Part shown: positions 1 through 64,000 of the stretch, piece by piece | How positions within the stretch are numbered: the first letter of the stretch is position 1 | Layout of the letters: each line of letters starts with the position of its first letter | Source: Candidatus Eremiobacterota bacterium | Lineage (GTDB): Bacteria; Vulcanimicrobiota; Vulcanimicrobiia; Vulcanimicrobiales; Vulcanimicrobiaceae | Assembly: GCA_019235885.1 (NCBI GenBank) | Contig: JAFAKB010000049.1 | Location: 1-64,000 of the forward strand | Length of the DNA stretch: 64,000 nucleotides | Direction of reading: 5' to 3' | The notes under the pieces: model-generated | Database searches by the model: none | The model's input: the letters and a program-made list of their open reading frames with translations, nothing else | What the model was told of the DNA's origin: nothing | Position numbers and translations under genes: made by a program

Positions 1-238
1 GCACCACGAAATATCCGGGCGGGTAGTCCGCAAATCCGGCCTTCGCGTAGAACACCCACGGCGCGTTGTCGTGCAGCGTGAGCGTCCAGGACTCGAACGC
101 GCGCACGTCGTTGTGAAAGCCCGTGCTGCCGATGAACAGCAGCCGCACGATCAAGCCGGCGAGCAGAATCCCGGTGAGCGGCGTGAGCCAGCTGCGCGCC
201 GCGGCCGGCGCGAGCGCCGCGCGGGCCGATGCGCTCAC
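1..238 (-). CDS. Integral membrane glycosyltransferase, N-terminal fragment
   Basis: Only the first 79 codons lie in the window; the gene continues beyond base 1. It starts at a GTG (236-238) that overlaps the stop codon of the prenyl synthase gene in a GTGA junction, which fixes the start and implies translational coupling. The fragment shows one hydrophobic segment at about residues 18-38, followed by a loop with FHNDVRAFESW and the motif FADYPPGY. An acidic residue soon after the first membrane helix and a YPPGY loop are typical of polytopic lipid-phosphosugar-dependent glycosyltransferases (GT39/GT87-like, PMT fold). Family assignment rests on this short stretch only; substrate unknown. 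Confidence 0.55.
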   Translation of the reverse strand, partial: MSASARAALAPAAARSWLTPLTGILLAGLIVRLLFIGSTGFHNDVRAFESWTLTLHDNAPWVFYAKAGFADYPPGYFVV

Positions 239-1227
239 GCGATCCGCCGGGCGGCGCGGCCGAAGAACGCCCGCACGCGCCCGCTGCGGTCGATTCGCTG
301 CGCGTCCGCGAGCGCGCCGGCGTCGGCAAGCTCCGCGCGGGCCGCGCCGACGGCGGCCTCGCGCGCGCCGAGCCCGTCGAGCGCGGCCAGCGTCGCGTGC
401 ACGGCCTCCTCGCTCAGCGCGGAACCTGACGCGTACGCCGCAGCGACGATCTCGCGCGCCTCCGAGGGCGGCCCGCCGAGCGCCCAGACGACCGGGAAGG
501 TCCACTTGCGCTTGGCCAAATCGGCGCCGGCGGGCTTCCCGGTCGTCGCCGAGTCGCCCCAGATCCCGAGCACGTCGTCCTCGATCTGAAAGGCGGTCCC
601 ATAGGCGCAGCCGAGCCGCGCGTACGCGGCCGCGCGCTCCGTGCCGGCGCCAGCCGCGAGCGCGCCCAGCTCGCAAGCCGCGCCGAAGAGCGCCGCGGTC
701 TTCCCGCCGATCATCGCCCGGTAGTCCTCCATCGTCACCCGCGGTTCGGTTTCGAACGCGATGTCCCGCCCCTGTCCGCTGCACATCGCGAGGTGCGCGG
801 CGAGCAGGACGCGGTTCATCGCGACCTTCGTCTCCGCGTCCGCATGGCTCCCGTCGAGCAGGGTCAGGTACGCGACCGAGCACAGCGCGTCGCCGGCGTT
901 GATGCCGTGGGCGAGCCCGTAGCGCGACCAGACCGCCTCGCGGCCCCGCCGCAGCGTGTCGCCGTCCTCGATGTCGTCGTGGATCAGCGAGAACTCGTGG
1001 ACGATCTCGACCGCGCAGGCCGCGTCGAGCGCCAGCTCCGGCCGTCCGCCTTCCTCTTCCGCGACCTCGAGGACGAGCTGCGAGCGCAAGCGCTTCCCGC
1101 GCCGCCCTTCATCACCGAAGCCGAAGTGGTACCGGATCTGCGTGCTGGTGGCGGAGCCGTCGTCGAACCGGGCGACCGCGGCTTCGAGGGCGGCTTCGAG
1201 GCTATCGACGGCCGCCGGCGAGCGCAT
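235..1227 (-). CDS. ispA: Polyprenyl (farnesyl/geranylgeranyl) diphosphate synthase
   Basis: Condenses isopentenyl diphosphate with allylic diphosphates to make C15-C20 prenyl chains. A 330-residue protein, the usual length. Visible motifs are GKRLRS (44-49, diphosphate binding), the first aspartate-rich motif DDIED (84-88) followed by RRGRE, KTAAL (176-180), and the second aspartate motif FQIEDDVLG (about 213-221) followed by KRKWTFP. The frame is open further upstream, but that part is antisense-like sequence within ispH; the ATG at 1227 gives a normal N terminus and a 26-bp overlap with ispH. Lying directly after ispH fits isoprenoid synthesis. The motifs do not decide chain length (FPP versus GGPP), so the symbol is provisional. 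Confidence 0.85.
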   Translation of the reverse strand: MRSPAAVDSLEAALEAAVARFDDGSATSTQIRYHFGFGDEGRRGKRLRSQLVLEVAEEEGGRPELALDAACAVEIVHEFSLIHDDIEDGDTLRRGREAVWSRYGLAHGINAGDALCSVAYLTLLDGSHADAETKVAMNRVLLAAHLAMCSGQGRDIAFETEPRVTMEDYRAMIGGKTAALFGAACELGALAAGAGTERAAAYARLGCAYGTAFQIEDDVLGIWGDSATTGKPAGADLAKRKWTFPVVWALGGPPSEAREIVAAAYASGSALSEEAVHATLAALDGLGAREAAVGAARAELADAGALADAQRIDRSGRVRAFFGRAARRIA

Positions 1228-2047
1228 CCATCCGGTCCGCGACCCGATCGACCAGCCAGCCCGGCGTCGAGGCGCCCGACATGAGTCCCGCGGTCTCCAC
1301 GCCTGCGAACCAGTCGCCTTGCAGCTCGTCGGGTCCCTCGACGTGGTACGCGCGCGCACCGTTCATCGCGGCCAGCTCGGCCAGGTGCTTGGTGTTCGCC
1401 GACGTCTTGCCGCCGACGACGACCATCACCTCGACCTCGCGCGAGAGCGAGTCGACCTCGCTCTGGCGGTTCTTCGTGTCGGTGCAGATCGTGTTGATCG
1501 CGCGGACTTCGTAGTACTTTTCGCTGAGCTTGCGCACGATCTCGGTGAAACCTGAGCCGTTCCACGTCGACTGCACGACGACGCCGACGCGGCTGGCGCG
1601 CGGCAACTTCTCGACCTCGTCGGCGCTGGTGATGCACCACGCTCCGGGGACGTGCGAGAGCGTCCCTTTCACCTCCGGATGGTTGGGATCGCCGATGACG
1701 ACGATCTTGTAGCCCTCGTCGCGCAGCTTCTCGGCCTGGACGTGGATCTTGGTGACCATCGGGCAGGTCGCGTCGATGACGGTCAGCCCGCGCTCCTTGG
1801 CACGGTCGAGCACCTCGACCGGCAGGCCGTGCGCGCGGACGAACATCGTCTCGGTGTCGACCTCGTCGACGGTGGTCGCGTTCTTGAGCCCTTTCGCTTC
1901 GAGCTCGGCGACCATCTGCGGGTTGTGCACGACGTGGCCGAGCGTGGTCACGCCGGCGCCGAGCCGTTCGACCGCCTCCTCGGCCTTCTTGACCGTGATG
2001 GCGACGCCGAAGCAGAAGCCCTGCGTCTTGGCCCGCTTGATGATCAC
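1202..2047 (-). CDS. ispH: 4-hydroxy-3-methylbut-2-enyl diphosphate reductase
   Basis: Last enzyme of the MEP pathway: a [4Fe-4S] enzyme that reduces HMBPP to IPP and DMAPP. 281 residues. The three cluster-binding cysteines sit in their family contexts: KTQGFCFGV (Cys12), DATCPMVTK and NTICTDTKNRQ. Other family blocks are GHVVHNP and GDPNHPEVKG. The start is the GTG at 2045-2047, overlapping the plsC stop by four bases (GTGA). The gene therefore sits in a coupled series cmk-plsC-ispH-ispA. Presence of ispH shows isoprenoids are made by the MEP route in this organism. Confidence 0.96.
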   Translation of the reverse strand: MIIKRAKTQGFCFGVAITVKKAEEAVERLGAGVTTLGHVVHNPQMVAELEAKGLKNATTVDEVDTETMFVRAHGLPVEVLDRAKERGLTVIDATCPMVTKIHVQAEKLRDEGYKIVVIGDPNHPEVKGTLSHVPGAWCITSADEVEKLPRASRVGVVVQSTWNGSGFTEIVRKLSEKYYEVRAINTICTDTKNRQSEVDSLSREVEVMVVVGGKTSANTKHLAELAAMNGARAYHVEGPDELQGDWFAGVETAGLMSGASTPGWLVDRVADRMDALAGGRR

Positions 2048-2631
2048 CGGTAGCTCCCCTCGAGCGCGCGGATCCGCTGCATGATCTCGGCCGCTCCCTT
2101 CTCCAAATCGCCTCCGTCCGACTGCCGGTTCCGCTCGATGCGGACGGGATCGCCGAAGATCACGGTCACTCGCCTGAACGGCCTGAGCTTGCGCGTCCCG
2201 ACGATCGCCGCCGGAACGACCGGCGCGCCCGACGCCGCGGCCAGAAACGCCGCGCCGGCCTTCTCCTCGTTGGTCCCGCTCACGTTGCGGCCGCCCTCGG
2301 GGAAGATCCCGACCGCGCGGCCTTCCTTCAAGAGCCGCAGCGAGGCGCGCAGCGCGGCGGTCCCGCCGGCCTGGCGGTCGACGGGATAGGCGTTCAGGCG
2401 CGGGATGAGCTGCTTGATCACCGGCATCGCGAACAGCTCTTTCTTCGCCATGTACGCGACCGGCCGCGGGAGCGCGATACCGAGCAGCGGCGGATCGAAA
2501 TTCGATATGTGGTTCGCCGCGACGATGAGCGGGCCGGTTTTCGGAACCTTCTCCGCGCCGACGACGCGAAAGCGGAACAGCGTGCGGGCGATCCCGGTCA
2601 CCACGACTTTCGCGACGTCGTAGAACGTCAC
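2044..2631 (-). CDS. plsC: 1-acyl-sn-glycerol-3-phosphate acyltransferase (PlsC family)
   Basis: Adds the second acyl chain to lysophosphatidate in phospholipid synthesis at the inner membrane face. At 195 residues it is a short PlsC form. The catalytic NHxxxxD motif is NHISNFD (His41, Asp46), and the glycerol-phosphate-binding FPEGGR is at 110-115. The segment AYPVDRQAGG between them is also family-typical. The ATG at 2631 overlaps the cmk stop in an ATGA junction. A cmk-plsC-ispH order is a common bacterial arrangement, which supports all three calls. Confidence 0.92.
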   Translation of the reverse strand: MTFYDVAKVVVTGIARTLFRFRVVGAEKVPKTGPLIVAANHISNFDPPLLGIALPRPVAYMAKKELFAMPVIKQLIPRLNAYPVDRQAGGTAALRASLRLLKEGRAVGIFPEGGRNVSGTNEEKAGAAFLAAASGAPVVPAAIVGTRKLRPFRRVTVIFGDPVRIERNRQSDGGDLEKGAAEIMQRIRALEGSYR

Positions 2632-3305
2632 GCGCGCGCGCCGCCCATCGCGGCGCGCATCCGCGCGACGACGTCCTCCGGCTGCAGATCGGTCGAGTCG
2701 ATCGTAATCGCGTCCGCCGCGGCGCGCAGCGGCGAGACCGCCCGCGTCGAATCGAGCCGATCGCGCTCGACGATCTGCGCTCGCACTTCCTCAAACGGCA
2801 CGTCGATGCCGCGCTCGTGAAACTCGGCCTGGCGCCGGCGCGCGCGCTCGTCGACGGACGCAGTGAGAAAAAACTTGTGCCGCGCGTCGGGCAGAACGAC
2901 GGTGCCGATGTCACGTCCCGCCATGACGACAGGCCCTTCCTCCGCGATTTTTCGCTGTCGCGTGACCAGCTCGGCGCGGATCGCGGAATGCGCGGCGACC
3001 GTCGATACCGCGGCAGCCACGTCCGGATCGAACAGCCGCTCACCGACGTCGCGGTCGTCTATGAGGACGCGGTAGCCCGCAAGAACGGCGAGGTCTGGCA
3101 CGATCGAAATCGTATGATGGGCGAGCATCGCGAGCAACGCCGGCTCATTATCGAGGTCAATGCCGTTCCTCAGCGCGAGATAGGCCACGGCGCGGTACAT
3201 TGCGCCGGTATCGAGATACAGACGCCCCGTCTGCGAGGCGAGCATTCGAGACAGCGTGGTTTTCCCGCTTGCAACCCATCCGTCGATCGCCACGTGATCG
3301 TTCAC
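2628..3305 (-). CDS. cmk: Cytidylate kinase
   Basis: Phosphorylates CMP/dCMP to the diphosphates. 225 residues, the normal length. The P-loop is GWVASGKTT (9-17), a slightly unusual version of the family's GPAGSGKST. It is followed by the substrate motif YLDTGAMYRAVAY. Later conserved blocks are AGRDIGTVVLPDA and RRRQAEFHERG (lid region), then ERDRLDSTRAVSPLRAA. It overlaps plsC downstream by four bases, and its start overlaps the end of the small HEPN-like gene by four bases, so all appear to be one transcript. Confidence 0.95.
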   Translation of the reverse strand: MNDHVAIDGWVASGKTTLSRMLASQTGRLYLDTGAMYRAVAYLALRNGIDLDNEPALLAMLAHHTISIVPDLAVLAGYRVLIDDRDVGERLFDPDVAAAVSTVAAHSAIRAELVTRQRKIAEEGPVVMAGRDIGTVVLPDARHKFFLTASVDERARRRQAEFHERGIDVPFEEVRAQIVERDRLDSTRAVSPLRAAADAITIDSTDLQPEDVVARMRAAMGGARA

Positions 3306-3544
3306 GAAAGCGCGTCCATCGCGGTTGAAAGCAGCTTATGTGCCGTGATCGGCTCAATAACGGCCGGCTTCGTCTTCTTCGGATTGCGATGACTGATCCA
3401 GTCACGGCAATCTTTGATTTGCTTGATGAGCCCCACGTGATTGGGATCGAGCCAGCCTTTGTACAGATCCAGCAATTCATCGAATCTCGCAAACTCAATT
3501 TCGCGCTCGATCCGGTCGAGCACTTGGCTCGCTTTTGGCCCCAT
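3302..3544 (-). CDS. Small protein with HEPN-like RX4H motif, unknown function
   Basis: 80 residues. The C-terminal half contains KQIKDCRDWISHRNP, in which Arg47-x4-His52 matches the RX4-6H signature of HEPN-superfamily proteins, many of which are RNases or toxins. The chain is mostly helical in character and much shorter than a full HEPN domain, so it may be a truncated or minimal version. It lies 8 bp after the stop of a 168-residue unknown protein and overlaps the cmk start, giving a two-gene cassette grafted onto the front of the cmk operon. Base composition looks less GC-rich than cmk. Function is not established; HEPN assignment is from one motif. Confidence 0.5.
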   Translation of the reverse strand: MGPKASQVLDRIEREIEFARFDELLDLYKGWLDPNHVGLIKQIKDCRDWISHRNPKKTKPAVIEPITAHKLLSTAMDALS

Positions 3545-3552
3545 TGGCGTGC

Positions 3553-4059
3553 TCAGCTCCGAACACGTACTTCGAAGTCCGAGACTGCCGGGATCATCAA
3601 CCTGAAGGTGGCCTCGTCGACGAAGCGGACCTCGGGCCCCTCATTGTTACGAAGCCAATACCAGCCTTCTTGCGAAAATTGCGGAAAGAGGTTCCGGCCG
3701 AAATGCTGGACGCCGTTTATCGTGCTTTCAAATCTACCCGGACCGGTAAGGTACAAGATGGTAAGCCGGTCGATCTCTCCCACGAGATTTACCCTGCCGT
3801 CTGCCGCGATCACGACGCCGGCCTCGGGGACCAATTCGGCGATGATTCGACCCTCGGCGGAAATTTGCAAGCCCGGCGCTTCATAGCGTCCGAACGGATC
3901 CTCAACGACGTACCGATGGTCCGTAACCAAAACGCGAGGATCGGCAGAAAGCCATTGACGAACTTCGTTCAGCAAAGCATCCAGCCGTACGCGGAATCGC
4001 TCCTTAAGGACCGCCGGGTCCAGGTTGGCCTGTTCCATTGCATTCATTATTCTCGGCAT
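3553..4059 (-). CDS. Conserved-looking hypothetical protein (168 aa)
   Basis: I do not recognise this protein. The ATG at 4059 is the first of three in MPRIMNAMEQAN and gives 168 residues; either later Met is also possible. The N-terminal third is helical and charged (ERFRVRLDALLNEVRQWL). The middle has a VEDPFGRYEAPGLQI segment, and the rest alternates short hydrophobic strands (IIAELVP, GVVIAA, RLTILYL). There is no signal peptide or membrane segment. It is followed after 8 bp by the HEPN-like gene, which suggests a cofactor, antitoxin or substrate-recognition partner, but that is inference. It is transcribed divergently from radA across a 54-bp gap. Confidence 0.6.
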   Translation of the reverse strand: MPRIMNAMEQANLDPAVLKERFRVRLDALLNEVRQWLSADPRVLVTDHRYVVEDPFGRYEAPGLQISAEGRIIAELVPEAGVVIAADGRVNLVGEIDRLTILYLTGPGRFESTINGVQHFGRNLFPQFSQEGWYWLRNNEGPEVRFVDEATFRLMIPAVSDFEVRVRS

Positions 4060-4073
4060 CGTAGACCGTTCCC

Positions 4074-4091
4074 GTGCCAGGCGTGTGGCAC
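4074..4091. promoter_or_regulatory. Dyad in the divergent radA / small-gene promoter region
   Basis: A perfect 6-bp inverted repeat, GTGCCA-N6-TGGCAC, sits in the short gap between the divergent starts at 4059 and 4114. The spacing is right for a dimeric regulator binding between two promoters. No convincing -35/-10 pair was found, so this is a candidate only. Confidence 0.3.
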
Positions 4092-4113
4092 AATGGAGAC
4101 GTAACAATATCTC

Positions 4114-5436
4114 GTGGCGAAGGCCAAGTCGGTTTATTTCTGTACCGCGTGCGGGTTCGAGTCGGGGCGCTGGCTGGGTCGCTGTCCGTCGTGCGAGGCG
4201 TGGAACACGTTCGAGGACGCGCCGGTGATCAAGCCGGCGAAAGGCGCGCAGGCGCGCGCGGTCGCGGCGCTGCGGACGGCCGGGCCGGTTCCGCTGGCGG
4301 CGGTCGAGGGCGCGCGCGTCGTGCGGCGCCGCACCGGGATGGCCGAGTTCGACGCGCTGCTCGGCGGCGGGATCGTCCCCGGCAGCTTGGTGCTGCTCGG
4401 CGGGCCGCCCGGGGCGGGGAAGTCGACCCTGCTGCTGCAGCTCGCGACGAAGCTCGCGCGCGACGGCTCGCGCGCGGTGTACGTGTGCGGCGAGGAGTCC
4501 GCGGCGCAGACGAAGCTGCGCGCGCAGCGCGTCGGCGCGGCCGAGTCGCTGCTGGTCTTTCCGGAGACGAACTTGCGCGCGATCGTCGACGCGCTGGAGC
4601 GCGACGTTCCCGAGGTGCTCGTCGTCGACTCGATTCAAACGATGTGGCTGCCCGAAGTGGAATCCTTCGCCGGCAGCGTCTCGCAGGTTCGCGACTGCAC
4701 GTCGGTCTTGATGGAGTTCGCCAAGCGGACCGGTTGCGCGACGTTCGTGGTCGGCCACGTCACGAAGGACGGCGCGATCGCCGGGCCGCGGCTGCTCGAG
4801 CACCTGGTCGACACCGTGCTCTACTTCGAAGGCGATCCGTCGGGCGAGTACCGCATCGTGCGCGCGTACAAGAACCGCTTCGGCGGGATCGACGAGATCT
4901 GCGTCTTCGCGATGGACGATGGCGGGCTGCACGAGGTCGCCGACCCGTCGGCGCTCTTTCTGCACGGGCGCGGGGCGCGCCCGAGCGGCTCGTGCGTCGT
5001 GCCGACGCTGGTCGGGACGCGCCCGGTGCTGGTCGAGATCCAAGCGCTGGTCGGCGAGGCCGCGTACGGCACGCCGCGCCGGCTCGCGGCCAACGTCGAC
5101 GCGGCGCGCATGGCGATGATCATCGCGATCCTCGAGCGCCGCGCCGGCATGCACCTCGGCGGGCACGACGTCTACTGCTCGGTCGCCGGCGGCCTGCGCG
5201 TCGCGGAGACGGGCGCCGACCTCGGGATCGCGCTGGCGATCGCCTCGGCGTTTCGCGACGTCGCGCTCGTGCCCGGAACCGTCGCGTTCGGTGAGCTGGG
5301 GCTCTCCGGGGAGGTGCGGACCGTCTCGCAACCCGCGCGCCGGGCCGCCGAGTCGACGAAGCTCGGCTTCACCCGGCTCGTCACGCCGGAAGGCGCGCGC
5401 GACCTCGCCGCTGCAATCCGCCTTGCCTTCGACTGA
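4114..5436 (+). CDS. radA: DNA repair protein RadA
   Basis: RecA-like ATPase that promotes branch migration during homologous recombination. 440 residues, full length. It has an N-terminal C4 zinc finger (Cys10, Cys13, Cys24, Cys27), a Walker A motif GGPPGAGKST (96-105), the RadA-specific KNRFG at 253-257, and a C-terminal Lon-protease-like domain (VGEAAYGTPRR through SVAGGLRV and GELGLSGEVR). The start is the GTG at 4114, just before MAKAKSVYFC, the usual RadA N terminus. A peptidase gene follows after 22 bp on the same strand. Confidence 0.96.
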   Translation: MAKAKSVYFCTACGFESGRWLGRCPSCEAWNTFEDAPVIKPAKGAQARAVAALRTAGPVPLAAVEGARVVRRRTGMAEFDALLGGGIVPGSLVLLGGPPGAGKSTLLLQLATKLARDGSRAVYVCGEESAAQTKLRAQRVGAAESLLVFPETNLRAIVDALERDVPEVLVVDSIQTMWLPEVESFAGSVSQVRDCTSVLMEFAKRTGCATFVVGHVTKDGAIAGPRLLEHLVDTVLYFEGDPSGEYRIVRAYKNRFGGIDEICVFAMDDGGLHEVADPSALFLHGRGARPSGSCVVPTLVGTRPVLVEIQALVGEAAYGTPRRLAANVDAARMAMIIAILERRAGMHLGGHDVYCSVAGGLRVAETGADLGIALAIASAFRDVALVPGTVAFGELGLSGEVRTVSQPARRAAESTKLGFTRLVTPEGARDLAAAIRLAFD

Positions 5437-5458
5437 TTCGACGACCGTGAAAGATTCG

Positions 5459-7318
5459 ATGACCGAGCTGATCCCGCGCGACGTCCTGTTCGACTATCCC
5501 GAAAAAGTCATGCCCGTCCTCTCACCCGACGGAACGCGCATCGCGTACCTGGCGCCGTCGGACGGCGCGCTTTCGGTGTGGGTGCGCACGATCGGCGCGA
5601 ACGACGACCGCGTCGTTGCCTCCGATCCGAAGCGCCCGATCCGCAACGCGCTCTGGGCGCCCGACGGCACGCGCGTCCTTTACCTGCAGGACACCGGCGG
5701 CGACGAGAACTTCCACCTCTTCGCCGCCGATCCGGACGGCAACGCCGAACCGGTCGACCTGACACCGTACGAAGGGACGCGCGTCGAGCTGCAGTCGGTC
5801 GACCCGACGCGGCCCGACACGATCCTGATCGCGATGAACCGCCGCGACGCGCGCGTCTTCGACGTGCACCGGCTGGACCCGCGGAGCGGCGCGGAGACGC
5901 TCGACACCCAGAATCCCGGCACCATCGCTGCGTTCGCCGACGACGCGGAGATGCGCGTGCGCGCCGGAGTCATTCAGCACCCCGACGCATCGACGGAGAT
6001 CGTGGTGCGCGACGAGGTGAGCGCACCGTGGCGCACGCTGGCGCGCTTCGAACCCGACGACGGAACGCCCGACCTCGCCGGCTTCACCCCTGACGGCAGC
6101 GCGCTGTACACGGTCACCAGTGAGGGCGCGAACGCCGCGCGACTGGTGCGCTACGACCTTGCGAGCGGGAAGCGCGAAGAGGTCGCCGGCGATCCGCAGT
6201 ACGACGTCGCGCAGGTGCTCTTTTCGCCGCACACCAAAACGCCGATCGCGGCGGCGGTTCTGCGCGACCGGTTCGACTGGGTGGTGTTGGATGCGGCCTA
6301 CGCGGACGACTTCGCGGCGCTCGCGCGGCAGGTGCCGGGCGACGTGAAGATCGACTCGATCGACCGCGCGGACCGCAGGTGGCTCGTGTCGTCGACGATC
6401 GACGCCGGCTCGCTCTCGTATTGGACCTACGACCGCGACACGAAGCGGGCGGAACGGCTCTTCGTCGCGCGCCCGGCGCTCGAGCGCTACACGCTGGCCG
6501 AGATGAAGCCGGTCACGTACCCAGCGCGCGACGGGCTGACGATTCACGCCTACCTCAGTACGCCGGCAGGCGTCGAGCCGCGCAACCTGCCGACCGTGCT
6601 GTTCGTGCACGGCGGACCGTGGGCGCGCGACGTGTGGGGCTACAACGGCTACGTGCAGTGGCTCGCCAATCGCGGCTACGCCGTGCTGCAGCCGAACTTT
6701 CGCGGCTCGACCGGTTACGGCAAAGCGCACATGAACGCGGGCGACCGCGAGTGGGCCGGCGCGATGCACCACGATCTCCTCGACGCGAAAGACTGGCTGG
6801 TCGCGCGAGGGATCAGCGATCCGGCGCGGGTCGCGATCATGGGCGCCTCATACGGCGGCTACGCGACGCTGGCGGCGCTGGCGTTCGCGCCGGACGCGTT
6901 CGCCTGCGGGGTGGACATCGTGGGCCCGTCCAACTTGAACACGCTGCTCGCCTCGATCCCGCCGTACTGGGAGACGCTGCGCGCAACGTTCACCCGCCGC
7001 ATGGGCGAGGACGAAGCGTTCCTCGCCGCGCAGTCGCCGCTCTTCAAAGCCGACGCGATCCGCGCGCCGCTGCTGATCGGCCAAGGCGCGAACGACCCGC
7101 GGGTGAAGATCGCCGAGTCGGACCAGATCGTCGAAGCGATGCGCCGCAACGGCCAGCCGGTGACCTACGTCGTCTTCGAGGACGAAGGCCACGGCTTCGC
7201 GCGTCCGGAGAACAACAAGCGCTTCAACGCCGCGGTCGAGGCCTTCTTGCGCGACACCCTCGGCGGCCGCGCCGAACCCGCAAGCCCCGACGAGTCGATC
7301 GAGGCGTATCTACGATAG
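5459..7318 (+). CDS. S9 family (prolyl oligopeptidase / acylaminoacyl-peptidase type) serine peptidase
   Basis: Cytosolic serine peptidase of the alpha/beta-hydrolase S9 group. 619 residues from the ATG at 5459; a GTG at 5447 is an alternative start. The N-terminal ~370 residues form a beta-propeller (WD-like blocks such as SPDGTRIAYLAP and WAPDGTRVLYL). The C-terminal hydrolase domain carries the oxyanion block FVHGGPWARD, the nucleophile elbow GASYGGY (Ser464), Asp546 in GANDPRVK and His578 in DEGHGF, a complete triad. No signal peptide is seen. It sits 22 bp after radA and converges on the M61 gene. Confidence 0.9.
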   Translation: MTELIPRDVLFDYPEKVMPVLSPDGTRIAYLAPSDGALSVWVRTIGANDDRVVASDPKRPIRNALWAPDGTRVLYLQDTGGDENFHLFAADPDGNAEPVDLTPYEGTRVELQSVDPTRPDTILIAMNRRDARVFDVHRLDPRSGAETLDTQNPGTIAAFADDAEMRVRAGVIQHPDASTEIVVRDEVSAPWRTLARFEPDDGTPDLAGFTPDGSALYTVTSEGANAARLVRYDLASGKREEVAGDPQYDVAQVLFSPHTKTPIAAAVLRDRFDWVVLDAAYADDFAALARQVPGDVKIDSIDRADRRWLVSSTIDAGSLSYWTYDRDTKRAERLFVARPALERYTLAEMKPVTYPARDGLTIHAYLSTPAGVEPRNLPTVLFVHGGPWARDVWGYNGYVQWLANRGYAVLQPNFRGSTGYGKAHMNAGDREWAGAMHHDLLDAKDWLVARGISDPARVAIMGASYGGYATLAALAFAPDAFACGVDIVGPSNLNTLLASIPPYWETLRATFTRRMGEDEAFLAAQSPLFKADAIRAPLLIGQGANDPRVKIAESDQIVEAMRRNGQPVTYVVFEDEGHGFARPENNKRFNAAVEAFLRDTLGGRAEPASPDESIEAYLR

Positions 7319-7376
7319 CCGACACCCAGAAGCTGCGGCACACGCTTTTCTTCGAATACGCCATGCGAAAGCCGCG

Positions 7377-8855
7377 CTAGCGGCCGATGAACCGTGCGTA
7401 TGCGCGGCGCTCGCTTGCCGAGTGCGGCTTCACGACGAGGTACACTTTCCCACCGAACGTCTCCGTGTACGCGTGAACTCCCAAGCTTGCGAGGTCCGCA
7501 CGGTACGGCAGCTCGTCGGTCCCGACGAGATACCGGCCGGCAAACGGCCCGAAGTCGTGCCCGGCGGCCGTCGTGAGCGCATCCACGAAATCCGCATACG
7601 AGTACGCCACGCCGCGCCGCCCGAACCGCGTCCACAGCACGCGCATCACATTGTCGAGCGTTCGCCGGCCACCCGACGAGCGGCGTAGCTCGAGGTCGAC
7701 GCAGAGCGCCAGCGTCCAGCCTCCGTCGTACACGCCGAAACGGTTCTTCGTCTTGTTCAACCCGGCGTCGATGAGCGAGACGTTGTAGTTCGGCGAGAAC
7801 CAGAAGTAGGAGTACGCGCCCAGGTGCCTCGCCGCGATCTGCCAGTACGTCGAGGCGTCGATGATCCCCGTTCGCAGCAACGTGCGGTTGGCATAGTACT
7901 CGGTGAAGCCTTCGGTGATCGCTTGCAGCCGCCGGCTGTTCGGCTTGATCCGCCGGCCGTTCCAGAAATGGAACAGCTCGTGCGCGATCGTATTGGCCCA
8001 GATCGGCTCGTTCTCGCCGGGTACCGGCGCGGCGGTCGAGATCGCACCGCTGTCGTCGAATGCCTGCCCGTCTTCGTCTCCCAGCGCGGCGGTGAAGACG
8101 AAGCGCGCGCGCGGCGTACCCGCGAAGAGCGTGGTGTACGCTGCGAGCGAGCGCACCGCAACGCGGCGAACGAGCTTTTCGTACCTGCGCATCGCTCCGA
8201 ACAGCACCACGTTGACGTCGAAACCACCTTGGCGAAAGACGACGACCGGCATGGAACCGACGTCGATGGTGTCGTTGGCGAGGGACCGCAACGGCGCTTC
8301 GAACGATTCCGTCTCGCCGGCGACCGGCGTCCAGGGAGCTATCACGGCGGCCCCGCGCGGCAACCGAAAGCGCACGCTCGCCGCAAGCGAGGAGTCCAGC
8401 GAGTCGGGCACGACGAACAGCGACTTCGTCACCAGGTAGAGATCCGAGCCCTCGAAGAAGCCGTTTTGAAGGCGCGCCCACTGCGGCAGTGAACGGAGGT
8501 ACCCGAGCTCGACGTCGTATGCGATGCGCAACGGCTTATCCGCCGCCACCTCCACGTCCCAGCGCGCCGCCTGCGGCTCGTACCGCACCGGCACGACCGC
8601 ACCGTCGGCCGTTCTCGCGCGCAAGCCGATGACATGCCGTGAGCGCTCGTCCGGGCTGGCGCCATTCCACATGACGAATGCCGCGTGGCCGGGCGGCACG
8701 ATCAGCTCGACCTGCGCGCGCTGCTCTCCCGCCGCGAACGAGACGGCGTAGCTGATCGCAGCGGCGCTCGGCGCCTCGCTTGCCGCCACGCCGCGAGGTG
8801 ACGCGAACGCGAACGAGCACGCGACGACGGCCGCGGCCGGCCAGGGAAAGCTCAT
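7377..8855 (-). CDS. M61-like zinc aminopeptidase, exported
   Basis: Predicted secreted or periplasmic metallopeptidase of 492 residues from the ATG at 8855 (an upstream ATG at 8885 would add ten residues). The N terminus MSFPWPAAAVVACSFAFASP is a signal peptide. The zinc motif is HELFHFWNG (His292, Glu293, His296); HExxH followed by WNG is the hallmark of glycyl-aminopeptidase family M61. The third ligand is in TEGFTEYYA about 20 residues later. The usual N-terminal all-beta domain precedes it. No clear C-terminal PDZ domain, present in many M61 members, is obvious here. Confidence 0.82.
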   Translation of the reverse strand: MSFPWPAAAVVACSFAFASPRGVAASEAPSAAAISYAVSFAAGEQRAQVELIVPPGHAAFVMWNGASPDERSRHVIGLRARTADGAVVPVRYEPQAARWDVEVAADKPLRIAYDVELGYLRSLPQWARLQNGFFEGSDLYLVTKSLFVVPDSLDSSLAASVRFRLPRGAAVIAPWTPVAGETESFEAPLRSLANDTIDVGSMPVVVFRQGGFDVNVVLFGAMRRYEKLVRRVAVRSLAAYTTLFAGTPRARFVFTAALGDEDGQAFDDSGAISTAAPVPGENEPIWANTIAHELFHFWNGRRIKPNSRRLQAITEGFTEYYANRTLLRTGIIDASTYWQIAARHLGAYSYFWFSPNYNVSLIDAGLNKTKNRFGVYDGGWTLALCVDLELRRSSGGRRTLDNVMRVLWTRFGRRGVAYSYADFVDALTTAAGHDFGPFAGRYLVGTDELPYRADLASLGVHAYTETFGGKVYLVVKPHSASERRAYARFIGR

Positions 8856-8983
8856 CCAACGCACAGTGTGCCCGCGGACTCTCATTGCGCGCGCCTTCGG
8901 GCAGTCGTTAGAGAAACCTCCGTATGAATTAGGATTCGAGGCCCGCCAAAGCGAATTCGGCGCCGGGACGCGAAGAGGGCGCC

Positions 8984-9844
8984 GTGACCGCGCACGAGTT
9001 CGAGATCGTTCCGAACGTCAGCGAGGGGCGCGCCGCCGGCGTGATCGATGCGTGCATAGCTGCGATGGAACACGAGGGCGCGCGGGTCGTGCACCGCACG
9101 AGCGATCCCGCCCATCACCGCAGCGTCATCACCGCGGTCGGCAGCGGCGCGCAGGTCGTCGCGGCGTCGGTCGCGCTCGCCCGCGTCGCGCAGGCGCGGA
9201 TCGATCTGCGCGTGCACCGCGGCGCCCATCCGCGCATCGGCGCGCTCGACGTGCTGCCGTTCGTGCCGCTCGGCGAGGCGTCGCTCGACGAGGCGGTCAC
9301 GCTCGCGCACCGCGCGGCGGCGCGGATCTGGCACGAGGTCGGCGTGCCCTCGTATCTGTACGGCGCCGCGGCGAGCGCGCCGCATCGCGAGCACCTCGCC
9401 GAGATTCGGCGCGGCGAGTTCGAAGGGCTCGCCGAGCGGCTTGCGCGCGAGGAGCGCTGGCGGTTCGACTACGGCGACGCCGCGCACGCCTCCGCCGGGG
9501 CGATCGCGATCGGGGCGCGGCCGTTTCTGATTGCGTACAACGTCGAGCTCGCGAGCGCCGACCTCGCGCTCGCTCAGCGAATTGCCAGAATACTGCGCGC
9601 CTCGAGCGGCGGCTTGCGCACGCTCAAGTGTCTCGGCTTGCGGCTCGCGCCCGACCGCGTCCAGGTTTCTTGCAACGTCACCGACGTCGACGCCGTCCCG
9701 CTCTACCGGGTGACCGAGCTGGTGCGGCGAGCGGCGGCGCGAGAGCGCGTGGCCGTGCTGCGCAGCGAGCTGATCGGGCTGGCGCCGCGGCGGGCGATCG
9801 ATCGCAGCGCGCGGGCCTACGCGGCGGCGGAACACGACCGCTAG
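8984..9844 (+). CDS. Glutamate formimidoyltransferase (FtcD N-domain type)
   Basis: Transfers a formimino group from N-formimidoyl-glutamate to tetrahydrofolate in histidine degradation, or runs the reverse formyl chemistry. 286 residues, matching the stand-alone transferase without the cyclodeaminase domain. Motifs include VPNVSEGR near the N terminus, HRTSDPAHHRSVIT, DLRVHRGAHPRIGALDVLPFVP, and a FLIAYNVEL block near residue 185. The start is the GTG at 8984. No other histidine-utilisation gene is nearby, so the pathway role is uncertain; it lies 18 bp before an M16 peptidase gene. Confidence 0.85.
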   Translation: MTAHEFEIVPNVSEGRAAGVIDACIAAMEHEGARVVHRTSDPAHHRSVITAVGSGAQVVAASVALARVAQARIDLRVHRGAHPRIGALDVLPFVPLGEASLDEAVTLAHRAAARIWHEVGVPSYLYGAAASAPHREHLAEIRRGEFEGLAERLAREERWRFDYGDAAHASAGAIAIGARPFLIAYNVELASADLALAQRIARILRASSGGLRTLKCLGLRLAPDRVQVSCNVTDVDAVPLYRVTELVRRAAARERVAVLRSELIGLAPRRAIDRSARAYAAAEHDR

Positions 9845-9862
9845 CCGTCGTATTTTCTGCGG

Positions 9863-12556
9863 ATGCCCGCTCGCCGCATCGTCACCGCGCTCTTCGCGCT
9901 TGCGCTGCTTTGTCTGCCGCTGAACCTTGCTCCGGCGCGCGCCGCGCAAAGCGTCGACGCGCCGGCCCCGCAGGCGCGCACGCTCGCCAACGGCCTGAAA
10001 GTCGTCGTCATCGAAGACCACGCCGCGCCGGTCGCGCAGGTGCACATGTGGTACCGCTTCGGCGCGCTCGACGAGACGCCCGGGAAGACCGGGCTCGCGC
10101 ACGCGCTCGAGCACATGATGTTCCGCGGCACGCGCGACCTCTCGAGCGCGGGGCTCGACGACATGACGGCGCGGCTCGGCGCCGAGGTCAACGCGCAAAC
10201 CGAGAACGAGATGACGCACTTCTTCTTCGTCGTCCCGTCCGACCGCGTTGAGACGATCGTGCACCTCGAAGCCGACCGGATGCGCGGGCTCAAGCTCGAT
10301 CCCGCCGACTGGAACCTCGAGCGCGGCGCGGTCCTCGAAGAGTACGCGCAGAAGCACAGCAACCCGGTGAGCGCGTTCATCTACGACGTCAACCAGCGCG
10401 TCTATCCGAACTCGCGGCTCGGCGAGACCTCGCTCGGCGCGAAGGCCGACATCGAGAAAGCGACCGTCGCCGACCTGCGCCGCTACTACGACGAATGGTA
10501 CCACCCGAACAACGCGACGCTCACCGTCGCCGGCGACGTGAAAGCCGCGGACGTCTTCGCGGAGGCGGAGCGCTGGTTCGGCAAGATACCTTCAGCGCCG
10601 CTCCCCGCGCGCCACACCTACGCGCTCAAGCCGGCGGTCGGCACGACGTACACCACCCGCTCGGACTTCCCGTACACGATCGTCGACGAAGCGTACGCGG
10701 CGCCGGGCAACGCCAAGCCGTACGAGCACGACCAGGTCCGCAACGACGTCGCGCTCGGCGCGATGTTCAACCCGCGCGGCCCGTTCCGCACGCTGGTCGA
10801 GCGCGGGCTCGTCCTCGACTACAACCCGACGCCGCTCGAGGACCGGCGCGCCTCCGTCGTGCACGTGATGCTGATCGTCGCGCCCGGGCACACCCCCGGC
10901 GAAGTGCGGAGCGCATACGAGAAGATCATGGCGAGCCTGCTCGCAAAGGGACTCGATCCCGATCTGTTCGCGGCCTCGAAGCGCTCCGAGCTCGCCTCGA
11001 TGACGTATGCGCGCGACTCCATCGTCGGGATCGGCGACGCGGTCGGCGCGAACATGGTCTTCCCGGGTGATACCGATCCCTCGGAGTTCGACGCGCTCTA
11101 CGGCGCGATCACGCGCGACGAGGCGACCGCCGTCGCGCGCCGCGTCTACGCGAAGGCGAGCGTCGTCGCGACGCTGCAGCCGACGCAGTTCGATCCGGAG
11201 AAGGCGAAGCCGCCGGCCGGCGTGAGCTCCTCGGTCAGCGACAACTTCGGAAACCGCACCTCGAACGGTCCGCTCGTGCAGCCGGACTGGATGAAGGCCG
11301 CGCTGGCGAAGCCGCTCACCTTGCGCAGCTCGGTCGACCCGACCGTCACCACGCTGCCGAACGGAATGCGTCTGCTGGTGCAGCGCGTTGCGACGAATCC
11401 CACCGTCTTCGTCGACGGGCTGGTGCGCACGTCGCCCTCGTTCGATCCGCCGGGGAAAGAAGGTCTGGGCGAGGTCACCTCGGCGCTGCTCGACTACGGC
11501 AGCGCGAAGTACGATTACGACGCGCAGCGCAAGCTCGCCGACGACCGCGCGGCGGAGCTCTCGTTCGGCACGGCGTTCTCGGCGCACGGCCGCGCGAGCG
11601 ATTTCGGCGTGCTGCTCGACGCGCTCGCCGACGACGTGCGCCACCCGCTCCTTCCCGCCGACAAGTTCTCGCTGGTGAAGTCGCAGCTCGCAGCGTACAC
11701 CGGCCGGCGCGCGCTGCAAGCGGGGTACGCAGCGCAGCGGCTCTTCGACGCGGCGCTCTATCCGGCCGGCGATCCGGCGCTGCGCGTCGCGACGGAGCGT
11801 TCGATCGGGAACGTCACGCTCGACGACGTCAAGGCGTATCACGCGCAGTACGTGCGCCCGGATCTGACCACGCTCGTCGTCGTCGGCGACGTCGATCCGG
11901 CGGCGGTGCGCGCAGCGGTGCAGCGCGCCTTCGGCGACTGGACCGCGAACGGGCCGAAGCCCGATCCCCACCTGCCGCCGATCCCGCTTCCGAAGCCGAC
12001 GACGCGCATCGTCACCACCGCGACGCAGGACGTCACCGTGCAGCTCGGCGCGCCGGCGCTCGCGCGCAGCTCGCCCGACTACGACCCGCTCACGCTCGCC
12101 AACGCGATCTACGGCGCGGACGGCTCGCTGGAGTCCCGGCTCTTCCGCGAAGTCCGCGAACAGCGCGGGCTCGTGTACAGCGCGGCGAGCTCGCTGGAAG
12201 CGAACCGCGACCGCGGGACGTTCACGGTCTCGTTCAGCGCGGTCCCCTCGAAGATCGATGCCGCCGAAGAGCTGGTCCGCGCCGAGCTCAAGCGCATGCA
12301 GGCCGAGGACGTCAGCGCCGAGGAGCTAGCGCGCGCCAAGACGCGCGTCGTCGCGACGGCGCTGAACGCCGAGCAGGCGACGAGCGCGATCGCGGGCGAC
12401 CTGCTGCGGATCGGCCTGGACGACCTCGCGCCGACATACTACGCCACGCTCGCCGACCGCTACGCCTCGATCACCGCGGCCGACGTGCGCCGCGCGGCGC
12501 AGACCTACTTCCATCCCGACAACCTGGTCGAGGTCCGCATCGGCCCGCCGGGCTGA
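9863..12556 (+). CDS. M16 family zinc peptidase, exported, two-domain
   Basis: 897 residues with a signal peptide (hydrophobic core ALFALALLCLPLNLAP, likely cleavage near ARA-AQ). The N-terminal M16 unit has the inverted zinc motif HALEH (His80, Glu83, His84) and the downstream glutamate region NAQTENEMTHFFF. The second M16 unit begins near residue 490 (TTLPNGMRLLVQRV) and has no HxxEH, so it is the inactive partner domain. It contains the substrate-binding REQRGLVYSAASSLE. This matches the fused heterodimer layout of bacterial M16B peptidases (PqqL/YmxG-like). It likely degrades peptides in the periplasm. Confidence 0.9.
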   Translation: MPARRIVTALFALALLCLPLNLAPARAAQSVDAPAPQARTLANGLKVVVIEDHAAPVAQVHMWYRFGALDETPGKTGLAHALEHMMFRGTRDLSSAGLDDMTARLGAEVNAQTENEMTHFFFVVPSDRVETIVHLEADRMRGLKLDPADWNLERGAVLEEYAQKHSNPVSAFIYDVNQRVYPNSRLGETSLGAKADIEKATVADLRRYYDEWYHPNNATLTVAGDVKAADVFAEAERWFGKIPSAPLPARHTYALKPAVGTTYTTRSDFPYTIVDEAYAAPGNAKPYEHDQVRNDVALGAMFNPRGPFRTLVERGLVLDYNPTPLEDRRASVVHVMLIVAPGHTPGEVRSAYEKIMASLLAKGLDPDLFAASKRSELASMTYARDSIVGIGDAVGANMVFPGDTDPSEFDALYGAITRDEATAVARRVYAKASVVATLQPTQFDPEKAKPPAGVSSSVSDNFGNRTSNGPLVQPDWMKAALAKPLTLRSSVDPTVTTLPNGMRLLVQRVATNPTVFVDGLVRTSPSFDPPGKEGLGEVTSALLDYGSAKYDYDAQRKLADDRAAELSFGTAFSAHGRASDFGVLLDALADDVRHPLLPADKFSLVKSQLAAYTGRRALQAGYAAQRLFDAALYPAGDPALRVATERSIGNVTLDDVKAYHAQYVRPDLTTLVVVGDVDPAAVRAAVQRAFGDWTANGPKPDPHLPPIPLPKPTTRIVTTATQDVTVQLGAPALARSSPDYDPLTLANAIYGADGSLESRLFREVREQRGLVYSAASSLEANRDRGTFTVSFSAVPSKIDAAEELVRAELKRMQAEDVSAEELARAKTRVVATALNAEQATSAIAGDLLRIGLDDLAPTYYATLADRYASITAADVRRAAQTYFHPDNLVEVRIGPPG

Positions 12557-12559
12557 GTT

Positions 12560-15022
12560 TCATTCCAAGCCCAGGGGCCGCTGCAGCGTCACTGGGACCA
12601 GCATCGGCCGGCGATCAAGGATTTCGCGGCGCTCATATCCCCACATGCCGTCAAGCCGCTCGGTCCCCGTCGTCTTCTCGAGACCTTCCGAGACCATTCG
12701 CAGCCCTTCCAAGATGCCCGGAACGAGAATGAGACGGCCGGCGGCGTCGCGCGGAAGTTGCCAGCGGAAGCTCTGCAGCGTTCCGATTTCCACCATCGAC
12801 TCTTGCATCATCCCGTGCAGCGCGCGAAGACGAAACAGGACGGCGAGCAAACCGCAGGTCGAGAAGAAGCTGTAGGGCTCCATTTCTCCTATCAGTGCGC
12901 GGAGATCCTCCTCGGTGCGCACGGTTCGAACGCGATCGCGCAGATCGTCCCTGTCGTTCCCGGCACTTGAGACGATTGCGTGCGGACGCACGTCGATGAA
13001 TCCGCCGGTTGCGAGATTGAAATCGCGATACATCTGATAGGAGCATCGGTTCCGACTGCGCTGATGAAGCGTACGCAGCTCCTCGCTGAGCCTCGACTCA
13101 TGCGTGAAGAATAGCTCGAGCGGTGCGATATAGTATCCCGTCCGAAGCTGGTTGACGCCGTGTTCGTCGGCAAACACAATGGGCGAGCCGAGCGACGGAA
13201 TCGCCCACACCGCGTGCAGAGCCCTGCTCAGAACACGCTGCTTCGCATCGCGGCGCTTCGGGAAGAGCTCTTCCCCCGTCGGTCGCAGCAGTGGCTCCAA
13301 ATCTTGGACCGAGTCCGCGCTGACGAGACGCCGCAAGTCGGATGCGAGCGATTCAACGCGCCATGATGCGACGGTCTCGAGCGTCAGCGTGTCACTGTGC
13401 TCGATGAAAAAGGCTTCGGGATCGAACCGCTGCAGGTCGACGTACGGGTCGATTGCGTTGACGTCGAACGTGCGCAGACGGTGGAGCAGGATGAACAGTG
13501 CAAGCGTGTGCAGCTCGCCCTGATGCTTCGCGGAGCCGAGATCCTGGAGCGCCATCGGGTCGAGCCCAGAGAGCTGTGCTTGCCGCAGCCGGTCCTGGCT
13601 GAGAAAGTCGAACACCTGCCGCGAGTTGTCGCTTTCGGTGTAGTAGCATACGTGCTCGGGGAACCATGGCGACTGGTTGTCGTCCTTTAGGAGAGCCATG
13701 CGTGCAAGGACCAACCCGAGCTCCGATGTGGAGGCCACGCGCATGACGCGGTAGAGCGCGTCGGCGTTCGCAACGCTGAAGAACCCGTTCTCGCCACTGC
13801 GCAGCGCGTACGATGGTACGATCTCTTCACCTTCGTCGAACTTCACGGCTTTGCGTTGGGTGGCGTCAAGGGTGACCGTGATCGGCTGGAACCAGCGCAA
13901 AAAGCGCGGCTTGCGCTCGCCGGGATCCTCTTTTCGCATCCGTCCGGAACGCTCGGGTGGCTCCCGGATCGGCCGCATCTCCTCAGGCATGTCGTCCAGC
14001 CGTTGCCGCAGCCCGGAATGGAGCGGGATGTGCTCGCGTATGCGAACCTCGTCGACACCGATCGCGGCGGCGGTGATCAGCACGTTGATGCCGGCCTTGA
14101 CGTACCGCTGCGTGAGCGCCGCCGCATATTGCTGCTTCTCCGCGAGCTTCTCGTCGTGCGCGCTGTGCGCGAAGCCAAGCCGGATCGAAATGCGGCCAGT
14201 GTGGTCTTCGTCGTACATCCCGCCGACCGCGGTGGTGTGCGCGATCACGAGGGTCTCCGTGAGGTCATCGCGTACGTGCGTGAGATCGTCCTGCAGAATG
14301 GCGACGAAATGCTCCTTCAGCTTCTCCACCTCGGGGGCGAAGCCGTCGATCAGTTCCGCGACGACGTCCAAATTGCGCTCGTGATAGCTCAGCAAGGTGG
14401 GGATCGGAATGCCGATCGTGACGGAGCGGAATCGCTCGACCCGCCGGTCCCCCCGCCACTGGCCCCGATATTCCGTGAGCCATCTGCTGAACGGATCGGT
14501 CGGCACGGCCTTTGCGAGGTCCGCGCCGATGCGCTCGGGGGAGTTTTCGATGCGCCCTCCGAGGCCTTCTAGCACGGCGGGCAGCCGCTCGCGACGTTGC
14601 CGTTCCGGCAGTTGCGCAAACGGTTTCAGCTTCGGGAGAGCGTCGATCTCGAATCGCTCGAGCGCGATGAAGACGCCGCTGTGAGTCAGATATCCGTGGT
14701 GCATCGGCGTCGGCGGCTTCATCTCCGGGTGCCGCGACTGAACGTACCGGAACAAGCGCTTCGTGAAGACCTGGATCTCTTTGGGACTTGCGCCGGTGGC
14801 GACGATGATGGGAACGTCTTCGTCGGCTGGCGGCGCCACGCACAGCATCTCCTCGTACATCGAAAGAAGCTCGAGCACCGCGGTCCCGCCGACTCCTCCC
14901 GTGCCTCCGAAAAAGACGTGCACGTCTCGGTATCGCTCACCGCTGCGCGCGGCGTCGACGAGCAGTGGTCCAAGCCGCTCTTTTTTGAAGCCCAAAATAC
15001 CCTCCTCGTAGGGCCAATCCAA
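12560..15022 (-). CDS. Large protein of unknown function with a glycine-rich nucleotide-binding-like N terminus
   Basis: 820 residues; I do not recognise the family. Near residues 33-50 it has VHVFFGGTGGVGGTAVLELL, a beta-turn-alpha with GGTGGVGG. This resembles either a Rossmann dinucleotide loop or the tubulin-type G-box. A second hydrophobic strand (VPIIVATGASPKE) follows. The remainder is soluble and helix-rich, with no signal peptide or membrane segment. The only usable start near the 5' end is a TTG at 15022 with no good ribosome site, so the start is weak; an in-frame TTG nine codons later is an alternative. Base composition is less GC-rich than neighbours, and it converges on the M16 gene with a 3-bp gap. 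It may have been acquired horizontally. Confidence 0.7.
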   Translation of the reverse strand: MDWPYEEGILGFKKERLGPLLVDAARSGERYRDVHVFFGGTGGVGGTAVLELLSMYEEMLCVAPPADEDVPIIVATGASPKEIQVFTKRLFRYVQSRHPEMKPPTPMHHGYLTHSGVFIALERFEIDALPKLKPFAQLPERQRRERLPAVLEGLGGRIENSPERIGADLAKAVPTDPFSRWLTEYRGQWRGDRRVERFRSVTIGIPIPTLLSYHERNLDVVAELIDGFAPEVEKLKEHFVAILQDDLTHVRDDLTETLVIAHTTAVGGMYDEDHTGRISIRLGFAHSAHDEKLAEKQQYAAALTQRYVKAGINVLITAAAIGVDEVRIREHIPLHSGLRQRLDDMPEEMRPIREPPERSGRMRKEDPGERKPRFLRWFQPITVTLDATQRKAVKFDEGEEIVPSYALRSGENGFFSVANADALYRVMRVASTSELGLVLARMALLKDDNQSPWFPEHVCYYTESDNSRQVFDFLSQDRLRQAQLSGLDPMALQDLGSAKHQGELHTLALFILLHRLRTFDVNAIDPYVDLQRFDPEAFFIEHSDTLTLETVASWRVESLASDLRRLVSADSVQDLEPLLRPTGEELFPKRRDAKQRVLSRALHAVWAIPSLGSPIVFADEHGVNQLRTGYYIAPLELFFTHESRLSEELRTLHQRSRNRCSYQMYRDFNLATGGFIDVRPHAIVSSAGNDRDDLRDRVRTVRTEEDLRALIGEMEPYSFFSTCGLLAVLFRLRALHGMMQESMVEIGTLQSFRWQLPRDAAGRLILVPGILEGLRMVSEGLEKTTGTERLDGMWGYERREILDRRPMLVPVTLQRPLGLE

Positions 15023-15085
15023 GGGGGACGAGCTGGCCGTTTCGTGTCACCGCCCGGCCTACCATCCTACGCAGCCGGCACGCAG

Positions 15086-15142
15086 CTAAGGAATTAGTTG
15101 ACAGCCGCACGGCACTCGAGTATCCTGCTACTAATTTCTTAG
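15086..15142 (+). promoter_or_regulatory. blaI-1 promoter with paired BlaI-type operators
   Basis: A strong sigma-70 promoter is visible: TTGACA (15098-15103), 17-bp spacer, TATCCT (15121-15126). It is bracketed by two matching 12-bp dyads of the form CTAA-N4-TTAG: one at 15086-15097 touching the -35, the other at 15131-15142 over the predicted start site. The two 13-bp arms match at 12 positions in inverted orientation. Paired AT-rich dyads flanking the promoter are the classic layout for autorepression by BlaI/MecI, here with a different core from the known TACA/TGTA operator. Confidence 0.8.
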
Positions 15143-15164
15143 CAGCTTGCCCCGGAGGACCCAC

Positions 15165-15551
15165 GTGGCCCGTCGCCGCACGCATGGTTTGACCGACGCG
15201 GAGCTTCGGCTCATGGAGGTTCTCTGGCGAGACGGACCGGCGAAGGTGAGCGACGTCGTGGACGCGCTCCCGCCGCCGGCGCTCTCGTACAGCAGCGTGC
15301 TGACGACGCTGCGCATCCTCGAGCGCAAGGGCTACGTCGCGCACGAGCAGCTCGACCGCGCGTATCTCTACCGTGCGGTGGTGGCGCGCGAAGCCGCCGC
15401 GGAAACCGCGGTCGGCCACCTCGTGAACCGCTTCTTCTCCGACTCGCCGGTCGAGCTCGCGCTGCAGCTCGTCGAGCGCGACCGCCCCTCCGAGGACGAG
15501 CTGCAGCGGCTCAGAGCGCTGATCGAACGCTACGAGGAGGATGCGTCATGA
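15165..15551 (+). CDS. BlaI/MecI family winged-helix repressor
   Basis: 128 residues. The start is the GTG at 15165 because GGAGGA lies at 15154-15159, five bases upstream; a TTG at 15147 is in frame but has no such site. The winged helix (LTDAELRLMEVLWRDGP, then LSYSSVLTTLRILERKGYV) and the C-terminal dimerisation helix (FFSDSPVELALQLVE) follow the BlaI pattern. In known systems BlaI is cleaved after the partner M56 protease senses a ligand. That partner gene follows with a four-base overlap (ATGA), and paired dyads flank the promoter, so autoregulation is likely. Confidence 0.9.
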   Translation: MARRRTHGLTDAELRLMEVLWRDGPAKVSDVVDALPPPALSYSSVLTTLRILERKGYVAHEQLDRAYLYRAVVAREAAAETAVGHLVNRFFSDSPVELALQLVERDRPSEDELQRLRALIERYEEDAS

Positions 15552-17716
15552 CGCCGTTCGTTCCGGCCGGGATCGAGTCGCCGGCGCTCGCCGTCGTCGC
15601 GTACATCGTCGACAGCGCGTGGGAAGCAGTGGCGATCGTCGCGCTCGCGGCGCTGGTGATCCGGCTGTTCAAGCGCGCCAACGCGACGACGCGCTACGCC
15701 GTCTGGTACATCGCGCTGCTCGCCGTCATCGTGCTGCCGGCGGTGACGGTGGCCGCGATGTTGCTCGCGCCGCACGCGCTCGCGCAAGGACCGCGAATCG
15801 CGCTGCCGCACGCCGTGACGCTGATCGCCGCGGCGCTGTGGGGCGTCGGCGCGCTGGCCGGGCTGCTACGGATCGCGGTGGGCTACGCCGCGCTCGCGAA
15901 GCTTCAGCGCGACGCGCTTCCGCTGCCGCCCGGCTACCGCGAGGCGATGCCGCTGTGGGAAGAGTCGATCGGGCGCGGCCGCGAGACGCGGCTGTGCGTT
16001 TCCTCGAACGTCGCGGTGCCGGTCGCGGTCGGCCTCTTCGACGGCATGATCTTGATGCCCGACCACCTGCTCGAAAGCTTCGACCGCGCCGACGTCGACC
16101 GCTTCAGCCTGCACGAGATGGCGCACTTGCAGCGCCGCGACGACTGGACGTGCGCGCTCGAGCGGATCGCGTGCGCGGTGCTCTTCTTCAACCCCGCCGT
16201 GCGCTGGATCGCGCGCCAGCTCGACCTCGAGCGCGAGGTCGCGTGCGACGACTGGGTCGTCGCGCAGACGCGCGAGGTGCGCCCGTACGCGGTCGGGCTC
16301 ACGAAGATGGCCGAGGCGACGAAGTGGCCGCACCGAGCGGTTCCGACCCCGGCAATCTTCGCCTCGCGCAAGAGCATCTCGATTCGCATCGAGCGGCTGC
16401 TGAACAAGCACCGCGACGTGCGCCCCACGCTGACCGGCGGCCCCGCCGTCGCGTGCGGCGCGGCGATCCTAGCCGCCTCGGCGGTGCTGCTCTCCGTCGC
16501 GCCGGTGATCGGCAGCGTCAACACGGCGGCCGCGCCGCTGGAGGTGGGCAAAGCGCAGCCCGGACCAGCGATGCGAAGAAAGCAGCCGGTGAAGCCGCCT
16601 GCGCTCGCGCACGCAAAGTGGCCGGCTCGCGTGGCGGTCGATTCGGGGCTCGCGGGGAGGACGCGGCATCCGCTCGAGACGGTGAACGCGCAGGTCTCCG
16701 CCAATACGCAGGTCTCCGCCGCCAATGCGCAGGTCGCCGCCTCCAACGCGCGCGTGGCCGCCGCGCGCCGGGACGTCACAGCGTCCACCGCGCGCATTGC
16801 GGCCGCGAACGCGCATCTCAAGAGACAGCTGAAAACGTCGAGCGCGGTGCTCGCGACGTCGAATGGATTCGTCGTGACCTCGAACGGACAAGTTGCGAGG
16901 TCGAACGCCGACGTCGCCGCGGCGAACGCGCTCGTCGCGGCAGCGAACGGGCGGCTGAAGACGACTACCCTCACGATCGACACGGCGCATCATCACGCCA
17001 TGATGATCCCGCCCTTGAACGGCACGGCCGAGCTCGAAGTGTTGCAGCACCGGCTCATGCAGTCGCAGCATGCCGTCGAGCTGCAAAGCGTCGCGCCGCT
17101 TCCGCGGGAGCGGCTGATGGCCGTTTCCGGGCAGCTCGCACAAGTGATGGCGCAGGCGGCGCCGCAGCCGCATCCGCAGCCGAGACGCGCGGACTATCTC
17201 GACGCGCTCTCGGCCGCCGGCTACGCGAACCTCAGTGCCGACGACATGATCGCGCTGCACGACAACGGCGTAAGCGGCAGCTTGATCGTCGCGTCGGCGC
17301 GCTACTTCAACCCGCGGCCGAGCGTGAAGGAGCTCATCGCGCTCTCTACCTCCGGCGTGTCGGGAACCTACATCGAGGAGCTCAGCCGATACGGCTTGCG
17401 CGCCGGGCCGAGCGACGTCCGCGCATACACGCTGAACGGCGTCTCGGCGCCGTACGCGGCGATCGTGCTGCACGCCTATCCGATGCTGGGCACGTCCTCG
17501 GTGATCCAGCTCATGCAGAACGGCGTTCCCTCGCGGCTCGTCGCCGGGCTGCGCGAGCGCGGCTATGCGCCGACGCTCTCGGAGATCGTGGAGCTTGCGC
17601 AGCACGGCGTCTCGCTCGAGTACGTCGACGCGGTGAACGCGCATCGCGGCGCGCGGATGAGCCTGCCGGAGATCGTCAAGCTCCACGACCACGGGGTGAG
17701 CGCCGATGCGAGCTAA
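15548..17716 (+). CDS. BlaR1-like M56 membrane zinc protease with coiled-coil and HGV-repeat sensor region
   Basis: 722 residues. Predicted membrane helices lie at about 15-38, 50-75 and 85-108. The cytosolic M56 domain has HEMAHLQRRDDW (His189, Glu190, His193), and a fourth helix is at about 297-318. Instead of a penicillin-binding sensor, the C-terminal half has an alanine-rich heptad region (units like VAASNAR/VAAANAL, about 375-475). It is followed by about six ~26-residue repeats with the pattern Y..LS..D/E.I.L...GVS...I (about 555-722). The gene overlaps blaI upstream and the next repeat-protein gene downstream by 11 bp. The repeats match those of that protein, so the sensor probably reads a self-like protein partner; this is inference. 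Confidence 0.85.
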   Translation: MTPFVPAGIESPALAVVAYIVDSAWEAVAIVALAALVIRLFKRANATTRYAVWYIALLAVIVLPAVTVAAMLLAPHALAQGPRIALPHAVTLIAAALWGVGALAGLLRIAVGYAALAKLQRDALPLPPGYREAMPLWEESIGRGRETRLCVSSNVAVPVAVGLFDGMILMPDHLLESFDRADVDRFSLHEMAHLQRRDDWTCALERIACAVLFFNPAVRWIARQLDLEREVACDDWVVAQTREVRPYAVGLTKMAEATKWPHRAVPTPAIFASRKSISIRIERLLNKHRDVRPTLTGGPAVACGAAILAASAVLLSVAPVIGSVNTAAAPLEVGKAQPGPAMRRKQPVKPPALAHAKWPARVAVDSGLAGRTRHPLETVNAQVSANTQVSAANAQVAASNARVAAARRDVTASTARIAAANAHLKRQLKTSSAVLATSNGFVVTSNGQVARSNADVAAANALVAAANGRLKTTTLTIDTAHHHAMMIPPLNGTAELEVLQHRLMQSQHAVELQSVAPLPRERLMAVSGQLAQVMAQAAPQPHPQPRRADYLDALSAAGYANLSADDMIALHDNGVSGSLIVASARYFNPRPSVKELIALSTSGVSGTYIEELSRYGLRAGPSDVRAYTLNGVSAPYAAIVLHAYPMLGTSSVIQLMQNGVPSRLVAGLRERGYAPTLSEIVELAQHGVSLEYVDAVNAHRGARMSLPEIVKLHDHGVSADAS

Positions 17717-18761
17717 AAGCGCGCGGACGACAGCGACCGCGCTGGCGCTCGGCCTCGTCCTGGCCGCGCTCGCGCCGTCGCAGCCTGCCGCGGCGCACGA
17801 AACCGTTCGCGAGTGGTCGCTGACCGCCCGCGACGCCACCGCGGTCAACCTGCGCATCGTCTTCGAGACGTACGAACCGAACGGCTCCCACCGCGTCGAC
17901 ATGAACACGAGCGCGGTGCCGTACGCGACGATCCGCGGCCTGACCGCGGCCGACGTCGCGGCGCCGACGGCCGAGAAGCGGTTCGAGATCGCTGAAGATT
18001 CCGGCACGCTGGCGTTCAGCGGTGTCGTCGGAAACGGTCGCGGCAAGGGCACGTACGACTTTACGAGCGATCCCGCGTTTCAGCGCGCGCTCGCCCACCA
18101 CGGGATGCGACCGGCGACGGACGTGGAGGGTCTGGAGCTGGCGCTGCACCACTTCAAAGCCTCGACGCTCGACGACGTCGTCACGAGCGGCGTCCAGGCG
18201 CCCACACCGGCCGATCTGGTCACCATGACCGACCACGGCGTCGGCGCCGAGTACCTGCGCGGCTTCAAGGGCGTCGCGCTCGTTCCGAAGACCGCTGCCG
18301 CGCTCGCGCAGCTCCGCGATCACGGTGTGACGCCGGACTACGTGCAGGCGTTCTCGAATGCCGGCTACCGCCCGATCTCGGTCGCCGAGCTGTCGCTCGC
18401 GCGCGACCACGGCGTCGACGCGAAACAGGCGTACGAGATCCGCGCCGCGATGCCGTCTCTCTCAATGAGCGACTTGGCGACGCTGCGCGATCACGGCGTG
18501 AAGCCGAGCCTAGTCCAAGCGCTGGCGCACTCGAGCTACCGCGACCTGCGCGTGAGCGACATCGCGACGCTGGCCGATCACGGCGTCTCGGGACAGTACG
18601 TCACCGACATGAGCAGCCTCGGTTACCATCCGCCAGCGAGCGATCTCGCGCTGTTGCACGATCACGGCGTCTCGACGACGTTCATCCAGCGGTTGCGCAG
18701 CCACGGCTACGGCGCGATGAGCACCGCCGACATCATCAAACTCTACGAGCACGGTATCTAG
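17706..18761 (+). CDS. Secreted HGV-type repeat protein, partner of the M56 sensor
   Basis: 351 residues. It starts at the ATG at 17706, overlapping the M56 stop by 11 bp. The signal peptide has the core ALALGLVLAALAPSQPAAA. Residues ~32-105 form a non-repeat beta-rich domain (WSLTARDATAVNLRIVFETYE). From about 110 to the end there are eight to nine repeats of ~26 residues, with cores such as DLVTMTDHGVGAEYL, DLATLRDHGVKPSLV and DIATLADHGVSGQYV. These are the same repeats as in the C terminus of the upstream M56 protease. Similar DHGV repeats occur downstream of BlaI/M56 pairs in other bacteria from memory; function unknown. Likely periplasmic. Confidence 0.8.
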   Translation: MRAKSARTTATALALGLVLAALAPSQPAAAHETVREWSLTARDATAVNLRIVFETYEPNGSHRVDMNTSAVPYATIRGLTAADVAAPTAEKRFEIAEDSGTLAFSGVVGNGRGKGTYDFTSDPAFQRALAHHGMRPATDVEGLELALHHFKASTLDDVVTSGVQAPTPADLVTMTDHGVGAEYLRGFKGVALVPKTAAALAQLRDHGVTPDYVQAFSNAGYRPISVAELSLARDHGVDAKQAYEIRAAMPSLSMSDLATLRDHGVKPSLVQALAHSSYRDLRVSDIATLADHGVSGQYVTDMSSLGYHPPASDLALLHDHGVSTTFIQRLRSHGYGAMSTADIIKLYEHGI

Positions 18762-18793
18762 GCGAGCGCGCCCACGCCGTTCGCGCGGCGTCA

Positions 18794-19909
18794 TTAGATC
18801 GCGGCGATGCGACGCAGTCCTTCTTCGAGATGTTTGACGGGCGCGACCCAGCTCAAGCGCAGCCAGCCTTCCAGTGAGTCGCCGAAGATGCGGCCGGGGA
18901 TCGCGACGACGCCGCGGTTCTCGACGAGATCGAGTGCGGCGGCGAGCGAGTCGTTGCCCTGCGGGAGCTTCACGCAGGCGTAGAACGCGCCGTCGACCGG
19001 GACGTAGCGCAGGCCGCTCGCGTCGAGCGCCGCGGTGACGCGCGCGTGCTGGGCACGGTACCATGCCGACTGCTCGCTGAGCGCGCCGGGCTCGCCGAAG
19101 ATCTCGTAGGCGACACGCTGGCCGAACGCGCTCGCGGTCGAGGTGACCCAGGCGTGCGTTTTGACGAGCGCTTCGATCGCGCCGTCAGGGGCGAGGAGCC
19201 AGCCGATGCGCATTCCGGTCAGCGCGTTCGACTTCGAGAGTGAGTTCGCCACGACCGTGTGCGGATAGTACCTCGCGACGTAGCCGGGATCGTCGACGTA
19301 GGTAAGCTCGCGGTAGATTTCGTCCTGCAGCACCCACACCGGCGGGCCGCCGCGCGCGAGCAGGCCTTCGGCAAGCCGGCGCGCGTCCGCGTCGTGCAGG
19401 ACGCGTCCGGTCGGGTTTGCCGGCGAGGCGATGACGAGCACGCGCGTCGCGCGGTCGATCGCATCGAGGATCGCGTCCATGTCGTAGCGGAAGTCCTCTT
19501 CCGCGCGCATGTGCACGCGGCGGTAGGCGATCCCTTCGAGCTGCGCCATCTTCGCGTACGCCGGAAACGACGGGTCGACGACCAGCAGTTCGTCGCGCGC
19601 CGGATCGCACAGCGTCTTGATCGCTACGTACACCGCCTCTTGTGAGCCGGTCGTCACGCAGACGTTGCGCGCCTCCGACATCCCGGGGTATGCGTAGTGC
19701 GCCGCGATCCGCTCGCGCAGCGCGGCGTCGCCCGCGTTGACGGTGTACTTCACCCCGTGCTCCGCCGCCCAGTGCGTCGCCGCCTCGATGAACCGCTGCT
19801 GCGGCAGGATCGTCGGCTCCCCGAGTCCCAGGTCGATCGCGCCGGGCTTCTTCTTCGCGGCGATCGTTCGAATTAGCGACGGTTCGATCGCTGCTACGCG
19901 GGGATTCAT
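18794..19909 (-). CDS. Class I/II PLP aminotransferase, probably N-succinyl-DAP aminotransferase
   Basis: 371 residues, fold type I. Family blocks are GLGEPTILP near the N terminus, ASPANPTGRVL (NPTG 165-168), DEIYREL (196-202) and the PLP lysine in NSLSKSNALTGMRIGW (Lys226). It lies downstream of dapD on the same strand across a 73-bp gap. The product of DapD is the keto-acid substrate of the succinyl-DAP aminotransferase (DapC/ArgD step), so this role fits. Substrate specificity cannot be read from the motifs, so dapC is a context call and no symbol is given. Confidence 0.8.
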   Translation of the reverse strand: MNPRVAAIEPSLIRTIAAKKKPGAIDLGLGEPTILPQQRFIEAATHWAAEHGVKYTVNAGDAALRERIAAHYAYPGMSEARNVCVTTGSQEAVYVAIKTLCDPARDELLVVDPSFPAYAKMAQLEGIAYRRVHMRAEEDFRYDMDAILDAIDRATRVLVIASPANPTGRVLHDADARRLAEGLLARGGPPVWVLQDEIYRELTYVDDPGYVARYYPHTVVANSLSKSNALTGMRIGWLLAPDGAIEALVKTHAWVTSTASAFGQRVAYEIFGEPGALSEQSAWYRAQHARVTAALDASGLRYVPVDGAFYACVKLPQGNDSLAAALDLVENRGVVAIPGRIFGDSLEGWLRLSWVAPVKHLEEGLRRIAAI

Positions 19910-19918
19910 GATTTTCTC

Positions 19919-19943
19919 TCACCCTTCGACAGGCTCAGGGTGA
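19919..19943. repeat. Dispersed short palindromic element, copy 1
   Basis: TCACCCT and AGGGTGA form a 7-bp stem around an 11-base loop, with the core TTCGACAGGCTCAGGGTGA. It lies between dapD and the aminotransferase. Two diverged copies are at 20953 and 22612. The stem could act as a weak processing or attenuation site between the two genes. Confidence 0.65.
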
Positions 19944-19982
19944 CAACGACGGCGGCGGCCGTCGGACCGTCACCAACGGCGG

Positions 19983-20861
19983 TCAGACCGCTACCTCGAA
20001 CTCGCGCAGCGCGGCGTTCAGCGACGTCTTCTGGTCGGTGGATTCGCTGCGCTCGCCGATGATCAGCGCGCACGGCGTGCCGAACTCGCCGGCCGGGAAG
20101 CTCTTCGGGAGCGAGCCGGGGATGACGACGGCGCGCGGCGGGATCGCGCCCTTCATGACGACCGGTTCGCCGCCGCGCACGTCGACCACCGGCGTGCTCG
20201 CGGTGAGCACGACGCCCGCGCCGAGCACCGCTTCGCGGCCGACGCGCACGCCTTCGACGACGATGCAGCGCGAGCCGACGAACGCGCCGTCTTCGACGAT
20301 CACCGGCAGCGCTTGCGGCGGCTCGAGCACGCCGCCGATTCCGACGCCGCCGCTGAGGTGCACGTCTTTGCCGATCTGCGCGCACGAGCCGACGGTCGCC
20401 CACGTGTCGACCATCGTTCCGTCGTCGACGTACGCGCCGATGTTCACGAAGCCCGGCATGAGGATCGCGCCCTTGCCGAGATACGAACCGTAGCGAGCGA
20501 TCGCGCCCGGGACGCAGCGCGCGCCCAGCTTCTTCCAATTGCGTTTGGTGGGTAGCTTGTCGTAGTAGGAGGGGAGACGATACCGCAGCTTGAGCGCGTC
20601 GAGCGATCCGGGCGTTCGCGCGAGCGCGTCCTCGACGATGCGCGCGTTGTCGTAGCGCGCGAACGCGAGCAGGATCGCGCGCTTGACCCACGGGTGGACG
20701 ACCCAGCCCTCGTCGCTCGGCTCGCAGACGCGCAGCTCGCCGACGTCGAGCGCGGCCAGCACCTCGTCGACGACGCGGCCCGGCTTCTTGCGGACGGCTT
20801 TGGGGTCGCTCGCCAAGCGCTCCTCGAGCTCGCCGATCCGCGCTTCCAGATTCTCGTCCAT
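19983..20861 (-). CDS. dapD: 2,3,4,5-tetrahydropyridine-2,6-dicarboxylate N-succinyltransferase
   Basis: Succinylates tetrahydrodipicolinate in the succinylase branch of lysine/meso-DAP synthesis. 292 residues, close to the family norm. The N-terminal helical domain is followed by left-handed beta-helix hexapeptide repeats (GAILMPGFVNIGAYVDDG, VGSCAQIGKDVHLSGG, GVLEPPQALPVIVEDGAFVG). The catalytic-site block MVDTWATVGSCAQIG is present. The ATG at 20861 gives the start. It is divergent from tkt; the aminotransferase downstream probably performs the next step. Confidence 0.93.
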   Translation of the reverse strand: MDENLEARIGELEERLASDPKAVRKKPGRVVDEVLAALDVGELRVCEPSDEGWVVHPWVKRAILLAFARYDNARIVEDALARTPGSLDALKLRYRLPSYYDKLPTKRNWKKLGARCVPGAIARYGSYLGKGAILMPGFVNIGAYVDDGTMVDTWATVGSCAQIGKDVHLSGGVGIGGVLEPPQALPVIVEDGAFVGSRCIVVEGVRVGREAVLGAGVVLTASTPVVDVRGGEPVVMKGAIPPRAVVIPGSLPKSFPAGEFGTPCALIIGERSESTDQKTSLNAALREFEVAV

Positions 20862-20952
20862 CGCCGCGGGGCGTTCCGCGCCGCATACCGACCTCCCGTT
20901 CGGCGGGTATTGGAGGGGGCCGGGGCGATCCGGCGTAACGCGCCTTCCCCGC

Positions 20953-20974
20953 CCTTCGAGTGCCTCAGGACGAC
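20953..20974. repeat. Dispersed short element, copy 2 (diverged)
   Basis: CCTTCGAGTGCCTCAGGACG resembles the core of the element at 19919 with about five mismatches over 22 bases and has lost its perfect stem. It lies in the dapD-tkt divergent gap, ending just before the tkt ribosome-binding site. Confidence 0.4.
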
Positions 20975-20986
20975 GCAGGAGACCAC

Positions 20987-22990
20987 GTGAACACCGCAGC
21001 GGACGACCTTCGCATCAACGCAATTCGTTTTCTCGCGGTCGACGCGGTGCAGCAGGCGAATTCCGGCCACCCCGGGCTCCCGCTCGGCGCCGCGGCCGCC
21101 GCCTACGCGCTCTGGACGCGGCACCTGCGCTTCAACCCGGCCGACCCGAAGTGGTTCGACCGCGACCGGTTTGTGCTCAGCGCCGGACACGGTTCGGCGC
21201 TGCTCTACGCCCTGCTCCACCTGACCGGCTACGACCTCACGCTCGACGATCTCAAGCACTTCCGCCAGCTCGGCAGCCGCACGCCCGGCCACCCGGAGTA
21301 CCATCACACTCCGGGCGTCGAGGTGACGACCGGACCACTCGGACAGGGCTTCGCGAACGGGGTCGGGCTGGCGATCGCCGAGGCGCATCTGGCCGCCGTC
21401 TACAACCGCGAGCAGACGATCGTCGACCACCACACCTACGTGCTGGCCGGCGACGGCGACCTCATGGAAGGGGTCGCCTCCGAAGCCGCCTCGCTGGCCG
21501 GCCACCTCGCGCTCGGCAAGCTGATCGTGCTGTACGACGACAACAAGGTCTCGCTGGCCGCCTCGACGGCGGTGACGTTCACCGAAGACGTCCGCGAGCG
21601 ATTCGAAGCGTACGGCTGGCACACGCTCGAGGTCGGTCCCGAGTCGGCGAACGACGTCGACGCGATCGACCGCGCGATCGCCGTCGCGAAGTCGGAGCCG
21701 CTGCGTCCCTCGCTGATCGCGGTGCGCACGACGATCGGCTACGGCTCGCCCGAGCAGGGAACGTTCAAGACGCACGGCGAGCCGCTCGGCAAGAACATGC
21801 AGGCGACGCGCGACTTCTTCAAGTGGGAGTATCCGCCGTTCACCGTTCCCGCCGAGCCGGCGCAGTTCTTCAAGGACGCCGGCGCGAAGGGCGCGCCGCT
21901 GCAAGCGGAGTGGAACGAGCGCTACGCGCAGTGGAAGACGGCGAACGCGGAGCTGGCGGCGCAGTTCGAGCGCGCGCGCGACGGCAAGCTGCCGCAGAAT
22001 CTCCCGTGGCCCTCGTTCGACGCGGAGAACGGCACCGTCGCGACGCGCGAAGCGGGCGGCGCGGTGATGAACGCGATCGCGGCCGCGCTTCCCGAGCTGG
22101 TCGGCGGCTCGGCCGATCTCGATCCGTCGACCAAAACGTACCTCAAAGGCCAAGGCGACTTCCAGCCCGACAACCACGCCGGGCGGAACGTTCATTACGG
22201 CGTGCGCGAGCACGCGATGGCCGCAGCGAACAACGGGATCGCGCTGCACGGCGGGCTCCTGCCGTTCGCCGCGACGTTCTTCAATTTTCTCGACTACCTG
22301 AAGCCCGCGCTGCGGCTGGCCGCGCTGAACAAGATCCGCGAGATCTTCGTCTTCGCCCACGACTCGGTGTTTTTAGGCGAGGACGGGCCGACGCACCAGC
22401 CGATCGAGCAGCTCTCGATGATTCGCGCGACGCCGAACGTGATCGACCTCCGGCCGGCCGACGCGCTCGAGACGCTCGAAGCGTGGAAGTTCGCCGTGCA
22501 GCCGGAGACCGGGCCGACCTGCATCGTGCTCACACGCCAGAAGGTTCCGTTCCTCGGCGCGCGCAAGGCGCCGGTCTCGCGCGGCGCGTACGTGCTGGTC
22601 GAGCCGCACGGCCTTCGATCGGCTCAGGGTGACCTTCCGGACCTCATCCTGATCGCGACCGGGTCGGAGGTGCACCTCGCCGTCGACGCGGCGAAGCTGC
22701 TCGCCGAGCGCGGGACGAAGGCGCGCGTCGTCTCGATGCCGTCGTGGAAGCTGTTCGACGCGCAGGACGAAGCGTACCGCAACAGCGTCCTTCCGGCCGA
22801 GGTGAAGGCGCGCATGTCGATCGAAGCCGGCGCGACGCTGGGCTGGTCGAAATACGTCGGCGACCGCGGGATCGCGTTCGGGCTCGACCACTTCGGAACG
22901 TCCGCGCCGGCCGCGGATATCGCCAAGGACTACGGGTTCACGCCGGAGCACGTCGCGGACGTCGCCGCCGGCCTCCTCGCCAACGTCTGA
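20987..22990 (+). CDS. tkt: Transketolase
   Basis: Thiamine-diphosphate enzyme moving two-carbon units between sugar phosphates. 667 residues from the GTG at 20987, chosen because AGGAGA lies at 20977-20982 and the protein then begins [18 protein letters not shown], the normal N terminus. Motifs are [26 protein letters not shown], the ThDP block [25 protein letters not shown], and the pyrimidine-domain [13 protein letters not shown] short dispersed repeat is inserted in frame at 22612-22633 and encodes LRSAQGD just before the C-terminal domain ([10 protein letters not shown]). It heads the pentose-phosphate cluster. Confidence 0.96.
22612..22633. repeat. Dispersed short element, copy 3, inside tkt
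   Basis: CCTTCGATCGGCTCAGGGTG followed by AC matches the core of copy 1 (19921-19942) with only two mismatches over 22 bases, yet lies within the tkt reading frame. It encodes LRSAQGD in a linker before the C-terminal domain and keeps the frame open. Confidence 0.7.
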
Positions 22991-23076
22991 GAAAAGAGAT
23001 ACACGGAAATGGTCATGGAGCGAGCACAGAACAATCGTCATCACACCGGCATGTCGTTGCGAGCTCGGACCGGGGG

Positions 23077-23095
23077 CCCCACGCTCTGCGTGGGG
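23077..23095 (+). terminator. Hairpin between tkt and tal-pgi
   Basis: CCCCACGC-TCT-GCGTGGGG is a perfect 8-bp stem with a three-base loop in the 136-bp gap after tkt. No run of T follows, so it is more likely an attenuator or RNA-stability element tuning expression between tkt and the rest of the cluster than a full terminator. The rest of this gap shows no gene. Confidence 0.45.
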
Positions 23096-23126
23096 GGCGC
23101 GCAGCCTGGGGCGGAGCGCCGTTAAA

Positions 23127-25961
23127 ATGAATCAGCTCAAGGAGCTTGCAGCCGTCGGACAGAGCGTGTGGCTCGACTACATTCGCCGCAGCATGTTCGC
23201 TTCGGGCGAGCTGCAGCGGCTCATCGATCTCGGCTTGCGCGGGATGACCTCGAACCCGACGATCTTCGAGAAGGCGATCGGCGCCGGCACCGACTACGAC
23301 GAGCAGCTGGGCACGCTCAGCGGCGAGTCGGACGGGGTGAAGCTCTTCGAAGCGCTCGCGATCCGCGACATCCGCAGCGCCTGCGATCTGTTCCACCCGG
23401 TCTGGGAGTCGACGAACGGCCTGGACGGCTACGTCTCGCTCGAGGTCTCGCCGACGCTCGCGAACGACACGCAAGGGACGATCGAGGCGGCGCAGCGCTT
23501 GTGGAAGACCGTCGACCGCCCGAACCTGATGATCAAGATTCCCGGAACCGCGGCAGGCGCGCCGGCGATCAAGGCGTCGATCGCGGCCGGGATCAACATC
23601 AACGTTACCCTGCTGTTCTCGGTCGACCGCTACGAGAACGCCGCCAACGCCTACATCGAAGGGCTCGAGGAGCGCGCCGCCAAGGGGCTGCCGATCGACC
23701 GCATCGCCTCGGTCGCCTCGTTCTTCGTCTCGCGGATCGACAGCGCCGTCGACAAGCTGCTGCAAGCGCGGATCGACAAGGGCGAGCACCTCGAGTTTCT
23801 GCTCGGCAAAGCCGCGGTCGCGAACACGAAGCTGGCCTACCAGCGCTACCTCAAGCTGTTCGGCGGCGAGCGCTTCGCCGCGCTGAAGGCGAAGGGCGCG
23901 CACGTTCAGCGCCCGCTGTGGGCATCGACCTCGACCAAGAACCCGGCCTATCCGGACTTGATGTACGTCGAGAGCCTGATCGGCCGCGACACGGTGAACA
24001 CCGTTCCGCCGAACACGCTCGAAGCGCTGCTCGACCATGGCAACGTCCGCGCCGACACGGTGCTGGAAGAGCTCGACCGCGCGCGCGCCGTGTTCGAAGC
24101 GCTCGCCAGCGCCCAGATCTCGCTCTACGACGTCACCGAGCAGCTCGTCGCCGACGGCGTGAAGTCGTTCGACGACTCGTACAACGCCATGCTCGAGGCG
24201 ATCAAGAGCAAGCTGGAGACGCTGCGCCGCGGGACGCCGCCGCGGGTCGCCCTCTCGCTCGGCGCGGCGGCGCCCGCCGCCGCGGCCGCGCTCGAGGGGC
24301 TGGCAGCGAACGACTTCCTGCACAAGCTTTGGACGCACGATCCCTCACCGTGGTCGAGCGATCCGGCGCACGTCGAGATCATCAAGCACGCGCTGGGCTG
24401 GGTCGAGATTCCGCAGCAGACGCACGCGCAGAGCGGCGAGCTGCGCGAGTTCGCGCTGGCGTGTTCGAAACGCTTCGACCACGTCGTCGTGCTCGGGATG
24501 GGCGGCAGCTCGCTGGCGCCCGACGTGCTGCGCGCGACGTTCAAGAAGACGCCCGGCTATCCCGCGCTGCACGTGCTCGACTCGACCGATCCGCAGCAGA
24601 TCAAGGCGCTCGACGATGCGCTCGACGTCGCGCGCTCGCTGTTCATCGTCGCCTCGAAGTCGGGGACGACGACCGAACCCGACGCTTTCTTCCGCTACTT
24701 CTACCAGCGCGTGCAGCAGACGGTCGGCCACGAGAATGCCTGCGACCACTTCGTCGCGATCACCGACCCCGGCACGAAGCTGGAGCAGGAAGCGAAAGAG
24801 CTGAAGTTCCTGCGCGTCTTCACCAACGACCCGAACATCGGCGGGCGCTACTCGGCGCTCTCGTACTTCGGAATGGTCCCGGCCGCGCTCGCCGGCTACG
24901 ACGTGAGCACGATCCTCGACCGCGCGATCAACGCGATCCACTCGCACGCGGCGACCGTCGCGAACCAGGACGCGCCGGGCGTGCGGTTCGGCACGGCGCT
25001 CGGCGCGCTGGCGAAGAGCGGGCGCGACAAGCTCACCATCTTCACCCATCCGTCGGTGAGCGCGTTCGGCGCGTGGGCCGAGCAGCTCATCGCCGAGTCG
25101 ACCGGCAAGTCGGGGACCGGCATCGTTCCGATCGACGGCGAGCCGCCCGGCGAGGCTTCGGCCTACGGCGAAGACCGCGTGTTCGTCTACGTCGGTGCTT
25201 CGTTGCCCGGCGCGGCGGAAAACGTCGAAACGCTGCTCGGCGCGCTCGAGTCCGCCGGACATCCGGTGATTCGGTTGGCGATGAGCGACGCGCTCGACAT
25301 CGGCGAGCAGTTCTATCTGTGGGAGATCGCGACGGCCGCGGCCGGCGCGGTGCTCGGGATCGACGCGTTCGACCAGCCGAACGTCCAGGAGTCGAAGGAC
25401 AACACGAAGCGGCTTTTGGCGGAAGTCGCCTCGGAAGGGAAGTTCCCGGAGCGCGAGCCGCGCGTGCGCACGAGCGACGCGCTCGTGTTCGCGCTGAGCG
25501 GCTCGCACGGCGCGGCGCTCGGCGCGGACCTGCAGAGCGCGGTTGCGGCGATCGCCGAACAGATCAAACCCGGCGACTACGTGGCGTTCAACGCCTACGT
25601 TCCGATGAACGGCGACGACGAAGCGGTATTGGAACGGATTCGCACGACGGTGCGCGACGCGCTGCACGTCGCGACGACGGTTGGTTTCGGCCCGCGCTTC
25701 CTGCACTCGACCGGCCAGCTCCACAAGGGCGGACCGGCCAGCGGCGTGTTCTTCCAAGTGACGTACGATCCGCCGTCCGATCTCCCGATACCGGGAATGG
25801 TCGGCTTCCGGACGCTGCAGCGCGCGCAGGCGCTCGGCGACTTCGAGTCGCTCGACAAACGCGACCGGCGCGGCGTCCGCGTCCACTTCCCGGGCGATGC
25901 GAAAGCGGGGCTCGAGAAGCTCGCCGCGGCGTTCGAAGCCGCCGTCACCGCGCGCGCGTAA
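23127..25961 (+). CDS. Bifunctional transaldolase / glucose-6-phosphate isomerase fusion
   Basis: 944 residues joining two enzymes. Residues ~1-370 are a TalB/MipB-type transaldolase (GMTSNPTIFEKAI near residue 40; Schiff-base lysine in LMIKIPGTAAG, ~residue 135). Residues ~380-944 are a phosphoglucose isomerase (VVLGMGGSSLAPDVLRATF, VASKSGTTTEPDAFF, NIGGRYSALSYFG, DQPNVQESKDN). Both halves keep their active-site blocks, so both are probably active. The fusion ties the non-oxidative pentose-phosphate pathway to fructose-6-phosphate/glucose-6-phosphate exchange, and zwf downstream consumes the product. The start is ATG 23127. Known as Tal-Pgi in several bacterial groups. Confidence 0.93.
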   Translation: MNQLKELAAVGQSVWLDYIRRSMFASGELQRLIDLGLRGMTSNPTIFEKAIGAGTDYDEQLGTLSGESDGVKLFEALAIRDIRSACDLFHPVWESTNGLDGYVSLEVSPTLANDTQGTIEAAQRLWKTVDRPNLMIKIPGTAAGAPAIKASIAAGININVTLLFSVDRYENAANAYIEGLEERAAKGLPIDRIASVASFFVSRIDSAVDKLLQARIDKGEHLEFLLGKAAVANTKLAYQRYLKLFGGERFAALKAKGAHVQRPLWASTSTKNPAYPDLMYVESLIGRDTVNTVPPNTLEALLDHGNVRADTVLEELDRARAVFEALASAQISLYDVTEQLVADGVKSFDDSYNAMLEAIKSKLETLRRGTPPRVALSLGAAAPAAAAALEGLAANDFLHKLWTHDPSPWSSDPAHVEIIKHALGWVEIPQQTHAQSGELREFALACSKRFDHVVVLGMGGSSLAPDVLRATFKKTPGYPALHVLDSTDPQQIKALDDALDVARSLFIVASKSGTTTEPDAFFRYFYQRVQQTVGHENACDHFVAITDPGTKLEQEAKELKFLRVFTNDPNIGGRYSALSYFGMVPAALAGYDVSTILDRAINAIHSHAATVANQDAPGVRFGTALGALAKSGRDKLTIFTHPSVSAFGAWAEQLIAESTGKSGTGIVPIDGEPPGEASAYGEDRVFVYVGASLPGAAENVETLLGALESAGHPVIRLAMSDALDIGEQFYLWEIATAAAGAVLGIDAFDQPNVQESKDNTKRLLAEVASEGKFPEREPRVRTSDALVFALSGSHGAALGADLQSAVAAIAEQIKPGDYVAFNAYVPMNGDDEAVLERIRTTVRDALHVATTVGFGPRFLHSTGQLHKGGPASGVFFQVTYDPPSDLPIPGMVGFRTLQRAQALGDFESLDKRDRRGVRVHFPGDAKAGLEKLAAAFEAAVTARA

Positions 25962-25973
25962 AAGGAGCCTCCG

Positions 25974-26870
25974 GTGCAGCTGGGGATGATCGGACTGGGG
26001 CGGATGGGCGCGAACATGACGACGCGCCTGATCCGCGGCGGACACACGGTCGTCGCGTACGACCGCGATCCGGCCGCCGTGCAGCGCACGGCCGGCGACG
26101 GCGCGACCGGCGCGTCCTCGCTGCAAGACTTGGTGTCGAAGCTGACGCCGCCGCGCGCGGCGTGGATCATGGTGCCGGCCGGCGATCCGACCGATTCGAC
26201 GATCGACGAGCTGCTGAAGATCTTGCAGCCCGGCGACTCGATCATCGACGGCGGCAACTCGCGCTGGACCGACTCCAAAGCGCGCTACGCGCGCTGCAAG
26301 GAGAAAGGCGTCTCGTTCGTCGACGCCGGGACGTCGGGCGGGATCTGGGGGCTCGCCAACGGCTACTGCTTGATGGTCGGCGGCGACGAGGACGCGGTGA
26401 AGCGCGTCGAGCCGATCTTCCTCACCCTCGCGCCGGAGGGCGGCTACGCGCACGTCGGGCCGAGCGGCGCCGGGCACTTCTCGAAGATGGTGCACAACGG
26501 GATCGAGTACGGCATGCTCGCCGCGTACGGCGAGGGCTTCGAGATCCTCGAGAAGTCGGAATACACGTACGATCTGCACCAGCTGGCCTCGATCTGGCGC
26601 TACGGCTCGGTCGTGCGTTCGTGGCTGCTGGAGCTGCTCGAGCTCGCGCTCAAAAGCGATCCGAAGCTCGCCAAGGTGAAAGGCTGGGTCGCCGACTCCG
26701 GCGAGGGCCGCTGGACCGTGCAAGCGGCGATCGACGAAGACGTTCCCGCGCCGGTGATTACGCTCTCGCTCCTCTCGCGCTTCGTCTCGCGCCAGGACGA
26801 GTCGTTCAGCGCGAAGGTGATCGCTGCGCTGCGCAACGAGTTCGGCGGCCACGCGATCAAACCGGAATGA
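25974..26870 (+). CDS. gnd: 6-phosphogluconate dehydrogenase (decarboxylating), short NAD-type
   Basis: Oxidatively decarboxylates 6-phosphogluconate to ribulose-5-phosphate. 298 residues, the short GntZ/YqeC-like class rather than the ~470-residue form. Motifs are GLGRMGANMTTRLIRGG (dinucleotide loop), DGGNSRWTDS, and DAGTSGGIWGLANGYCLMVGG with GPSGAGHFSKMVHNGIEYG (substrate site). The start is the GTG at 25974 preceded by AAAGGAG. The stop overlaps the zwf ATG by four bases. Short forms often prefer NAD; the cofactor is not proven here. Confidence 0.92.
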   Translation: MQLGMIGLGRMGANMTTRLIRGGHTVVAYDRDPAAVQRTAGDGATGASSLQDLVSKLTPPRAAWIMVPAGDPTDSTIDELLKILQPGDSIIDGGNSRWTDSKARYARCKEKGVSFVDAGTSGGIWGLANGYCLMVGGDEDAVKRVEPIFLTLAPEGGYAHVGPSGAGHFSKMVHNGIEYGMLAAYGEGFEILEKSEYTYDLHQLASIWRYGSVVRSWLLELLELALKSDPKLAKVKGWVADSGEGRWTVQAAIDEDVPAPVITLSLLSRFVSRQDESFSAKVIAALRNEFGGHAIKPE

Positions 26871-28420
26871 CCACCACCTCGCCGGCCGGCGCGCCGGCCG
26901 TCAACCCGCTGCGCAAAGGGCTCGCGAGCGACCGCATCGCCGACCCGTGCAACATCGTCTTCTTCGGCGCGTCCGGCGACTTGGTCAAGCGGATGCTGAT
27001 GCCGGCGATGTGGAACTTGCGGCTCGAAGGGATTCTGCCGACGAGCTTCGGCATCATCGGCTTCTCCCGCACCGAGTACACCGACGATCAGTTCCGCGAC
27101 GAGATGCGCAAAGCGGTCGAGCAGTTCTCGCGCAACCCGCCGAAGGACCCGCTCTGGAGCGACTTCGCCAAGCACGTCTTTTACGTCTCCGGCGACTTCG
27201 ACGATGACAACTGCTTTCGCGAGCTGCGCGAAGCCCTGGAGCGCAACGACAAGGAGCTGGGCACCGGCGGCAACCGCCTCTTCTACCTGAGCACGCCGCC
27301 GTCGGTGTTCGGAAAGATCATCGACAAGCTCGACAAAGACCAGCTCGGGCCGCGCGACAACAAGGCGGGTTGGACCCGGGTCGTCGTCGAGAAGCCGTTC
27401 GGGACCGACCTCGACTCGGCGCGCGCGCTGCAGGCCGAAGTCGAGAAGGTCTTCGACGAGAAGCAGGTCTACCGCATCGACCACTACTTGGGCAAAGAGC
27501 CGGTGCAGGACATCATGGCGCTGCGGTTCGCCAACGTGATCTTCGAGCCGATCTGGAACCGCAACTACGTCGACTCGGTGCAGATCACCGCGGCCGAGAC
27601 AGTCGGCGTCGAGCAGCGCGGCGGCTACTACGACAACGCCGGCGCGCTGCGCGACATGATCCAGAACCACGTGATGAACCTGCTCGCGCTGGTGGCGATG
27701 GAGCCGCCGGTCTCGGCCGACGCCGACTCGATCCGCGACGAGAAGTTCAAGGTGCTGCGCGCGGTGCGGCCGATCGAGCCGGCGCGGGTCTCGCTCGACA
27801 CGGCGCGCGGCCAGTACGACGCCGGTGCGATCGCGGGCAAGGCGGTTCCGGCCTACCGCGACGAACCCGACGTGCGGCCCGACTCGAACACCGAGACGTA
27901 CGCCGCGGTAAAGCTGTGGGTCGACAACTGGCGCTGGGCCGACGTCCCGTTCTACCTGCGCTCGGGGAAGCGGCTCGCCCGCAAGATGTCGGAGATCGCG
28001 ATCCGCTTCAAGCCGATCCCGCACCGGCTCTTCGGCGAAGCCGGCGAGCAGCTCGAGAACAACGTGCTGGTGATGAAGATCCAGCCCGAAGAGGGAATTT
28101 CGCTGCGCATCAACGCCAAGGTGCCGGGGCCGAAGATGCACCTGCGCGCGGTCTCGATGGACTTCAACTACGGAACCGGCTTCGGCGTCGTCTCCGCGCC
28201 CGCGTACGAACGGCTGATCGGCGACGCAATGCGCGGCGACGCGACGCTGTTCACCCGTTGGGACGCGGTCGAGCGCGCGTGGGTGATCGTGATGCCGATC
28301 CTCGAGCGCTGGCAGAGCACCGAAGACCAAAGCTTCCCGAACTACAACGCCGGCAGCCAGGGCCCGCAAGCCGCGGATCGCATGCTGGCGATGGACGACC
28401 GCGATTGGCGGAAGATATGA
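26867..28420 (+). CDS. zwf: Glucose-6-phosphate 1-dehydrogenase
   Basis: First step of the oxidative pentose-phosphate pathway: G6P to 6-phosphogluconolactone. 517 residues. Key blocks are VFFGASGDLVKRMLMPAM (nucleotide loop near residue 30), VVVEKPFGTDL, the catalytic RIDHYLGKEPVQ, and RNYVDSVQITAAE. The ATG overlaps the gnd stop (ATGA), and the gene's own stop overlaps the opcA ATG (ATGA), so three genes are translationally coupled. Confidence 0.96.
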   Translation: MTTTSPAGAPAVNPLRKGLASDRIADPCNIVFFGASGDLVKRMLMPAMWNLRLEGILPTSFGIIGFSRTEYTDDQFRDEMRKAVEQFSRNPPKDPLWSDFAKHVFYVSGDFDDDNCFRELREALERNDKELGTGGNRLFYLSTPPSVFGKIIDKLDKDQLGPRDNKAGWTRVVVEKPFGTDLDSARALQAEVEKVFDEKQVYRIDHYLGKEPVQDIMALRFANVIFEPIWNRNYVDSVQITAAETVGVEQRGGYYDNAGALRDMIQNHVMNLLALVAMEPPVSADADSIRDEKFKVLRAVRPIEPARVSLDTARGQYDAGAIAGKAVPAYRDEPDVRPDSNTETYAAVKLWVDNWRWADVPFYLRSGKRLARKMSEIAIRFKPIPHRLFGEAGEQLENNVLVMKIQPEEGISLRINAKVPGPKMHLRAVSMDFNYGTGFGVVSAPAYERLIGDAMRGDATLFTRWDAVERAWVIVMPILERWQSTEDQSFPNYNAGSQGPQAADRMLAMDDRDWRKI

Positions 28421-29421
28421 GCCTGGAGTCGTCGACGGTCTCCTCCTCGCTCGAGGCGATCCGCGGCGAGCTCTCGCGCGCGAAGCTCTCGACCTCGACG
28501 CTGAACTTCATCGTCTGGATCGACGACGCCGCGCGGCGCGACTGGGTCCTCGAGCGCGCGGCGATGCTGCACGAGAAGCATCCCTCGCTGATGCTCGTCT
28601 TCGACCACACCGGGACGCACGCCGGCGAAGCGACGGTGACGACCGCGCCGCGCGGCGCGCAAGAGACGTTCGCGATCCAGGGCGAGCGCGTCGATGTCGA
28701 CGTCTCCGGCGCGGGCGCCGAGTCCGTCGTCGGCTACGTCAGCGCGCTGTGCTCGCCGAGCGTGCCGACCGTCATGTGGTGGACGGGATTCGCCGAAAGC
28801 AGCCGCGAGATTTTTTACGCGCTGTTGCCGTTCGTGCAGACGCTGGTGTTCGACTCGTCCGGGGGCGCGCGCGACGAGTCGGCGCTGTGCAAGCTGGTCG
28901 GATTCCACCGCGAGCATCCCGACGTCGTGCTGCACGACTTGGCCTGGATGCGGCTGCTGCCGTGGCAGGACATGATCGCCGCCTTCTTCGACGGCGATCC
29001 GGACTTGCTCGCCGAAGTCTACACGATTCGCAAGCTGCACATCGCCAGCGGCTCCGACTCGGAAGCGTTCTACCTCGCCGGCTGGCTCGCGAGCCGTCTC
29101 GGCTGGAAGGCGACCGGCCGCAACGCGTTCACCGACGGCCGCGGCGAAACGGTCGCCTTCGAGCGCAAACGCGAGGGCGAGATGCGCCGCGTGCAGAGCA
29201 TCTGTCTCGACAGCGAGACGTCCTGGTATCACGGCGAAGTGACCGACGACCCCGGCGTCGTGCGCGTGTGGGTCGAAGGCCAGCACGCCCGCGAGCCGCG
29301 GCTGTTTCCGCTCAAAGCGATCGACAACGCATCGCTCCTCGAGCGCGCGGTTCTCGAACCCGGGAACGACGAGTTGTTCGAGACGGCACTGCGCAGCGCG
29401 GGCACGCTCATCGGCGGGTAG
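28417..29421 (+). CDS. opcA: Glucose-6-phosphate dehydrogenase assembly protein OpcA
   Basis: Redox-responsive allosteric activator/assembly factor of Zwf known from cyanobacteria and actinobacteria. 334 residues. The N-terminal part contains the ALCSPSVPTVMWWTG and LVFDSSGG blocks and LHDLAWMRLLPWQDMIAAFF, the most conserved OpcA region. It overlaps zwf by four bases, the usual zwf-opcA pairing. Cysteines near residues 110 and 156 might be involved in redox control, as in cyanobacterial OpcA, but that is inference. Confidence 0.9.
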   Translation: MSLESSTVSSSLEAIRGELSRAKLSTSTLNFIVWIDDAARRDWVLERAAMLHEKHPSLMLVFDHTGTHAGEATVTTAPRGAQETFAIQGERVDVDVSGAGAESVVGYVSALCSPSVPTVMWWTGFAESSREIFYALLPFVQTLVFDSSGGARDESALCKLVGFHREHPDVVLHDLAWMRLLPWQDMIAAFFDGDPDLLAEVYTIRKLHIASGSDSEAFYLAGWLASRLGWKATGRNAFTDGRGETVAFERKREGEMRRVQSICLDSETSWYHGEVTDDPGVVRVWVEGQHAREPRLFPLKAIDNASLLERAVLEPGNDELFETALRSAGTLIGG

Positions 29422-29433
29422 CATCGCGCAGCA

Positions 29434-30165
29434 ATGAGCGAACGAATCGTCACCGTCGTGCCGGACGCGGCGGCGCTCGCCGCAGCGGCGGCCGACCACC
29501 TCCTCGCGGTCGTCGAGGCGACGCTGGCCCGGCGGGATGTCGCGCACGTCGCGCTCGCCGGCGGTTCGACGCCGCGCGCCGCGAACGCGCTGCTCAGCGC
29601 GCCGCCGCGCCGCGACGCGCTCGACTGGTCGCGGGTCGTCTTCTGGTTCGGCGACGAGCGCTGCGTGCCGCCCGACGATGCGGACTCGAACTACCGCATG
29701 AACCGCGAGACGCTGCTCGATCCGCTAAAGATCCCCACATCGCACGTCCACCGCATGCGCGGCGAGGACGATCCGACCGCGGCGGCCGCCGACTACGACG
29801 TCGTGCTGCGCCGCGAGCTCGGCGAGCGGCCGCGGCTCGATCTCGTGCTGCTCGGAATGGGTCCCGAGGGCCATACCGCGTCGCTCTTCCCCGGCACCGT
29901 CGCCGGAATCGACAACGACAAGTCGTGCATCGCCCACTACGTCCCCAAGCTAGGCAAGTGGCGCATCACGCTCACGCCCCGCGCGATCAACGACGCGCGC
30001 AACGTCGCGGTCACCGCCGGCGGCGCGGAGAAGGCCGACGCGCTGCACGAGGTCCTCCAGGGCGTCCGCGACGCCGACACCTACCCCGCGCAGATCGTTC
30101 GCCCGCATGACGGCGAACTGCGGTGGATCGTCGACGAAGCCGCCGCATCGCGATTGAGCGCTTGA
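29434..30165 (+). CDS. pgl: 6-phosphogluconolactonase
   Basis: Hydrolyses 6-phosphogluconolactone, the zwf product. 243 residues, the normal DevB/Pgl length. Motifs are VALAGGSTPRAANALLSA, VVFWFGDERCVPPDDADSNYRMN, and LLGMGPEGHTASLFPGT. It is the last gene of the pentose-phosphate cluster, 12 bp after opcA, completing the oxidative branch (zwf, pgl, gnd) within one unit. Confidence 0.95.
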   Translation: MSERIVTVVPDAAALAAAAADHLLAVVEATLARRDVAHVALAGGSTPRAANALLSAPPRRDALDWSRVVFWFGDERCVPPDDADSNYRMNRETLLDPLKIPTSHVHRMRGEDDPTAAAADYDVVLRRELGERPRLDLVLLGMGPEGHTASLFPGTVAGIDNDKSCIAHYVPKLGKWRITLTPRAINDARNVAVTAGGAEKADALHEVLQGVRDADTYPAQIVRPHDGELRWIVDEAAASRLSA

Positions 30166-30192
30166 TGCAGCCTCAGCCGGAGCTCTGCGTTT

Positions 30193-30666
30193 CTACGTGA
30201 TCGTGTGGTCGTGCGGCTCGTGGGAGCAGACGTCCAACGGAACGTCCCGGACGCGCTGCGCGAAGGTCCACTGGTGTCCTTCAGGGTCGGCGGCCTGGTA
30301 GCACCGATCGCCCCAAGGCCGTTCCGTGAGCTCGAGAACGATCTTCGCGCCTGAAGCTTGGGCCTGACGATAGTGCTGGTCGACGTCGTCGATATAGATG
30401 TAGAGCATCGCGCTGACCCCTCGGCGCGGGCTCTCGCCGTGCACCGACGGCAGCCCGAGCGTGATGAGGCTGTCGCACACCTCCATCTGCGTGCGCTGAA
30501 CGCTTCCGTCCGGCAAGGTGTGGCGTGCCGCGGTGCGTTCCCGAAAACCGAACGCGCGCGTGAGCCATGCGATCGCCGCGGCCGGGTCGTCATAGATCAA
30601 ATGCGGCCTGATGCGCGGTGACCCCACCGGCGGATTGGCGACCACGGCAGTTTGCTGATTGTCCAT
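30193..30666 (-). CDS. VOC family protein (glyoxalase/bleomycin-resistance fold)
   Basis: 157 residues from the ATG at 30666; AGGAG lies seven bases upstream, and the adjacent ATG at 30669 is equally possible. One paired beta-alpha-beta-beta-beta module is recognisable: IRPHLIYDDPAAAIAWLTRAFGF, then AMLYIYIDDVDQHYRQAQASGA and RCYQAADPEGHQWTFAQ. The DPEGHxWxF ending is typical of PhnB-like VOC proteins. It is the last gene of a TetR-MFS-VOC operon, ten bases after the MFS stop, so a role with the exported compound (sequestration or modification) is possible. Confidence 0.8.
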   Translation of the reverse strand: MDNQQTAVVANPPVGSPRIRPHLIYDDPAAAIAWLTRAFGFRERTAARHTLPDGSVQRTQMEVCDSLITLGLPSVHGESPRRGVSAMLYIYIDDVDQHYRQAQASGAKIVLELTERPWGDRCYQAADPEGHQWTFAQRVRDVPLDVCSHEPHDHTIT

Positions 30667-30676
30667 CATCTCGCTC

Positions 30677-31918
30677 CTATGCTCCCGGCTCTGCGAGGAC
30701 GCCGGCCGGTTCGGCGGCTTCGCGCAAGACCGGCAAGACCGCGACCGCAAGAAACAGCACGCCGAGATACCACGCGGCGCCCGGCAGCGCGCGCGCGATT
30801 CCGGCGGCGAACGCGGCGGTGAAGATCGACGGCGCGAAAAGCGCGGCGAGACCGCGCAGCGTGCCGATCGCGCCCTGCAGCTCGCCTTGTTCGCGCGGCG
30901 AGACGCGGCGCGTCATCATGGCTTGACCGGCGGCCGGCGCAAGGCCCCACAGACAGAGCGGAACGATCGCGACGAAGAACCACCCGGTGCTCGGCGCAAG
31001 TCCGCAACCGATCATCCCGAGTGCGCCGAACCCGAGGCCCGAGAAGAGCGAAGTCCGTTCGCCGAAGCGTTTGACGAACCGCCCGATGACGGCCATTTGG
31101 GCGACCGCGGTGACGATTCCCAAGACCGCCAGCGAAACGCCCGTCATTCCCGGCTGCCAGCCGTACCGGTACGTCACGTACAGCACCCAGGTTGTCTGTA
31201 TCGCGAAGCCCGCGAAGTTGCTGAAGAACGTCAGCATGCTGAGCTGCGTGAGCTCCGGATGCCGCAGCATCAGTCGGAACGATCCGAGTGGGTTCGCCTT
31301 CATCCACGGAAACCGCGTCGCGCGGTGCTCGGGCGCAAGCGACTCCGGCAAAACCAGCGCGCCGTAGATTCCGTTCGCGAAGCACAGCGCGCCGGCGACC
31401 CAGAACGGCAACCGCGGATCGAACTGACCGCACAAACCGCCGATCGCGGGTCCGAGCACGAAGCCGAGCCCGAACGCCGCGCCGATCATTCCGTATGCGC
31501 CGGCGCGCTTCTCGGGCGGCGTCGTGTCGGCGATGTACGCGCCCGCCGCAGTCGCGGAGGCCGACGTGATTCCGGAGACGACCCGGCCGGCGAGCAGCCA
31601 CAGCAGATTCGGCGCGAGCGCCATCACGGCGTAGTCGACCGCCATCCCGAGGTTCGAGAGCACGATGATCGGCTTGCGGCCGAAGCGGTCCGAGAGCACG
31701 CCGAGCAGCGGCTGCCACACGAACTGCATCAGCGCGAACACCGTGCCGAACCCGCCGACGACCGCGGCGGCGCGCCGGACGTCGTTGTGCATGAAGCTTT
31801 CGATCAGCGGAACGAAGACCGGCGCGATCACGCCCAGGGCGATCGCGTCCAGCGCCAGGCTGACGAAGACGAAGACCACCGCGGCGCGGCGCGGCGCGCG
31901 TTCAGCGACGTTTTCCAT
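30677..31918 (-). CDS. MFS drug efflux transporter (TetA/TCR-like, 12 TM)
   Basis: 413 residues. The start is the ATG at 31918, overlapping the tetR gene by 17 bp. The loop 2-3 motif GVLSDRFGRKPII (MFS motif A) and GAAFGLGFVLGPAIGG (motif C of drug/H+ antiporters, helix 5) are present. Twelve hydrophobic segments fit. These features match the proton-driven antibiotic exporters of the TetA group. Its substrate is unknown; being coupled to a TetR repressor with a clear operator suggests induction by the exported compound. Confidence 0.88.
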   Translation of the reverse strand: MENVAERAPRRAAVVFVFVSLALDAIALGVIAPVFVPLIESFMHNDVRRAAAVVGGFGTVFALMQFVWQPLLGVLSDRFGRKPIIVLSNLGMAVDYAVMALAPNLLWLLAGRVVSGITSASATAAGAYIADTTPPEKRAGAYGMIGAAFGLGFVLGPAIGGLCGQFDPRLPFWVAGALCFANGIYGALVLPESLAPEHRATRFPWMKANPLGSFRLMLRHPELTQLSMLTFFSNFAGFAIQTTWVLYVTYRYGWQPGMTGVSLAVLGIVTAVAQMAVIGRFVKRFGERTSLFSGLGFGALGMIGCGLAPSTGWFFVAIVPLCLWGLAPAAGQAMMTRRVSPREQGELQGAIGTLRGLAALFAPSIFTAAFAAGIARALPGAAWYLGVLFLAVAVLPVLREAAEPAGVLAEPGA

Positions 31919-32504
31919 CGGCGAGCTCCTTCGGCGAAGGGATGGCGTCGAGCGCGGCGATCCACAGCTCGACGGCACGGTCGATTCGTTTGCGGTCCCG
32001 CGTCGCGACCAGGTCGAGCAAGAACCCGCGGTACCCGGCGAGCAGCACGGTCGCGATCGCGCGCGCGTCGGCTTGCGTGTGACCGTCGCGCAGCGCGCCG
32101 GCACCGAGATAGCCGAGCCAGTCGTCGACGGCGCGCTCCACGAAGCCGGGGAAGCGCTTCGGATCCTGCAGCGCGAGCCCGTAGACTTCGAAGAACAGCC
32201 GGAAGACGCGCTCGTGCTTCGGCGCGCTCATCGCCGCCCACGCCGCCCGCACCGTCTCCGCATACGACGCCGGGTTACGCGGGAGCTTGTCGAAGATGGC
32301 GCGCTGCCGTTCCCGCGCGCCGGCCATGACGCTCGCGATCAGCTCTTCCTTCGAGCCGAAGTAGTACAGCAGAATGCGCGGGCTCGTCTCGACCGCTTCG
32401 GCGAGCGGGCGCAGCGAAAGATCGGACAACCCGTTCGCCATGACGTAGTCCACGATGCGCTCCAACAGCTCCACGCGCTTCTGCTCATCGGCAGTCCGCG
32501 CCAT
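31902..32504 (-). CDS. TetR family transcriptional repressor
   Basis: 200 residues. The N-terminal helix-turn-helix is VDYVMANGLSDLSLRPLAEAVETSPRILLYYFGSKEELIASVM. The C-terminal ligand domain is helical. The gene leads the tetR-MFS-VOC operon. Its promoter overlaps a 22-bp near-perfect palindrome (32521-32542), and the predicted transcript begins at or next to the ATG, so it is probably leaderless. It is the likely repressor of its own operon. Confidence 0.9.
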   Translation of the reverse strand: MARTADEQKRVELLERIVDYVMANGLSDLSLRPLAEAVETSPRILLYYFGSKEELIASVMAGARERQRAIFDKLPRNPASYAETVRAAWAAMSAPKHERVFRLFFEVYGLALQDPKRFPGFVERAVDDWLGYLGAGALRDGHTQADARAIATVLLAGYRGFLLDLVATRDRKRIDRAVELWIAALDAIPSPKELADGKRR

Positions 32505-32510
32505 GGACCC

Positions 32511-32542
32511 ATCCTACCATACTTGTAACGACCGTTTCAAGT
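32511..32542 (-). promoter_or_regulatory. tetR-MFS promoter with overlapping palindromic operator
   Basis: On the minus strand TTGAAA (32535-32540), an 18-bp spacer and TAGGAT (32511-32516) form a promoter. A 22-bp palindrome at 32521-32542 (arms ACTTG and CAAGT with AACG/CGTT inside, four mismatches) covers the -35 and spacer, as expected for a TetR dimer site. The -10 ends seven bases before the ATG at 32504, leaving essentially no leader. Confidence 0.75.
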
Positions 32543-32578
32543 ATCGGGCATATCGGGCATATCGGGCATATCGGACAT
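32543..32578. repeat. Four tandem 9-bp repeats
   Basis: ATCGGGCAT occurs three times head to tail (from 32543, 32552 and 32561), followed by a variant ATCGGACAT (32570-32578). The array directly abuts the TetR operator, upstream of the promoter. It may be replication-slippage DNA or an accessory binding array. Confidence 0.8.
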
Positions 32579-32611
32579 CCGGCTGCGCGAACCCGATGAG
32601 GCGCCGGCGCC

Positions 32612-33268
32612 TCAGTGCGGCGTTTCGCCGGTCGCGCTCGCCTCGTGCAGGCTCTCGCTCACGGCTCGATCGCTGCTGCTGCGGCGGACGGCCTTGAGCG
32701 ACATGGAAGCGGCCTCATAGGCAACCGCAGTGCCGGCCGGCGTCGGCGCGTAGGTGACCGCAAACTCCTGGTCGAGCGCCATCGACGCAGCAACCGCTTT
32801 CGCGTCCTGGTTCGCGCCGAGGTACATGATCTTCCAGCCGTCCCGTTCTTTTTGCGCGATCTTCGCCGTGAGCGATTCGTGCGTGTACTCGACGGACGCG
32901 TTCTCCAGCCCGTCGGTCATCACGACCACCACCACGCTGCGGTCCTTCGCGCGCGGGTCGGCTTCGATCCGTCCGAGCGTCGTGCCGAGCGCATCGTAGA
33001 GCGGCGTCCCGCCGTTCGGATTGTAGTCGGCCAAACTCAAATCGACCGTCTCGCGCAGCGGGATCCCGTCGTACTTCACCCGGACGCGCGGTGCCGCCGG
33101 GTCGTTCGGAGCGTCGAACATCACTAGGGTGAGGAGGTCGTCCGGGCCGTCCTTCCGTTGGTCGGCGAGCCACGCGTTCGCGCCTTTGAGCGTCGCCTCG
33201 CGCAGCCCGCTCATCGAGCCGGACTCATCCAGGATCAGGGCGCAATAGAGGCGCTTGGGCGTAGTCAT
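32612..33268 (-). CDS. von Willebrand factor A domain protein
   Basis: 218 residues from the ATG at 33268, which overlaps the stop of the winged-helix gene (ATGA). The MIDAS metal site is intact: DESGSMSG (Asp14, Ser16, Ser18), a threonine in NPNGGTPLYDALG, and the TDGLENAS aspartate. There is no signal peptide or membrane helix, so it is cytosolic. Such stand-alone vWA proteins often act with an ATPase or phosphatase partner, but none is next door; the only partner is the regulator upstream. Function unknown. Confidence 0.85.
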   Translation of the reverse strand: MTTPKRLYCALILDESGSMSGLREATLKGANAWLADQRKDGPDDLLTLVMFDAPNDPAAPRVRVKYDGIPLRETVDLSLADYNPNGGTPLYDALGTTLGRIEADPRAKDRSVVVVVMTDGLENASVEYTHESLTAKIAQKERDGWKIMYLGANQDAKAVAASMALDQEFAVTYAPTPAGTAVAYEAASMSLKAVRRSSSDRAVSESLHEASATGETPH

Positions 33269-33543
33269 CGTTTCCCTTTCAAGAGTTCGCGCAGCGGACG
33301 GAGCTTCGGCTCGGCCGCGGGGGTGGGGGAGTACGTGATGCGGGGCGCGCCGCCGGGCGTCGTCGTCCGCTTCTCGGCGACCAGGCCTTGCGCCGAAAGG
33401 CTGTTCAGCGCCGCGTAGGTCGTGCTGCGAGAAACCCCGATCTCTCTCAGCGTTTCGGCGACCGCGGCCGGACTCGCCGCGCCTTCGCGTTGCACCGCCC
33501 AGAGCGCGAGCATCTCGGAGAATCGCTTCGTTTCGCGTCCCAT
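33265..33543 (-). CDS. Small winged-helix DNA-binding protein
   Basis: 92 residues. The recognisable fold is ALWAVQREGAASPAAVAETLREIGVSRSTTYAALNSLSAQGLVAEKR, a helix-turn-helix plus wing as in MarR/PadR/BlaI-like regulators. The C-terminal tail is basic. It is co-transcribed with the vWA gene. Its promoter (33555-33583) carries two TATCCGG direct repeats, the likely autoregulatory site. Confidence 0.75.
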   Translation of the reverse strand: MGRETKRFSEMLALWAVQREGAASPAAVAETLREIGVSRSTTYAALNSLSAQGLVAEKRTTTPGGAPRITYSPTPAAEPKLRPLRELLKGKR

Positions 33544-33583
33544 ATCCGGACGTAATCGTATCCGGTATTAGGACGCGAGTCAA
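33543..33583 (-). promoter_or_regulatory. Promoter of the winged-helix/vWA operon with direct repeats
   Basis: On the minus strand TTGACT (33578-33583), a 17-bp spacer and TACGAT (33555-33560) form a near-consensus promoter. TATCCGG is repeated at 33543-33549 and 33559-33565 on the plus strand, 16 bp apart, one copy touching the -10. The predicted transcript leader is only about five bases. Confidence 0.7.
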
Positions 33584-33608
33584 GCCCGCCGGAGGGGAAG
33601 AGGCCGAC

Positions 33609-33637
33609 TTGACGGCAGCTCAAGGCGCGTGTACACT
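33609..33637 (+). promoter_or_regulatory. Promoter of the SEC-C gene
   Basis: TTGACG (33609-33614), a 17-bp spacer and TACACT (33632-33637) form a good promoter. It is followed by AAGGAGG at 33654-33660 and an ATG at 33667, a complete set of expression signals for the frameshifted gene. Confidence 0.65.
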
Positions 33638-33666
33638 CGGCGGGTTGTCCGCTAAGGAGGCCCATC

Positions 33667-33989
33667 ATGCGACACGACGTCGAGTACGACCAGCTCCCCA
33701 GCTTTTACGCGCTCTAGCAAACGCCGCGCCGGCTATCCGTCCGAGACGCACGTCAAGCGCGGCGACCGCGTTGTGCACGGGGACAAAGAGCTGCTCGAGA
33801 AGCTCGGCCGAAACGACCCTTGCATCTGCGGATCGGGACGCCGGTTTCAAGAAGTGCTGCATGCGCAGCGGCCGGTATGACGGTGTCGAGCGAGACTACT
33901 ACTTTCCGCGAATGACGGGAGACCAGCCTCTTAGCTGTCCAGCGTTGGAAAATACGACCGGAGCTCGCCGTCGCGCCGAATATCGGTAG
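33667..33989 (+). pseudogene. SEC-C motif protein broken by two frameshifts
   Basis: The ATG at 33667 with AAGGAGG six bases upstream opens [16 protein letters not shown] and then hits TAG (33715-33717). One base over, the frame reads [18 protein letters not shown] and then [19 protein letters not shown], the start of a zinc-binding SEC-C motif. The end of the motif, KKCC, is only in the next frame, after the TTT at 33845-33847. Removing one base near 33713-33715 and one T at 33845-33847 restores a continuous protein with the full CxC...CC motif. SEC-C motifs occur at the SecA C terminus and in small zinc proteins. Either a recent pseudogene or two sequencing errors. The last frame overlaps the convergent amidinotransferase. 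Confidence 0.7.
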
Positions 33990-35052
33990 TGCAGCAGTGG
34001 AAGCTGCCGCCGAACGGGCACACGCGGTCGAACGCGACCGGGATCACCTCGCAGTCAAGCGCCTCGAGTACCTCGATAATCGGCTGCTCGCGGCGCTCGA
34101 CGACCGCGGTGTGCTCGTCGAGCATTAGGATGTTCATCGAGATCCAGCTGCTCACGTCGCGGCTCGCGGCGCCGGTGCGCGAGACGGGCGCTTCGATCAC
34201 GCGCCAGCCATTCGCTCTGAACAGGTCGAGCGAACCATCGGTGCTCGGGCGCGCCGGGTTCACCAGCACGATTCCCGGCCGAATCGGGACGAGCGTCGTG
34301 CCGATGTGCGTCGGGAGCGCCTCGCGGAAGCCGATGCGGTGGACGCGGAACTCCGGGCCGAGATGGCGGCGGAGCCATTCGGCGCCGAGCTCGTTGCTGA
34401 CCAGGTCCGGCTGCCAGAAGATGTCGCGGCCGAACCGCACGAACGAGGCCGCGTCGAAGACGGGCTCGATTTCCGTCAACAGCGGCCCGGACGCGAAGTC
34501 GTACGGTTCGGCGCCATCGCGCGCGCCTTCATCATAGAGCGCGTTAGCCATCAGCGGCTTCGGCACGGCGGTCCAGCGCGCGCCGCGGCGGAAGTACTCG
34601 GCGAGCAGCGTGCGATAGGCGCGGTACTCGAAGAACCGCGCGCGCTGCGCCATCGGCGCCTCGATGATCTCATCACCGATGACCAGCAGCAGATCGCGCG
34701 GGCACGCGTTCGCGCGGCCGTACGGCGCCTCCCAGTCCGGCGTCCTCACCGGGACAGCATGATCGACAGGATCAGGCCGCCGCACGACGATCCCGCGGTC
34801 GGCAAGAATCTGCGCAAACGCGTCTAGCTGCCGTTCCGCGTCGTCGATCAGCTCGGACATAACGCGCGAGCCGCCGAATGCGCGGCCGGGATCATGCGCG
34901 CGCAGATACGGCGCAAATGCCGGCTCGTACGCCGGCTCGGCCGCCCCACGCGCGGTCCCCACGATCACCTCGCGCAACGGATCCCACTCGTTCCACGACC
35001 AGACCGGCGCTGAATCAAACGAGCGTTCTCGCACCGCAGCGTTTTCGCTCAC
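33931..35052 (-). CDS. Glycine-amidinotransferase-like enzyme
   Basis: 373 residues from the GTG at 35052 (a longer open frame upstream is unlike the family). It begins SAPVWSWNEWDPLREVIVG, the usual start of the arginine:glycine / inosamine-phosphate amidinotransferase family. Further blocks are THIGTTLVPIRPGIVLVNP and SSWISMNILMLDEHTAV. The nucleophile cysteine is in CPFGGSFHCCTTDIRRDG (Cys353, just before the end). These enzymes move an amidino group from arginine to an amine, making guanidino compounds. The acceptor is unknown. Nearest neighbours are a small unknown gene 50 bp upstream and the efflux operon. Confidence 0.85.
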   Translation of the reverse strand: MSENAAVRERSFDSAPVWSWNEWDPLREVIVGTARGAAEPAYEPAFAPYLRAHDPGRAFGGSRVMSELIDDAERQLDAFAQILADRGIVVRRPDPVDHAVPVRTPDWEAPYGRANACPRDLLLVIGDEIIEAPMAQRARFFEYRAYRTLLAEYFRRGARWTAVPKPLMANALYDEGARDGAEPYDFASGPLLTEIEPVFDAASFVRFGRDIFWQPDLVSNELGAEWLRRHLGPEFRVHRIGFREALPTHIGTTLVPIRPGIVLVNPARPSTDGSLDLFRANGWRVIEAPVSRTGAASRDVSSWISMNILMLDEHTAVVERREQPIIEVLEALDCEVIPVAFDRVCPFGGSFHCCTTDIRRDGELRSYFPTLDS

Positions 35053-35102
35053 CGCCCGGCTGACTCCGTTCCAACACAATGCCGGACATTGCGACGCGCG
35101 GA

Positions 35103-35471
35103 CTAACCCGTCGGTTCGGACAATATCGCGCGGTGATGGTTGCACATGTTCAACACGGTCCACCTGTCTGAACCGTCGGGTGCCCTTGAGGCGAAACAAC
35201 AGGCGCCGAATAGAATCTGAAACATGACTCCTGGCGCTTCTGCTGCCCGGTCGGCGTTGTCGTCCCAAAACGCCTCGTCGACGATGCTTTTCAACCGCTG
35301 CCAAGTATCGAAAATTCCTGAACAGTCCCAGACGAGCGCTGGCGTCGTCGGCAATTCCTCCGCTTCGGCCAATTCGATCCAGCCGGTATTTGTCACGACC
35401 CTTCTTCTCTCGCGCAGCTTCGGCTCGCCAAGGATCGCGATCAGCTCGCTTTCGCTATACGTCCCCTCCAC
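35103..35471 (-). CDS. Hypothetical protein (122 aa)
   Basis: Not recognised. It is soluble with no signal peptide. It begins MEGTYSESELIAILGEPKLRERR and has tryptophan- and cysteine-containing stretches (VWDCSGIFDTWQRLKSIV, GACCFASRAPDGSDRW). Base composition is less GC-rich than its neighbours. It lies between the tolC gene (12 bp upstream) and the amidinotransferase, all on the minus strand, so it may be co-transcribed. Confidence 0.55.
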   Translation of the reverse strand: MEGTYSESELIAILGEPKLRERRRVVTNTGWIELAEAEELPTTPALVWDCSGIFDTWQRLKSIVDEAFWDDNADRAAEAPGVMFQILFGACCFASRAPDGSDRWTVLNMCNHHRAILSEPTG

Positions 35472-35483
35472 AAGTCCGCGAAT

Positions 35484-37565
35484 CTAAAGCGGCCGGCGCG
35501 TGCCCGGCAGCGAGCCGCGCGTTACCGGCGGCGCCGTCGCGGTGGACGCCGGCGGCAGGACGCTTTGCGTCGGAGACAGTGCGTTGAGGGTTGAGCCGCC
35601 GAGGGCGCTGGTGTCGATGCCGTTTTGGGCGAAGACGCCGCCGCTGACGCGGTTCAGCTCGACGATCGCTTTGTCGAGATCGGTTTGGGCTTGCAGCTCG
35701 CGCAGCTCCTGGTTGGCGACGTCGAGCTGGCGTTGCAGGACCAAGAACGTCGTCGAGGTGCCGGCTCGGAAGCGGCGCTGCTCGCCGAGCAGCACGCGCT
35801 GCGCGGCTTCGCGCGCGGCCCGCGCGGCGACGAGGCGGTACTGCGCCTCGCGCAAGCCTTGGATCGCGTTCACCGACTCGCCGCGAATCCGCTGGAGCAC
35901 CGCGGTCTCTTGCACGGCGACTTGACGCGCCTGCTCCTGCGCGATCGCGTAGTCGGCCTTGGCCGTGCGGTTGCCGAACGGAACTTGGAAGGTCAGCTGC
36001 GCGCTGTACGTCGGGAAGCGGTTGTCGAACGCGTTCTGAAACGCGGTGCCGAGTCCGCCGGTCTGATTCGGCGGCAGACTCCCCAAACCGCTCCCGCTGA
36101 TCGGCGGGATCGGCGTGAGGGTCGGGTTCTGCGCGTTCGAGCGCGCGATCAGCGCGTCGATCGCTGCGATCTGCGCGCCGAACAGCCCGAAGATCGGGTT
36201 GTTCGCCGGGTTCACGGGCTGGCCCGCGAAACCGTTCGAGGTGTAGTTCAGGCCGAGGTCGATCTGCGGGCGGAGCTGGTCTTGCGCGAAGGCGAGGTTG
36301 CTGTTCGCATTGGCGCGCTGCGCGCGCAGCTGCGCGATCTCGGGCCGGTTCGCGATCGCGGAGTTGATCAGCGCGTCGAGCGAGGGCTCTTGCGGGATCT
36401 GCAAGATCGCCGACGTCGGAACGAGGTTCGCGAACCAGACCGGATCGCCGGGGTTCGCCAGGATCAGCGACTTCAGCTGCGTCTGCAGCCGCTGGACGTT
36501 CTGCAGCGCGGCAAAAACGTTGTCCTGAAAGACGTTGACCTGCGTGTTCGCCTCGACGATGTCGGTCGGCGCGACCGCGCCGCGCGCCGCCAGCCGCGCG
36601 TTCGAGGCCGCCTGCGCCTGCGCGTTCCGCAAGCCTTCTTCTTGAATCGCGACGTTGCGCCAAGCGGCGACCAGGTCGTAGTACGCGTTCGAAACCTGCA
36701 CCATCGTGTTCGACGCCTGCGTCAGCGCAACGTCGCCGGCGATCGAGGCGTTGTTGCGCGCCAGCTGCAGCTGAAGCCGCGTCTGGTCGGTCGCCCGCCC
36801 GCGCGCGAGCGGCTGCGTCAGGCTGAACTGCAGCGCCGTCTCGTAGAACGGATTGTAGCTGTTGATCGTCGAGTTCGAGTTGACGCGCGTGCCGTTCACG
36901 CCGAAGCGGTACTGGCCGCCCTGCTGGGTCAGCCCTTGCAGCGCCGCGGTCACGCCCGCGGTGTCCTGCGTGACCGGCCCGCCGCCGGGGCCCGCCTGGA
37001 ACGAGCTGACCGCCGGCGAGACGCTGTGCGAGTACTGCGGCACGAGCTGAAAGCGCACGTCGTACGCGCCTTCCGCGGCGACGATCTGATAGTTTGCGAT
37101 GCGCCGGTTCGACTGCGCGAGCGCGAGGTCGGTGTTGCGCTGAAGCGCCATCGCGATCGCGTCCTGCAGCGCCAGCCCGACGAACGGCTGCTGCTGCACG
37201 CCGACGAGATCTCCGTTCGGCACCGCGCTGACCGGCGCGCTGAAGCCGGGCGCGACGCTCGGCACTGCCGGCAGCACTACCGGCACCGGCGGCGGCGGAA
37301 GCGTTCCGCCCTGCACGCCGCGGCTCGCAACACCCGGCGTCGTTTGCGCACCCGGCGTCACCTGCGCGCCCGGAGTCGCTGGCGCGCCGGGCATCGGCGT
37401 GAGCTGCGGCTGCGGCGGCGGCACGGTTTGCATCGGTTGCGGCGCTCCGCTCGCCGCCGGCGCGGGACTCGGCGCGGCGGGGGGCGTTTGCGCGAACGCC
37501 GTTGCGGCGGACGTAGTGAAGATGCTCGCGCTCAGCGCGAGCGCGGCGAAGCGCGGTCCGGCCAT
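35484..37565 (-). CDS. TolC-family outer membrane efflux protein with proline-rich N-terminal extension
   Basis: 693 residues, longer than typical TolC (~450-500). The signal peptide (ALALSASIFTTSAATAFA) is followed by about 95 residues of Pro/Ala/Gln-rich low-complexity sequence (APAASGAPQPM, TPGAQVTPGAQTTPG). Then come two OEP repeats with the usual long helices: AIAMALQRNTDLALAQSN, later ALINSAIANRPEIAQLRAQRAN, and QREL/QAQTDLDKAIVELNRVSGG at the end. It follows the HlyD-type adaptor gene after 4 bp. The two would span the periplasm and outer membrane; no inner-membrane pump is encoded in this operon. Confidence 0.88.
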   Translation of the reverse strand: MAGPRFAALALSASIFTTSAATAFAQTPPAAPSPAPAASGAPQPMQTVPPPQPQLTPMPGAPATPGAQVTPGAQTTPGVASRGVQGGTLPPPPVPVVLPAVPSVAPGFSAPVSAVPNGDLVGVQQQPFVGLALQDAIAMALQRNTDLALAQSNRRIANYQIVAAEGAYDVRFQLVPQYSHSVSPAVSSFQAGPGGGPVTQDTAGVTAALQGLTQQGGQYRFGVNGTRVNSNSTINSYNPFYETALQFSLTQPLARGRATDQTRLQLQLARNNASIAGDVALTQASNTMVQVSNAYYDLVAAWRNVAIQEEGLRNAQAQAASNARLAARGAVAPTDIVEANTQVNVFQDNVFAALQNVQRLQTQLKSLILANPGDPVWFANLVPTSAILQIPQEPSLDALINSAIANRPEIAQLRAQRANANSNLAFAQDQLRPQIDLGLNYTSNGFAGQPVNPANNPIFGLFGAQIAAIDALIARSNAQNPTLTPIPPISGSGLGSLPPNQTGGLGTAFQNAFDNRFPTYSAQLTFQVPFGNRTAKADYAIAQEQARQVAVQETAVLQRIRGESVNAIQGLREAQYRLVAARAAREAAQRVLLGEQRRFRAGTSTTFLVLQRQLDVANQELRELQAQTDLDKAIVELNRVSGGVFAQNGIDTSALGGSTLNALSPTQSVLPPASTATAPPVTRGSLPGTRRPL

Positions 37566-37569
37566 CGTC

Positions 37570-38976
37570 TTACTGATTGATCGCGATCGACGTCTCGACC
37601 GACATCCCGACGCGCAGCGGGAGCGCGGGCGGCGGGTCGTCGACGACGATGCGGACCGGAATGCGCTGGGTGACCTTCACGAAGTTCCCGGTCGCGTTCT
37701 GCGCGGGGACCAGCGAGAACGTGTTCTGCGAGGCCGGTGCGATCGCTTCGACGTGACCGTGGAACAGCGTTCCTTTGTACGCGTCGACCTTGATGTCGAC
37801 CGGCTGGCCGACCCGCACCTTGCCGAGCTGCGTCTCTTTGTAGTTCGCGGTGATGTAGAGCTTGTTCTTTGGAACCAGCGTCATCAGCGACTGCGCCGGC
37901 GTGATCGCCGCCCCGACTTCGACGTTCTTCTCGCCGACGGTGCCGTCGATCGGCGAGCGGATCACGGTGTAGCTCACGCGGTCCTGCGCCGCCTTGACCT
38001 GTGCTTGCAGCGAGCCGGCTTGCGCGAAGGCGGCCTCCGCCTGCGCCTGCGTCGTCGAGACGCGGTACGGGTTGTCGCTCTCGGTCAACCGGCCTTGCGC
38101 GGTCTGGAGCTGGCCCTGCTGCGCGCCGATCCCCGCGCTCGCGGCCGTCGTCGAAGCGAGCGCCGCGGTGTACCGCGCCTGCGCCTGCGAGACGGCGGTC
38201 TGCGCGGCGGCGACGTTGTCGTTGGCGCCCTGGTACTGCGCCTGCGCTTGCGCGAGCGCGGCGCGCTGCGCGTCGAGCTGCTGCGCCGCGATGTCGCCGG
38301 TGCGCACGAGCGCGGCGTAGCGGTTGTAGTCGGCGGTCGCGCGCGCGAGGGCGGCGCGCGCGGACGGGACCTGCGACTGCGCGACGCGCAGCTGCGCTTG
38401 CGCTTGTCCGATCGCTGCTCGCGCGGCGTCGGCCTGCTGCTGCGCCGACTGCGTTTGCGCCTCGGCGTTTTGGATTGCGCTCTGCGCCGCGGCGACGCCG
38501 CCCGCACCCTGTGTCGTCTGCGCCGCGACCTGCGCGCGCGTCAGGTCGACGTTGGCCTGCGCGGCGCGCGCCTGCGCGCGCTGCGCGTCGAGCGCGGCCC
38601 GCGCCTGCTGCAGCGCGGCGAGCTCGTCGGTGTCGTCCAGACGCACCAGCACTTGTCCTTTGGTCACGGGCTGGTTCGCGTCGACGAGCACCTGGGCCAC
38701 GCGTTCGGAGATCTTGCTCGAGACGGTCACGATGTCGCTGTCGACCCGCGCGTCGTCGGTCGTCTGATGGCTCGACGCGTACGCGAAATAGCGGACACCC
38801 CAGATCAGCGCCGCGATGATGACGATCGCCGCGATCACCAGCACCCACACCGGCGGGCGCCGGCGCTTCGTCGTCGTCGTGACCTCCGTCGCGGCGGGCG
38901 CCCCGCCGGCCGGCGGCACGCCCCGGCTCTCGCCGCTTACCGTTCGCGGCGCCGGGGCTTCGGTGCGGGTTTCCAC
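37570..38976 (-). CDS. HlyD/EmrA-type membrane fusion (adaptor) protein
   Basis: 468 residues from the GTG at 38976, one base after the tetR TAA. A cytosolic tail rich in Ala/Pro/Thr precedes one membrane helix (VWVLVIAAIVIIAALIWGVRYF). Then come the first half-lipoyl motif (ISERVAQVLVDANQPVTKGQVLVRLDD), a very long alanine/glutamine coiled-coil hairpin (~230 residues), and the second half-lipoyl with beta-barrel (YTVIRSPIDGTVGEKNVEVGAAI). It links an inner-membrane transporter to TolC. Its partner pump must be elsewhere in the genome. Confidence 0.9.
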   Translation of the reverse strand: METRTEAPAPRTVSGESRGVPPAGGAPAATEVTTTTKRRRPPVWVLVIAAIVIIAALIWGVRYFAYASSHQTTDDARVDSDIVTVSSKISERVAQVLVDANQPVTKGQVLVRLDDTDELAALQQARAALDAQRAQARAAQANVDLTRAQVAAQTTQGAGGVAAAQSAIQNAEAQTQSAQQQADAARAAIGQAQAQLRVAQSQVPSARAALARATADYNRYAALVRTGDIAAQQLDAQRAALAQAQAQYQGANDNVAAAQTAVSQAQARYTAALASTTAASAGIGAQQGQLQTAQGRLTESDNPYRVSTTQAQAEAAFAQAGSLQAQVKAAQDRVSYTVIRSPIDGTVGEKNVEVGAAITPAQSLMTLVPKNKLYITANYKETQLGKVRVGQPVDIKVDAYKGTLFHGHVEAIAPASQNTFSLVPAQNATGNFVKVTQRIPVRIVVDDPPPALPLRVGMSVETSIAINQ

Positions 38977-38977
38977 G

Positions 38978-39571
38978 TTACGCTGAGACTCCGTGCTGGA
39001 AAAGGTCGACGATCCGGTCGAGGACGGCACGATCCGGGACGGCGCTGTCCCAGAGCTTGCGCCCGACCACGTACGAGAAGAGCATGCCCAAGAAATAGCG
39101 CGCCGCGAAGGTAGGATCGCCGCGCATCTGCCCGCCTTCCCCCTTCAGCGCGAAATACGCCCCCAGATCGGCCAGAATCTGGGCCGGGCCGCGCCACTCG
39201 GGCGAGTCGTCGGTGCGCGAAGCGTCCTCGGCGAGCGAGACGCACATCATCGCGCGCTTGGCGAGCATGTGGTCGACGACGTAGTAAGCGACCGTCCGCA
39301 AGTCGGCCGTGAAATCGTCCCCGGGCAGCGATGCCAGCATCGAGCGCATTTCCTCGATACCGCAGGCTTGCTCGCGCATCGCGTCGAGCAGCACGCGCTT
39401 GGAGCCGAAGTGCCGGAACAGCGTCGCCTCGTTGACCCCCGCCTTCTCGGCGACCTCGCGCGTCGTGGTGCCGCGCGTGCCGTTGCGCTCGAACAGCTCG
39501 CGCGCCGCCGCGATGATCCTCGCGCGGGTGTCTTCGACGCCGGCGTGCGAGCGGGGTCCGGTGGAGATCAT
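38978..39571 (-). CDS. TetR family transcriptional regulator
   Basis: 197 residues. The ATG at 39571 overlaps the stop of the STAS-LolA gene by one base (TGATG). The helix-turn-helix is IIAAARELFERNGTRGTTTREVAEKAGVNEATLFRHFGSKRVLL. It is followed by hlyD after one base, so the order STAS-LolA, tetR, hlyD, tolC is one operon. The inverted repeat at 40606-40660 upstream of the first gene is a reasonable operator for it. Confidence 0.9.
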   Translation of the reverse strand: MISTGPRSHAGVEDTRARIIAAARELFERNGTRGTTTREVAEKAGVNEATLFRHFGSKRVLLDAMREQACGIEEMRSMLASLPGDDFTADLRTVAYYVVDHMLAKRAMMCVSLAEDASRTDDSPEWRGPAQILADLGAYFALKGEGGQMRGDPTFAARYFLGMLFSYVVGRKLWDSAVPDRAVLDRIVDLFQHGVSA

Positions 39572-40584
39572 CAGTTCTTCTTCTCCGACTTGGTGAAGAT
39601 CGCGTCGTCGACCGCGACGTTCGTCTTGTAGTCGGTGTAGGTGCCGTGGGCGACGGCCTTGGCGTAGGGGATGTGAATCTCGGCGTCCTGCTCCGCCAGC
39701 ATCGAGTAGCCGGCGATGGTGCGGAACGTCTGCGTCATCGTGATCTGGCCGCCGTTGTAATAGTCGTAGCGAATCGAGTCGATCGTCCACGCGCTCGGGT
39801 CCACGAGCACGGTCTCGTGGTCGATCATCCCGCGCACGCGCTGCACCATCCGCAGCTCCAGATCTTTGCGGCCGTTGTACTCGCGCTCGCCTTCGTAGGT
39901 GATGTGGAAGCGCTTCTCCCAGCTCGCGGGGTCGCCGATGTCGGCAAACATCCGGTCGAAGCCCTTCGCGAGCGACGGAACGCGGTCGAAGACCACCTCG
40001 TAGTTCGAGGGCCGCTTGAAGTACGTCGTGCCGTCGAGGTGCTGGCGCAAGAACGGAAAGGACGTGAGCCGCAGGTCGACGTGCATCCGGCCCTGGTAGG
40101 AGCTCAAGGTCGGATTGCGCTCCTGCACCTTCATGAGGATCGCGGCCGGATCGGTCGGGTGCTCGGCGGCCGCCGAGACCGGGATCCCGACCAGCGCGAT
40201 GAGCGCCGCGAACGACGCCGCCGCGAGCCGGCTCAGCAGGCTGCGCCGCGGACGGGCGATCTCGTCGGGCTGAAGCGGGAAGGCGAAGACGTGGTTCAGC
40301 CCGGTCAGCGCCAGGCCGTCCCGCACGGCGTCGTCGGCCGGGGTCACCTCGATCGCCCCGCCGCGCTCGCGCAAGCGGCGCAAGCCCGTGATGAGCGCGG
40401 AGACCGTGTCGGAGGGAAGCCGGTCGCCGGCCAGGACGACCGACAGGCGCGGGGCGTCGTTCGCGGTCGCCAGGAGAGCGTCCACCGCGGCGGTGATCTT
40501 GAGACGGGCGTCGCCGTCGTCTGAGTGCAATCGGAGTGCGTCGTGCTGCTGCTTGTGATCCATGGGAAATTTCAGAAGGCTCAT
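39571..40584 (-). CDS. STAS domain fused through a membrane helix to a LolA-like lipoprotein-carrier domain
   Basis: 337 residues (a Met at codon 8 is another possible start). Residues ~25-110 look like a STAS domain: RLKITAAVDALL, LSVVLAGDRLPSDTVSALITGLRRLRERGGAIEV, then DGLALTGLNHVFAF. A hydrophobic segment at ~118-138 could anchor it. Residues ~145-337 resemble the LolA/LolB-type outer-membrane lipoprotein-sorting fold: AILMKVQERNPTLSSYQGRMHVDLRL, KRPSNYEVVFDRVP, then DPSAWTIDSIRYDYYNGGQITMTQTF. The topology would place STAS in the cytosol and the carrier domain in the periplasm. It leads the tetR-hlyD-tolC operon. Domain calls are by pattern, not by search. Confidence 0.65.
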   Translation of the reverse strand: MSLLKFPMDHKQQHDALRLHSDDGDARLKITAAVDALLATANDAPRLSVVLAGDRLPSDTVSALITGLRRLRERGGAIEVTPADDAVRDGLALTGLNHVFAFPLQPDEIARPRRSLLSRLAAASFAALIALVGIPVSAAAEHPTDPAAILMKVQERNPTLSSYQGRMHVDLRLTSFPFLRQHLDGTTYFKRPSNYEVVFDRVPSLAKGFDRMFADIGDPASWEKRFHITYEGEREYNGRKDLELRMVQRVRGMIDHETVLVDPSAWTIDSIRYDYYNGGQITMTQTFRTIAGYSMLAEQDAEIHIPYAKAVAHGTYTDYKTNVAVDDAIFTKSEKKN

Positions 40585-40605
40585 GCGCGAGAGAAACTCA
40601 TGCGT

Positions 40606-40660
40606 GTGGGTACTTGCATGAACACTATACCTGGTCGGTTGGATTCATGCAAGCACCCAC
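40606..40660. promoter_or_regulatory. Inverted repeat between the efflux operon and the hydrolase-Liv operon
   Basis: Two 17-bp arms (40606-40622 and 40644-40660) match at 16 positions in inverted orientation, each containing TTGCATGAA or its complement, separated by 21 bp. The repeat occupies most of the gap between the divergent starts at 40584 and 40676. Each arm may be a TetR-type site, letting one regulator act on both operons. Confidence 0.65.
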
Positions 40661-40675
40661 TTGCAACTTTTTGAG

Positions 40676-41497
40676 ATGGGGCAGCCCGACCTAGCCGCCT
40701 TCGCGGACGAAACGGGGCTCGGCCCGGCCCAGATTCACGTTCGGCAACTCGGAAGCGAGGAAGCAGCCGCCTGGAGCCGGGACGACGGGCGGACGATCTA
40801 CCCGGCTTCCATGATAAAGGTCCCGCTCGCGCTCGCCGTCGGTCAAGCGATCAACGCCGGCCGCCTCCGCTGGGACACCGAGGTGACCGTCGACGCCCGC
40901 AACGAGACGCTCAACGACGCCCCCTCGCCGATCGCCGCGGGCTACCGGACGACGGTCGAAGAGCTCGTCGTCTACATGCTGCAGCGCTCCGACAACGTGG
41001 CGACCAACCAGCTCTACGACGTGCTCGGCCGCGAGCGCGCGACCGCCGACGTCCACGCGCTCGGCTTCCGCCGCACGTTCTTCCGCCGCAAGCTTTCCGG
41101 CGCGCTGCCGCGGATCGACGACCCGGAGATGACCGGGATCAACGCCTTCCCGGCCGCGGAAGCCGCCGCGGTCTTCGAGGCCATCGCCGGCGACCGGGTC
41201 CCCGAAGCGGCGGCGCTGCGCCGCGTCCTTGCGACGTCCTGGTGGGACGTCAAGCTCTCGCGCGGGCTGGAGAGCGGCGATCGCTTCGCGCACAAGACCG
41301 GCGACACCGACGAGGTCTCGCACGACGGCGGAATCCTCACGCTGAGCGATTCGTCGCGCTGGGTCGTCGTCGTCTACACGGAGCTCCCGAGCAGCGAGGA
41401 GAACGACGCGCGCTTCGGCGCGTTCATGCGGATGCTTCGGCCGCACTTGCGGCGAACGCGCCCCGACGACACCACCCCACCAGGAGTTGAAGGATGA
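40676..41497 (+). CDS. Class A beta-lactamase-fold serine hydrolase, no signal peptide
   Basis: 273 residues from the ATG at 40676 (a TTG at 40661 is in frame). All three motifs of the class A fold are present: SMIK (Ser45, Lys48), SDN (104-106) and KTG (206-208). A PEMTGIN segment lies where class A enzymes have the omega-loop glutamate motif. No signal peptide is seen, unusual for a beta-lactamase or PBP, so a cytosolic hydrolase (e.g. an amidase or esterase of the DUF1460-type beta-lactamase2 group) is more likely than a resistance enzyme. The stop overlaps the Liv binding-protein ATG by four bases, so it heads the Liv operon. Confidence 0.8.
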   Translation: MGQPDLAAFADETGLGPAQIHVRQLGSEEAAAWSRDDGRTIYPASMIKVPLALAVGQAINAGRLRWDTEVTVDARNETLNDAPSPIAAGYRTTVEELVVYMLQRSDNVATNQLYDVLGRERATADVHALGFRRTFFRRKLSGALPRIDDPEMTGINAFPAAEAAAVFEAIAGDRVPEAAALRRVLATSWWDVKLSRGLESGDRFAHKTGDTDEVSHDGGILTLSDSSRWVVVVYTELPSSEENDARFGAFMRMLRPHLRRTRPDDTTPPGVEG

Positions 41498-42630
41498 AAG
41501 GCACCACGGTTCCGGCGCTCGCGCTCCTCGCGGTCGCCGCGCTCGTCGCGCCCTCCGGCGCGGCCTCGAAAGGCCCGGCCGCCGGAAAGAACGTGCACGT
41601 CGGCGTGATCGCCGACGTCACCGGCGGCGCCGGCGTGTACGGGACGCCGCAGAAGAACGCGTACGAGCTTGCGAACGAGGACATCAAGTCCGGCAAGATC
41701 GACGCCGGCGGCGCGAACCTGACGTTCGACGTGCAAGACGCGGCGACCGACCCCGCGCAGGTCACCAACCTGATGCAGAAGTTCACCACCGACGGCTCGA
41801 CGCCGATCGTGCTCGGCCCGACGCTCTCGGGCGAAGCGTTCAAGGCGTTCCCGATCGCGGTGAAGGCGAATTTCCCCGTGATGGGCACCTCGACCACCGC
41901 CGAAGGGGTGACGGCGATGGGCGCGACGGTGTACCGCGACTCGCTCGCCGAGTCGCAGGTGATCCCGACGACGGTGAAGCGCACGCACGAGCGGTGGCAC
42001 TACAAGACGGCCGCGATCATCTACGGCGACGACAACGCGTTCACCAAGACCGACGGCGACATCTTCGCGCGCGAGCTCAAGGCGGCCGGCGTCGACGTGG
42101 TCGACACCGAGACGTTCCACATCAAGGACACCGACTTCCAGCCCGCGCTCACCCGCATCGAATCGAAGCATCCCGACTTGATCGCTATCGGCGCGCTCTT
42201 CCCCGAGGCGACGAAGATCATCCAGCAGGCCGGCAAGCTGGGGATCAAGACGCACATGATCGGCGGCAACGGCCTCAACTCGCCGGAGATGTACAGCGTC
42301 GCCGGCCCCGCCGCGCAAGGCACGGTCGTCGGCGCCGCCTGGTACTCGGGCGCGAAGTACTCCTCGAACGTCGCCTTCGTGAAGAGCTACAATGCGAAGT
42401 TCGGCAAGCCCCCCGACCAGTTCGCCGCGCAGTCGTACGCGGCCGCGCAGATCGTGGCATACCTGGTCGCGCACGGCGCGACGACCAAGGACGAGATGAT
42501 CAACGCGCTCAAGGGCGTGCGCGTCATCCAGACGGTCCTAGGCCCGATCGGCTTCGACTCCAACCGCGACGCAAAATCGTCCCCGGTGATCCTCTCCATC
42601 GTGAAAAACGGGTTCACGTACTTTCACTGA
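41494..42630 (+). CDS. Branched-chain amino-acid ABC transporter, periplasmic binding protein
   Basis: 378 residues. The signal peptide core is PALALLAVAALVAPSGAAS. The mature part follows the LivJ/LivK type I binding fold: HVGVIADVTGGAGVYGTPQKNAYELANEDI, PIVLGPTLSGEAFKAFPIAVKANFPVMGTSTTA, and DFQPALTRIESKHPDLIAIGALF. It is followed by permease and ATPase genes in the standard order. Ligand is probably a hydrophobic amino acid or similar; not proven. Confidence 0.9.
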   Translation: MKGTTVPALALLAVAALVAPSGAASKGPAAGKNVHVGVIADVTGGAGVYGTPQKNAYELANEDIKSGKIDAGGANLTFDVQDAATDPAQVTNLMQKFTTDGSTPIVLGPTLSGEAFKAFPIAVKANFPVMGTSTTAEGVTAMGATVYRDSLAESQVIPTTVKRTHERWHYKTAAIIYGDDNAFTKTDGDIFARELKAAGVDVVDTETFHIKDTDFQPALTRIESKHPDLIAIGALFPEATKIIQQAGKLGIKTHMIGGNGLNSPEMYSVAGPAAQGTVVGAAWYSGAKYSSNVAFVKSYNAKFGKPPDQFAAQSYAAAQIVAYLVAHGATTKDEMINALKGVRVIQTVLGPIGFDSNRDAKSSPVILSIVKNGFTYFH

Positions 42631-42654
42631 GCTGAAGAACGGCGGACGCGCGGC

Positions 42655-43536
42655 ATGATCGCACAACAACTATTGAACGGGTTGTTTCTGGGGGCGGTCT
42701 ACGCGCTGTTCGCGGTCGGGTACACCCTGGTCTTCGGCGTGCTCGACATCTTGAATCTGGCGCACGCGGCGATCTTCACGGCCGCCGCGTTCGCCGCGTT
42801 CTCGCTCGCCGCGGACGGTCTCCCGCTCCCGCTCGCGTTCGCCGGCGCCACGGTGCTGGGCGGAATCATGGGGATCCTGCTCGACCGCGTCGCCTTCGCG
42901 CCGCTGCGCGCGCGCAACGCCGGAACGCTCGTGCCGCTGATCTCCTCGATCGGCGTGGCGATCATCATCGGCGCCGCGCTGCGCGGGATCTACGGCGTCG
43001 ACGAGCGCCACTTCACCACCGGCGGGCTGGACACCGCGCCGGCGATCCACCTCGGCCCGGTGACGTTCACGACCGTCGAGCTGGCGATCTTCCTGGCCGC
43101 GGTCGTGCTGATGCTGGTGCTGAGCTGGACGCTGCGCGCGACGACGCTCGGCCGCCGCATCCGCGCCGTCGCCGAAGACCGCGTCGCCGCCGCGCTGCTC
43201 GGCGTGGACCTCGAGCGCACGATCGCCGCGACGTTCTTCATCGCCTCGGGCCTGGGCGGCGCGGCCGGCGTGCTGACCGCGCTCGAGTACAACAGCGTCA
43301 CGCTCGACATGGGCGGTCCGATCGAGCTGAAAGGTCTCGCAGTGATCATCCTCGGCGGGATGGGGAGCGTCACCGGCGCCGTGATCGGCGGCTTCATCCT
43401 CGGCGCGGTGGAGACGCTGGCGATCGCGTTCGGCTTGAGCGCCTGGCGTGACGCGATCCTCTTCGGCGTGATGTTTCTGCTGCTCGTCGCGCGCCCGACC
43501 GGCCTGTTCGGCAAACGCGCGCTGCGCGAAGCATGA
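42655..43536 (+). CDS. livH: Branched-chain amino-acid ABC transporter permease (LivH family)
   Basis: 293 residues, polytopic with about eight hydrophobic segments. Typical LivH start: MIAQQLLNGLFLGAVYALFAVGYTLVFGVLDILNLAHAA. The coupling region is AVAEDRVAAALLGVDLERTIAATFFIASGLGG. The stop overlaps the next permease ATG (ATGA). Symbol by family; substrate not proven. Confidence 0.92.
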   Translation: MIAQQLLNGLFLGAVYALFAVGYTLVFGVLDILNLAHAAIFTAAAFAAFSLAADGLPLPLAFAGATVLGGIMGILLDRVAFAPLRARNAGTLVPLISSIGVAIIIGAALRGIYGVDERHFTTGGLDTAPAIHLGPVTFTTVELAIFLAAVVLMLVLSWTLRATTLGRRIRAVAEDRVAAALLGVDLERTIAATFFIASGLGGAAGVLTALEYNSVTLDMGGPIELKGLAVIILGGMGSVTGAVIGGFILGAVETLAIAFGLSAWRDAILFGVMFLLLVARPTGLFGKRALREA

Positions 43537-44381
43537 GCTACCTGCTGGACTTCTACGCAAAGCACTCGCGGCTGATCGACCAGATCGGGATCAACGCGAT
43601 CCTGGCGCTTTCGCTCTCCGTCTCGCTGCAAGCCGGTCAGCTCGCGCTGGCGCAAGCCGCTTTCATGGGCATCGCGGCCTACGTGTCGGCGATCCTCGCC
43701 GTGCAAGCGCACTGGCCGCTGCTCGCGACGATGCTGGTCGCGATGCTGGCGTCAACCGCCGTCGCCGCGCTGCTCGCGCTGCCGGTGCGGCGGCTGCGCG
43801 GCGTCTTTCTGGCGATCGCGACGATCGGCTTCGGCGAGATCGTTCGCGTCTTCGCGAACAACCTTTCGATCACCGGCGGCGCCGAAGGGCTCAGCTCGAT
43901 CCCGAACGACGCGACGACGCCGGTCATCTACGCCTCGCTGGCGCTGGTCGCGCTCGCGCTCGTCGGGCTGTCGCGCACGAAGTTCGCGCTCGCGGTCGCG
44001 CTCGTGCGCGAGGACGAGCACGCCGCGCGCGGCGTCGGCATCGACGTCGGCACGGTCCGCATCCTCTCGCTCGCGCTCGGCGGGGCGATCGCCGGCCTCG
44101 CCGGCGCGCTGTACGCGCACGCTTCGTTCTTCATCACGCCGACCGACTTCGGGTTCCAGCGGATGGAGCAAATCCTGGTGTGGTGCGTCGTCGGCGGCGT
44201 GACGAGCCCGCTCGGCGCGGTGCTCGGCGCGACGGGCCTCTCGATCTTGCCCGAAGCGATCCGTTTTCTGGCCGACTACCGGGAAGTCTTCAACGGCATC
44301 ATTCTGCTTGCGGTGATTCTGTTCGCGCCCGGCGGCCTGGCCTCGTTCTGGCGGCGCGGCGCCGTGCGCGTCAACGTCTGA
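43533..44381 (+). CDS. livM: Branched-chain amino-acid ABC transporter permease (LivM family)
   Basis: 282 residues, polytopic. Family blocks are INAILALSLSVSLQAGQLALAQAAFMGIAAYVSA, GVFLAIATIGFGEIVRV, and ALVREDEHAARGVGIDVGTVRILSLALGG (the LivM cytosolic coupling loop). It pairs with LivH to form the membrane channel and overlaps livH by four bases. Confidence 0.92.
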   Translation: MSYLLDFYAKHSRLIDQIGINAILALSLSVSLQAGQLALAQAAFMGIAAYVSAILAVQAHWPLLATMLVAMLASTAVAALLALPVRRLRGVFLAIATIGFGEIVRVFANNLSITGGAEGLSSIPNDATTPVIYASLALVALALVGLSRTKFALAVALVREDEHAARGVGIDVGTVRILSLALGGAIAGLAGALYAHASFFITPTDFGFQRMEQILVWCVVGGVTSPLGAVLGATGLSILPEAIRFLADYREVFNGIILLAVILFAPGGLASFWRRGAVRVNV

Positions 44382-44394
44382 TGGAACCGCGCGC

Positions 44395-45117
44395 GTGAGC
44401 CTCGTGCTGGCCGACGTCGGCGTCCGCTACGGGGGCGTCGCAGCGCTGCAGGACGTCTCGCTGATCGTCGAGCGCGGCCACGTGCTCGGCCTGATCGGCC
44501 CGAACGGCGCCGGAAAGACGACGCTCGTCAACGCGACGACCGGGCTAGCACCGCTCGCCTCGGGCACGATCGCGCTCGACGGCATACGGATCGACGGCCT
44601 CCCTCCGCACCGCATCGCACGCAGCGGGATCGCGCGCACCTATCAAAACATCCGCCTCTTCGCCGCGCTCGACGTCCACGCGAACCTCGCCGCCGGCGCC
44701 TACGCCCGCCCCGGCCGCCTCACCGCCGACGAGATCGCAACATTGCTCGAGCGTGCCGGGATCTCCGGCGCCGATCCGGGCACGCGCGCCGGTTCGCTTC
44801 CGTACGGCGACCAGCGCCGCTTGGAGATCGCGCGCGCGCTCGCCGCGCAGCCGGTCGTGCTGATGCTCGACGAGCCCGCCGCCGGGATGAACCCGGCGGA
44901 GACGACGCGCCTGGTCGAGACGATTCGCGCGATCGCCGCGAGCGGGATCGCGGTGCTGCTGATCGAGCACGACATGACGCTGGTGCGCGCCGCCTGCGAC
45001 TCGGTCGTGGTGTTGAACTTCGGCGAGGTGATCGCGCGCGGCACGCCGGCCGAGGTGGCGCGCGATACGGTCGTCGTCGAAGCGTATCTCGGCAGCGGCG
45101 CGGAGGCGCTGGCGTGA
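44395..45117 (+). CDS. livG: Branched-chain amino-acid ABC transporter ATP-binding protein (LivG family)
   Basis: 240 residues from the GTG at 44395. Walker A is GPNGAGKTT (~36-44), the Q-loop lies in ARTYQNIRLFAALDV, the signature region is LPYGDQRRLEIARAL (a divergent ABC signature typical of LivG), and Walker B is VVLMLDEPAAGMNP. The next ATPase begins at a GTGA overlap with this gene's stop. Confidence 0.93.
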   Translation: MSLVLADVGVRYGGVAALQDVSLIVERGHVLGLIGPNGAGKTTLVNATTGLAPLASGTIALDGIRIDGLPPHRIARSGIARTYQNIRLFAALDVHANLAAGAYARPGRLTADEIATLLERAGISGADPGTRAGSLPYGDQRRLEIARALAAQPVVLMLDEPAAGMNPAETTRLVETIRAIAASGIAVLLIEHDMTLVRAACDSVVVLNFGEVIARGTPAEVARDTVVVEAYLGSGAEALA

Positions 45118-45851
45118 GCGCCGCCGCGTCGCCCCGCGCATCAAACGTCGCCGTGCTCGCGGTCGACGCGCTGCGCGCGGGCTACGGCAACATCGAGGTG
45201 CTGCACGACGTCTCGATCGCGCTCGACGAGGGAACGCTGTGCGCGATCGTCGGCGCGAACGGCGCCGGCAAGACGACGCTGCTGATGGCGCTCGCCGGCG
45301 TGCTGCCGGCGCGCGGCGGCCAGGTGACGTTCGACGGCCGCGACGTGACGCGTCTCTCCTCGCACGCGCGGGTGAAGCGCGGGCTCGTGCTGGTCCCCGA
45401 AGGCCGCCGCATGCTTCCCGGGATGAGCGTCGAGGAGAATTTGCAAGTGGCGGCGAGCGCGCGCGGCGCCGAAGGCTTCGCGCGCATCGACGGGCTCTTC
45501 GACCGCTTCCCGATCTTGCGCGCGCGGCGGAACGTCCCCGCCGGCTCGCTCTCCGGCGGCGAGCAGCAGATGCTCGCGATTGCGCGCGCGCTGGCGATCG
45601 GCCCGAAGGCGCTCTTGCTCGACGAGCCGTCGATGGGTTTGGCGCCGAAGCTGGTCGACGAGATCTTCGCGATCGTCGCCGCCGAGCGCGCCCGCGGCAC
45701 GTCGATCTTGCTGGTCGAGCAGAACGCGCGCCGCGCCTTGGCGCTCGCCGACCGGGCCTACGTGATGGAGCGCGGCCGCATCGTGCTGACCGGCACCGGC
45801 GCCGAGCTCGCCACCCACCGCGACGTCGTCGCGGCGTACTTAGGCGGCTGA
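45114..45851 (+). CDS. livF: Branched-chain amino-acid ABC transporter ATP-binding protein (LivF family)
   Basis: 245 residues from the GTG at 45114, four bases inside livG. Walker A is GANGAGKTT, the signature GSLSGGEQQMLAIARAL, and Walker B is ALLLDEPSMGLAP. With LivG it powers the transporter. It is the last gene of the operon; the long non-coding RNA region follows. Confidence 0.93.
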   Translation: MSAAASPRASNVAVLAVDALRAGYGNIEVLHDVSIALDEGTLCAIVGANGAGKTTLLMALAGVLPARGGQVTFDGRDVTRLSSHARVKRGLVLVPEGRRMLPGMSVEENLQVAASARGAEGFARIDGLFDRFPILRARRNVPAGSLSGGEQQMLAIARALAIGPKALLLDEPSMGLAPKLVDEIFAIVAAERARGTSILLVEQNARRALALADRAYVMERGRIVLTGTGAELATHRDVVAAYLGG

Positions 45852-45906
45852 CCGCGACGTCTAGTTGAGAGCCGCTCGCGAGAGCAGCCGTTTCCGGTGG
45901 GCGGCG

Positions 45907-45988
45907 GTGGATAACCGGGCTTTCCTGTGGAGAGCCGGGCGACGCGTGCGCCCGACCCCTTGCGCCGCTGCGGGCGCCGCATTATGAT
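45907..45988 (+). promoter_or_regulatory. Promoter region of tandem RNA unit 1
   Basis: TTGCGC (45960-45965), 17-bp spacer and TATGAT (45983-45988). Upstream lie two GTGGA boxes at 45907 and 45927, exactly 20 bp apart; the second is 33 bp before the -35. The first sits in GGTGGATAA, close to a DnaA-box-like word. The same arrangement precedes all four units. Confidence 0.75.
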
Positions 45989-45994
45989 GCCGAC

Positions 45995-46198
45995 ACGTCG
46001 AAGGCAACGACGGCGGGGCGAGCGACGAGAGGCTCGCCGGCGTAGAACGCGACCGGCGCGCGGTGTAAGCCGAGCGACAGTTGTACGGAAAGCGCCGTTC
46101 CGAAGTTCGACGCCGTCTTGGCTGATGGTGAATCGGCGAGGACATGCGCAGATCGATTCTCGTGCGCCGGCCTCCAGGAAACATGCCTGGGGGCCGCG
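45995..46198 (+). ncRNA. Tandem structured RNA, unit 1
   Basis: Start inferred seven bases after the -10. The unit folds locally: hairpin 1 CGTCG-N7-CGACG, hairpin 2 with GGCGAGC/GCTCGCC arms, a conserved CGAAGTTCGACGC block, then a hairpin with arms GCTGA and TCGGC. After CAGATCG and TTCTCGTGC it ends in a 10-bp stem (GGCCTCCAGG, loop of seven, CCTGGGGGCC; one G-U) at 46169-46195. There is no credible coding frame. It is the most diverged at its 3' end among units 1-3. Function unknown. Confidence 0.65.
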
Positions 46199-46204
46199 TT
46201 GCTT

Positions 46205-46305
46205 GTGGATTACGGGGATTGCATGTGGGTCGCCGTGGAGAACTGAAGATTCTTGTGGATGAGAGGTTTGAGCCTCTTGCGCCGTGATTCCGAGGTTCGT
46301 ATGAT
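46205..46305 (+). promoter_or_regulatory. Promoter region of tandem RNA unit 2
   Basis: TTGCGC (46277-46282), 17-bp spacer and TATGAT (46300-46305). GTGGA boxes lie at 46235 and 46255 (20 bp apart), with further GTGGA/GTGGG boxes at 46205 and 46225, all in 10-bp register. The last box is 22 bp before the -35. Confidence 0.75.
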
Positions 46306-46311
46306 GTCGTC

Positions 46312-46518
46312 ACGACGAAGGAAACTTCGGCGTGCGAGCGACGAGGAGCTCGCCGATAAAGTAGACTTGCAGCGCACGATGAAAGTCGAGCGAGGTAAGG
46401 AAGAAATATCGATTCGAAGTTCGACGCTGGTTTGGCCGATGCAAGTCGGCGAGACCACGCGCAGATCGGGTTCTCGTGCTGAAGAAGCCGTACAGGGAAA
46501 CTTGGACGGCTTCGTCGC
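46312..46518 (+). ncRNA. Tandem structured RNA, unit 2
   Basis: Same family as unit 1. Hairpin 1 has different bases but the same pairing (CGAAG-GAAA-CTTCG). Hairpin 2 is CGAGC/GCTCG, and CGAAGTTCGACGC is identical. The later hairpin is GCCGA/TCGGC. CGCGCAGATCG and TTCTCGTGCT follow, and the unit ends in GAAGCCGT...ACGGCTTC (46484-46491 and 46506-46513). The changed but still paired stems support an RNA rather than a protein. Confidence 0.7.
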
Positions 46519-46541
46519 TTCTCTGCGACATGTGCCTCTTT

Positions 46542-46684
46542 GGTCGGGTGGCGCATAGTGCTGTGCGGGGCACGCTCCCTGCGCGCATCCTGCGCTTCGG
46601 TCGCTACCACTCCGTTCGCTCCCGGCCATCCTGGCCTCCGCGAACTCCGTGAGTGCCCCGCACAGCACTATGCGCCACCCGACC
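46542..46684. repeat. Large palindromic element A
   Basis: Perfect 32-bp terminal inverted repeats (46542-46573 and 46653-46684) enclose 79 bp. Element B at 47171 is the same element in the opposite orientation. It lies just downstream of RNA unit 2. The element has no coding capacity; it is either a MITE-like mobile repeat or a very stable hairpin. Confidence 0.85.
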
Positions 46685-46749
46685 CGGCACGATGTCGGGC
46701 GGGCGACGAAGGTTTCCGGGGCATAGCAGGGATTGTGCCAAGCCGGGTC
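46681..46749. repeat. Secondary dyad next to element A
   Basis: GACCCGGC (46681-46688) pairs with GCCGGGTC (46742-46749). The left arm shares bases with the end of element A, so the two hairpins are mutually exclusive. A T6 run (46765-46770) lies downstream and could complete a terminator for read-through from unit 2. Confidence 0.5.
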
Positions 46750-46807
46750 ATTTTCGCGGGGCGCTTTTTTGGGAGGGTGTGGATTGCGTGAGTTGCTGCG
46801 GAATGGC

Positions 46808-46888
46808 GTGGAGAAGTGAAAGTTCTTGTGGAGAAGCGCCGTTTTCGGCCTTTAGCCTATTGCGTGCTCCGTACGCAGCGCTTATGAT
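46808..46888 (+). promoter_or_regulatory. Promoter region of tandem RNA unit 3
   Basis: TTGCGT (46860-46865), 17-bp spacer and TATGAT (46883-46888). GTGGA boxes at 46808 and 46828, 20 bp apart; the second is within TGTGGAGAA and is 32 bp before the -35. Confidence 0.75.
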
Positions 46889-46894
46889 GCGAGC

Positions 46895-47098
46895 ACGTCG
46901 ACGGCAACGACGACGGGCGAGCGACGAGAAGCTCGCGGTGCAGAATCGGACGCTGAGCGATGCAAGTCGAGCAGCGTATGAATGAAGCGCCTACGAAGTT
47001 CGACGCCGTAATGGCCGGTGCAAGCCGGCGAGGACGCGCGCAGATCGGATTCTCGTGCTGACCGAAGCCGTACGGGGCGACCCGAACGGCTTCGTCGC
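46895..47098 (+). ncRNA. Tandem structured RNA, unit 3
   Basis: The best-preserved copy. Hairpin 1 is CGTCG-N7-CGACG, hairpin 2 GCGAGC/GCTCGC with loop GACGAGAA, and a third hairpin ACGCTG/CAGCGT. CGAAGTTCGACGC follows, then the hairpin GCCGG/CCGGC. AGCACG near the 5' end can pair with CGTGCT near the 3' end to close the fold. The unit ends in GAAGCCGT...ACGGCTTC (47064-47071 and 47086-47093). Confidence 0.7.
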
Positions 47099-47133
47099 AT
47101 TTGAGCGATCGGCGCGCGTTCGCCGGCAATTCT

Positions 47134-47166
47134 ACGATGGTGCGGTGCTGCGAGTTCCACCATCGT
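47134..47166. repeat. Hairpin upstream of element B
   Basis: ACGATGGTG (47134-47142) and CACCATCGT (47158-47166) form a 9-bp stem between RNA unit 3 and element B. It adds to the dense run of palindromes here; role unknown. Confidence 0.6.
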
Positions 47167-47170
47167 GCCG

Positions 47171-47313
47171 GGCCGGGTGGCGGGTAGTGTTGTGCGGGGC
47201 ACTCGCGGAGTTCGCGGAGGCCTGGAGGGCCGGGAGCGAACGCAGCGGTAGCGACCGGAGCGCAGGATGCGCGCAGGGAGCGTGCCCCGCACAACACTAT
47301 CCGCCACCCGGCC
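47171..47313. repeat. Large palindromic element B
   Basis: 32-bp terminal arms (47171-47202 and 47282-47313) pair at 31 positions with one G-T. The 79-bp interior is the diverged reverse complement of the interior of element A. Where the arms differ from element A, three positions or blocks are changed on both sides so pairing is kept. It lies after RNA unit 3. Confidence 0.85.
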
Positions 47314-47357
47314 AAAGCGCGCTGCCCTGTGGAATGAGCGATTTGATGCGAAACGCC

Positions 47358-47429
47358 GTGGACAAGCAAAATTTCTTGTGGACGGCGGCATCGACCATCT
47401 TGCGCGCGGGAACGATGAGACCTTATGAT
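47358..47429 (+). promoter_or_regulatory. Promoter region of tandem RNA unit 4
   Basis: TTGCGC (47400-47405), 18-bp spacer and TATGAT (47424-47429). GTGGA boxes at 47358 and 47378, 20 bp apart; the second is 22 bp before the -35. Confidence 0.7.
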
Positions 47430-47435
47430 CCGTCC

Positions 47436-47640
47436 ACGTCGACCCCGAGTCGACCGCGAGCAGCGAGAAGCTCGCCGGCGAAGAGACAGTACACGGAAGG
47501 CGCAAGCCCGACGGATGCCCGATCGCCGAGACGAACATGACGCCCTCCTGGCTGAGCCGATCGGCGAGGAGAAGCGCTCCTCGATTCTCGCGCGAGAACG
47601 AAGCCGCGCCGGCCCACGCCCCGCGGCTTCGGCGCGTTCT
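47436..47640 (+). ncRNA. Tandem structured RNA, unit 4 (most diverged)
   Basis: Shares the architecture but is the most diverged in sequence: hairpin 1 GTCGAC-N5-GTCGAC, hairpin 2 GCGAGC/GCTCGC, later hairpin GCTGA/TCGGC, then an extra CGAGGAG/CTCCTCG stem. It ends in GAAGCCGCG...CGCGGCTTC (47600-47608 and 47622-47630). It ends about 20 bp before the PQQ-propeller gene, so it might also act as that gene's leader. Confidence 0.6.
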
Positions 47641-47660
47641 GCCAACTATACGCCAGCGGC

Positions 47661-49554
47661 GTGAACGCGGCCGGCACACGCCGAATGCGCGCGCCGATGC
47701 ACTTGCACGTTCGGATTATTTCCGTCACGGCGTTCGTCGCGTGCGCTGCGGCCGCCACGACGGCGCTCTCAACCGGCGCACCGGGCGAGGTCACGATGTT
47801 TCGCGGCTCGCCGGCACACGAGGGCGTGTATCCCGGGCGCGGCACGCCGTCGTACGGCGGATTGCAGTGGCGCTTTCGCGCGGGCGGTGCGATCCACGGG
47901 TCGGCGGCCGTTGCGAACGGCACGGTGTTCGCCGGAAGCAGCGACACGAAGCTGTACGCGCTTGATGCGCGCACCGGCGGCGTGCGATGGGCGCGCGCGC
48001 TCGGCGCGCCGGTCTCGTCGACGCCCGCGGTCGCGAACGGCGTCGTGTACGTGCAGACGTTCGCCGGCCGCGTGCTCGCGCTGCGCGCGTCGAACGGGAC
48101 GACGATCTGGAGCCGCGACGGCGCGGCGCTGATCCCGTTTCCGTGGGGACACGAAGGCTGGGACGTCTATACGTCTTCGCCGACGCTGGTCGCGGGGACG
48201 CTGCTGATCGGCGGCGGCGACGGCTTTCTGCGCGCGCTCGATGCGGCGACCGGGCGCGAGCGGTGGCGGCTTGCGACGAGTGGGCGCGTGCGCGCGACGC
48301 CGGCGGTTCACGACGGCCGGGTGTTCGTCGCGAGCTTCGACGGCGACGTGTACGCGGCGGATCTGGCGACGGGGCGGCTCGCGTGGCGCTTCGAGACCGA
48401 GGGCCATGCGCTCGACTCCAGCAAGTTCGGCTACGACCGGCACTCGGTGCAATCGTCGCCGGCGGTGGCGGGCGGCATCGTCACGTTCGGGTCGCGCGAC
48501 GGACACCTCTACGGCGTCGACGAGCAAACCGGCGTGCAGCGCTGGCGGCTGCACGACACGGTGCCGTGGATCATCGCCTCGCCAGCGATGCAGGACGGCC
48601 GCGCGTACGTATCGAGCTCCGACGGGCGGTACGTCGAAGCGGTCGACGCCGCGAACGGCAAACCCGTGTGGACGTTCGACGCCGGGGCGAACTTCTTCAG
48701 CTCGCCCTCGATCGCGGGCGACGTCGTCTACGACGCCGACTTTCAGGGACGCGTGCACGCGCTCGACAAACGGACCGGGAAAGAGCTGTGGCGCTTCTCC
48801 GCGGAGGGGAGCCGCATGATTTCCACACCGGTGATTGCGGGGGGACCGGCTCTACGTCGGCGCCGACGACGGCTCACTCTTCGCGATCAACCTCGTACAA
48901 GGCGAGGCGCTGCGGCGGGCGGTGTTCTGGGACGGCGCGTACGTGAAGTCGAATCTGATCGCCGCACACGAACGGCTCAAGACGTACTTCGCGGCGCGCG
49001 GCTACGACGTGCTTGACGCCGAGGCGCTGCGCGCGTTTCTCCAGGCGCGCATCGCCGACCGCGCCCGCAGCGTCGTCGTCTTCGCAATGGACGATCTGCC
49101 CGACGCGCTGCGCGACAACGCGCGCGGGCGCGGGCTATTGCGCCGTTATCTCGACGCCGGCGGGAAAGTAGTGTGGCCCGGCCTTCCACCGGCGCTGTTC
49201 AAGGTGGACCGCGCGAGCGGCCAGGTCGACGTCGGGACGCTCGATCGCTCGCGTCCGGAGGCGCTGGTTGGCGTGCGCTTCCAACGCGGCAACTTCGATC
49301 CGCTCAGCGAGCACGTCACCGCGGCGGGACGGCGCTGGAACCTGGACGGCTGGTGGAACGGGACGTGGTCGGCCGACGCGGACTCGGTCACGACGGTGCT
49401 GGCGCGCGACGAGAACGGTGATGCCGGAATGTACGTGAAAACCTACGGCGGGCCGGACGGCAGCGGCTTCGTCGGAATGATGGTTCCCGAGGCCGAGACG
49501 ACGACGCACTTCCTCGGGATGCTGCAGGTCGCCGCGGAGTTGTTTCCGCGCTAG
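47661..49554 (+). pseudogene. PQQ-type beta-propeller protein with C-terminal domain, frameshifted
   Basis: The first part (start GTG 47661, or ATG 47688/47700) has a signal peptide (HVRIISVTAFVACAAAATTALS). It is followed by propeller blades of the BamB/PQQ type: VFAGSSDTKLYALDARTGGVRW, VYVQTFAGRVLALRASNGTTIW, LYGVDEQTGVQRW. At a run of six G (48838-48844 region) the frame is lost; one base fewer gives GGDRLYVGADDGSLFAINL, which continues the last blade. From there a ~200-residue C-terminal domain runs to 49554 (AAHERLKTYFAARGYDVLDAEALRAFLQ, VVFAMDDLPDAL), ThuA/amidotransferase-like in pattern. Either a one-base sequencing error or a true or phase-variable break. If intact it would be a ~630-residue exported protein. 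Confidence 0.75.
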
Positions 49555-49564
49555 GGCACGTCCA

Positions 49565-50077
49565 TCAGTTACCGTTCCACTGCGTGAACGGCGCGGGCTT
49601 CGAGTACGGCGGTCCGACTTCGATCGTCACGTCGAGATGCTGGGTGAGCTCGATCTTGCGCGGATCGCCGGTATAGCGGTTTCCGTCGACCCAGACGGCG
49701 ACGTGCTCGTTCTTCTTCGGCTTCGCGCCGGCGACGTCGGACTTGCTCAGCGGCCGCCCCCAGATGTCGAAGAAGTTCCCGAGCGTGAAGTATCGGAAGC
49801 TCGGCGACTCGATGTGAATGATGCCGTCGGGCGTGTGCGTGTGCAGCCAGTAGAAGCACTGTCCGACGAGCGGGCGGCCGACGTCGTCGGGAACGGTCAC
49901 CGGTTTACCGTGATCGAAGATCGCGAGGTGCTGGTGAATGTGCAGCACCGAGCCCTCCATCTGATCGCAGCGGATCCCGTCGACCGGCTGCCCGGCGGGG
50001 ATCGCGGCGCGCGCGGCACCGGCGGAGGCCAGCATGCCGAGCGCGAGCAGGAAGACGAACGGCTTGAACGGTCGCAT
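49565..50077 (-). CDS. Secreted histidine-rich protein of unknown function
   Basis: 170 residues. The signal peptide is FKPFVFLLALGMLASAGAARA. The mature part has two histidine clusters, SVLHIHQHLAIFDHGKPV and FYWLHTHTPDGIIHIESP, plus a Cys pair (IRCDQ, GQCFYW) that could form a disulfide. It ends in a strand-rich region (HLDVTIEVGPPY). The histidines suggest metal binding in the periplasm. I do not recognise a named family. It converges on the PQQ gene with a 10-bp gap. Confidence 0.75.
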   Translation of the reverse strand: MRPFKPFVFLLALGMLASAGAARAAIPAGQPVDGIRCDQMEGSVLHIHQHLAIFDHGKPVTVPDDVGRPLVGQCFYWLHTHTPDGIIHIESPSFRYFTLGNFFDIWGRPLSKSDVAGAKPKKNEHVAVWVDGNRYTGDPRKIELTQHLDVTIEVGPPYSKPAPFTQWNGN

Positions 50078-50124
50078 GATCGCTGTTGGTAACGCGCTTT
50101 CCGGATCGGACGTTCCTGCTCGCT

Positions 50125-51141
50125 TTAGGCCTGAGGCCCGCGCAGCGCGTACTGGGCAGCGAGCTGGCGGGCGATCTCGGCCGCACTGCGGCGGGCTTCT
50201 TCGGGCGCGATCACTTCCGCTTCGGCGCCCCAGCGCAGCGACCAGCGCACGATCTCGAGCGGGTCGGCGACGCGGTACGTGATCTCGACGCCGCCGTCCG
50301 GACGGCGCTCGACGCGCCGCTCGCGCGCGACGCTCGACGCGGCGACGACCGCTTTCGCGATCAGCGGCGAGAAGCGGACCGTCACCTCGGTCGTCGTCCC
50401 GGCGTGGAAGACGCCGCTGACGGAGTTGGCGCCGTACGCCTCGAGGTTGAAGTCAGCCGGCTTCTCGTACGTCTGCGGCGTGATCGCAACGTCGCCGACG
50501 TTGTCGACGGCGAAGACGCGCATGTCGCTGCGCGTGTGGTCGTAGCCGACCAGATAGACGCGGCCGTTCGAGACGATGAACCCGTACGGGTCGACGCGCC
50601 GCTGCGTGCGCGCACCGCGCTTGTCGGTGTAGCCGAAGGTGACGCGCCGCCGCTCGCGCTCGGCGCCCTGCAGCTGCTCGAAGACCCGCTCGACCGCGGC
50701 GTCCATCGCGACGGCTTCGAACCGAATCGCGAGCGAGCTGCTCTCGACCGCCACTTCGGCGCGCCGGTCGCTCGAGCGCAGCAGCTTCTGCGTCGTCTCC
50801 TCGATCGCGGTGGCGAAGGTTCCGCCGAGCGAGGAGCCGAGCCGCTTCAGCGTGACGAGCCCGAGCAGCTCGCGGTGCGAGAGGTTGAGGCGGCGCAGAC
50901 TGTACCCTTCGGCGAACCGGTACGTCCCGTGGGCCCGGTCGAAAAACCAAGGAAAACCGGCGTCGGAGAGGACGCTCAAATAGCGCCGCAGGGTGCGCGT
51001 GCTGGGCGGCTTCTCGTCCGCGATCTGGTCCTTGAGCTCTTCGAACGTGAAGCGCCCCTCGTCGATCGCGCTGAGCAGCCGCACGAGCAGGACGACTTTC
51101 GGTTCGGCCCGTTCCTCGGCCACGCCCGGGTTCTTCTTCAT
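50125..51141 (-). CDS. WYL-domain transcriptional regulator
   Basis: 338 residues from the ATG at 51141 (MKKNPGVAEER); the longer open frame upstream is antisense to the Tat-protein gene. The N-terminal winged helix is LLSAIDEGRFTFEELKDQIADEKPPSTRTLRRYLSVLSDAGFP. The middle is helical and leads into the WYL ligand domain (VDPYGFIVSNGRVYLVGYDHTRSDMRVFAVDNV) and a WCX-like C terminus (EVTVRFSPLIAKAVV, VADPLEIVRWSLRWGAEAEVI). WYL proteins sense ligands, often nucleic acids or nucleotides. It is divergent from the binding-protein gene across 93 bp. Confidence 0.87.
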   Translation of the reverse strand: MKKNPGVAEERAEPKVVLLVRLLSAIDEGRFTFEELKDQIADEKPPSTRTLRRYLSVLSDAGFPWFFDRAHGTYRFAEGYSLRRLNLSHRELLGLVTLKRLGSSLGGTFATAIEETTQKLLRSSDRRAEVAVESSSLAIRFEAVAMDAAVERVFEQLQGAERERRRVTFGYTDKRGARTQRRVDPYGFIVSNGRVYLVGYDHTRSDMRVFAVDNVGDVAITPQTYEKPADFNLEAYGANSVSGVFHAGTTTEVTVRFSPLIAKAVVAASSVARERRVERRPDGGVEITYRVADPLEIVRWSLRWGAEAEVIAPEEARRSAAEIARQLAAQYALRGPQA

Positions 51142-51234
51142 CTTCGAACAGTGTCCGTGCGGCTTTTCGTAGGGTGGGGAGCCCGCGCGAAGAATCGGTC
51201 CCGGAACGCAGCCCGACACTCGGTAAGGAGCACC

Positions 51235-52584
51235 ATGGACGACCACCGACCGGACACCTCCGTCGACCGGAGAGAATTCATGCGCCGCACCGGCGCCCTC
51301 GGGATCGCCGGCGCCGCCGCGCTCGGCTTCCCGCTTCTCGAGACGCGCAACGCAGCCGCGGCGCCGCTTCTTCCGCCGCGCGACGTGATCGCGGCCGGCG
51401 GCGGCGCGACGGTGAAGATCGGCCACATCGACGGCTTCTCAGGCGTGTACGCGGCGGCGTCCCAGTCGCAGCAGCACGGGATGGAAGTCGCCGTCGCCCA
51501 GCAGATGCGCAAGAACAGCCGCATCAAGTACGAGATCGTCAAAGGGGACGACGCGAACAAGGCGGCGACCGGGACGACCGAGGCCAAACGGCTCATCTTG
51601 CAAGAGAAGGTCGACCTCCTCACCGGCTGCCTCAGCTCGGCAGTCGGGCTGGCCGTCTCCGCTACCGCGTCGGAGAACAACACGTTCTTCCTGGCGATCG
51701 GGACACACGACACGAACATCACGGGGCCGAAAGCGCACCGCGTGACGTTCCGCCAGACCTGCTCGAACGCGATGCTCGCGAACGCGGTCGGCCCGGCGCT
51801 GCTCAAAAAAGGCAAACGCTGGTACTTCCTGATCGCCGACTATGCGTTCGGTACCGACGGCCACGAACGTCTGAAGAGAATCCTGCTGGCGCAAGGGGGC
51901 CAAGAGGTCGGTGCCGACCTGCACCCGCTCGGCCAGACCGACTACTCGTCGTACCTCACCAAAGTCCGCAACAGCAACGCCGACGTGCTCGTCTTCTCCA
52001 ACTACGGTCCCGATTGCCAGAACGCCACCAAACAAGCCGTTCAGCTCGGGCTCCACAAGAAGATGACGTTCGGCGGCATCCTGTGCGGCAACGACGTCGC
52101 GATCGGCATGCCGGTCGACGATCTCGTCGGCTCACTGTGGGGCTACGTGTGGGGACCCGAAGCGGGCGGCGATGCGATGAGCGTCTACAACGCGCTCAAA
52201 CCGGGCGTGAACGAAGTCGACTGGCGCCAGTACCTCGGCTACATGGCCGGCAAGAACATCATCAACCGCCTGGAGGCGGCCGGCACGACGGCGACGGAGA
52301 AGATCATCGAGGCGTTCGAGAACTACCACTACGACGCCGCGAAGAAGAGCGGCGCGTACTTCCGCAAGTGCGATCACCAGGCGGTGCAGCAGACGTACGC
52401 CGGCGAGATCATCGCGAAGGACAAGCGCCGCAGCCCGAACGAGTTCTTCACCATCGCTTCGACGGTGGGCGGCGACTACGCCGCGGAGCAGTGCTCCAAC
52501 CCGGACAGCACCGCGGCCGAAAAGATCATCACCTCCGAGAAGGTCGGCCCGCGCGAAGGCTACACGGTCGTCTCGCTCCGGTAG
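51235..52584 (+). CDS. Tat-exported periplasmic binding protein of branched-chain amino-acid type (orphan)
   Basis: 449 residues. The start ATG 51235 has AAGGAG six bases upstream. The N terminus DRREFMRRTGALGIAGAAALGFP is a twin-arginine signal. The mature part is a type I binding fold: VKIGHIDGFSGVYAAASQSQQHGMEVAV, EKVDLLTGCLSSAVGLAVS, and NSNADVLVFSNYGPDCQNATKQAVQLGL. It has no permease or ATPase genes next to it, so it may use the Liv transporter at 42.6-45.9 kb or one elsewhere. A strong hairpin follows. Confidence 0.88.
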   Translation: MDDHRPDTSVDRREFMRRTGALGIAGAAALGFPLLETRNAAAAPLLPPRDVIAAGGGATVKIGHIDGFSGVYAAASQSQQHGMEVAVAQQMRKNSRIKYEIVKGDDANKAATGTTEAKRLILQEKVDLLTGCLSSAVGLAVSATASENNTFFLAIGTHDTNITGPKAHRVTFRQTCSNAMLANAVGPALLKKGKRWYFLIADYAFGTDGHERLKRILLAQGGQEVGADLHPLGQTDYSSYLTKVRNSNADVLVFSNYGPDCQNATKQAVQLGLHKKMTFGGILCGNDVAIGMPVDDLVGSLWGYVWGPEAGGDAMSVYNALKPGVNEVDWRQYLGYMAGKNIINRLEAAGTTATEKIIEAFENYHYDAAKKSGAYFRKCDHQAVQQTYAGEIIAKDKRRSPNEFFTIASTVGGDYAAEQCSNPDSTAAEKIITSEKVGPREGYTVVSLR

Positions 52585-52608
52585 CTCGCGCTCGGACGAG
52601 CATGCACG

Positions 52609-52636
52609 GACGGCGGTCGCGCGAGCGGCCGCCGTC
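52609..52636 (+). terminator. Terminator-like hairpin after the binding-protein gene
   Basis: GACGGCGG (52609-52616) and CCGCCGTC (52629-52636) form an 8-bp GC stem with a 12-base loop, followed by TTCATT. It lies 25 bp after the stop and separates this gene from the next. The T run is short, so efficiency is uncertain. Confidence 0.65.
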
Positions 52637-52693
52637 TTCATTGGACGGGCAGTTCGTTTAGGTTGGACGGCCGGCGGGGAAAGCCGAACGACC

Positions 52694-53302
52694 ATGACCG
52701 CGACGACGATCGTCGAGCTCGTTTGCCGTGGCGCGGACCACCGTGAGGCCGTCAGCGGCCCCGACGGTTCCGGGCTCGACTACGTCTCCTTGTGCAACGC
52801 CGCCGACGCCGTCGGGTCGGCCCTGGTGGCGCGCGGCGTCGCGCCCGGCGAGCGGGTCGCGAGCGCGCTGGGCGCCGGACCGGAGCTCGCCGCCGCGCTG
52901 ATCGGCACCGGTGCGGCTCGCGCGGTCTTCGCGCCGCTGCCGCCACTGGTCGACGAGCCGTCGGCCCGCGCCGCGCTGCGGGCCCGGGACGCGCGCGTCC
53001 TGCTCGCGCCGGCGGCGCCGCTCCCGCCCGGCGTCCGCGCGGCCGCGGCGGCGCTCGGCGTGCCGGTCCTGCGGATCGGCTTCGACGAGCGCGGCTTGGC
53101 TTTGATCGACGGCGAGCACGTCTTCGAGGCGCACGACCGCATCGCCGAACCGCACGACCCGGCGTACGCGCCGCTGGAGGGAGCGCCGCTGACGCACGAG
53201 CAGCTCGTCGCCGCCGCCGGCGAGCGGGGCCTGGCCGGGCTGCTCGACATCGTCGCCGGAGGCACCGTGCCGGCCGCCGTGCGGAGCGGCCTGGCCGCCT
53301 GA
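52694..53302 (+). CDS. Truncated AMP-binding (acyl-CoA synthetase-like) protein lacking the ATP loop
   Basis: 202 residues. The N-terminal region reads like the first subdomain of an adenylate-forming enzyme: YVSLCNAADAVGSALVARGVAPGERVASALG, then ALIGTGAARAVFAPLPPLVDEP and ARDARVLLAP. Normal enzymes then have DPAY..YTSGTTGxPKGV.LTH. Here the text jumps from DPAYA to PLEGAPLTHEQLVAAAGE, so the ATP-binding loop is missing and the protein ends soon after. It cannot be a working synthetase. It is either a decayed gene with the frame kept or a re-purposed binding domain. It lies just upstream of the blaI-2 promoter. Confidence 0.65.
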   Translation: MTATTIVELVCRGADHREAVSGPDGSGLDYVSLCNAADAVGSALVARGVAPGERVASALGAGPELAAALIGTGAARAVFAPLPPLVDEPSARAALRARDARVLLAPAAPLPPGVRAAAAALGVPVLRIGFDERGLALIDGEHVFEAHDRIAEPHDPAYAPLEGAPLTHEQLVAAAGERGLAGLLDIVAGGTVPAAVRSGLAA

Positions 53303-53312
53303 CCGGGTTCTA

Positions 53313-53356
53313 TCCTTAAATTAATAGTTGACAGCGCGCCCACGGCGTGCTAGCGT
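53313..53356 (+). promoter_or_regulatory. blaI-2 promoter, leaderless
   Basis: TTGACA (53328-53333), 17-bp spacer and TAGCGT (53351-53356). The 11-mer TAGTTGACAGC around the -35 is identical to the one in the blaI-1 promoter. An AT-rich near-dyad (CTTAAATTAATAG, 53315-53327) adjoins the -35 where the operator lies in the first system. The -10 ends six bases before the ATG at 53363, so the mRNA is probably leaderless. Confidence 0.7.
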
Positions 53357-53362
53357 CGTCCC

Positions 53363-53746
53363 ATGCCCCGCAAGAAGTCGCCGACCCTCACCGAGGCGGA
53401 GTACCGCCTCATGCAGGTCCTTTGGGACCGCGGTGAGTCGAGCGTCGCCGAAGTCGTCGATGCGATCGGCGATCCGCCGCTCGCGTACAACACCGTCCTC
53501 ACCACGATGCGCATCCTCGAGCAGAAAGGCTACGTCCGCCACAAAGCGGCCGGCCGCGCCTTCATCTACAAAGCCGTCGTCGCGCGCGACGAAGCGCAGC
53601 GCAGCGTGGTCACCCACGTGCTCTCCCGGTTCTTCGACGGCTCGCCGCGCGAGCTGGTGCTGAACCTGCTCGAATCCGAAGCCGTCGACGACACCGAGCT
53701 CGACCGGCTGCGGGAGCTCCTCGACAAGGCCAAAGGCCAGCAGTAA
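53363..53746 (+). CDS. BlaI/MecI family winged-helix repressor
   Basis: 127 residues. The layout is the same as the blaI at 15 kb: LTEAEYRLMQVLWDRGESS, LAYNTVLTTMRILEQKGYV, and the C-terminal FFDGSPRELVLNLLE. The TAA stop is immediately followed by the ATG of the M56 gene with no spacer. It likely represses this operon and is relieved by the M56 protease. Confidence 0.9.
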   Translation: MPRKKSPTLTEAEYRLMQVLWDRGESSVAEVVDAIGDPPLAYNTVLTTMRILEQKGYVRHKAAGRAFIYKAVVARDEAQRSVVTHVLSRFFDGSPRELVLNLLESEAVDDTELDRLRELLDKAKGQQ

Positions 53747-55972
53747 ATGCTCGAGGCGGTCGTCGGCGTCGCGCTTCGCGCGATTCTCGCGAGCGTCGTC
53801 TTGGGCGGAGTGCTCGGCGCGCTGGTGCTCATCGCCACGCGCGCGCTCGCACTCACCGCCGCGACCCGGCACGCGCTGTGGACGACCGCGCTCCTCGCGA
53901 CCGCCTTGATGCCGCTGGCCGGCGTCGGCGTCAGCGTCGCGAGAGCGTACGCCGCACCCCAGCTTGTCGCCACCGCGCCCGAGACGGTGAAGGTCGTACG
54001 GGCCCCGCTCTCGGACATCGGTACGAAATCCCGAACGGCGCACGATTCTTCTGCGCTCGCTCAGCCGCCTGAACCGAAATCGCCGGCGCAGACGCCGGCG
54101 AGCTCGCCGCGCTCCGACGCGTCGCATTCCTTTGCGTCCTCACTGCGCGACCGGTTCACGTTCGCGGGGTGGACGCCGCGCGTGACGCGGAATCTCGCCG
54201 CCGGCGTGGTCGGCGTATGGCTGCTCGGCGCGCTGATCGGATTGTTCGGGTTGGCCGCGAGCATCCTGCGTGTGCGCGGCCTCAAGCGGCGCTCGAGCCC
54301 ACTCGACGGAACGCTCGCCGACGAGCTCCCGTGGCTGACCGCGCCGAACGCGGCGCGCGAGATCTACCTGCGCCTGTCTTACGAGACCGAGACGCCGGTG
54401 GCGATCGGCTTCCGCCGGCCGGTGATCCTGATTCCGACCGAGCTTGCGACGGCCGAAGGGCTCGCCGCGATCGAGTCGCTCGTGCTGCACGAGTACGCGC
54501 ACTTGGCGCGCCACGACGACTGGACGAACCTCGTGCAGCGCACGATCGAGCGGATCTTCTGGTTCAACCCGGTGGTGTGGCTGGTCGGGCGCCGGATCGC
54601 GCTCGAGCGCGAGATCGCCTCCGACGACGCGGTCGTCGAGAAGACCGGCGAGCCGCACGCCTACGCGACCTCGCTGTGGCGGCTCGCGCGCGAGATGCGC
54701 ATGCCCGAGCACGCCGTCGTCGCGCCGGGCGCGCTGCTGACCCGCAAGCAGATCACCGTGCGCATCGAGCAGCTGCTCGACAAGAAGCGCGCGCGGCTGC
54801 ACCGCTCGCCGGCGACCGCGCTCGGCGTCGCGCTCGCCGCGCTGCTCGCCGTCGGTTTCGTCGCGACGAGCGCGCCGGCGATCGAGCTTCCGCGCGCCGA
54901 ATCGCCGCTCGCAACGTCGAACGCGGCAGCAGTGCCGGCGGCCCATACGACGGCGGCGCGCCGCGTCGTGGCGTGGCACGAGACGACGCACGTCACCACG
55001 CCGGCCGGTGCCGCGAAAGCGATTGCCGCCCAGCACGCGAACGCTGGCACGACCGCGCCCGAAACGACGACCGTGAAGACGGAGCACACGATCGTTCGGT
55101 ACCAGAGCGCTCAGTCGAAGCCGGTCGTGAACGAGCGGATCGTCTACCTGCACGACAGACAGAACTCCAAGACCGTGCCGGCGCCGCCGGCCGACTCGGT
55201 TCCGGTCCCGCCGGCTCCGCCGGCTCCGCCGGGCGCCCCCGCCGTGCCGCCGGTTCCCGGGTTCGGTCCCGACATCGCGAAAACGATCAGCGCGGCGATG
55301 GCGGCGGTACCGCGCGAGATCGCTCAGGAGACCGGAGCCCCGCGCAAGCGGCACGCGAAGTACGACGGCTCGAAGGTCACCCGCGAGATCGTCGCCTCGT
55401 GCCTCGGCTGCTCGTTCCGCGGCAGCGACGCGCGCGGCGTGGACCTGCACGGCTTGAAGATCGTCGGCGACGACTTCAGCGACGCCGACCTGCGCGGCGC
55501 GAACCTCTCCGGCGCACGGCTCGCCGGCGTCTCGCTGGCGCGGGCGAAGCTCGCCGACGCGAACTTGCGCGGCGCGGCGTTCGCCGGCGTCGACCTCGAG
55601 GGCACCGAGCTCGACGGCGCACTGCTCGACAACGTCACGATGGCGGGCATCTCGATGCAGCACGTCGCGCTGCGCGGCGTCGGTCTGCGGAACATCATGG
55701 CGAAGTGCACGGGCTGCGACTTCTCCCGCATGGACTTGCACGGTGAAGACCTGCGCGGCATCGTGCTGAACGGCGCGGACCTGAGCCACAGCGACCTGCA
55801 CGGCGCGAACCTCAGCGGCGTGCGCTTCAACGGTGTCGACCTCTCGCACGCCGATCTGAGCGGCGCCGACCTCACCAACGCGCAGTTCGCCGGCTGCGAC
55901 CTGAGCACGACGAACCTGCACAACGCGCGCATCACCGGGATGACGATGCAGGGAAGCTCGCTCGGCGAATGA
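53747..55972 (+). CDS. BlaR1-like M56 membrane zinc protease with pentapeptide-repeat C-terminal module
   Basis: 741 residues. Membrane helices lie at about 8-28, 36-60 and 150-172. The zinc site is LHEYAHLARHDDW (His248, Glu249, His252), and another helix is at about 365-383 (ALGVALAALLAVGFVATSAPA). A Pro/Ala-rich linker (PPAPPAPPGAPAVPPVPG, about 490-505) follows. The C-terminal ~190 residues are pentapeptide repeats (ADLRGANLSGARLAG, ADLSHSDLHGANLSG), twice interrupted by CxGC motifs (SCLGCSFRG, KCTGCDFSR). The module would lie in the periplasm. The same CxGC-plus-pentapeptide design occurs in the two secreted proteins that follow. Confidence 0.85.
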   Translation: MLEAVVGVALRAILASVVLGGVLGALVLIATRALALTAATRHALWTTALLATALMPLAGVGVSVARAYAAPQLVATAPETVKVVRAPLSDIGTKSRTAHDSSALAQPPEPKSPAQTPASSPRSDASHSFASSLRDRFTFAGWTPRVTRNLAAGVVGVWLLGALIGLFGLAASILRVRGLKRRSSPLDGTLADELPWLTAPNAAREIYLRLSYETETPVAIGFRRPVILIPTELATAEGLAAIESLVLHEYAHLARHDDWTNLVQRTIERIFWFNPVVWLVGRRIALEREIASDDAVVEKTGEPHAYATSLWRLAREMRMPEHAVVAPGALLTRKQITVRIEQLLDKKRARLHRSPATALGVALAALLAVGFVATSAPAIELPRAESPLATSNAAAVPAAHTTAARRVVAWHETTHVTTPAGAAKAIAAQHANAGTTAPETTTVKTEHTIVRYQSAQSKPVVNERIVYLHDRQNSKTVPAPPADSVPVPPAPPAPPGAPAVPPVPGFGPDIAKTISAAMAAVPREIAQETGAPRKRHAKYDGSKVTREIVASCLGCSFRGSDARGVDLHGLKIVGDDFSDADLRGANLSGARLAGVSLARAKLADANLRGAAFAGVDLEGTELDGALLDNVTMAGISMQHVALRGVGLRNIMAKCTGCDFSRMDLHGEDLRGIVLNGADLSHSDLHGANLSGVRFNGVDLSHADLSGADLTNAQFAGCDLSTTNLHNARITGMTMQGSSLGE

Positions 55973-55987
55973 CCCCCGCTCTTCTTT

Positions 55988-56015
55988 TTGGCCGCTACAC
56001 TTATTTCATTAGTTA
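55988..56015 (+). promoter_or_regulatory. Candidate internal promoter/BlaI-like site before the first pentapeptide gene
   Basis: TTGGCC (55988-55993) with a 16-bp spacer to TAGTTA (56010-56015) is a weak promoter. ACTTATTTCATTAGT (55999-56013) across it resembles the CTAA-N4-TTAG operators of blaI-1 (shared ends CTTA/TTAG). If real, BlaI could control the secreted proteins independently. Confidence 0.3.
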
Positions 56016-56039
56016 CAAAATCTGCCCAAGGAGGCTGCC

Positions 56040-56906
56040 GTGATCCGTTCCCTCGTCCTCGCCGCGCTCGCGCTGCTCGTCTGCGCGGCGGCGATACCCG
56101 CCCGGGCGCAAGACACGCTTTCGCGCGAGCTCATCGACGCGTGCGTCGGCTGCCGCTTGCCGCACGACTTGCACGGGCGCGACTTGCACGGTTTGCGCTT
56201 CGTCGGCACCGACTTGCGCGATGTCGACTTTTCGCACGCGAACTTGAGCGGCGCGCAGTTCACCGGCGCGAACCTCGACGGTACGCGCTTCGACGACGCC
56301 GACCTGCGCAACGCGCGATTCGTGGGCGTGCGGCTGGGACGCGCCTCGTTCGCGCGCGCGAACACCGACGGGGTGAGCTTCGTCGGCGCGAAGGTGACGC
56401 AGGCGGCGCTCGACGGCACGCTCGGCCGCGTCATCATCCGCAACTGCACCGGCTGCGCGCTGCAAGGTCTCGACCTGCACGGCGCCGACCTGCGCGGGAT
56501 CAAGGTCGTCGGCGCGAACCTGAGCGATGCGAACTTCGCCGGCGCGCGGCTCAACGACGCGCAGCTGATCGGCGTCCGCGCCCACGACGCCGATTTCTCG
56601 CGCGCCGACCTGCACGGCGCGAACCTCTTCGGCGCCTCGCTGCGCGGCACGAAGCTCGCCGGCGCCGCGATCGGCGACGCGGTGCTGTGCAGCGAAGCGC
56701 GCGACTACTACCCGTCCGGCACCACCGAGCACCGCACGATCTGTGCCGACCTGCGCGGCGTCGACCTGCGCGGGCTCGACTTTCGCGCCGCGCGGTGGTG
56801 CAGCAACGACGATGAAGCGCGCCCGCGCACCTGCCGCACCGTCACCCGCCAAGAGCTGATCGACATCGCTCACGCCGACCTCACCGGCGCGCAAGCGCCC
56901 GCCTAA
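56040..56906 (+). CDS. Secreted pentapeptide-repeat protein with CxGC motifs, first copy
   Basis: 288 residues. The start is the GTG at 56040 with AAGGAGG five bases upstream. The signal peptide is SLVLAALALLVCAAAIPARA. The mature protein starts LSRELIDACVGCRLPHDLHGRDLHG and runs in pentapeptide repeats (DLRDVDFSHANLSGAQFTGANLDG), with a second motif IRNCTGCALQGLDLHGADL midway. Further cysteines are near the end (VLCSEARDYYP, ARWCSNDD, RPRTCR). The repeat would fold as a right-handed beta-helix. Same design as the C-terminal module of the M56 protease upstream. Confidence 0.85.
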   Translation: MIRSLVLAALALLVCAAAIPARAQDTLSRELIDACVGCRLPHDLHGRDLHGLRFVGTDLRDVDFSHANLSGAQFTGANLDGTRFDDADLRNARFVGVRLGRASFARANTDGVSFVGAKVTQAALDGTLGRVIIRNCTGCALQGLDLHGADLRGIKVVGANLSDANFAGARLNDAQLIGVRAHDADFSRADLHGANLFGASLRGTKLAGAAIGDAVLCSEARDYYPSGTTEHRTICADLRGVDLRGLDFRAARWCSNDDEARPRTCRTVTRQELIDIAHADLTGAQAPA

Positions 56907-56921
56907 GGAGAATTGCACCAC

Positions 56922-57617
56922 ATGCTTCGACCGATCGCTCTCGGGCTCGCCGCGCTCGCGCTGACGCTCGCCGTTCCCGCAGCGCCGGCGGGCGCCGAGG
57001 ACAACCTCGTCCGCCAGCTCGTCAACGCGTGCACCGGCTGCCGCTTCCCGCACGACCTGCGCGGGCGCGACCTGCACGGCCTGCACTTCGTCGGCGCCGA
57101 CCTGCGCGACGTCGACCTCTCGCGCGCCAACTTGAACGGCGCGGCCTTCGTCGGCGCGGACCTGGAGAACGCGCGCTTCGACGACGCCGACCTGCGCAAC
57201 ACGCGCTTCACCGGCGTGCGCTTCGCCAACACCTCGTTCGCGCGCGCCAAGCTCGAGAACGTCACGATGGAAGGCGTGCGGCTCGGGCCGGGCGCGATCG
57301 TCGGCGCCGACTGGACGAGCTTCGTGCGCCGCTGCGTCGGCTGCGACCTGAGCGGAAGGGCGAGCATCCCACGCCGCTATCGCACGTACGCCGATGTCGA
57401 ACAGCGCCTGCGCGAGCTCGCGCTGCACCCGCCGACGATTCCGCCGGACGTGATGCGCCGGCTGCACGAGCTGGAGCTGCACCCGCCGGCGGTTCCGCCG
57501 CTGCCGCCGCTTCCCGACTGGTTCGATTCGACGCCGCCCGCGCCGCCCGCGCCGCCCGCGCCGCCTGCGCCGCCGCCCGCACCCCCGGTACCACCGGCGC
57601 CGCCGGCATCACCGTAA
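56922..57617 (+). CDS. Secreted pentapeptide-repeat protein with CxGC motifs and proline-rich tail, second copy
   Basis: 231 residues from the ATG at 56922; a TTG at 56913 is in frame but sits too close to AAGGAG. The signal peptide is PIALGLAALALTLAVPAAPAGA. The mature start LVRQLVNACTGCRFPHDLRGRDLHG is nearly identical in design to the first copy, followed by fewer repeats and a second VRRCVGCDLSG. The tail has two near-repeats (ELALHPPTIPPDVMRRLHE / ELHPPAVPP) and ends in PPAPPAPPAPP. A tandem duplication with a changed tail. A strong terminator follows. Confidence 0.83.
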   Translation: MLRPIALGLAALALTLAVPAAPAGAEDNLVRQLVNACTGCRFPHDLRGRDLHGLHFVGADLRDVDLSRANLNGAAFVGADLENARFDDADLRNTRFTGVRFANTSFARAKLENVTMEGVRLGPGAIVGADWTSFVRRCVGCDLSGRASIPRRYRTYADVEQRLRELALHPPTIPPDVMRRLHELELHPPAVPPLPPLPDWFDSTPPAPPAPPAPPAPPPAPPVPPAPPASP

Positions 57618-57623
57618 ACGCGC

Positions 57624-57664
57624 GCGAAGCCGAGGAGGGGACGTGAACCTCCTCGGCTTCGATT
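57624..57664 (+). terminator. Rho-independent terminator of the blaI-2 operon
   Basis: A perfect 13-bp stem (57624-57636 and 57646-57658) with a 9-base loop, then GATTTT ending at 57664. It sits 7 bp after the last pentapeptide gene and may also serve the convergent gene ending at 57683. Confidence 0.9.
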
Positions 57665-57682
57665 TTCGCTTGGTTGCGAGAT

Positions 57683-58027
57683 CTAGCGGCGGAAAGCGGT
57701 CAGCCCGATGAGCGCGGCGACGCGCGAACGCTTCGCCTCGAAGCGCGGGAGCCACGAGTCGCGCGGGTAGTGCGCGCGCCAGTCGTTCATCGCGTCGTCG
57801 ACGAGCGCGAGCTTTCCGGCCATCGCGGCGAGGTTCCGGTCGCCGCCGACCGCGCGCCGCTCCAGCCCGTCGAGCTCGTTGCGGATGCCGAGCACGCTCA
57901 TCTTCATCCGGCCGAAATACTGATCGGCCGGCGCCAGATCGCGCATGCCCGCCTGCGCGGCGGCGCTCGCGAACGCGACGAACAGCATCGCCGTCGCGAG
58001 GATCTTACTCACGTGGAAGTTGCGCAT
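57683..58027 (-). CDS. Small secreted protein, YFGR-KMS paralogue 2
   Basis: 114 residues. The signal peptide is ILATAMLFVAFASAAAQA. The mature part is DLAPADQYFGRMKMSVLGIRNELDGLE followed by LALVDDAMNDWRAHYPRDSWLP. These two blocks match the neighbouring gene (NLAPADRYFGRLKMSILGVRN; DALHDWQRHFPRDPWIP). Mostly helical. It overlaps the upstream paralogue by 23 bp, so the two are co-expressed. Function unknown. Confidence 0.75.
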   Translation of the reverse strand: MRNFHVSKILATAMLFVAFASAAAQAGMRDLAPADQYFGRMKMSVLGIRNELDGLERRAVGGDRNLAAMAGKLALVDDAMNDWRAHYPRDSWLPRFEAKRSRVAALIGLTAFRR

Positions 58028-58406
58028 ACTCGGACTCCGGGTAGGTTGCGATCAGCCAGTCGAGCATGTCGTTGCGGCGCACGCGCGCGTCGTCCATCTC
58101 GAGCTTGCCGTACAGTTGCGCGAGCGCGTAGGCGTACTTGGGGATCCACGGATCGCGCGGGAAGTGCCGCTGCCAGTCGTGGAGCGCGTCTTCGACGAGC
58201 ACGGCTTTGTCGTAGATGTGCTCGGCTTGGTCGGGCTGAGCGTCGGCGCGCGCGCTGAGCTCGGTGAGCGCGTTGCGCACGCCGAGGATGCTCATCTTCA
58301 GACGTCCGAAGTAGCGATCGGCGGGGGCGAGGTTTCGCGAAGGGTCGGCGAACGCCGGCGCTGCGAACGTGATCGCGAGCACCAGCGCGAAGAGGGTCCG
58401 TCTCAT
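58005..58406 (-). CDS. Small secreted protein, YFGR-KMS paralogue 1
   Basis: 133 residues from the ATG at 58406, chosen because a signal peptide starts there (RRTLFALVLAITFAAPAFA); the longer frame upstream has no signal. The mature part is NLAPADRYFGRLKMSILGVRNALTEL, then EDALHDWQRHFPRDPWIPKYAYALAQLYGKL, helical throughout. It looks like a short TPR-like scaffold, but this is not certain. First gene of the two-paralogue unit. Confidence 0.77.
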   Translation of the reverse strand: MRRTLFALVLAITFAAPAFADPSRNLAPADRYFGRLKMSILGVRNALTELSARADAQPDQAEHIYDKAVLVEDALHDWQRHFPRDPWIPKYAYALAQLYGKLEMDDARVRRNDMLDWLIATYPESEYAQLPRE

Positions 58407-58503
58407 GGGTGCACGTCCTTGTCGGTGAGTTGACGAAGCACTCGCGTTCCAATCCTCGGAGCGCGAGCGTATCGAGTTCATCGGCGCGCCCGGCAAAACG
58501 TTA

Positions 58504-58529
58504 AGCCGCTTCCCTCGCTAGAAGCGGCT
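58504..58529 (-). terminator. Terminator-like hairpin after the SNF2 helicase gene
   Basis: AGCCGCTTC (58504-58512) and GAAGCGGCT (58521-58529) form a 9-bp stem with an 8-base loop. Reading the minus strand, the stem is followed by TAACGTTTT. It lies 35 bp after the helicase stop and separates it from the paralogue pair. Confidence 0.7.
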
Positions 58530-58563
58530 CAAATGAGTGTTTTCGGCGGGACTGTGACCGTGC

Positions 58564-61500
58564 TTACTCGGGGTCGCCGAAGAGGAACGCAAGATCGTCG
58601 CGCGTGAGCGTCTTCGCGACCGCGCTGTCGGCTTTCACGACCGCCTTCGAGAGCGCCGTCTTGCGCTCGGCGAGCGCGCGAATTTTTTCTTCCACCGAGC
58701 CGGCCGTCACCATGCGGTACGCGGTGACCGGGCGCGTTTGCCCGATGCGATGTGTGCGGTCGATCGCTTGACGCTCGACCGCCGGATTCCACCACGGATC
58801 GTACAAGATCACGTAGTCCGCCGCGGTCAGCGTGAGCCCGACGCCGCCGGCTTTCAGCGAGCACAGAAACACCGGCGGACCGTCGTCGCTCATGAAACGG
58901 TCGACTTCGATCTGGCGGTCGCGGTCTTTCGTCGAGCCGTCGAGGTAGCCGTACGGAATCGCGCGGCGGTCGAGCACGCCGCGCATGATGCGCAGCATCG
59001 ACGCGAACGCGCTGAACACGAGCACTTTGTGGCCGCCGTCGAGCACTTCTTCGACCGTCTCGATGAACGCGTCGAACTTGCCGCTCGCCTCGGGATCGTC
59101 GAGATATTCGGGAACGAGCAGGCCCGGATGCGCGCAGACTTGCCGCAAACGCGTCAGCGCCGCCAGCACGTGCACCGTCGCCGACTCCGAGCCTTCTTCG
59201 TCGTACTTCGCGAGCACGTCGCGCCGCGCGGCCTCGGCGATCCCGCGGTACAACCGCCGCTGCAGCGGCGTGAGCTCGCACTCGATCACCGCTTCGGTGC
59301 GCTCGGGCAGCTCGCGCGCGACGTCTTCCTTGGTGCGCCGCAGCAAGAACGGCTCGAGCCGCGAGCGCAGCGCCGCGGCGGCGCCTTCGTCGCCGTCGGC
59401 GATCGGCAGCTCGAACCGCCGCCGGAACGAGGTCTCCGAACCGAGCAAACCGGGCTCGACGAACCCGAAGATCGCCCACAGATCGCGCAGCGAGTTCTCG
59501 ACCGGCGTGCCGGTCAGCGCCAGCCGGTGATCGGCCTGCAAGCCGCGCACCACCTTGGCGATCTGCGAGGCGGGGTTCTTCGCGTTCTGCGCCTCGTCGA
59601 GCACCAGCGTGCGGAAGCGAAAGCGCTCGAGCTGCTGCGCGTCGAGCCGCGCCAGCGCGTACGAGGTGACGACGACGTCGTACTCGTGGATCGTCTCGTA
59701 CTTCGCCGCGCGCTCGCTCCCGGATTGCAATCGCAGCGTCCGCAGCGAGGGCGCGAACTTCTTGATCTCGTTCTCCCACGTGTGCGTCACCGACGTCGGC
59801 GAAATCACGAGGATCGGCGATGCGCCCTCGAGCTCTTTGCGCCGCTCGACGTGCGCGATTACTTCCAACGTCTTGCCGAGCCCCATCTCGTCGGCTAAGA
59901 TGCCGCCGAACCGGAACGACGCAAGGTACGACAAGAAATCCAAGCCGCGCCGCTGGTAGTCGCGCAGCACGTCTTTCAGCATCCGCGGCGGTTCGACTTC
60001 TTCGATGCCTTCGAAGTTGCGCAGCCGTTCGCGAATGCGTTCTACTTCTTCCGGCAACGCGACGTCGCCGAAGGCTTCGTGCAGCTCGTCGCGCATCGCG
60101 ACGAGCGACGCCAGTCCGGTGCGGCGGCGGTCCGTCAGTTCCGAGAGCAGGTTCTGGCGCGAGCGCAAGTCGCCGACGTCGACGAGCTTGCCGCGCAATT
60201 CGGCGTAGCGGCCTTTCGCGCCGAGCAGCGCGCGCAGCTCGTCGCGCGTGAGCGGTTCGCCACCGCCGACGAACACCGAGACGTCCAGCTCGAACCAGTC
60301 GCCGGCCTCGGAGCGGTTCGCGCTGACGGCGACGTCGACGCTGCCGCCGCCGGCGAGCGCGGCGAGCGACTCGTCGAGGCGCACTTCGGTGTCGTCCCAG
60401 GCCGGCCACAGCGCGCGCACCACGTCCGCCGCGCGGTCGGCGTCGTGCAGCGCGAAGCCGTCACCGCCGCGCGGGACGAAGCCCGCGTCCAAGAACCGGC
60501 GCGCGAACGCGCGCGCGACGTCGGGCGCCCAGCGCACGAAGCGCTTCCCGCTCGCGCTGACCGCACCGTGCGCGCTGAACGGCGCGAAGACTCCGCTGCC
60601 GCGGTCGACGAACGCCAGCCGCGCCAGCAGCGCGCCCTCGCGCCACGCCGCGCGCACCAGGAGTCCCGGCCGCTCGGCATCGACGACGCCCAGGTCGGCC
60701 CGTTCCTCGGGCGTGAGGAACGGCGCGACGCGCGCGATCGCGCGGACCGAGGGCACCCCGCCGTCGCCGCGCGGCGGGGCCGCGGTCGCCGCGCGCGCCG
60801 CCGCGATCACGCGGCGCGGATCGAACAAGCCGTCGAGCAGGTACGCCGCGCGCTCCGCGACGAGCCAGGGCGGCGGCCCGTCGACGACCGCCGCGCCGGC
60901 CGGGTCGACCGGCGTGCCGTCGGGCGCCTCGAGCAGCGGGACGAAGCGCGCGCCGGCCCGGACCGCGCGCAGCCGCACGCCGCGCGTCTCGACGGCGAAC
61001 GAGGCCAGCTCGGAGGGGTGCCGGTTCTCGCCCGGCGCCTCGTCGAAGCGCAATCGCGGGTGGCGGGCGAGCCGGAAGAGCGCGCGCGCCAGCGCCTTCG
61101 GGGAGGCTCGCGAGCCGAACGCCTCCTGGACCGCGTCGTCGCGCAGCAGGGTCCGGTCGACGTCGTCCCAGTCGTCGGCGGGTGTCTGGTCCATCATGGC
61201 GACGATCGCGTCGGCGTCGCGGATGACGCCGCGCAGCCGCGGCGTGTCGAGGTAGAGCGCGCCGCTCAGCGCCCCGCCCGGCGCAATCGAGAGGACCGGC
61301 CACACCGCGCGGGCGCGCGCACGGGAGGCGTCCGGCTCGGCGTCCGGGAGCCAGGAAAGGTCCGGCTCGGCGCCGTCCAGGTCGAGGACCGGCGGCGCCG
61401 CTTCCTCGGCGGTCCGGACAACTTCCAGCGTCGCGACGACGTGCTCGCAGACGCCGCTCGCCCCGCAGGTGCAGACCGCGCGGAGCGCCTGCGGTCCGGT

Positions 61501-61713
61501 CCCGGACGACCACTCGACCGCGGTCCCGACCGGCGGCTTGGCCTTGACCGCGGCCTCGATCCGCGCCGGCTGAACCGAGCGCAGCACGACGCGCCCGCCC
61601 TCGACGAGGAAGAGCGCGTCACGCGTGAGATCGCGAGCGAACCAGGTACCGATCTGCGCCGGAAGACGCGATCGCCAGAGCGCGTACGGGGTCAACCTTC
61701 CAGTATTCGGCAC
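58564..61713 (-). CDS. SWIM zinc finger / SNF2-family DNA helicase-like ATPase
   Basis: 1049 residues from the GTG at 61713; a GTG at 61728 is in frame but lies inside the hairpin that follows clpC. The N-terminal SWIM finger is CTCG...CEH (about residues 81-91). The SNF2 ATPase starts near residue 600: GGILADEMGLGKTLEVIAHVE (Walker A), VLDEAQNAKNP (motif II, DEAQ), LALTGTPVENSLRDLW (motif III). The helicase C-terminal lobe has VLVFSAFASMLRIM, FLCSLKAGGVGLTLTAADYVI, and DRTHRIGQTRPVTAYRMV (motif VI). This is the RapA-like bacterial Snf2 group; roles are in RNA polymerase recycling or DNA remodelling. No restriction or methylase genes are nearby. Confidence 0.92.
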   Translation of the reverse strand: MPNTGRLTPYALWRSRLPAQIGTWFARDLTRDALFLVEGGRVVLRSVQPARIEAAVKAKPPVGTAVEWSSGTGPQALRAVCTCGASGVCEHVVATLEVVRTAEEAAPPVLDLDGAEPDLSWLPDAEPDASRARARAVWPVLSIAPGGALSGALYLDTPRLRGVIRDADAIVAMMDQTPADDWDDVDRTLLRDDAVQEAFGSRASPKALARALFRLARHPRLRFDEAPGENRHPSELASFAVETRGVRLRAVRAGARFVPLLEAPDGTPVDPAGAAVVDGPPPWLVAERAAYLLDGLFDPRRVIAAARAATAAPPRGDGGVPSVRAIARVAPFLTPEERADLGVVDAERPGLLVRAAWREGALLARLAFVDRGSGVFAPFSAHGAVSASGKRFVRWAPDVARAFARRFLDAGFVPRGGDGFALHDADRAADVVRALWPAWDDTEVRLDESLAALAGGGSVDVAVSANRSEAGDWFELDVSVFVGGGEPLTRDELRALLGAKGRYAELRGKLVDVGDLRSRQNLLSELTDRRRTGLASLVAMRDELHEAFGDVALPEEVERIRERLRNFEGIEEVEPPRMLKDVLRDYQRRGLDFLSYLASFRFGGILADEMGLGKTLEVIAHVERRKELEGASPILVISPTSVTHTWENEIKKFAPSLRTLRLQSGSERAAKYETIHEYDVVVTSYALARLDAQQLERFRFRTLVLDEAQNAKNPASQIAKVVRGLQADHRLALTGTPVENSLRDLWAIFGFVEPGLLGSETSFRRRFELPIADGDEGAAAALRSRLEPFLLRRTKEDVARELPERTEAVIECELTPLQRRLYRGIAEAARRDVLAKYDEEGSESATVHVLAALTRLRQVCAHPGLLVPEYLDDPEASGKFDAFIETVEEVLDGGHKVLVFSAFASMLRIMRGVLDRRAIPYGYLDGSTKDRDRQIEVDRFMSDDGPPVFLCSLKAGGVGLTLTAADYVILYDPWWNPAVERQAIDRTHRIGQTRPVTAYRMVTAGSVEEKIRALAERKTALSKAVVKADSAVAKTLTRDDLAFLFGDPE

Positions 61714-61718
61714 GAAGA

Positions 61719-61742
61719 GGCCTCGCACTTTCGTGCGAGGCC
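61719..61742. terminator. Hairpin after clpC
   Basis: GGCCTCGCAC (61719-61728), loop TTTC, GTGCGAGGCC (61733-61742): a perfect 10-bp stem just after the clpC stop. A T5 run follows on the plus strand (61747-61751), while on the minus strand, the direction of clpC, only TCTTCG follows. It may slow or attenuate read-through from clpC into the helicase gene rather than fully terminate. Confidence 0.6.
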
Positions 61743-61749
61743 GTCGTTT

Positions 61750-64000
61750 TTATGCGGGCTGCGCTTCGGGCTGGCTCGGTGCGGGCGGTTCGACGTGGGG
61801 GATCTTCGAGAAGCGCAGCTTCTCCGGGTTGTCCTGCGAGACTTCGGCGAGGATGCGGTCGCCCGAGCCGAAGGTGCCCTTCAGCATCTCCTCGGCCAGC
61901 TCGTCCTCGACCTCGCGCTGGATCGCGCGGCGCAGCGGACGCGCGCCGAACTGCGGATCCCAGCCCTTCTTGGCGAGCAGCTGCTTCGCGTCGTCGGTGA
62001 CCTCGAGGTACATCTCCTGAGCCTTGACCTCGCGGATGACCTTCTCCAGCTCCAGCCCGACGATCTCGGCGATCTGCTCGCGGTTGAGCTGGTGGAAGAC
62101 GATCACGTCGTCGACGCGGTTCAAGAACTCCGGCCGGAACGCGTGCTTGACCTCGTCGAGCACCTTGTTCTTCATCTTCTCGTACGCCTGATCGTCGGTT
62201 CCCGCGTCCTTCTGCGTGCGGAACCCGATGTCGGTCGTCGTCTGCATCCCGGTCGCACCGACGTTCGAGGTCATGATGATGACGGTGTTCTTGAAGTCGA
62301 CGACGCGACCCTGAGAGTCGGTCAGCCGCCCGTCTTCGAGCACCTGCAGCAGCAGGTTGAAGACGTCCGGATGCGCCTTCTCGATCTCGTCGAGGAGCAC
62401 GACCGAGTACGGACGGCGGCGCACCGCTTCGGTGAGCTGTCCGCCCTCTTCGTAGCCGACGTATCCGGGCGGCGCGCCGACCAGCCGCGAGACCGAGTAC
62501 TTCTCCATGTACTCCGACATGTCGATGCGGATCATCGACTCGGCGTCGTCGAACATGAACTCCGCGAGCGAGCGCGCGACCTCCGTCTTTCCGACGCCGG
62601 TCGGGCCGAGGAAGATGAACGAGCCGATCGGGCGCTTCGGGTTCTTCAGCCCGGCGCGCGAACGCCTGATCGCGCGGGTGAGCGTCGAGATCGCCTGGTT
62701 CTGCCCGATCACGCGCTTGTGGAGCTGATCCTCCATCCCGAGCAGCTTCGCGGTTTCGGCCTGCGCGAGCTTCGAGACCGGGATCTTCGTCCACGACGCG
62801 ACGATGTGCGCGACGTCGTGCTCGGTGACTTTGATCGTCTTGTCTTGCTGCGCGCGCTTCTCGGCCCACTCCGTCTCAAGCCGCTGTTTCTCCAGGCGCA
62901 GCTTTTCCTCGCGGTCGCGGATCGCGGCGGCCTTCTCGAACTCTTGCGACTTGACGACCGACTCTTTCTCCTGTTTGACCTGGCGGATCTGGTTCTCGAT
63001 GTCGCGGATCTCCGCCGGCGGAAGCGTCGCCTGCAGGCGCACGCGCGAGGCGGCTTCGTCGATGAGATCGACGGCCTTGTCGGGGAGGAAGCGGTCGGAG
63101 ATGTAGCGGTCGCCGAGCTTCGCCGCGGCGGCCAGCGCCTCGTCGGTGATCGTGACCTTGTGGTGCGCCTCGTAGCGGTCGCGGAGCCCTTTGAGGATAT
63201 CGATCGTCTCCTCGACCGTCGGCTCGCCGACCATCACCGGCTGGAAGCGGCGCTCGAGCGCGCTGTCCTTTTCGATGTGCTTGCGGAACTCGTTGAGCGT
63301 GGTCGCGCCGATGCACTGCAGCTCGCCGCGCGCCAGCGCCGGCTTGATGATGTTCGAGGCGTCGATCGCGCCCTCGGCCGCGCCCGCGCCGACCAGCGTG
63401 TGGAGCTCGTCGATGAACAGGATGATCTCGCCGGCGGCGCCGCGGATCTCGTCCATCACGCGCTTCATGCGCTCTTCGAACTCGCCGCGGTACTTCGTCC
63501 CGGCGACCAGCCCGGCCAGATCGAGCGTGATGACCCGTTTGTCGCGGAGCGGCTCGGGGACCTCGGACTTGATGACGCGCTGGGCCAGGCCCTCGGCGAT
63601 CGCGGTCTTGCCGACGCCGGGCTCGCCGATCAGCGCGGGGTTGTTCTTGGTCCTGCGGCTGAGGATCTGGATGACCCGCTCGATCTCGTTCGCTCGCCCG
63701 ATCACCGGGTCGAGCTTGTTCTCGCGGGCTAGGGTCGTCAGGTCGCGGCCGTAGGCGTCGAGCGTGGGGGTCTTCGACTTGCCCTTGGGCGCAGGCGGCT
63801 GCCCCTCGGCTCCGAGCAGCGAGGTGGTCTGGACGCGGACCTTGGCCGGGTCGACCCCGAGGTTCGTCAGGACGCGGGCGGCGACGCCCTCGCCCTCGCG
63901 GATGAGGCCGAGCAGCAGGTGCTCCGTGCCGATGTAGTTGTGATTGAGCTGGCGGGCCTCTTCGAAGGCCAGCTCGATGACCCGCTTGGCCCGCGGGGTG
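61750..64000 (-). CDS. clpC: ATP-dependent Clp protease ATP-binding subunit ClpC (5' end outside window)
   Basis: 750 codons are present; the first few dozen residues lie beyond base 64000. It starts in the Clp N domain ([42 protein letters not shown]). The first AAA+ module follows ([16 protein letters not shown]; Walker [16 protein letters not shown]). Between the modules is a UVR-like coiled coil ([20 protein letters not shown]), which marks ClpC rather than ClpA or ClpB. The second AAA+ module has [17 protein letters not shown] and [20 protein letters not shown]. It unfolds substrates for ClpP. Confidence 0.95.

Follow-up and report, generated by a model that had tools for sequence, protein, structure and literature searches.

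The window, by which we mean the whole 64,000-nucleotide stretch of DNA analysed here, carries an overlapping operon of three genes on its forward strand (15165-18761). The first gene (15165-15551) has a GTG start and encodes a BlaI/MecI-type repressor (PF03965, E = 1e-28). The second (15548-17716), whose overlap with the repressor gene is the four nucleotides ATGA, encodes an M56/BlaR1-type membrane metalloprotease with a repeat ectodomain (PF05569, E = 3e-25). The third (17706-18761) overlaps the protease gene by 11 nt and does encode a signal-peptide protein, as a preliminary description of this DNA had stated; its AlphaFold2 model consists of a beta domain followed by eight hairpins. Direct reading of the plus strand upstream of the operon reveals a sigma70-like promoter, TTGACA-17-TATCCT (15098-15126), with operator-like dyads of the form CTACTAA-N4-TTAGTAG on both sides. 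The first dyad, CAGCTAAGGAATTAGTTG (15083-15100, +, direct reading), overlaps the -35 box; the second, CTACTAATTTCTTAGCAG (15128-15145, +), was located by pattern matching immediately 3′ of the -10 box and is among the genome's two best matches to CTACTAAN4TTAGTAG. Across 83 BlaI upstream regions from the phylum of the window, TTAGTT is present in 49% and TAGTTG in 70%, frequencies that fall to 1% and 5% in stretches drawn at random from these loci, and TTGACA is present in 73% against a background of 5%. These motifs point to putative autoregulation of the operon by BlaI. When the whole genome was searched for BlaI operators, the pattern matched 12 times and its reversed control 43 times; since the pattern is the rarer of the two, we do not claim a BlaI regulon.

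BlaR1-type sensors are known mainly for beta-lactam resistance, and most M56 proteins carry other ectodomains. The M56 protein of the window contains HExxH with invariant H189, E190, and H193, and the top PDB matches of its model are to Staphylococcus aureus BlaR1 (8exr_A: 187 columns, TMt 0.63, rmsd 3.3). By its repressor, its HExxH protease, and its BlaR1-like core, the BlaI and M56 pair is a BlaR1-type signaling system. The full M56 model (mean pLDDT 76.6) comprises a membrane and protease core and a solenoid, both confident, with a linker of low confidence between them. The linker (16670-16970, about residues 375-475) is a heptad-like region of NAxVAA units, identified by direct reading and helical, at low confidence, in the model. 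The solenoid (17186-17713, residues 547-714), defined by modeling and repeat comparison, consists of six alpha-alpha hairpins of 28-29 residues with the cores DNGV, TSGV, LNGV, QNGV, QHGV, and DHGV at residues 573, 602, 630, 658, 686, and 715; in the model, pLDDT is mostly >92 over residues 551-710. Pfam and NCBIfam searches found no transpeptidase, beta-lactam sensor, or other family over residues 320-722, and the NCBIfam BlaR1 model falls far under its cut-off (58.7 vs. 400 bits). The preliminary description of a BlaR1-like protease that lacks a beta-lactam sensor, and has instead a heptad region and about six repeats at its C terminus, is borne out by these data.

The mature secreted partner is modeled by AlphaFold2 with a pLDDT of 95.6 and a pTM of 0.84. 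Its six-stranded beta domain (17796-18080, ~95 residues) has all strands within residues 3-91 of the mature chain and conserved residues W7, G48, G70, G76, and G85. The solenoid that follows (18081-18758) was delimited by repeat reading, profile comparison, and AlphaFold2, and has seven clear cores (177-349) together with two degenerate ones, modeled as eight hairpins, in line with the eight to nine repeats counted previously. Neither Pfam nor NCBIfam has a family that matches the protein, and a PDB fold search with it returned nothing under E = 0.001. Its VIA-align matches are only middling ones, to TALE and mTERF structures. TAL-effector-like and mTERF alpha-alpha superhelices do bear a weak structural and profile likeness to this solenoid, but they have a period of 33-35 residues rather than 28-29 and are intracellular DNA- or RNA-binding proteins, unlike the secreted partner. 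A Z-score of about 5 is no evidence of kinship with these superhelices, and the period found here also sets the repeats apart from TAL-effector-like repeats proper, which have 33-35 residues and a base-reading diresidue.

The repeat period is 28-29 residues in both sensor and partner, somewhat longer than the ~26 residues first estimated. The repeats of the two proteins (here called HGV repeats) match each other with a phmmer E of 1e-14, and profile-profile comparison by hhalign, using 18 sensor ectodomains and 24 secreted-type proteins, of which three are fused forms, gives a probability of 100 and an E of 9e-64. The repeats that were reported to be the same in sensor and neighbor are thus homologous. 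We rejected the idea that a sensor ectodomain is a recent copy of its partner, as a sensor's own partner is its best match in only two out of 27 cases; sensor repeats and partner repeats form separate old lineages. The similarities of sensors and of partners are correlated (Mantel r = 0.78), but shared ancestry gives that value, and we therefore leave it out as evidence. Neither the repeats nor the beta domain of the window proteins is covered by any Pfam or NCBIfam family, the Pfam matches among their relatives are few, weak, and scattered, and we found no description of the repeat or of the sensor-partner pairing in the open-access literature. The repeat and beta-domain family is widespread, unnamed, and apparently undescribed.

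A contig search with the window's own secreted protein as query gave no matches, while a generic repeat query written by hand matched 28 loci, selected therefore on the repeats themselves, in Eremiobacterota, Acidobacteriota, Corallococcus, Sphingomonas, Marinimicrobia, and others. At most of these loci the repeats occur in two adjoining genes, an M56 gene that follows BlaI and a gene for a secreted beta-domain and repeat (beta+repeat) protein. So as to avoid selecting on the repeats, we also collected 80 M56 genes from the phylum of the window by the M56 family only, blind to their C termini. When the window's own genome is included, a beta+repeat neighbor accompanies 16 of 18 repeat-bearing sensors but none of 66 other sensors (P = 2e-15, Fisher's test, uncorrected for kinship, which inflates the counts). 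Two repeat sensors of this phylum (L088 and L091) lack an adjacent partner. One of the 16 paired loci (L055) has a frameshift between the M56 and repeat regions.

A second system of this kind, with a different ectodomain, lies on the plus strand of the same window. Here a BlaI gene (53363-53746) is followed by an M56 gene (53747-55972; PF05569, E = 3e-33) whose C terminus consists of pentapeptide repeats (PF00805, E = 4e-35), and then by genes for two secreted pentapeptide-repeat proteins, one starting with CVGC (56041-56906) and one with CTGC (56923-57617), which match their own sensor with E = 5e-36 and E = 1e-24, respectively. Pentapeptide sensors are the commonest M56 class in this phylum, and 31 of the 44 have a secreted pentapeptide neighbor. 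The pentapeptide and HGV repeats are unrelated folds. A single protein elsewhere (L032) combines a SHOCT-like domain with pentapeptide repeats and HGV-like repeats. Over all loci we count 62 matched pairs, 31 HGV with HGV and 31 pentapeptide with pentapeptide, and no cross pair. Co-occurrence of sensor and neighbor repeats is far above random, with kinship partly controlled, and the pairing is wider than a single locus, extending to many phyla and a second repeat type. For M56 sensors with HEAT, head-GIN, kelch, TonB-C-like, or short C termini (classes called by eye unless Pfam is cited) a matching neighbor was not found, so that the matching of sensor and neighbor is not universal.

A tree of M56 cores requires at least five changes of the HGV label and at least three of the pentapeptide label, and the partner moved with the sensor. 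Within a clade rich in the pentapeptide class, the window's M56 core groups with short-tailed M56 proteins of the same genus that lack a repeat partner. The partner follows the sensor in about four out of four independent contrasts and never does the opposite, although four contrasts alone are too few for significance (P = 0.125, sign test). The sensor tail and the partner gene are contiguous, so both can be moved by one recombination, and a reading based on linkage only would have generic envelope solenoids, serving in oligomerization or wall binding, that travel as a block made of the M56 3′ end and the next gene. The ease of joint transfer between adjoining genes and the small number of independent switches (four pairs, with the P-value just given) are consistent with it, but zero cross pairs across two unrelated folds is more than adjacency predicts, as is the alternation between fused and split forms described below, and the remaining M56 ectodomains drag no matching neighbors with them. 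We consider linkage only an unlikely explanation.

In 15 loci, spread over 14 genomes, the M56 protein itself carries the beta domain and repeats as a fusion; one of these fused forms (L238) comes from the window's own phylum. No separate beta domain was found in the 14 genomes among the matches listed, at the threshold used. This is a Rosetta-stone argument that the fused parts work jointly, and together with the matching of classes it argues that secreted protein and sensor are one device. The 21 beta domains of the window's phylum comprise 19 directly after a repeat sensor, one fused, and one alone. Stand-alone beta+repeat proteins are found in the phyla of genomes G124 (Acidobacteriota) and G121 (Gemmatimonadota), and none of 18 genomes with such proteins showed a repeat-bearing M56 elsewhere, from which it follows that the beta+repeat protein also has an independent role. 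Three stand-alone genes (L182, L188, and L192) lie beside or near ECF sigma-type genes, the sigma gene itself being past the contig end in L188, and two are accompanied by DUF4097 proteins. The envelope stress loci of the ECF sigma/DUF4097 (toastrack)/LiaF-like type that host stand-alone proteins (L182 and L188) are without M56 or BlaI, unlike the operon of the window.

Compared with the BlaI-BlaR1 and MecI-MecR1 systems, the HGV operon has in common a BlaI-family repressor, a BlaR1-like M56 core, a dyad-flanked promoter, and an extracellular C-terminal sensor. It differs in that the ectodomain is an alpha-alpha solenoid, with no transpeptidase- or beta-lactamase-like sensor family found, and in that a repeat-matched secreted protein stands where the beta-lactamase would be. 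BlaR1 itself senses with a class-D beta-lactamase-like domain, and the product that it induces is a beta-lactamase (PMC7593790). Applied to the HGV operon, this logic would make the secreted protein a BlaI-controlled effector and the sensor a carrier of its relative; the two would never touch, and both would bind a common target, either a component of the envelope or a ligand from outside. The separate old lineages of sensor and partner repeats allow such shared-ligand recognition, beta+repeat proteins do occur without M56, and in the window's genus the partner of the pentapeptide class has its own upstream box, like an output gene. What sharing a ligand does not predict is the fused M56-beta-repeat genomes without a separate effector copy among the matches listed, and the sensors of the split systems are without the beta domain. 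We regard a shared ligand as the chief rival to the reading given next, and as a real, if somewhat doubtful, possibility.

Our preferred reading, offered tentatively and with slightly less than even confidence, is that the window carries a split-sensor BlaI-M56 operon in which the secreted protein serves the M56 ectodomain as co-sensor or homeostat and BlaI is the output. The M56 protease would lie in the inner membrane, its zinc domain facing inward and its repeat solenoid facing outward. The secreted beta+repeat protein, encoded in the same operon with translational overlap, would be its soluble co-sensor. The partner may dock through the shared type of solenoid, either directly or by way of a common surface, and report the state of the envelope; the part that reads a ligand or surface would probably be the beta domain. 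While present it would keep the sensor in one state; its loss, damage, or occupation would switch the protease (trigger and active state are both inferred), which would then cut BlaI. Cleavage of BlaI would induce the operon, including the partner, which would be refilled in a homeostatic loop. The opposite sign, in which the partner is a substrate or agonist and its intact or cleaved form rather than its loss activates the protease, appears highly improbable: the anatomy would be identical, with a secreted, co-expressed, homologous partner, but a self-induced agonist would set off a runaway loop, and the precedents of YjbI and ExoR are inhibitory.

Two precedents show that secreted repeat or helical proteins can act in this way with other sensors. 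In Caulobacter, YjbI keeps two stress pathways silent; it disappears under stress, and its supply is afterwards restored (PMC12864828). ExoR binds and inhibits ChvG (PMC12864828). YjbI (PerA), which acts with UzcSR and ChvGI, is a secreted pentapeptide protein with conserved Cys pairs, as in the window's second system, and its negative control of envelope stress signaling with a replenishing loop resembles the loop proposed here (PMC12864828). It acts through two-component systems, however, with M56 and BlaI not described in that paper, and the HGV repeats have a different fold (PMC12864828). Text matches to BlaI in the same paper apparently arise from the author name Blair (PMC12864828). In the ExoR-ChvG system of rhizobia, a small soluble helical periplasmic protein restrains a membrane sensor, as we propose for the partner, but that sensor is a histidine kinase, and sharing of repeats between sensor and partner is not stated for it.

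The homotypic sensing suggested in the preliminary description is therefore supported in part, with physical contact between the repeats, the direction of signaling, and the sensing of damage as its conjectural elements. Of the checks put forward there, the profile comparison and the co-occurrence test came out in its favor. The class of the sensor predicts the class of its neighbor without mismatch in two folds, the tree contrasts agree, and the beta+repeat module lies adjacent to the protease or is fused to it. Evidence against the proposal in its strict form is that other M56 ectodomains are unmatched and that beta+repeat proteins also occur without a repeat-bearing M56.

BlaI-M56 signaling is a known kind of system; what is new here is such signaling with a repeat-matched secreted partner. 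Each of two unrelated ectodomain folds is accompanied by a secreted protein that shares it, and in the HGV case this protein alternates between separate and fused forms. It is quite possible, though we hold this slightly more loosely than the split-sensor reading itself, that a branch of M56 sensors follows a design rule, reading a secreted protein through a copy of its repeat fold, with the fold interchangeable between helical hairpins and a pentapeptide beta-helix and the reading subunit either secreted or fused. The pairing suggests that the secreted protein may help the sensor to read the cell envelope. It gives a concrete idea of what these sensors may read, namely, the secreted partner of each or whatever that partner targets, and would link them to envelope homeostasis loops such as those of YjbI and ExoR.

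Three of the four BlaI-M56 loci in the window's own genome lie on one contig (C49) inside ~93 kb, at 15 kb, 54 kb, and 108 kb; the third (L009) is a further HGV system. At three compared loci (L182, L188, and L192), beta+HGV genes stand alone within ECF sigma-type operons, with DUF4097 toastrack proteins present at L182 and L188 and a HEAT-bearing protein also at L182. In a single protein at L032:4816-6477, pentapeptide and HGV-like repeats are both combined with a SHOCT-like domain. Apparent frameshifts at L055, L029, and L036 split M56-HGV genes between protease and repeats.

Judged by eye, the M56 ectodomains of L078, L090, L099, and L057 are head-GIN-like, HEAT, and kelch-like. The M56 cores closest to the window's (L052, L068, and L098) have short tails, each followed immediately downstream by what looks by eye like a TonB-receptor-like gene. 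The linker of the window's M56 protein (16670-16970) contains a heptad NAxVAA stretch that recalls Lpp-like coiled coils.

A near-perfect operator-like dyad 5′ of a possible secreted protein elsewhere in the genome (G000:C70:34421-34438, L197) is a possible distant BlaI target; the dyad pattern showed no enrichment over the control.

At 53363-57617 the window holds another BlaI-M56 operon, whose sensor bears pentapeptide repeats, as do the two secreted proteins encoded with it, both of which have CxGC starts. The box CTTATTTCATTAGTTAC (56003-56040), 5′ of the first secreted pentapeptide gene, is possibly a second BlaI site, and similar boxes are found in the same-genus loci L071, L066, L049, and L054. 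The pairing principle of this operon is the same as that of the HGV system; the fold is different.

Follow-up and report, generated by a model that had tools for sequence, protein, structure and literature searches.

Qrr, LhrC and AbcR are multicopy sibling small RNAs (sRNAs), and sibling sRNAs such as these are seed-pairing RNAs of about 100 nt with a simple fold. NgncR_162/163 of Neisseria are likewise multicopy sibling sRNAs (PMC9973317). The locus described here lies in a window of 64,000 nucleotides (the whole stretch of DNA that was analysed; contig JAFAKB010000049.1 of assembly GCA_019235885.1) from a Candidatus Eremiobacterota bacterium. Like the sibling sRNAs, it comprises a set of homologous RNA genes, arranged partly in tandem, whose copies have diverged; at least two homologous RNA genes with their own promoters mark a sibling family, and here there are four units with four predicted promoters. 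Unlike them, the units are about 215 nt long, with a conserved pseudoknot, five hairpins and no Rfam family, and they resemble sibling sRNAs in copy number only.

Two other kinds of RNA invite comparison. 6S RNA (RF00013) is similar in length, structured and transcribed from its own promoter, but it forms one long interrupted helix with a central bubble, whereas the units adopt a pseudoknotted multi-hairpin fold. Protein sponges of the CsrB/RsmZ type share with the array many hairpins and a possible dose effect of the copies, but inspection of the units recognised no repeated GGA-loop motif. Rfam 15 gives no match above the gathering threshold in the window, at nine related loci or at 15 single-copy loci. 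At permissive thresholds it returns microRNA-model matches to inserted palindromes only, together with CrfA (RF01527, a Caulobacter sRNA), to which one single-copy relative scores 33 bits (gathering threshold 38). The latter match is not common to four siblings or to the units of the window, and both kinds were judged to be due to chance. A literature search found no RNA regulator for this lineage.

We regard the four units as paralogous genes of a new family of structured non-coding RNAs that act in trans, have been amplified and are under a cell-cycle-type control, and we give this joint reading a probability of about two in three.

Four RNA units and their homologues

The gap between livF and a PQQ-type beta-propeller gene is filled by four units of about 200-215 nt, all in one direction, at irregular spacings of 317, 583 and 541 bp (Table 1). 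A search of the genome with unit 3 matches only these four places. A first-pass annotation of the window had proposed structured, unrecognised RNA genes here, multi-copy and independently promoted, and the comparative data agree. The four units lie where it put them, with predicted starts within 1-2 bases of its own, and each has a predicted TTGCG-17/18-TATGAT promoter; its account of the shared blocks and of the altered bases in hairpin 1 and the late hairpin also holds. It saw no credible protein gene in the gap. Frames 0, 1 and 2 are interrupted in 30, 23 and 32 of 37 units, and with stops in every frame across the units there is no conserved open frame. The known systems that it had set aside do not return: no Rfam family gives a convincing match, and the irregular spacing, the length of the units and the liv transporter and secreted-protein neighbours do not fit a type III toxin-antitoxin system or CRISPR. 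Nor are the units 6S RNA, since RF00013 does not match them, their fold differs, and separate full-length 6S candidates, mostly sub-threshold, occur at other sites (above threshold in 2 of 13 genomes and weak in 8), a weak one in this genome among them. The pseudoknot, the operator upstream of each promoter and the palindromic insertions had been missed.

Table 1. Positions in the window of the predicted array features and the flanking genes
Feature	Position	Strand	Remarks
livF	45114-45851
Putative operator, unit 1	45907-45931	+	GTGGATAACCGGGCTTTCCTGTGGA; two TGTGGA-type boxes; one mismatch to GTGGA-N10-TTCTTGTGGA
Predicted promoter, unit 1	45960-45988	+	TTGCGC-17-TATGAT; -10 box at 45983
RNA unit 1	45994-46205	+
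Hairpins, unit 1	P1 45997-46014; P2 46018-46037; P3 46038-46097; P4 46111-46148; P5 46167-46198
Pseudoknot, unit 1	loop 46025-46031; tail 46157-46163
Putative operator, unit 2	46235-46259	+	GTGGAGAACTGAAGATTCTTGTGGA
Predicted promoter, unit 2	46277-46305	+	-10 box at 46300
RNA unit 2	46311-46522	+
Hairpins, unit 2	P1 46314-46331; P2 46334-46353; P3 46354-46411; P4 46425-46461; P5 46483-46514
Pseudoknot, unit 2	loop 46341-46347; tail 46471-46477
Palindromic element	46538-46694		between units 2 and 3
Putative operator, unit 3	46808-46832	+	GTGGAGAAGTGAAAGTTCTTGTGGA
Predicted promoter, unit 3	46860-46888	+	-10 box at 46883
RNA unit 3	46894-47102	+	best match in this genome to the independent model R2
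Hairpins, unit 3	P1 46897-46914; P2 46917-46936; P3 46937-46991; P4 47004-47040; P5 47063-47094
Pseudoknot, unit 3	loop 46924-46930; tail 47050-47056
Palindromic element	47161-47317		between units 3 and 4
Putative operator, unit 4	47358-47382	+	GTGGACAAGCAAAATTTCTTGTGGA
Predicted promoter, unit 4	47400-47429	+	-10 box at 47424
RNA unit 4	47435-47639	+	diverged subtype
Hairpins, unit 4	P1 47438-47454; P2 47456-47475; P3 47476-47528; P4 47541-47576; P5 47599-47631
Pseudoknot, unit 4	loop 47463-47469; tail 47585-47591		GCGAGAA/TTCTCGC, compensatory change
PQQ/beta-propeller gene	47661-49554		frameshift near 48.8-49.0 kb
Partner gene of the array	49568-50077	-	His-rich protein with apparent signal peptide

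Searches at the DNA level and with HMMs and covariance models place 35 units in the genus, with 2-4 in each of its 11 genomes, counts in which the arrays of some metagenome-assembled genomes are cut by contig ends. The sister genus has four units in two genomes, and in many related genera the homologues are single or paired. Exact-pattern matches in named genome records all belong to Candidatus Eremiobacterota/WPS-2. Twenty single-copy relatives align to the same order of elements. Model R2 was built from these alone, without the array units. Among 149 genomes of the phylum, 66 have a match to it, in many cases at two loci, and the model also covers the array units over their full length (best E 1e-9). 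The combined promoter and operator pattern yields 37 hits in 31 of 117 genomes across the class and none in the reversed control. Weak matches to model R1 in genomes G017, G121, G020, G117 and G082 lie away from any syntenic site and were not accepted. Better ones, beside the partner gene in G014, G094, G095 and G024, have their start at the conserved promoter and were accepted for that reason.

The PQQ/beta-propeller gene is frameshifted, through an assembly error or as a pseudogene; its relative on L039 is one frame. The two palindromes are inverted copies, 92% identical, of a MITE/REP-like element of 157 nt with 32-bp arms and are separate from the RNA units; about ten more copies or fragments occur elsewhere in the genome.

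Promoters, operator and candidate regulators

Each RNA is predicted to start at its own promoter, made of a -35 box TTGCG, a spacer of 17 or 18 bp and a -10 box TATGAT, with the start near a conserved CAC(G). In the 4.5-Mb assembly the pattern TTGCG..TATGAT..CACG occurs exactly four times, all at the array, and the reversed pattern does not occur. The weak -35 box points to activation of these promoters. Upstream of nearly every unit is a putative operator, GTGGA-N10-TTCTTGTGGA. Measured from CTTGTGGA, the -10 box lies 48/49 bp away in 15 units and 58/59 bp away in 20, and nothing falls between these values; in relatives the operator stands 58/59 bp from the -10 box in 21 of 22. The two distances differ by one helical turn, suggesting that the regulator protein sits on one face of the DNA. 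We propose that a DNA-binding protein probably switches transcription on from TGTGGA-type boxes on this face, upstream of the weak -35 box.

The operator element is found at few other places in the tested genomes. In G005, G006 and G028 such sites are just upstream of minC; inspection finds it, in the same or a closely similar form, ahead of minC in six genus genomes, and a TGTGGACAAC-N8-TTTCYYGTGCA-N5-TGTGGA-like operator is conserved there across the genus (L270, L272, L274, L278, L280 and L281). This common box arrangement suggests a probable link of the RNAs to growth or the cell cycle. The rpmH-dnaA (oriC/dnaA) region of the genus contains similar TGTGGA-type words, for example TGTGGATAAGTGGACAAC. 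With boxes shared with minC and similar words near dnaA, DnaA is a candidate regulator of the RNA promoters, by word similarity. Set against the DnaA-box class TTATNCACA, the TGTGGA boxes resemble those of oriC/dnaA, but the best-conserved operator word, the 10-mer TTCTTGTGGA, is conserved on the left flank and not across the full DnaA box. A still more specific reading is that the replication initiator, or some other regulator of the cell cycle, sets transcription across the whole family through helically phased boxes that minC also has, and that one genus has amplified the RNA into several specialised ones; this seems to us rather unlikely.

The strongest competing view keeps the RNA as described and assigns its control to another TGTGGA-using activator, for example a WYL-domain protein. 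On the side of the RNA away from the partner gene, the neighbour is often a WYL-domain regulator gene (Pfam PF13280), which lies close by in 6 of 15 further loci, and the best-conserved word differs from the canonical DnaA box. However, minC in the genus is preceded by three boxes in the same arrangement, the rpmH-dnaA region is dense in similar boxes, and the genus array adjoins livF and not a WYL gene. We hold this view to be a real possibility, if somewhat on the doubtful side.

Two side observations concern the window's own assembly (G000). An operator-like GTGGACAACTGAAGTTTCCTGTGGACAATGTGGACAA (L188 5862-5886; G000:C79:33861) is followed by a TTGACA promoter-like site and a short open frame. 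Contigs C88 and C52 (L185, L186) carry two strong DnaA-domain matches near contig ends, which may reflect a split assembly, a second strain or contamination.

Fold and pseudoknot

The single-strand folds of units 1-4 are all more stable than those of dinucleotide shuffles (z = -4.0, -6.0, -5.2 and -2.5). From 5' to 3' the predicted elements are P1, P2, whose loop takes part in the pseudoknot, P3, P4, the pseudoknot tail and the terminal hairpin P5; the pseudoknot joins the P2 loop to a TTCTCGT block near the 3' end. Across 36 units, 38 of 55 pairs show two-sided changes, a value that 0 of 500 shuffles reached, in an alignment that is sequence-based and with a structure partly derived from the sequences on which the pairs were counted, most helices having been proposed from folds of these same sequences. 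In the same alignment, 91% of cells are paired, compared with 31-42% after sliding the partners. The 20 single-copy relatives give independent covariation, with two-sided changes in 21 of 44 pairs (0 of 500 shuffles).

Four units suggested the pseudoknot, and the remaining ones served to test it. Its first pair changes from A-U to G-C in 10 of 36 units and to C-G in one, and complementary variants of the two strands include ACGAGAA/TTCTCGT, GCGAGAA/TTCTCGC, CCGTAA/TTACGG and ACGTTCG/CGAACGT. Cognate strands pair better than swapped ones (0 of 5000 in the array set and 2 of 5000 in the single-copy set). RNAalifold offers an alternative pairing of GCGA of P2 with a conserved TCGC after P5; it was rejected because P2 and the pseudoknot covary and the alternative hardly does. 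P3 is further supported by some first copies, in which it is shortened to a small stem with a GNRA-like loop (GCAA or GCGA). The conserved segments CGAAGTTCGACG and GCAGATCGA are left unpaired. A pseudoknotted RNA family is well supported by covariation. The covariation that the first-pass annotation had read from four units survives in the 36 units and then in the 20 further homologues. Its terminal hairpin is present as well, but the T-run after it is weak in the array units, so their 3' ends may come from processing; in many single-copy relatives the hairpin is followed by a T-rich tail.

Such a fold could serve to bind a protein. The RNAs would then titrate or inhibit that protein as decoys of the CsrB or 6S kind, with copy number setting the dose. 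The multiple copies, the many small hairpins with GNRA-like loops (GCAA, GAAA) and the rigid pseudoknotted core fit a scaffold for a protein better than a short seed-pairing sRNA. However, inspection recognised no repeated single-stranded motif of the CsrB type, several of these genomes have a separate weak 6S RNA candidate, and the copies are diverged into positional subtypes and not identical. We consider decoys unlikely. The divergence also bears on the earlier suggestion of dose- or condition-dependent regulators, which remains plausible except for identical dose copies: the siblings are diverged, partly position-conserved subtypes.

Neighbourhood and origin of the array

Wherever a contig shows both sides, the genus array lies between livF and the gene for the His-rich secreted protein (the partner gene). 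This protein has an apparent signal peptide and contains HIHQHL and LHTHTPDGIIHIESP. Of 99 genomes in the family, 96 have a homologue, and searches of Pfam, NCBIfam and PDB found no relative. In several genera the partner gene adjoins a histidine ammonia-lyase-like gene. Eight genomes from other genera have livF and the partner gene in convergent orientation, with 3-66 nt between their ends and no RNA there; in two of these (G013 and G121) an RNA is on the far, divergent side of the partner gene. Comparison of coordinates shows one RNA copy divergent from a partner-gene homologue in about 40 genomes, and in the sister genus one unit lies on either side of the gene. The partner gene is convergent with the array here and usually divergent from the RNA in other genera.

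It is very improbable that the units are leaders, attenuators or riboswitches acting in cis on neighbouring genes. Unit 4 ends about 30-50 nt before the co-directional PQQ-type gene in the window and in one relative, but in the other genus genomes with a readable junction the array is followed by the convergent partner gene. Each unit carries a promoter and a terminal hairpin of its own, and the surroundings of the single-copy relatives vary: these RNAs are often convergent with a WYL-domain regulator or lie close to nad and transporter genes. With no conserved open frame, no constant co-directional downstream gene and different locations between genera, the RNA is most likely a regulatory RNA that works in trans. 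It is hardly credible that the array consists of mobile or phage-derived repeats with no function in the cell, as the tandem repetition and the two dispersed palindromic elements inserted between units might suggest, given the strong covariation, the conserved promoters, a locus fixed in the genus, the lack of a match to the array pattern in viral contigs and the lack of an RNA copy outside the array in this genome.

Synteny and the tree support an origin in which an ancestral copy beside the secreted-protein gene gave rise to two to four diverged siblings in the genus. The simplest history would be a duplication across the partner gene followed by tandem amplification. In the tree, the copies at the end of the array form one group for most genus genomes (support 0.95), with partial grouping at other positions, which marks the copies as maintained subtypes. 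Comparison between genomes establishes the predicted transcription units as separate, together with the conserved fold, the pseudoknot, the phased operator and the tandem amplification.

The array belongs to a pseudoknotted RNA family, supported by covariation, that is broad in a little-studied soil phylum and absent from Rfam 15, and the family provides a natural gradation, from genomes with one or two copies to tandem arrays of diverged siblings. The operator shared with minC is a direct and testable link from an RNA regulon to cell division. If the proposed control is true, these RNAs would give cell-cycle control in this uncultured bacterial phylum an arm made of RNA.

Follow-up and report, generated by a model that had tools for sequence, protein, structure and literature searches.

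A BlaI-M56 operon of Candidatus Eremiobacterota with a pentapeptide-repeat sensor ectodomain and a matched secreted partner

The operon described here raises the question of what a BlaR1-like M56 protease may respond to when its extracytoplasmic domain is built of pentapeptide repeats (PPR) and the genes behind it code for secreted proteins of the same repeat class. M56 genes are widespread and, to our knowledge, work on BlaR1 has dealt almost exclusively with its role in penicillin detection. The operon occupies positions 53315-57617 of the window, that is, the whole stretch of 64,000 nucleotides of Candidatus Eremiobacterota DNA that was analysed. It codes for BlaI, a BlaR1-like M56 protease and two secreted PPR proteins, A and B, with the following features:

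53315-53329, plus strand: candidate operator 1, a BlaI-type dyad CTTAAATTAATAGTT overlapping the -35 element TTGACA (53328-53333), with a -10-like TAGCGT at 53351-53356
53363-53746, plus strand: blaI, Penicillinase_R-type repressor (PF03965, E=3e-33)
53747-55972, plus strand: M56 sensor protease, 741 aa (PF05569, E=3e-33; PF00805, E=4e-35)
55367-55969, plus strand: sensor ectodomain of two PPR beta-helix blocks, each beginning with a helix and CxGC (Pfam and model)
55400-55411 and 55706-55717, plus strand: sensor CxGC sites CLGC and CTGC
56000-56014, plus strand: candidate operator 2, CTTATTTCATTAGTT, about 25 nt 5' of the partner A start
56040-56906, plus strand: secreted partner A (PF00805, E=3e-34), with signal peptide, two CxGC-started PPR blocks and a C-terminal four-cysteine module
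56688-56903, plus strand: the private C-terminal four-cysteine module of partner A (residues 217-288), matched by an alignment model in other genomes
56913-57617, plus strand: secreted partner B (PF00805, E=9e-17), with signal peptide, PPR block and proline-rich tail

The initial annotation had described a BlaI-M56 operon with pentapeptide repeats, and Pfam matches bear this out for all its genes. The six CxGC motifs it quoted are all found: SCLGC and KCTGC in the sensor, ACVGC and NCTGC in partner A, ACTGC and RCVGC in partner B. The BlaI/MecI-type repressor gene (PF03965) lies directly 5' of the M56 gene, and its product scores under the cut-offs of the NCBIfam BlaI/MecI/CopY equivalog models. 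In the structural model of the sensor, TM helices span residues 2-33, 38-68, 144-182 and 355-375, and a disordered linker (residues ~384-538) leads to the PPR beta-helix (residues 541-741; mean pLDDT mostly 83-96 per 10-residue block). The active-site motif HEYAH is found at residues 248-252, with H248, E249 and H252 invariant in the alignment of sensors; a second HE..H, which is not the active site, sits in the linker of the window sensor. The M56 core matches BlaR1 both by sequence (PDB chains 8exs/8exp, E about 3e-8) and by fold in a structure search with the model.

Like BlaR1/MecR1 and BlaI/MecI of S. aureus (cryo-EM structures 8exp and 8exr; PMC9834060), in which BlaR1 cuts BlaI directly (PMC9834060), the window system combines a repressor with an M56 protease whose HExxH lies between TM3 and TM4 and which has a large extracytoplasmic C-terminal domain. 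It differs in that this domain is a PPR beta-helix following a ~155-aa disordered linker, instead of a domain acylated by beta-lactams, in that a secreted partner with the fold of the sensor follows, and in its operator type, TACTAAN4TTAGTA.

The signal peptide of partner A was read by inspection. Its model (mean pLDDT 82.6) features two beta-helix blocks, with a short helix and CxGC ahead of each, and a C-terminal beta-hairpin module whose four cysteines are conserved in the alignment. The top targets of a structure search are Rfr32 (2f3l/2g0y, TM-score 0.72) and AT2G44920 (3n90, 0.66), lumenal or secreted PPR proteins with a single beta-helix domain; we know of no link of either to any sensor. 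Qnr and MfpA, the cytoplasmic PPR proteins that protect gyrase, have the same repeat fold, whereas partner A carries a signal peptide and falls far under the cut-offs of their families (NCBIfam; 52 vs 240 bits for Qnr). Partner B, whose likelier start is the ATG at 56922, has a single PPR block between ACTGC and RCVGC, the latter being followed by a helical segment and the proline-rich tail with no repeat block. A gene similar to partner B is present in several members of the genus.

The 4.5 Mb source genome has four M56 genes: the window PPR sensor, two HGV-repeat sensors (window 15548-17716 and L005), each with a gene for a secreted HGV-repeat protein behind it, and L006. The HGV operon that the initial annotation had placed in the same window is real, and its parts were located as follows:

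15085-15098 and 15130-15143, plus strand: two dyads 5' of the HGV-operon blaI
15147-15551, plus strand: blaI of the HGV operon
15548-17716, plus strand: HGV-repeat M56 gene
17706-18761, plus strand: HGV-repeat secreted partner

Note that L006 codes for neither repeats nor a partner; together with its orthologues L105, L109 and L110 it has a conserved C-terminal motif, CxTCFGPLRS, and lies 5' of a conserved NUDIX-like gene.

The repeat type of sensor and secreted neighbour was surveyed at 143 M56 loci of the phylum, namely a first sample of 83 loci from 60 relatives and the source genome and 60 loci from other genomes that were added later as an independent check. A PPR partner adjoins the PPR sensor in 45 of 62 loci, is fused to it in three more and is not adjacent in 13; 23 of 26 HGV sensors have an HGV partner beside them, and neither kind of partner accompanies any of the 55 other sensors. 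Instead of the majority of mismatched loci that would speak against the modular system proposed by the initial annotation, the classes match, with no mixed repeat pair among the 68 sensors that have a separate partner. In the first sample, 19 PPR sensors (n=26) have a PPR gene directly downstream, three are fused and four have none; an HGV partner goes with 18 of 21 HGV sensors, two of these pairs (one at a contig end, one with weak repeats) having been judged by reading, and with 0 of 36 other sensors, for instance those with HEAT-like or TonB-C-like tails, was a PPR or HGV partner found. The check sample gave a PPR partner for 26 of 36 PPR sensors (nine without, one cut by a contig end; two PPR calls made by eye), an HGV partner for all five HGV sensors and either partner for 0 of 19 others. 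Fisher tests, calculated on the first sample only and ignoring kinship, returned 6e-11 for matching and 1e-14 for partner presence. PPR-scoring genes amount to 48 of the 647 called genes of at least 150 aa in the surveyed loci; with a single exception (L042:7486-8118) they code for an M56 sensor or lie directly behind such a gene. This placement is far above chance.

In the M56 tree PPR ectodomains are found in two main clades and HGV ectodomains in three; five HGV sensors form a clade nested in a well supported group that also holds ten PPR sensors. About three changes between PPR and HGV suffice, which gives two to three independent contrasts, all in the expected direction. A plasmid search with the sensor, aimed beyond the phylum, yielded only PPR proteins among the matches listed, and the contigs returned by a genome scan were all of Eremiobacterota. 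A possible hybrid M56 sensor (L169, G128:C92) has a PPR-scoring tail that ends in HGV-like units. Other ectodomain classes, recognised by eye and lacking a repeat-matched neighbour, are HEAT-like, adhesin-like beta and TonB-C-like (L063, L076, L079, L094; L065, L087; L073, L074, L085).

The same gene for a CBM9-type, probably outer-membrane, protein is found 3' of both PPR operons (L036, L038, L039, L047, L060, L088) and HGV operons (L078, L080, L089, L108), and at L005:7180-9324. It is the next gene in the PPR clade other than that of the window and in several HGV operons. Its presence in operons of both classes suggests a constant output while the repeat class differs.

The dyad ACTAAN4TTAGT, at a match of at least 8/10, precedes blaI in 40 of 58 loci; shuffled sequences reach this match in about 2% of cases. 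Candidate operator 2 reaches a leave-one-out PWM score of 17.4, compared with a shuffle mean of -4.3, and none of 500 shuffles equals it. In the clade and genus of the window the position of this second dyad is conserved, immediately 5' of partner A and 27-34 nt beyond the M56 stop codon; by leave-one-out scoring it stands far above shuffles in nine of the 11 loci that keep the partner gene and is weak in the other two. A search of the 4.5 Mb genome with the stringent oriented pattern YTTAWNNNNWTAGTT, built on the window-clade sites and orthologues, finds it at 53315 and 56000 and nowhere else. Beyond the clade of the window most loci lack the second dyad, and the partner gene simply belongs to the operon. 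The dyads at the blaI promoter and before partner A predict, from sequence, that the downstream genes are co-regulated with blaI, in line with the initial annotation.

Sensor and partner are joined in one chain at three loci (L066, L061 and L084), where the partner profile is matched through to its end, with 210-225 bits, by the C-terminal 240 residues of a longer ectodomain. These fused sensors include the C-terminal cysteine module of the partner, which all unfused sensors lack, and no separate partner was found beside them. Of 60 genomes, 21 have a single copy of the module, always with a PPR sensor and beside or inside it (hypergeometric 8e-12 over the 60 genomes, kinship ignored); G035 seems to depart from this only because contig ends overlap there. 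A set of 149 genomes holds about ten further module paralogues, in two genera, apparently unlinked to the M56 genes listed. At L056 (G008:C6) a decayed remnant of partner A lies about 30-130 nt after the M56 stop, so that a sensor apparently can persist without partner A. Note that at L066 the fused PPR sensor (3457-5883) and an HGV operon (12204-14525) lie within 10 kb, likewise at L084, and that at both loci cupredoxin and phosphoesterase genes are found behind the fused sensor. Of the modular system put forward in the initial annotation, the shared repeat class stands and is joined by the fusions, while the statement that ectodomain and partner are swapped together rests on the two to three contrasts. 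The modular reading is thus well supported as regards the repeat class shared by sensor and partner, with few (two to three) independent class swaps.

On balance, we favour as probable a proteolysis switch of the BlaI/BlaR1 type in which a PPR beta-helix has taken the place of the ligand-binding domain and which works together with a secreted PPR protein dedicated to it. The architecture, the recurrent repeat match, the fusions, the two promoter-proximal dyads and the long separate histories of sensor and partner (see below) are its observed basis. In the resting state BlaI would occupy two operators, one at the blaI-M56 promoter and one directly 5' of partner A, and the periplasmic beta-helix of the sensor would dock with partner A, probably by extension or stacking of the rod, as the natural fusions suggest. 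An envelope change that alters or removes this complex would activate the M56 protease and lead to cutting of BlaI. Sensor and partner would then be made, and fresh partner would re-occupy the sensor and reset the switch. We infer the binding of partner to sensor, its sign (reset versus activation), the cleavage of BlaI, its binding to the dyads and the nature of the stimulus.

The second dyad would close a homeostatic loop such as that of YjbI/PerA in Caulobacter, a secreted PPR protein with cysteine pairs near its ends that keeps envelope sensors silent and whose supply is restored by the very response it holds down (PMC12864828). YjbI and partner A are both secreted quadrilateral beta-helices (for A by model and inspected signal peptide); the YjbI promoter is a target of the response that YjbI silences, and partner A is preceded by a candidate operator. 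YjbI acts on two-component systems, with no report of a fold shared with the sensor (PMC12864828). Compared with YjbI as described, partner A has closely spaced CxGC cysteines and the C-terminal module as features of its own. Its cysteines (one CxGC opening each block and four at the C-terminus) differ in spacing from those of the alphaproteobacterial secreted PPR proteins with which it was compared. Several observations count against the proposed switch: a partner permanently fused to the sensor is more easily understood as a fixed subunit than as a reset ligand that diffuses, 13 of 62 PPR sensors lack an adjacent partner, some module paralogues apparently lie away from the M56 genes listed, the second dyad is mostly absent beyond one clade and class changes are few.

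The secreted PPR proteins might instead be envelope outputs made on demand, YjbI-like and located at the outer membrane or wall; the sensor would carry their repeat because it binds the envelope component that they bind, sharing a ligand with them without touching them. The dyad directly 5' of the gene would make partner A a regulated product, YjbI is itself an outer-membrane-associated secreted PPR protein (PMC12864828), the C-terminus of partner B is rich in proline and the CBM9-type protein would be a further output in relatives. Yet a fusion places partner and sensor in one chain, and an output tied to the sensor is not one that can be made on demand; such outputs accompany none of the 55 non-repeat M56 sensors. 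This alternative is considered rather unlikely.

Sensing through the CxGC pairs themselves, which would report envelope redox or metal stress by disulfide formation or metal binding as the initial annotation envisaged, is improbable. CxGC is invariant or nearly so in 13 aligned sensors as well as in the partners, cupredoxin is the next gene in the three class-level fused operons (by Pfam at L066, by similar sequence at the other two), and Zn and Cu trigger loss of YjbI in Caulobacter (PMC12864828). However, in the models of sensor and partner A the motif comes right after the short helix that opens each beta-helix block, at the N-cap, and thus looks like a structural cap; a short-query search of solved structures found no CxGC caps. 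HGV systems do without CxGC, cupredoxin is outside the window operon, and all four cysteines of YjbI can be replaced without effect on its Zn-induced turnover (PMC12864828). The modelled cap position and the replaceable YjbI cysteines speak against the proposed cue.

Still less credible is an absence of functional pairing, the secreted gene being a duplicate of the ectodomain that drifts along by linkage. Repeat class, adjacency and the common CxGC layout are what duplication would leave. In comparisons across genomes, however, sensor ectodomains find their best matches in other sensors, including those of other genera, and partners nearly always in other partners, the rare exceptions being fused sensors; the best match is never the own mate. 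A recent copy of the ectodomain is ruled out by this pattern. The conserved partner module missing from all unfused sensors, the conserved second dyad and the recurrence of such matching with HGV, an unrelated class of repeat, also argue against duplication. Lastly, an ordinary beta-lactam sensor operon, which the regulatory pair of BlaI and M56 would suggest, is refuted on architecture and has next to no probability: the M56 protein lacks a penicillin-binding sensor domain (Pfam), only PPR models match its ectodomain, it scores 72 bits against a cut-off of 400 for blaR1_generic and the operon contains no beta-lactamase.

Beyond the window, the favoured switch may be one case of a general class of protease switches, a proposal made tentatively. 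Here sensor ectodomain and a secreted co-receptor of the same solenoid would form one composite rod, with both parts changing together between PPR and HGV while the BlaI-M56 chassis stays the same. The pair can fuse, and a CBM9-type output would be shared in part of the phylum.

No description of an M56 sensor with pentapeptide repeats was found in the open-access literature. The window system is of the BlaI-M56 kind, and what is new in it is the PPR ectodomain with its matched secreted partner. In soil Candidatus Eremiobacterota the presence of a PPR-rod sensor beside a secreted protein of the same rod, in dozens of genomes, looks like a dedicated sensor-partner switch. The matched, predictably co-regulated and sometimes fused partner provides a concrete handle on such sensors as a candidate binding mate. 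If this is true, secreted PPR proteins, recently recognised as controllers of envelope signalling in Caulobacter, would be tied to a second signalling chassis.
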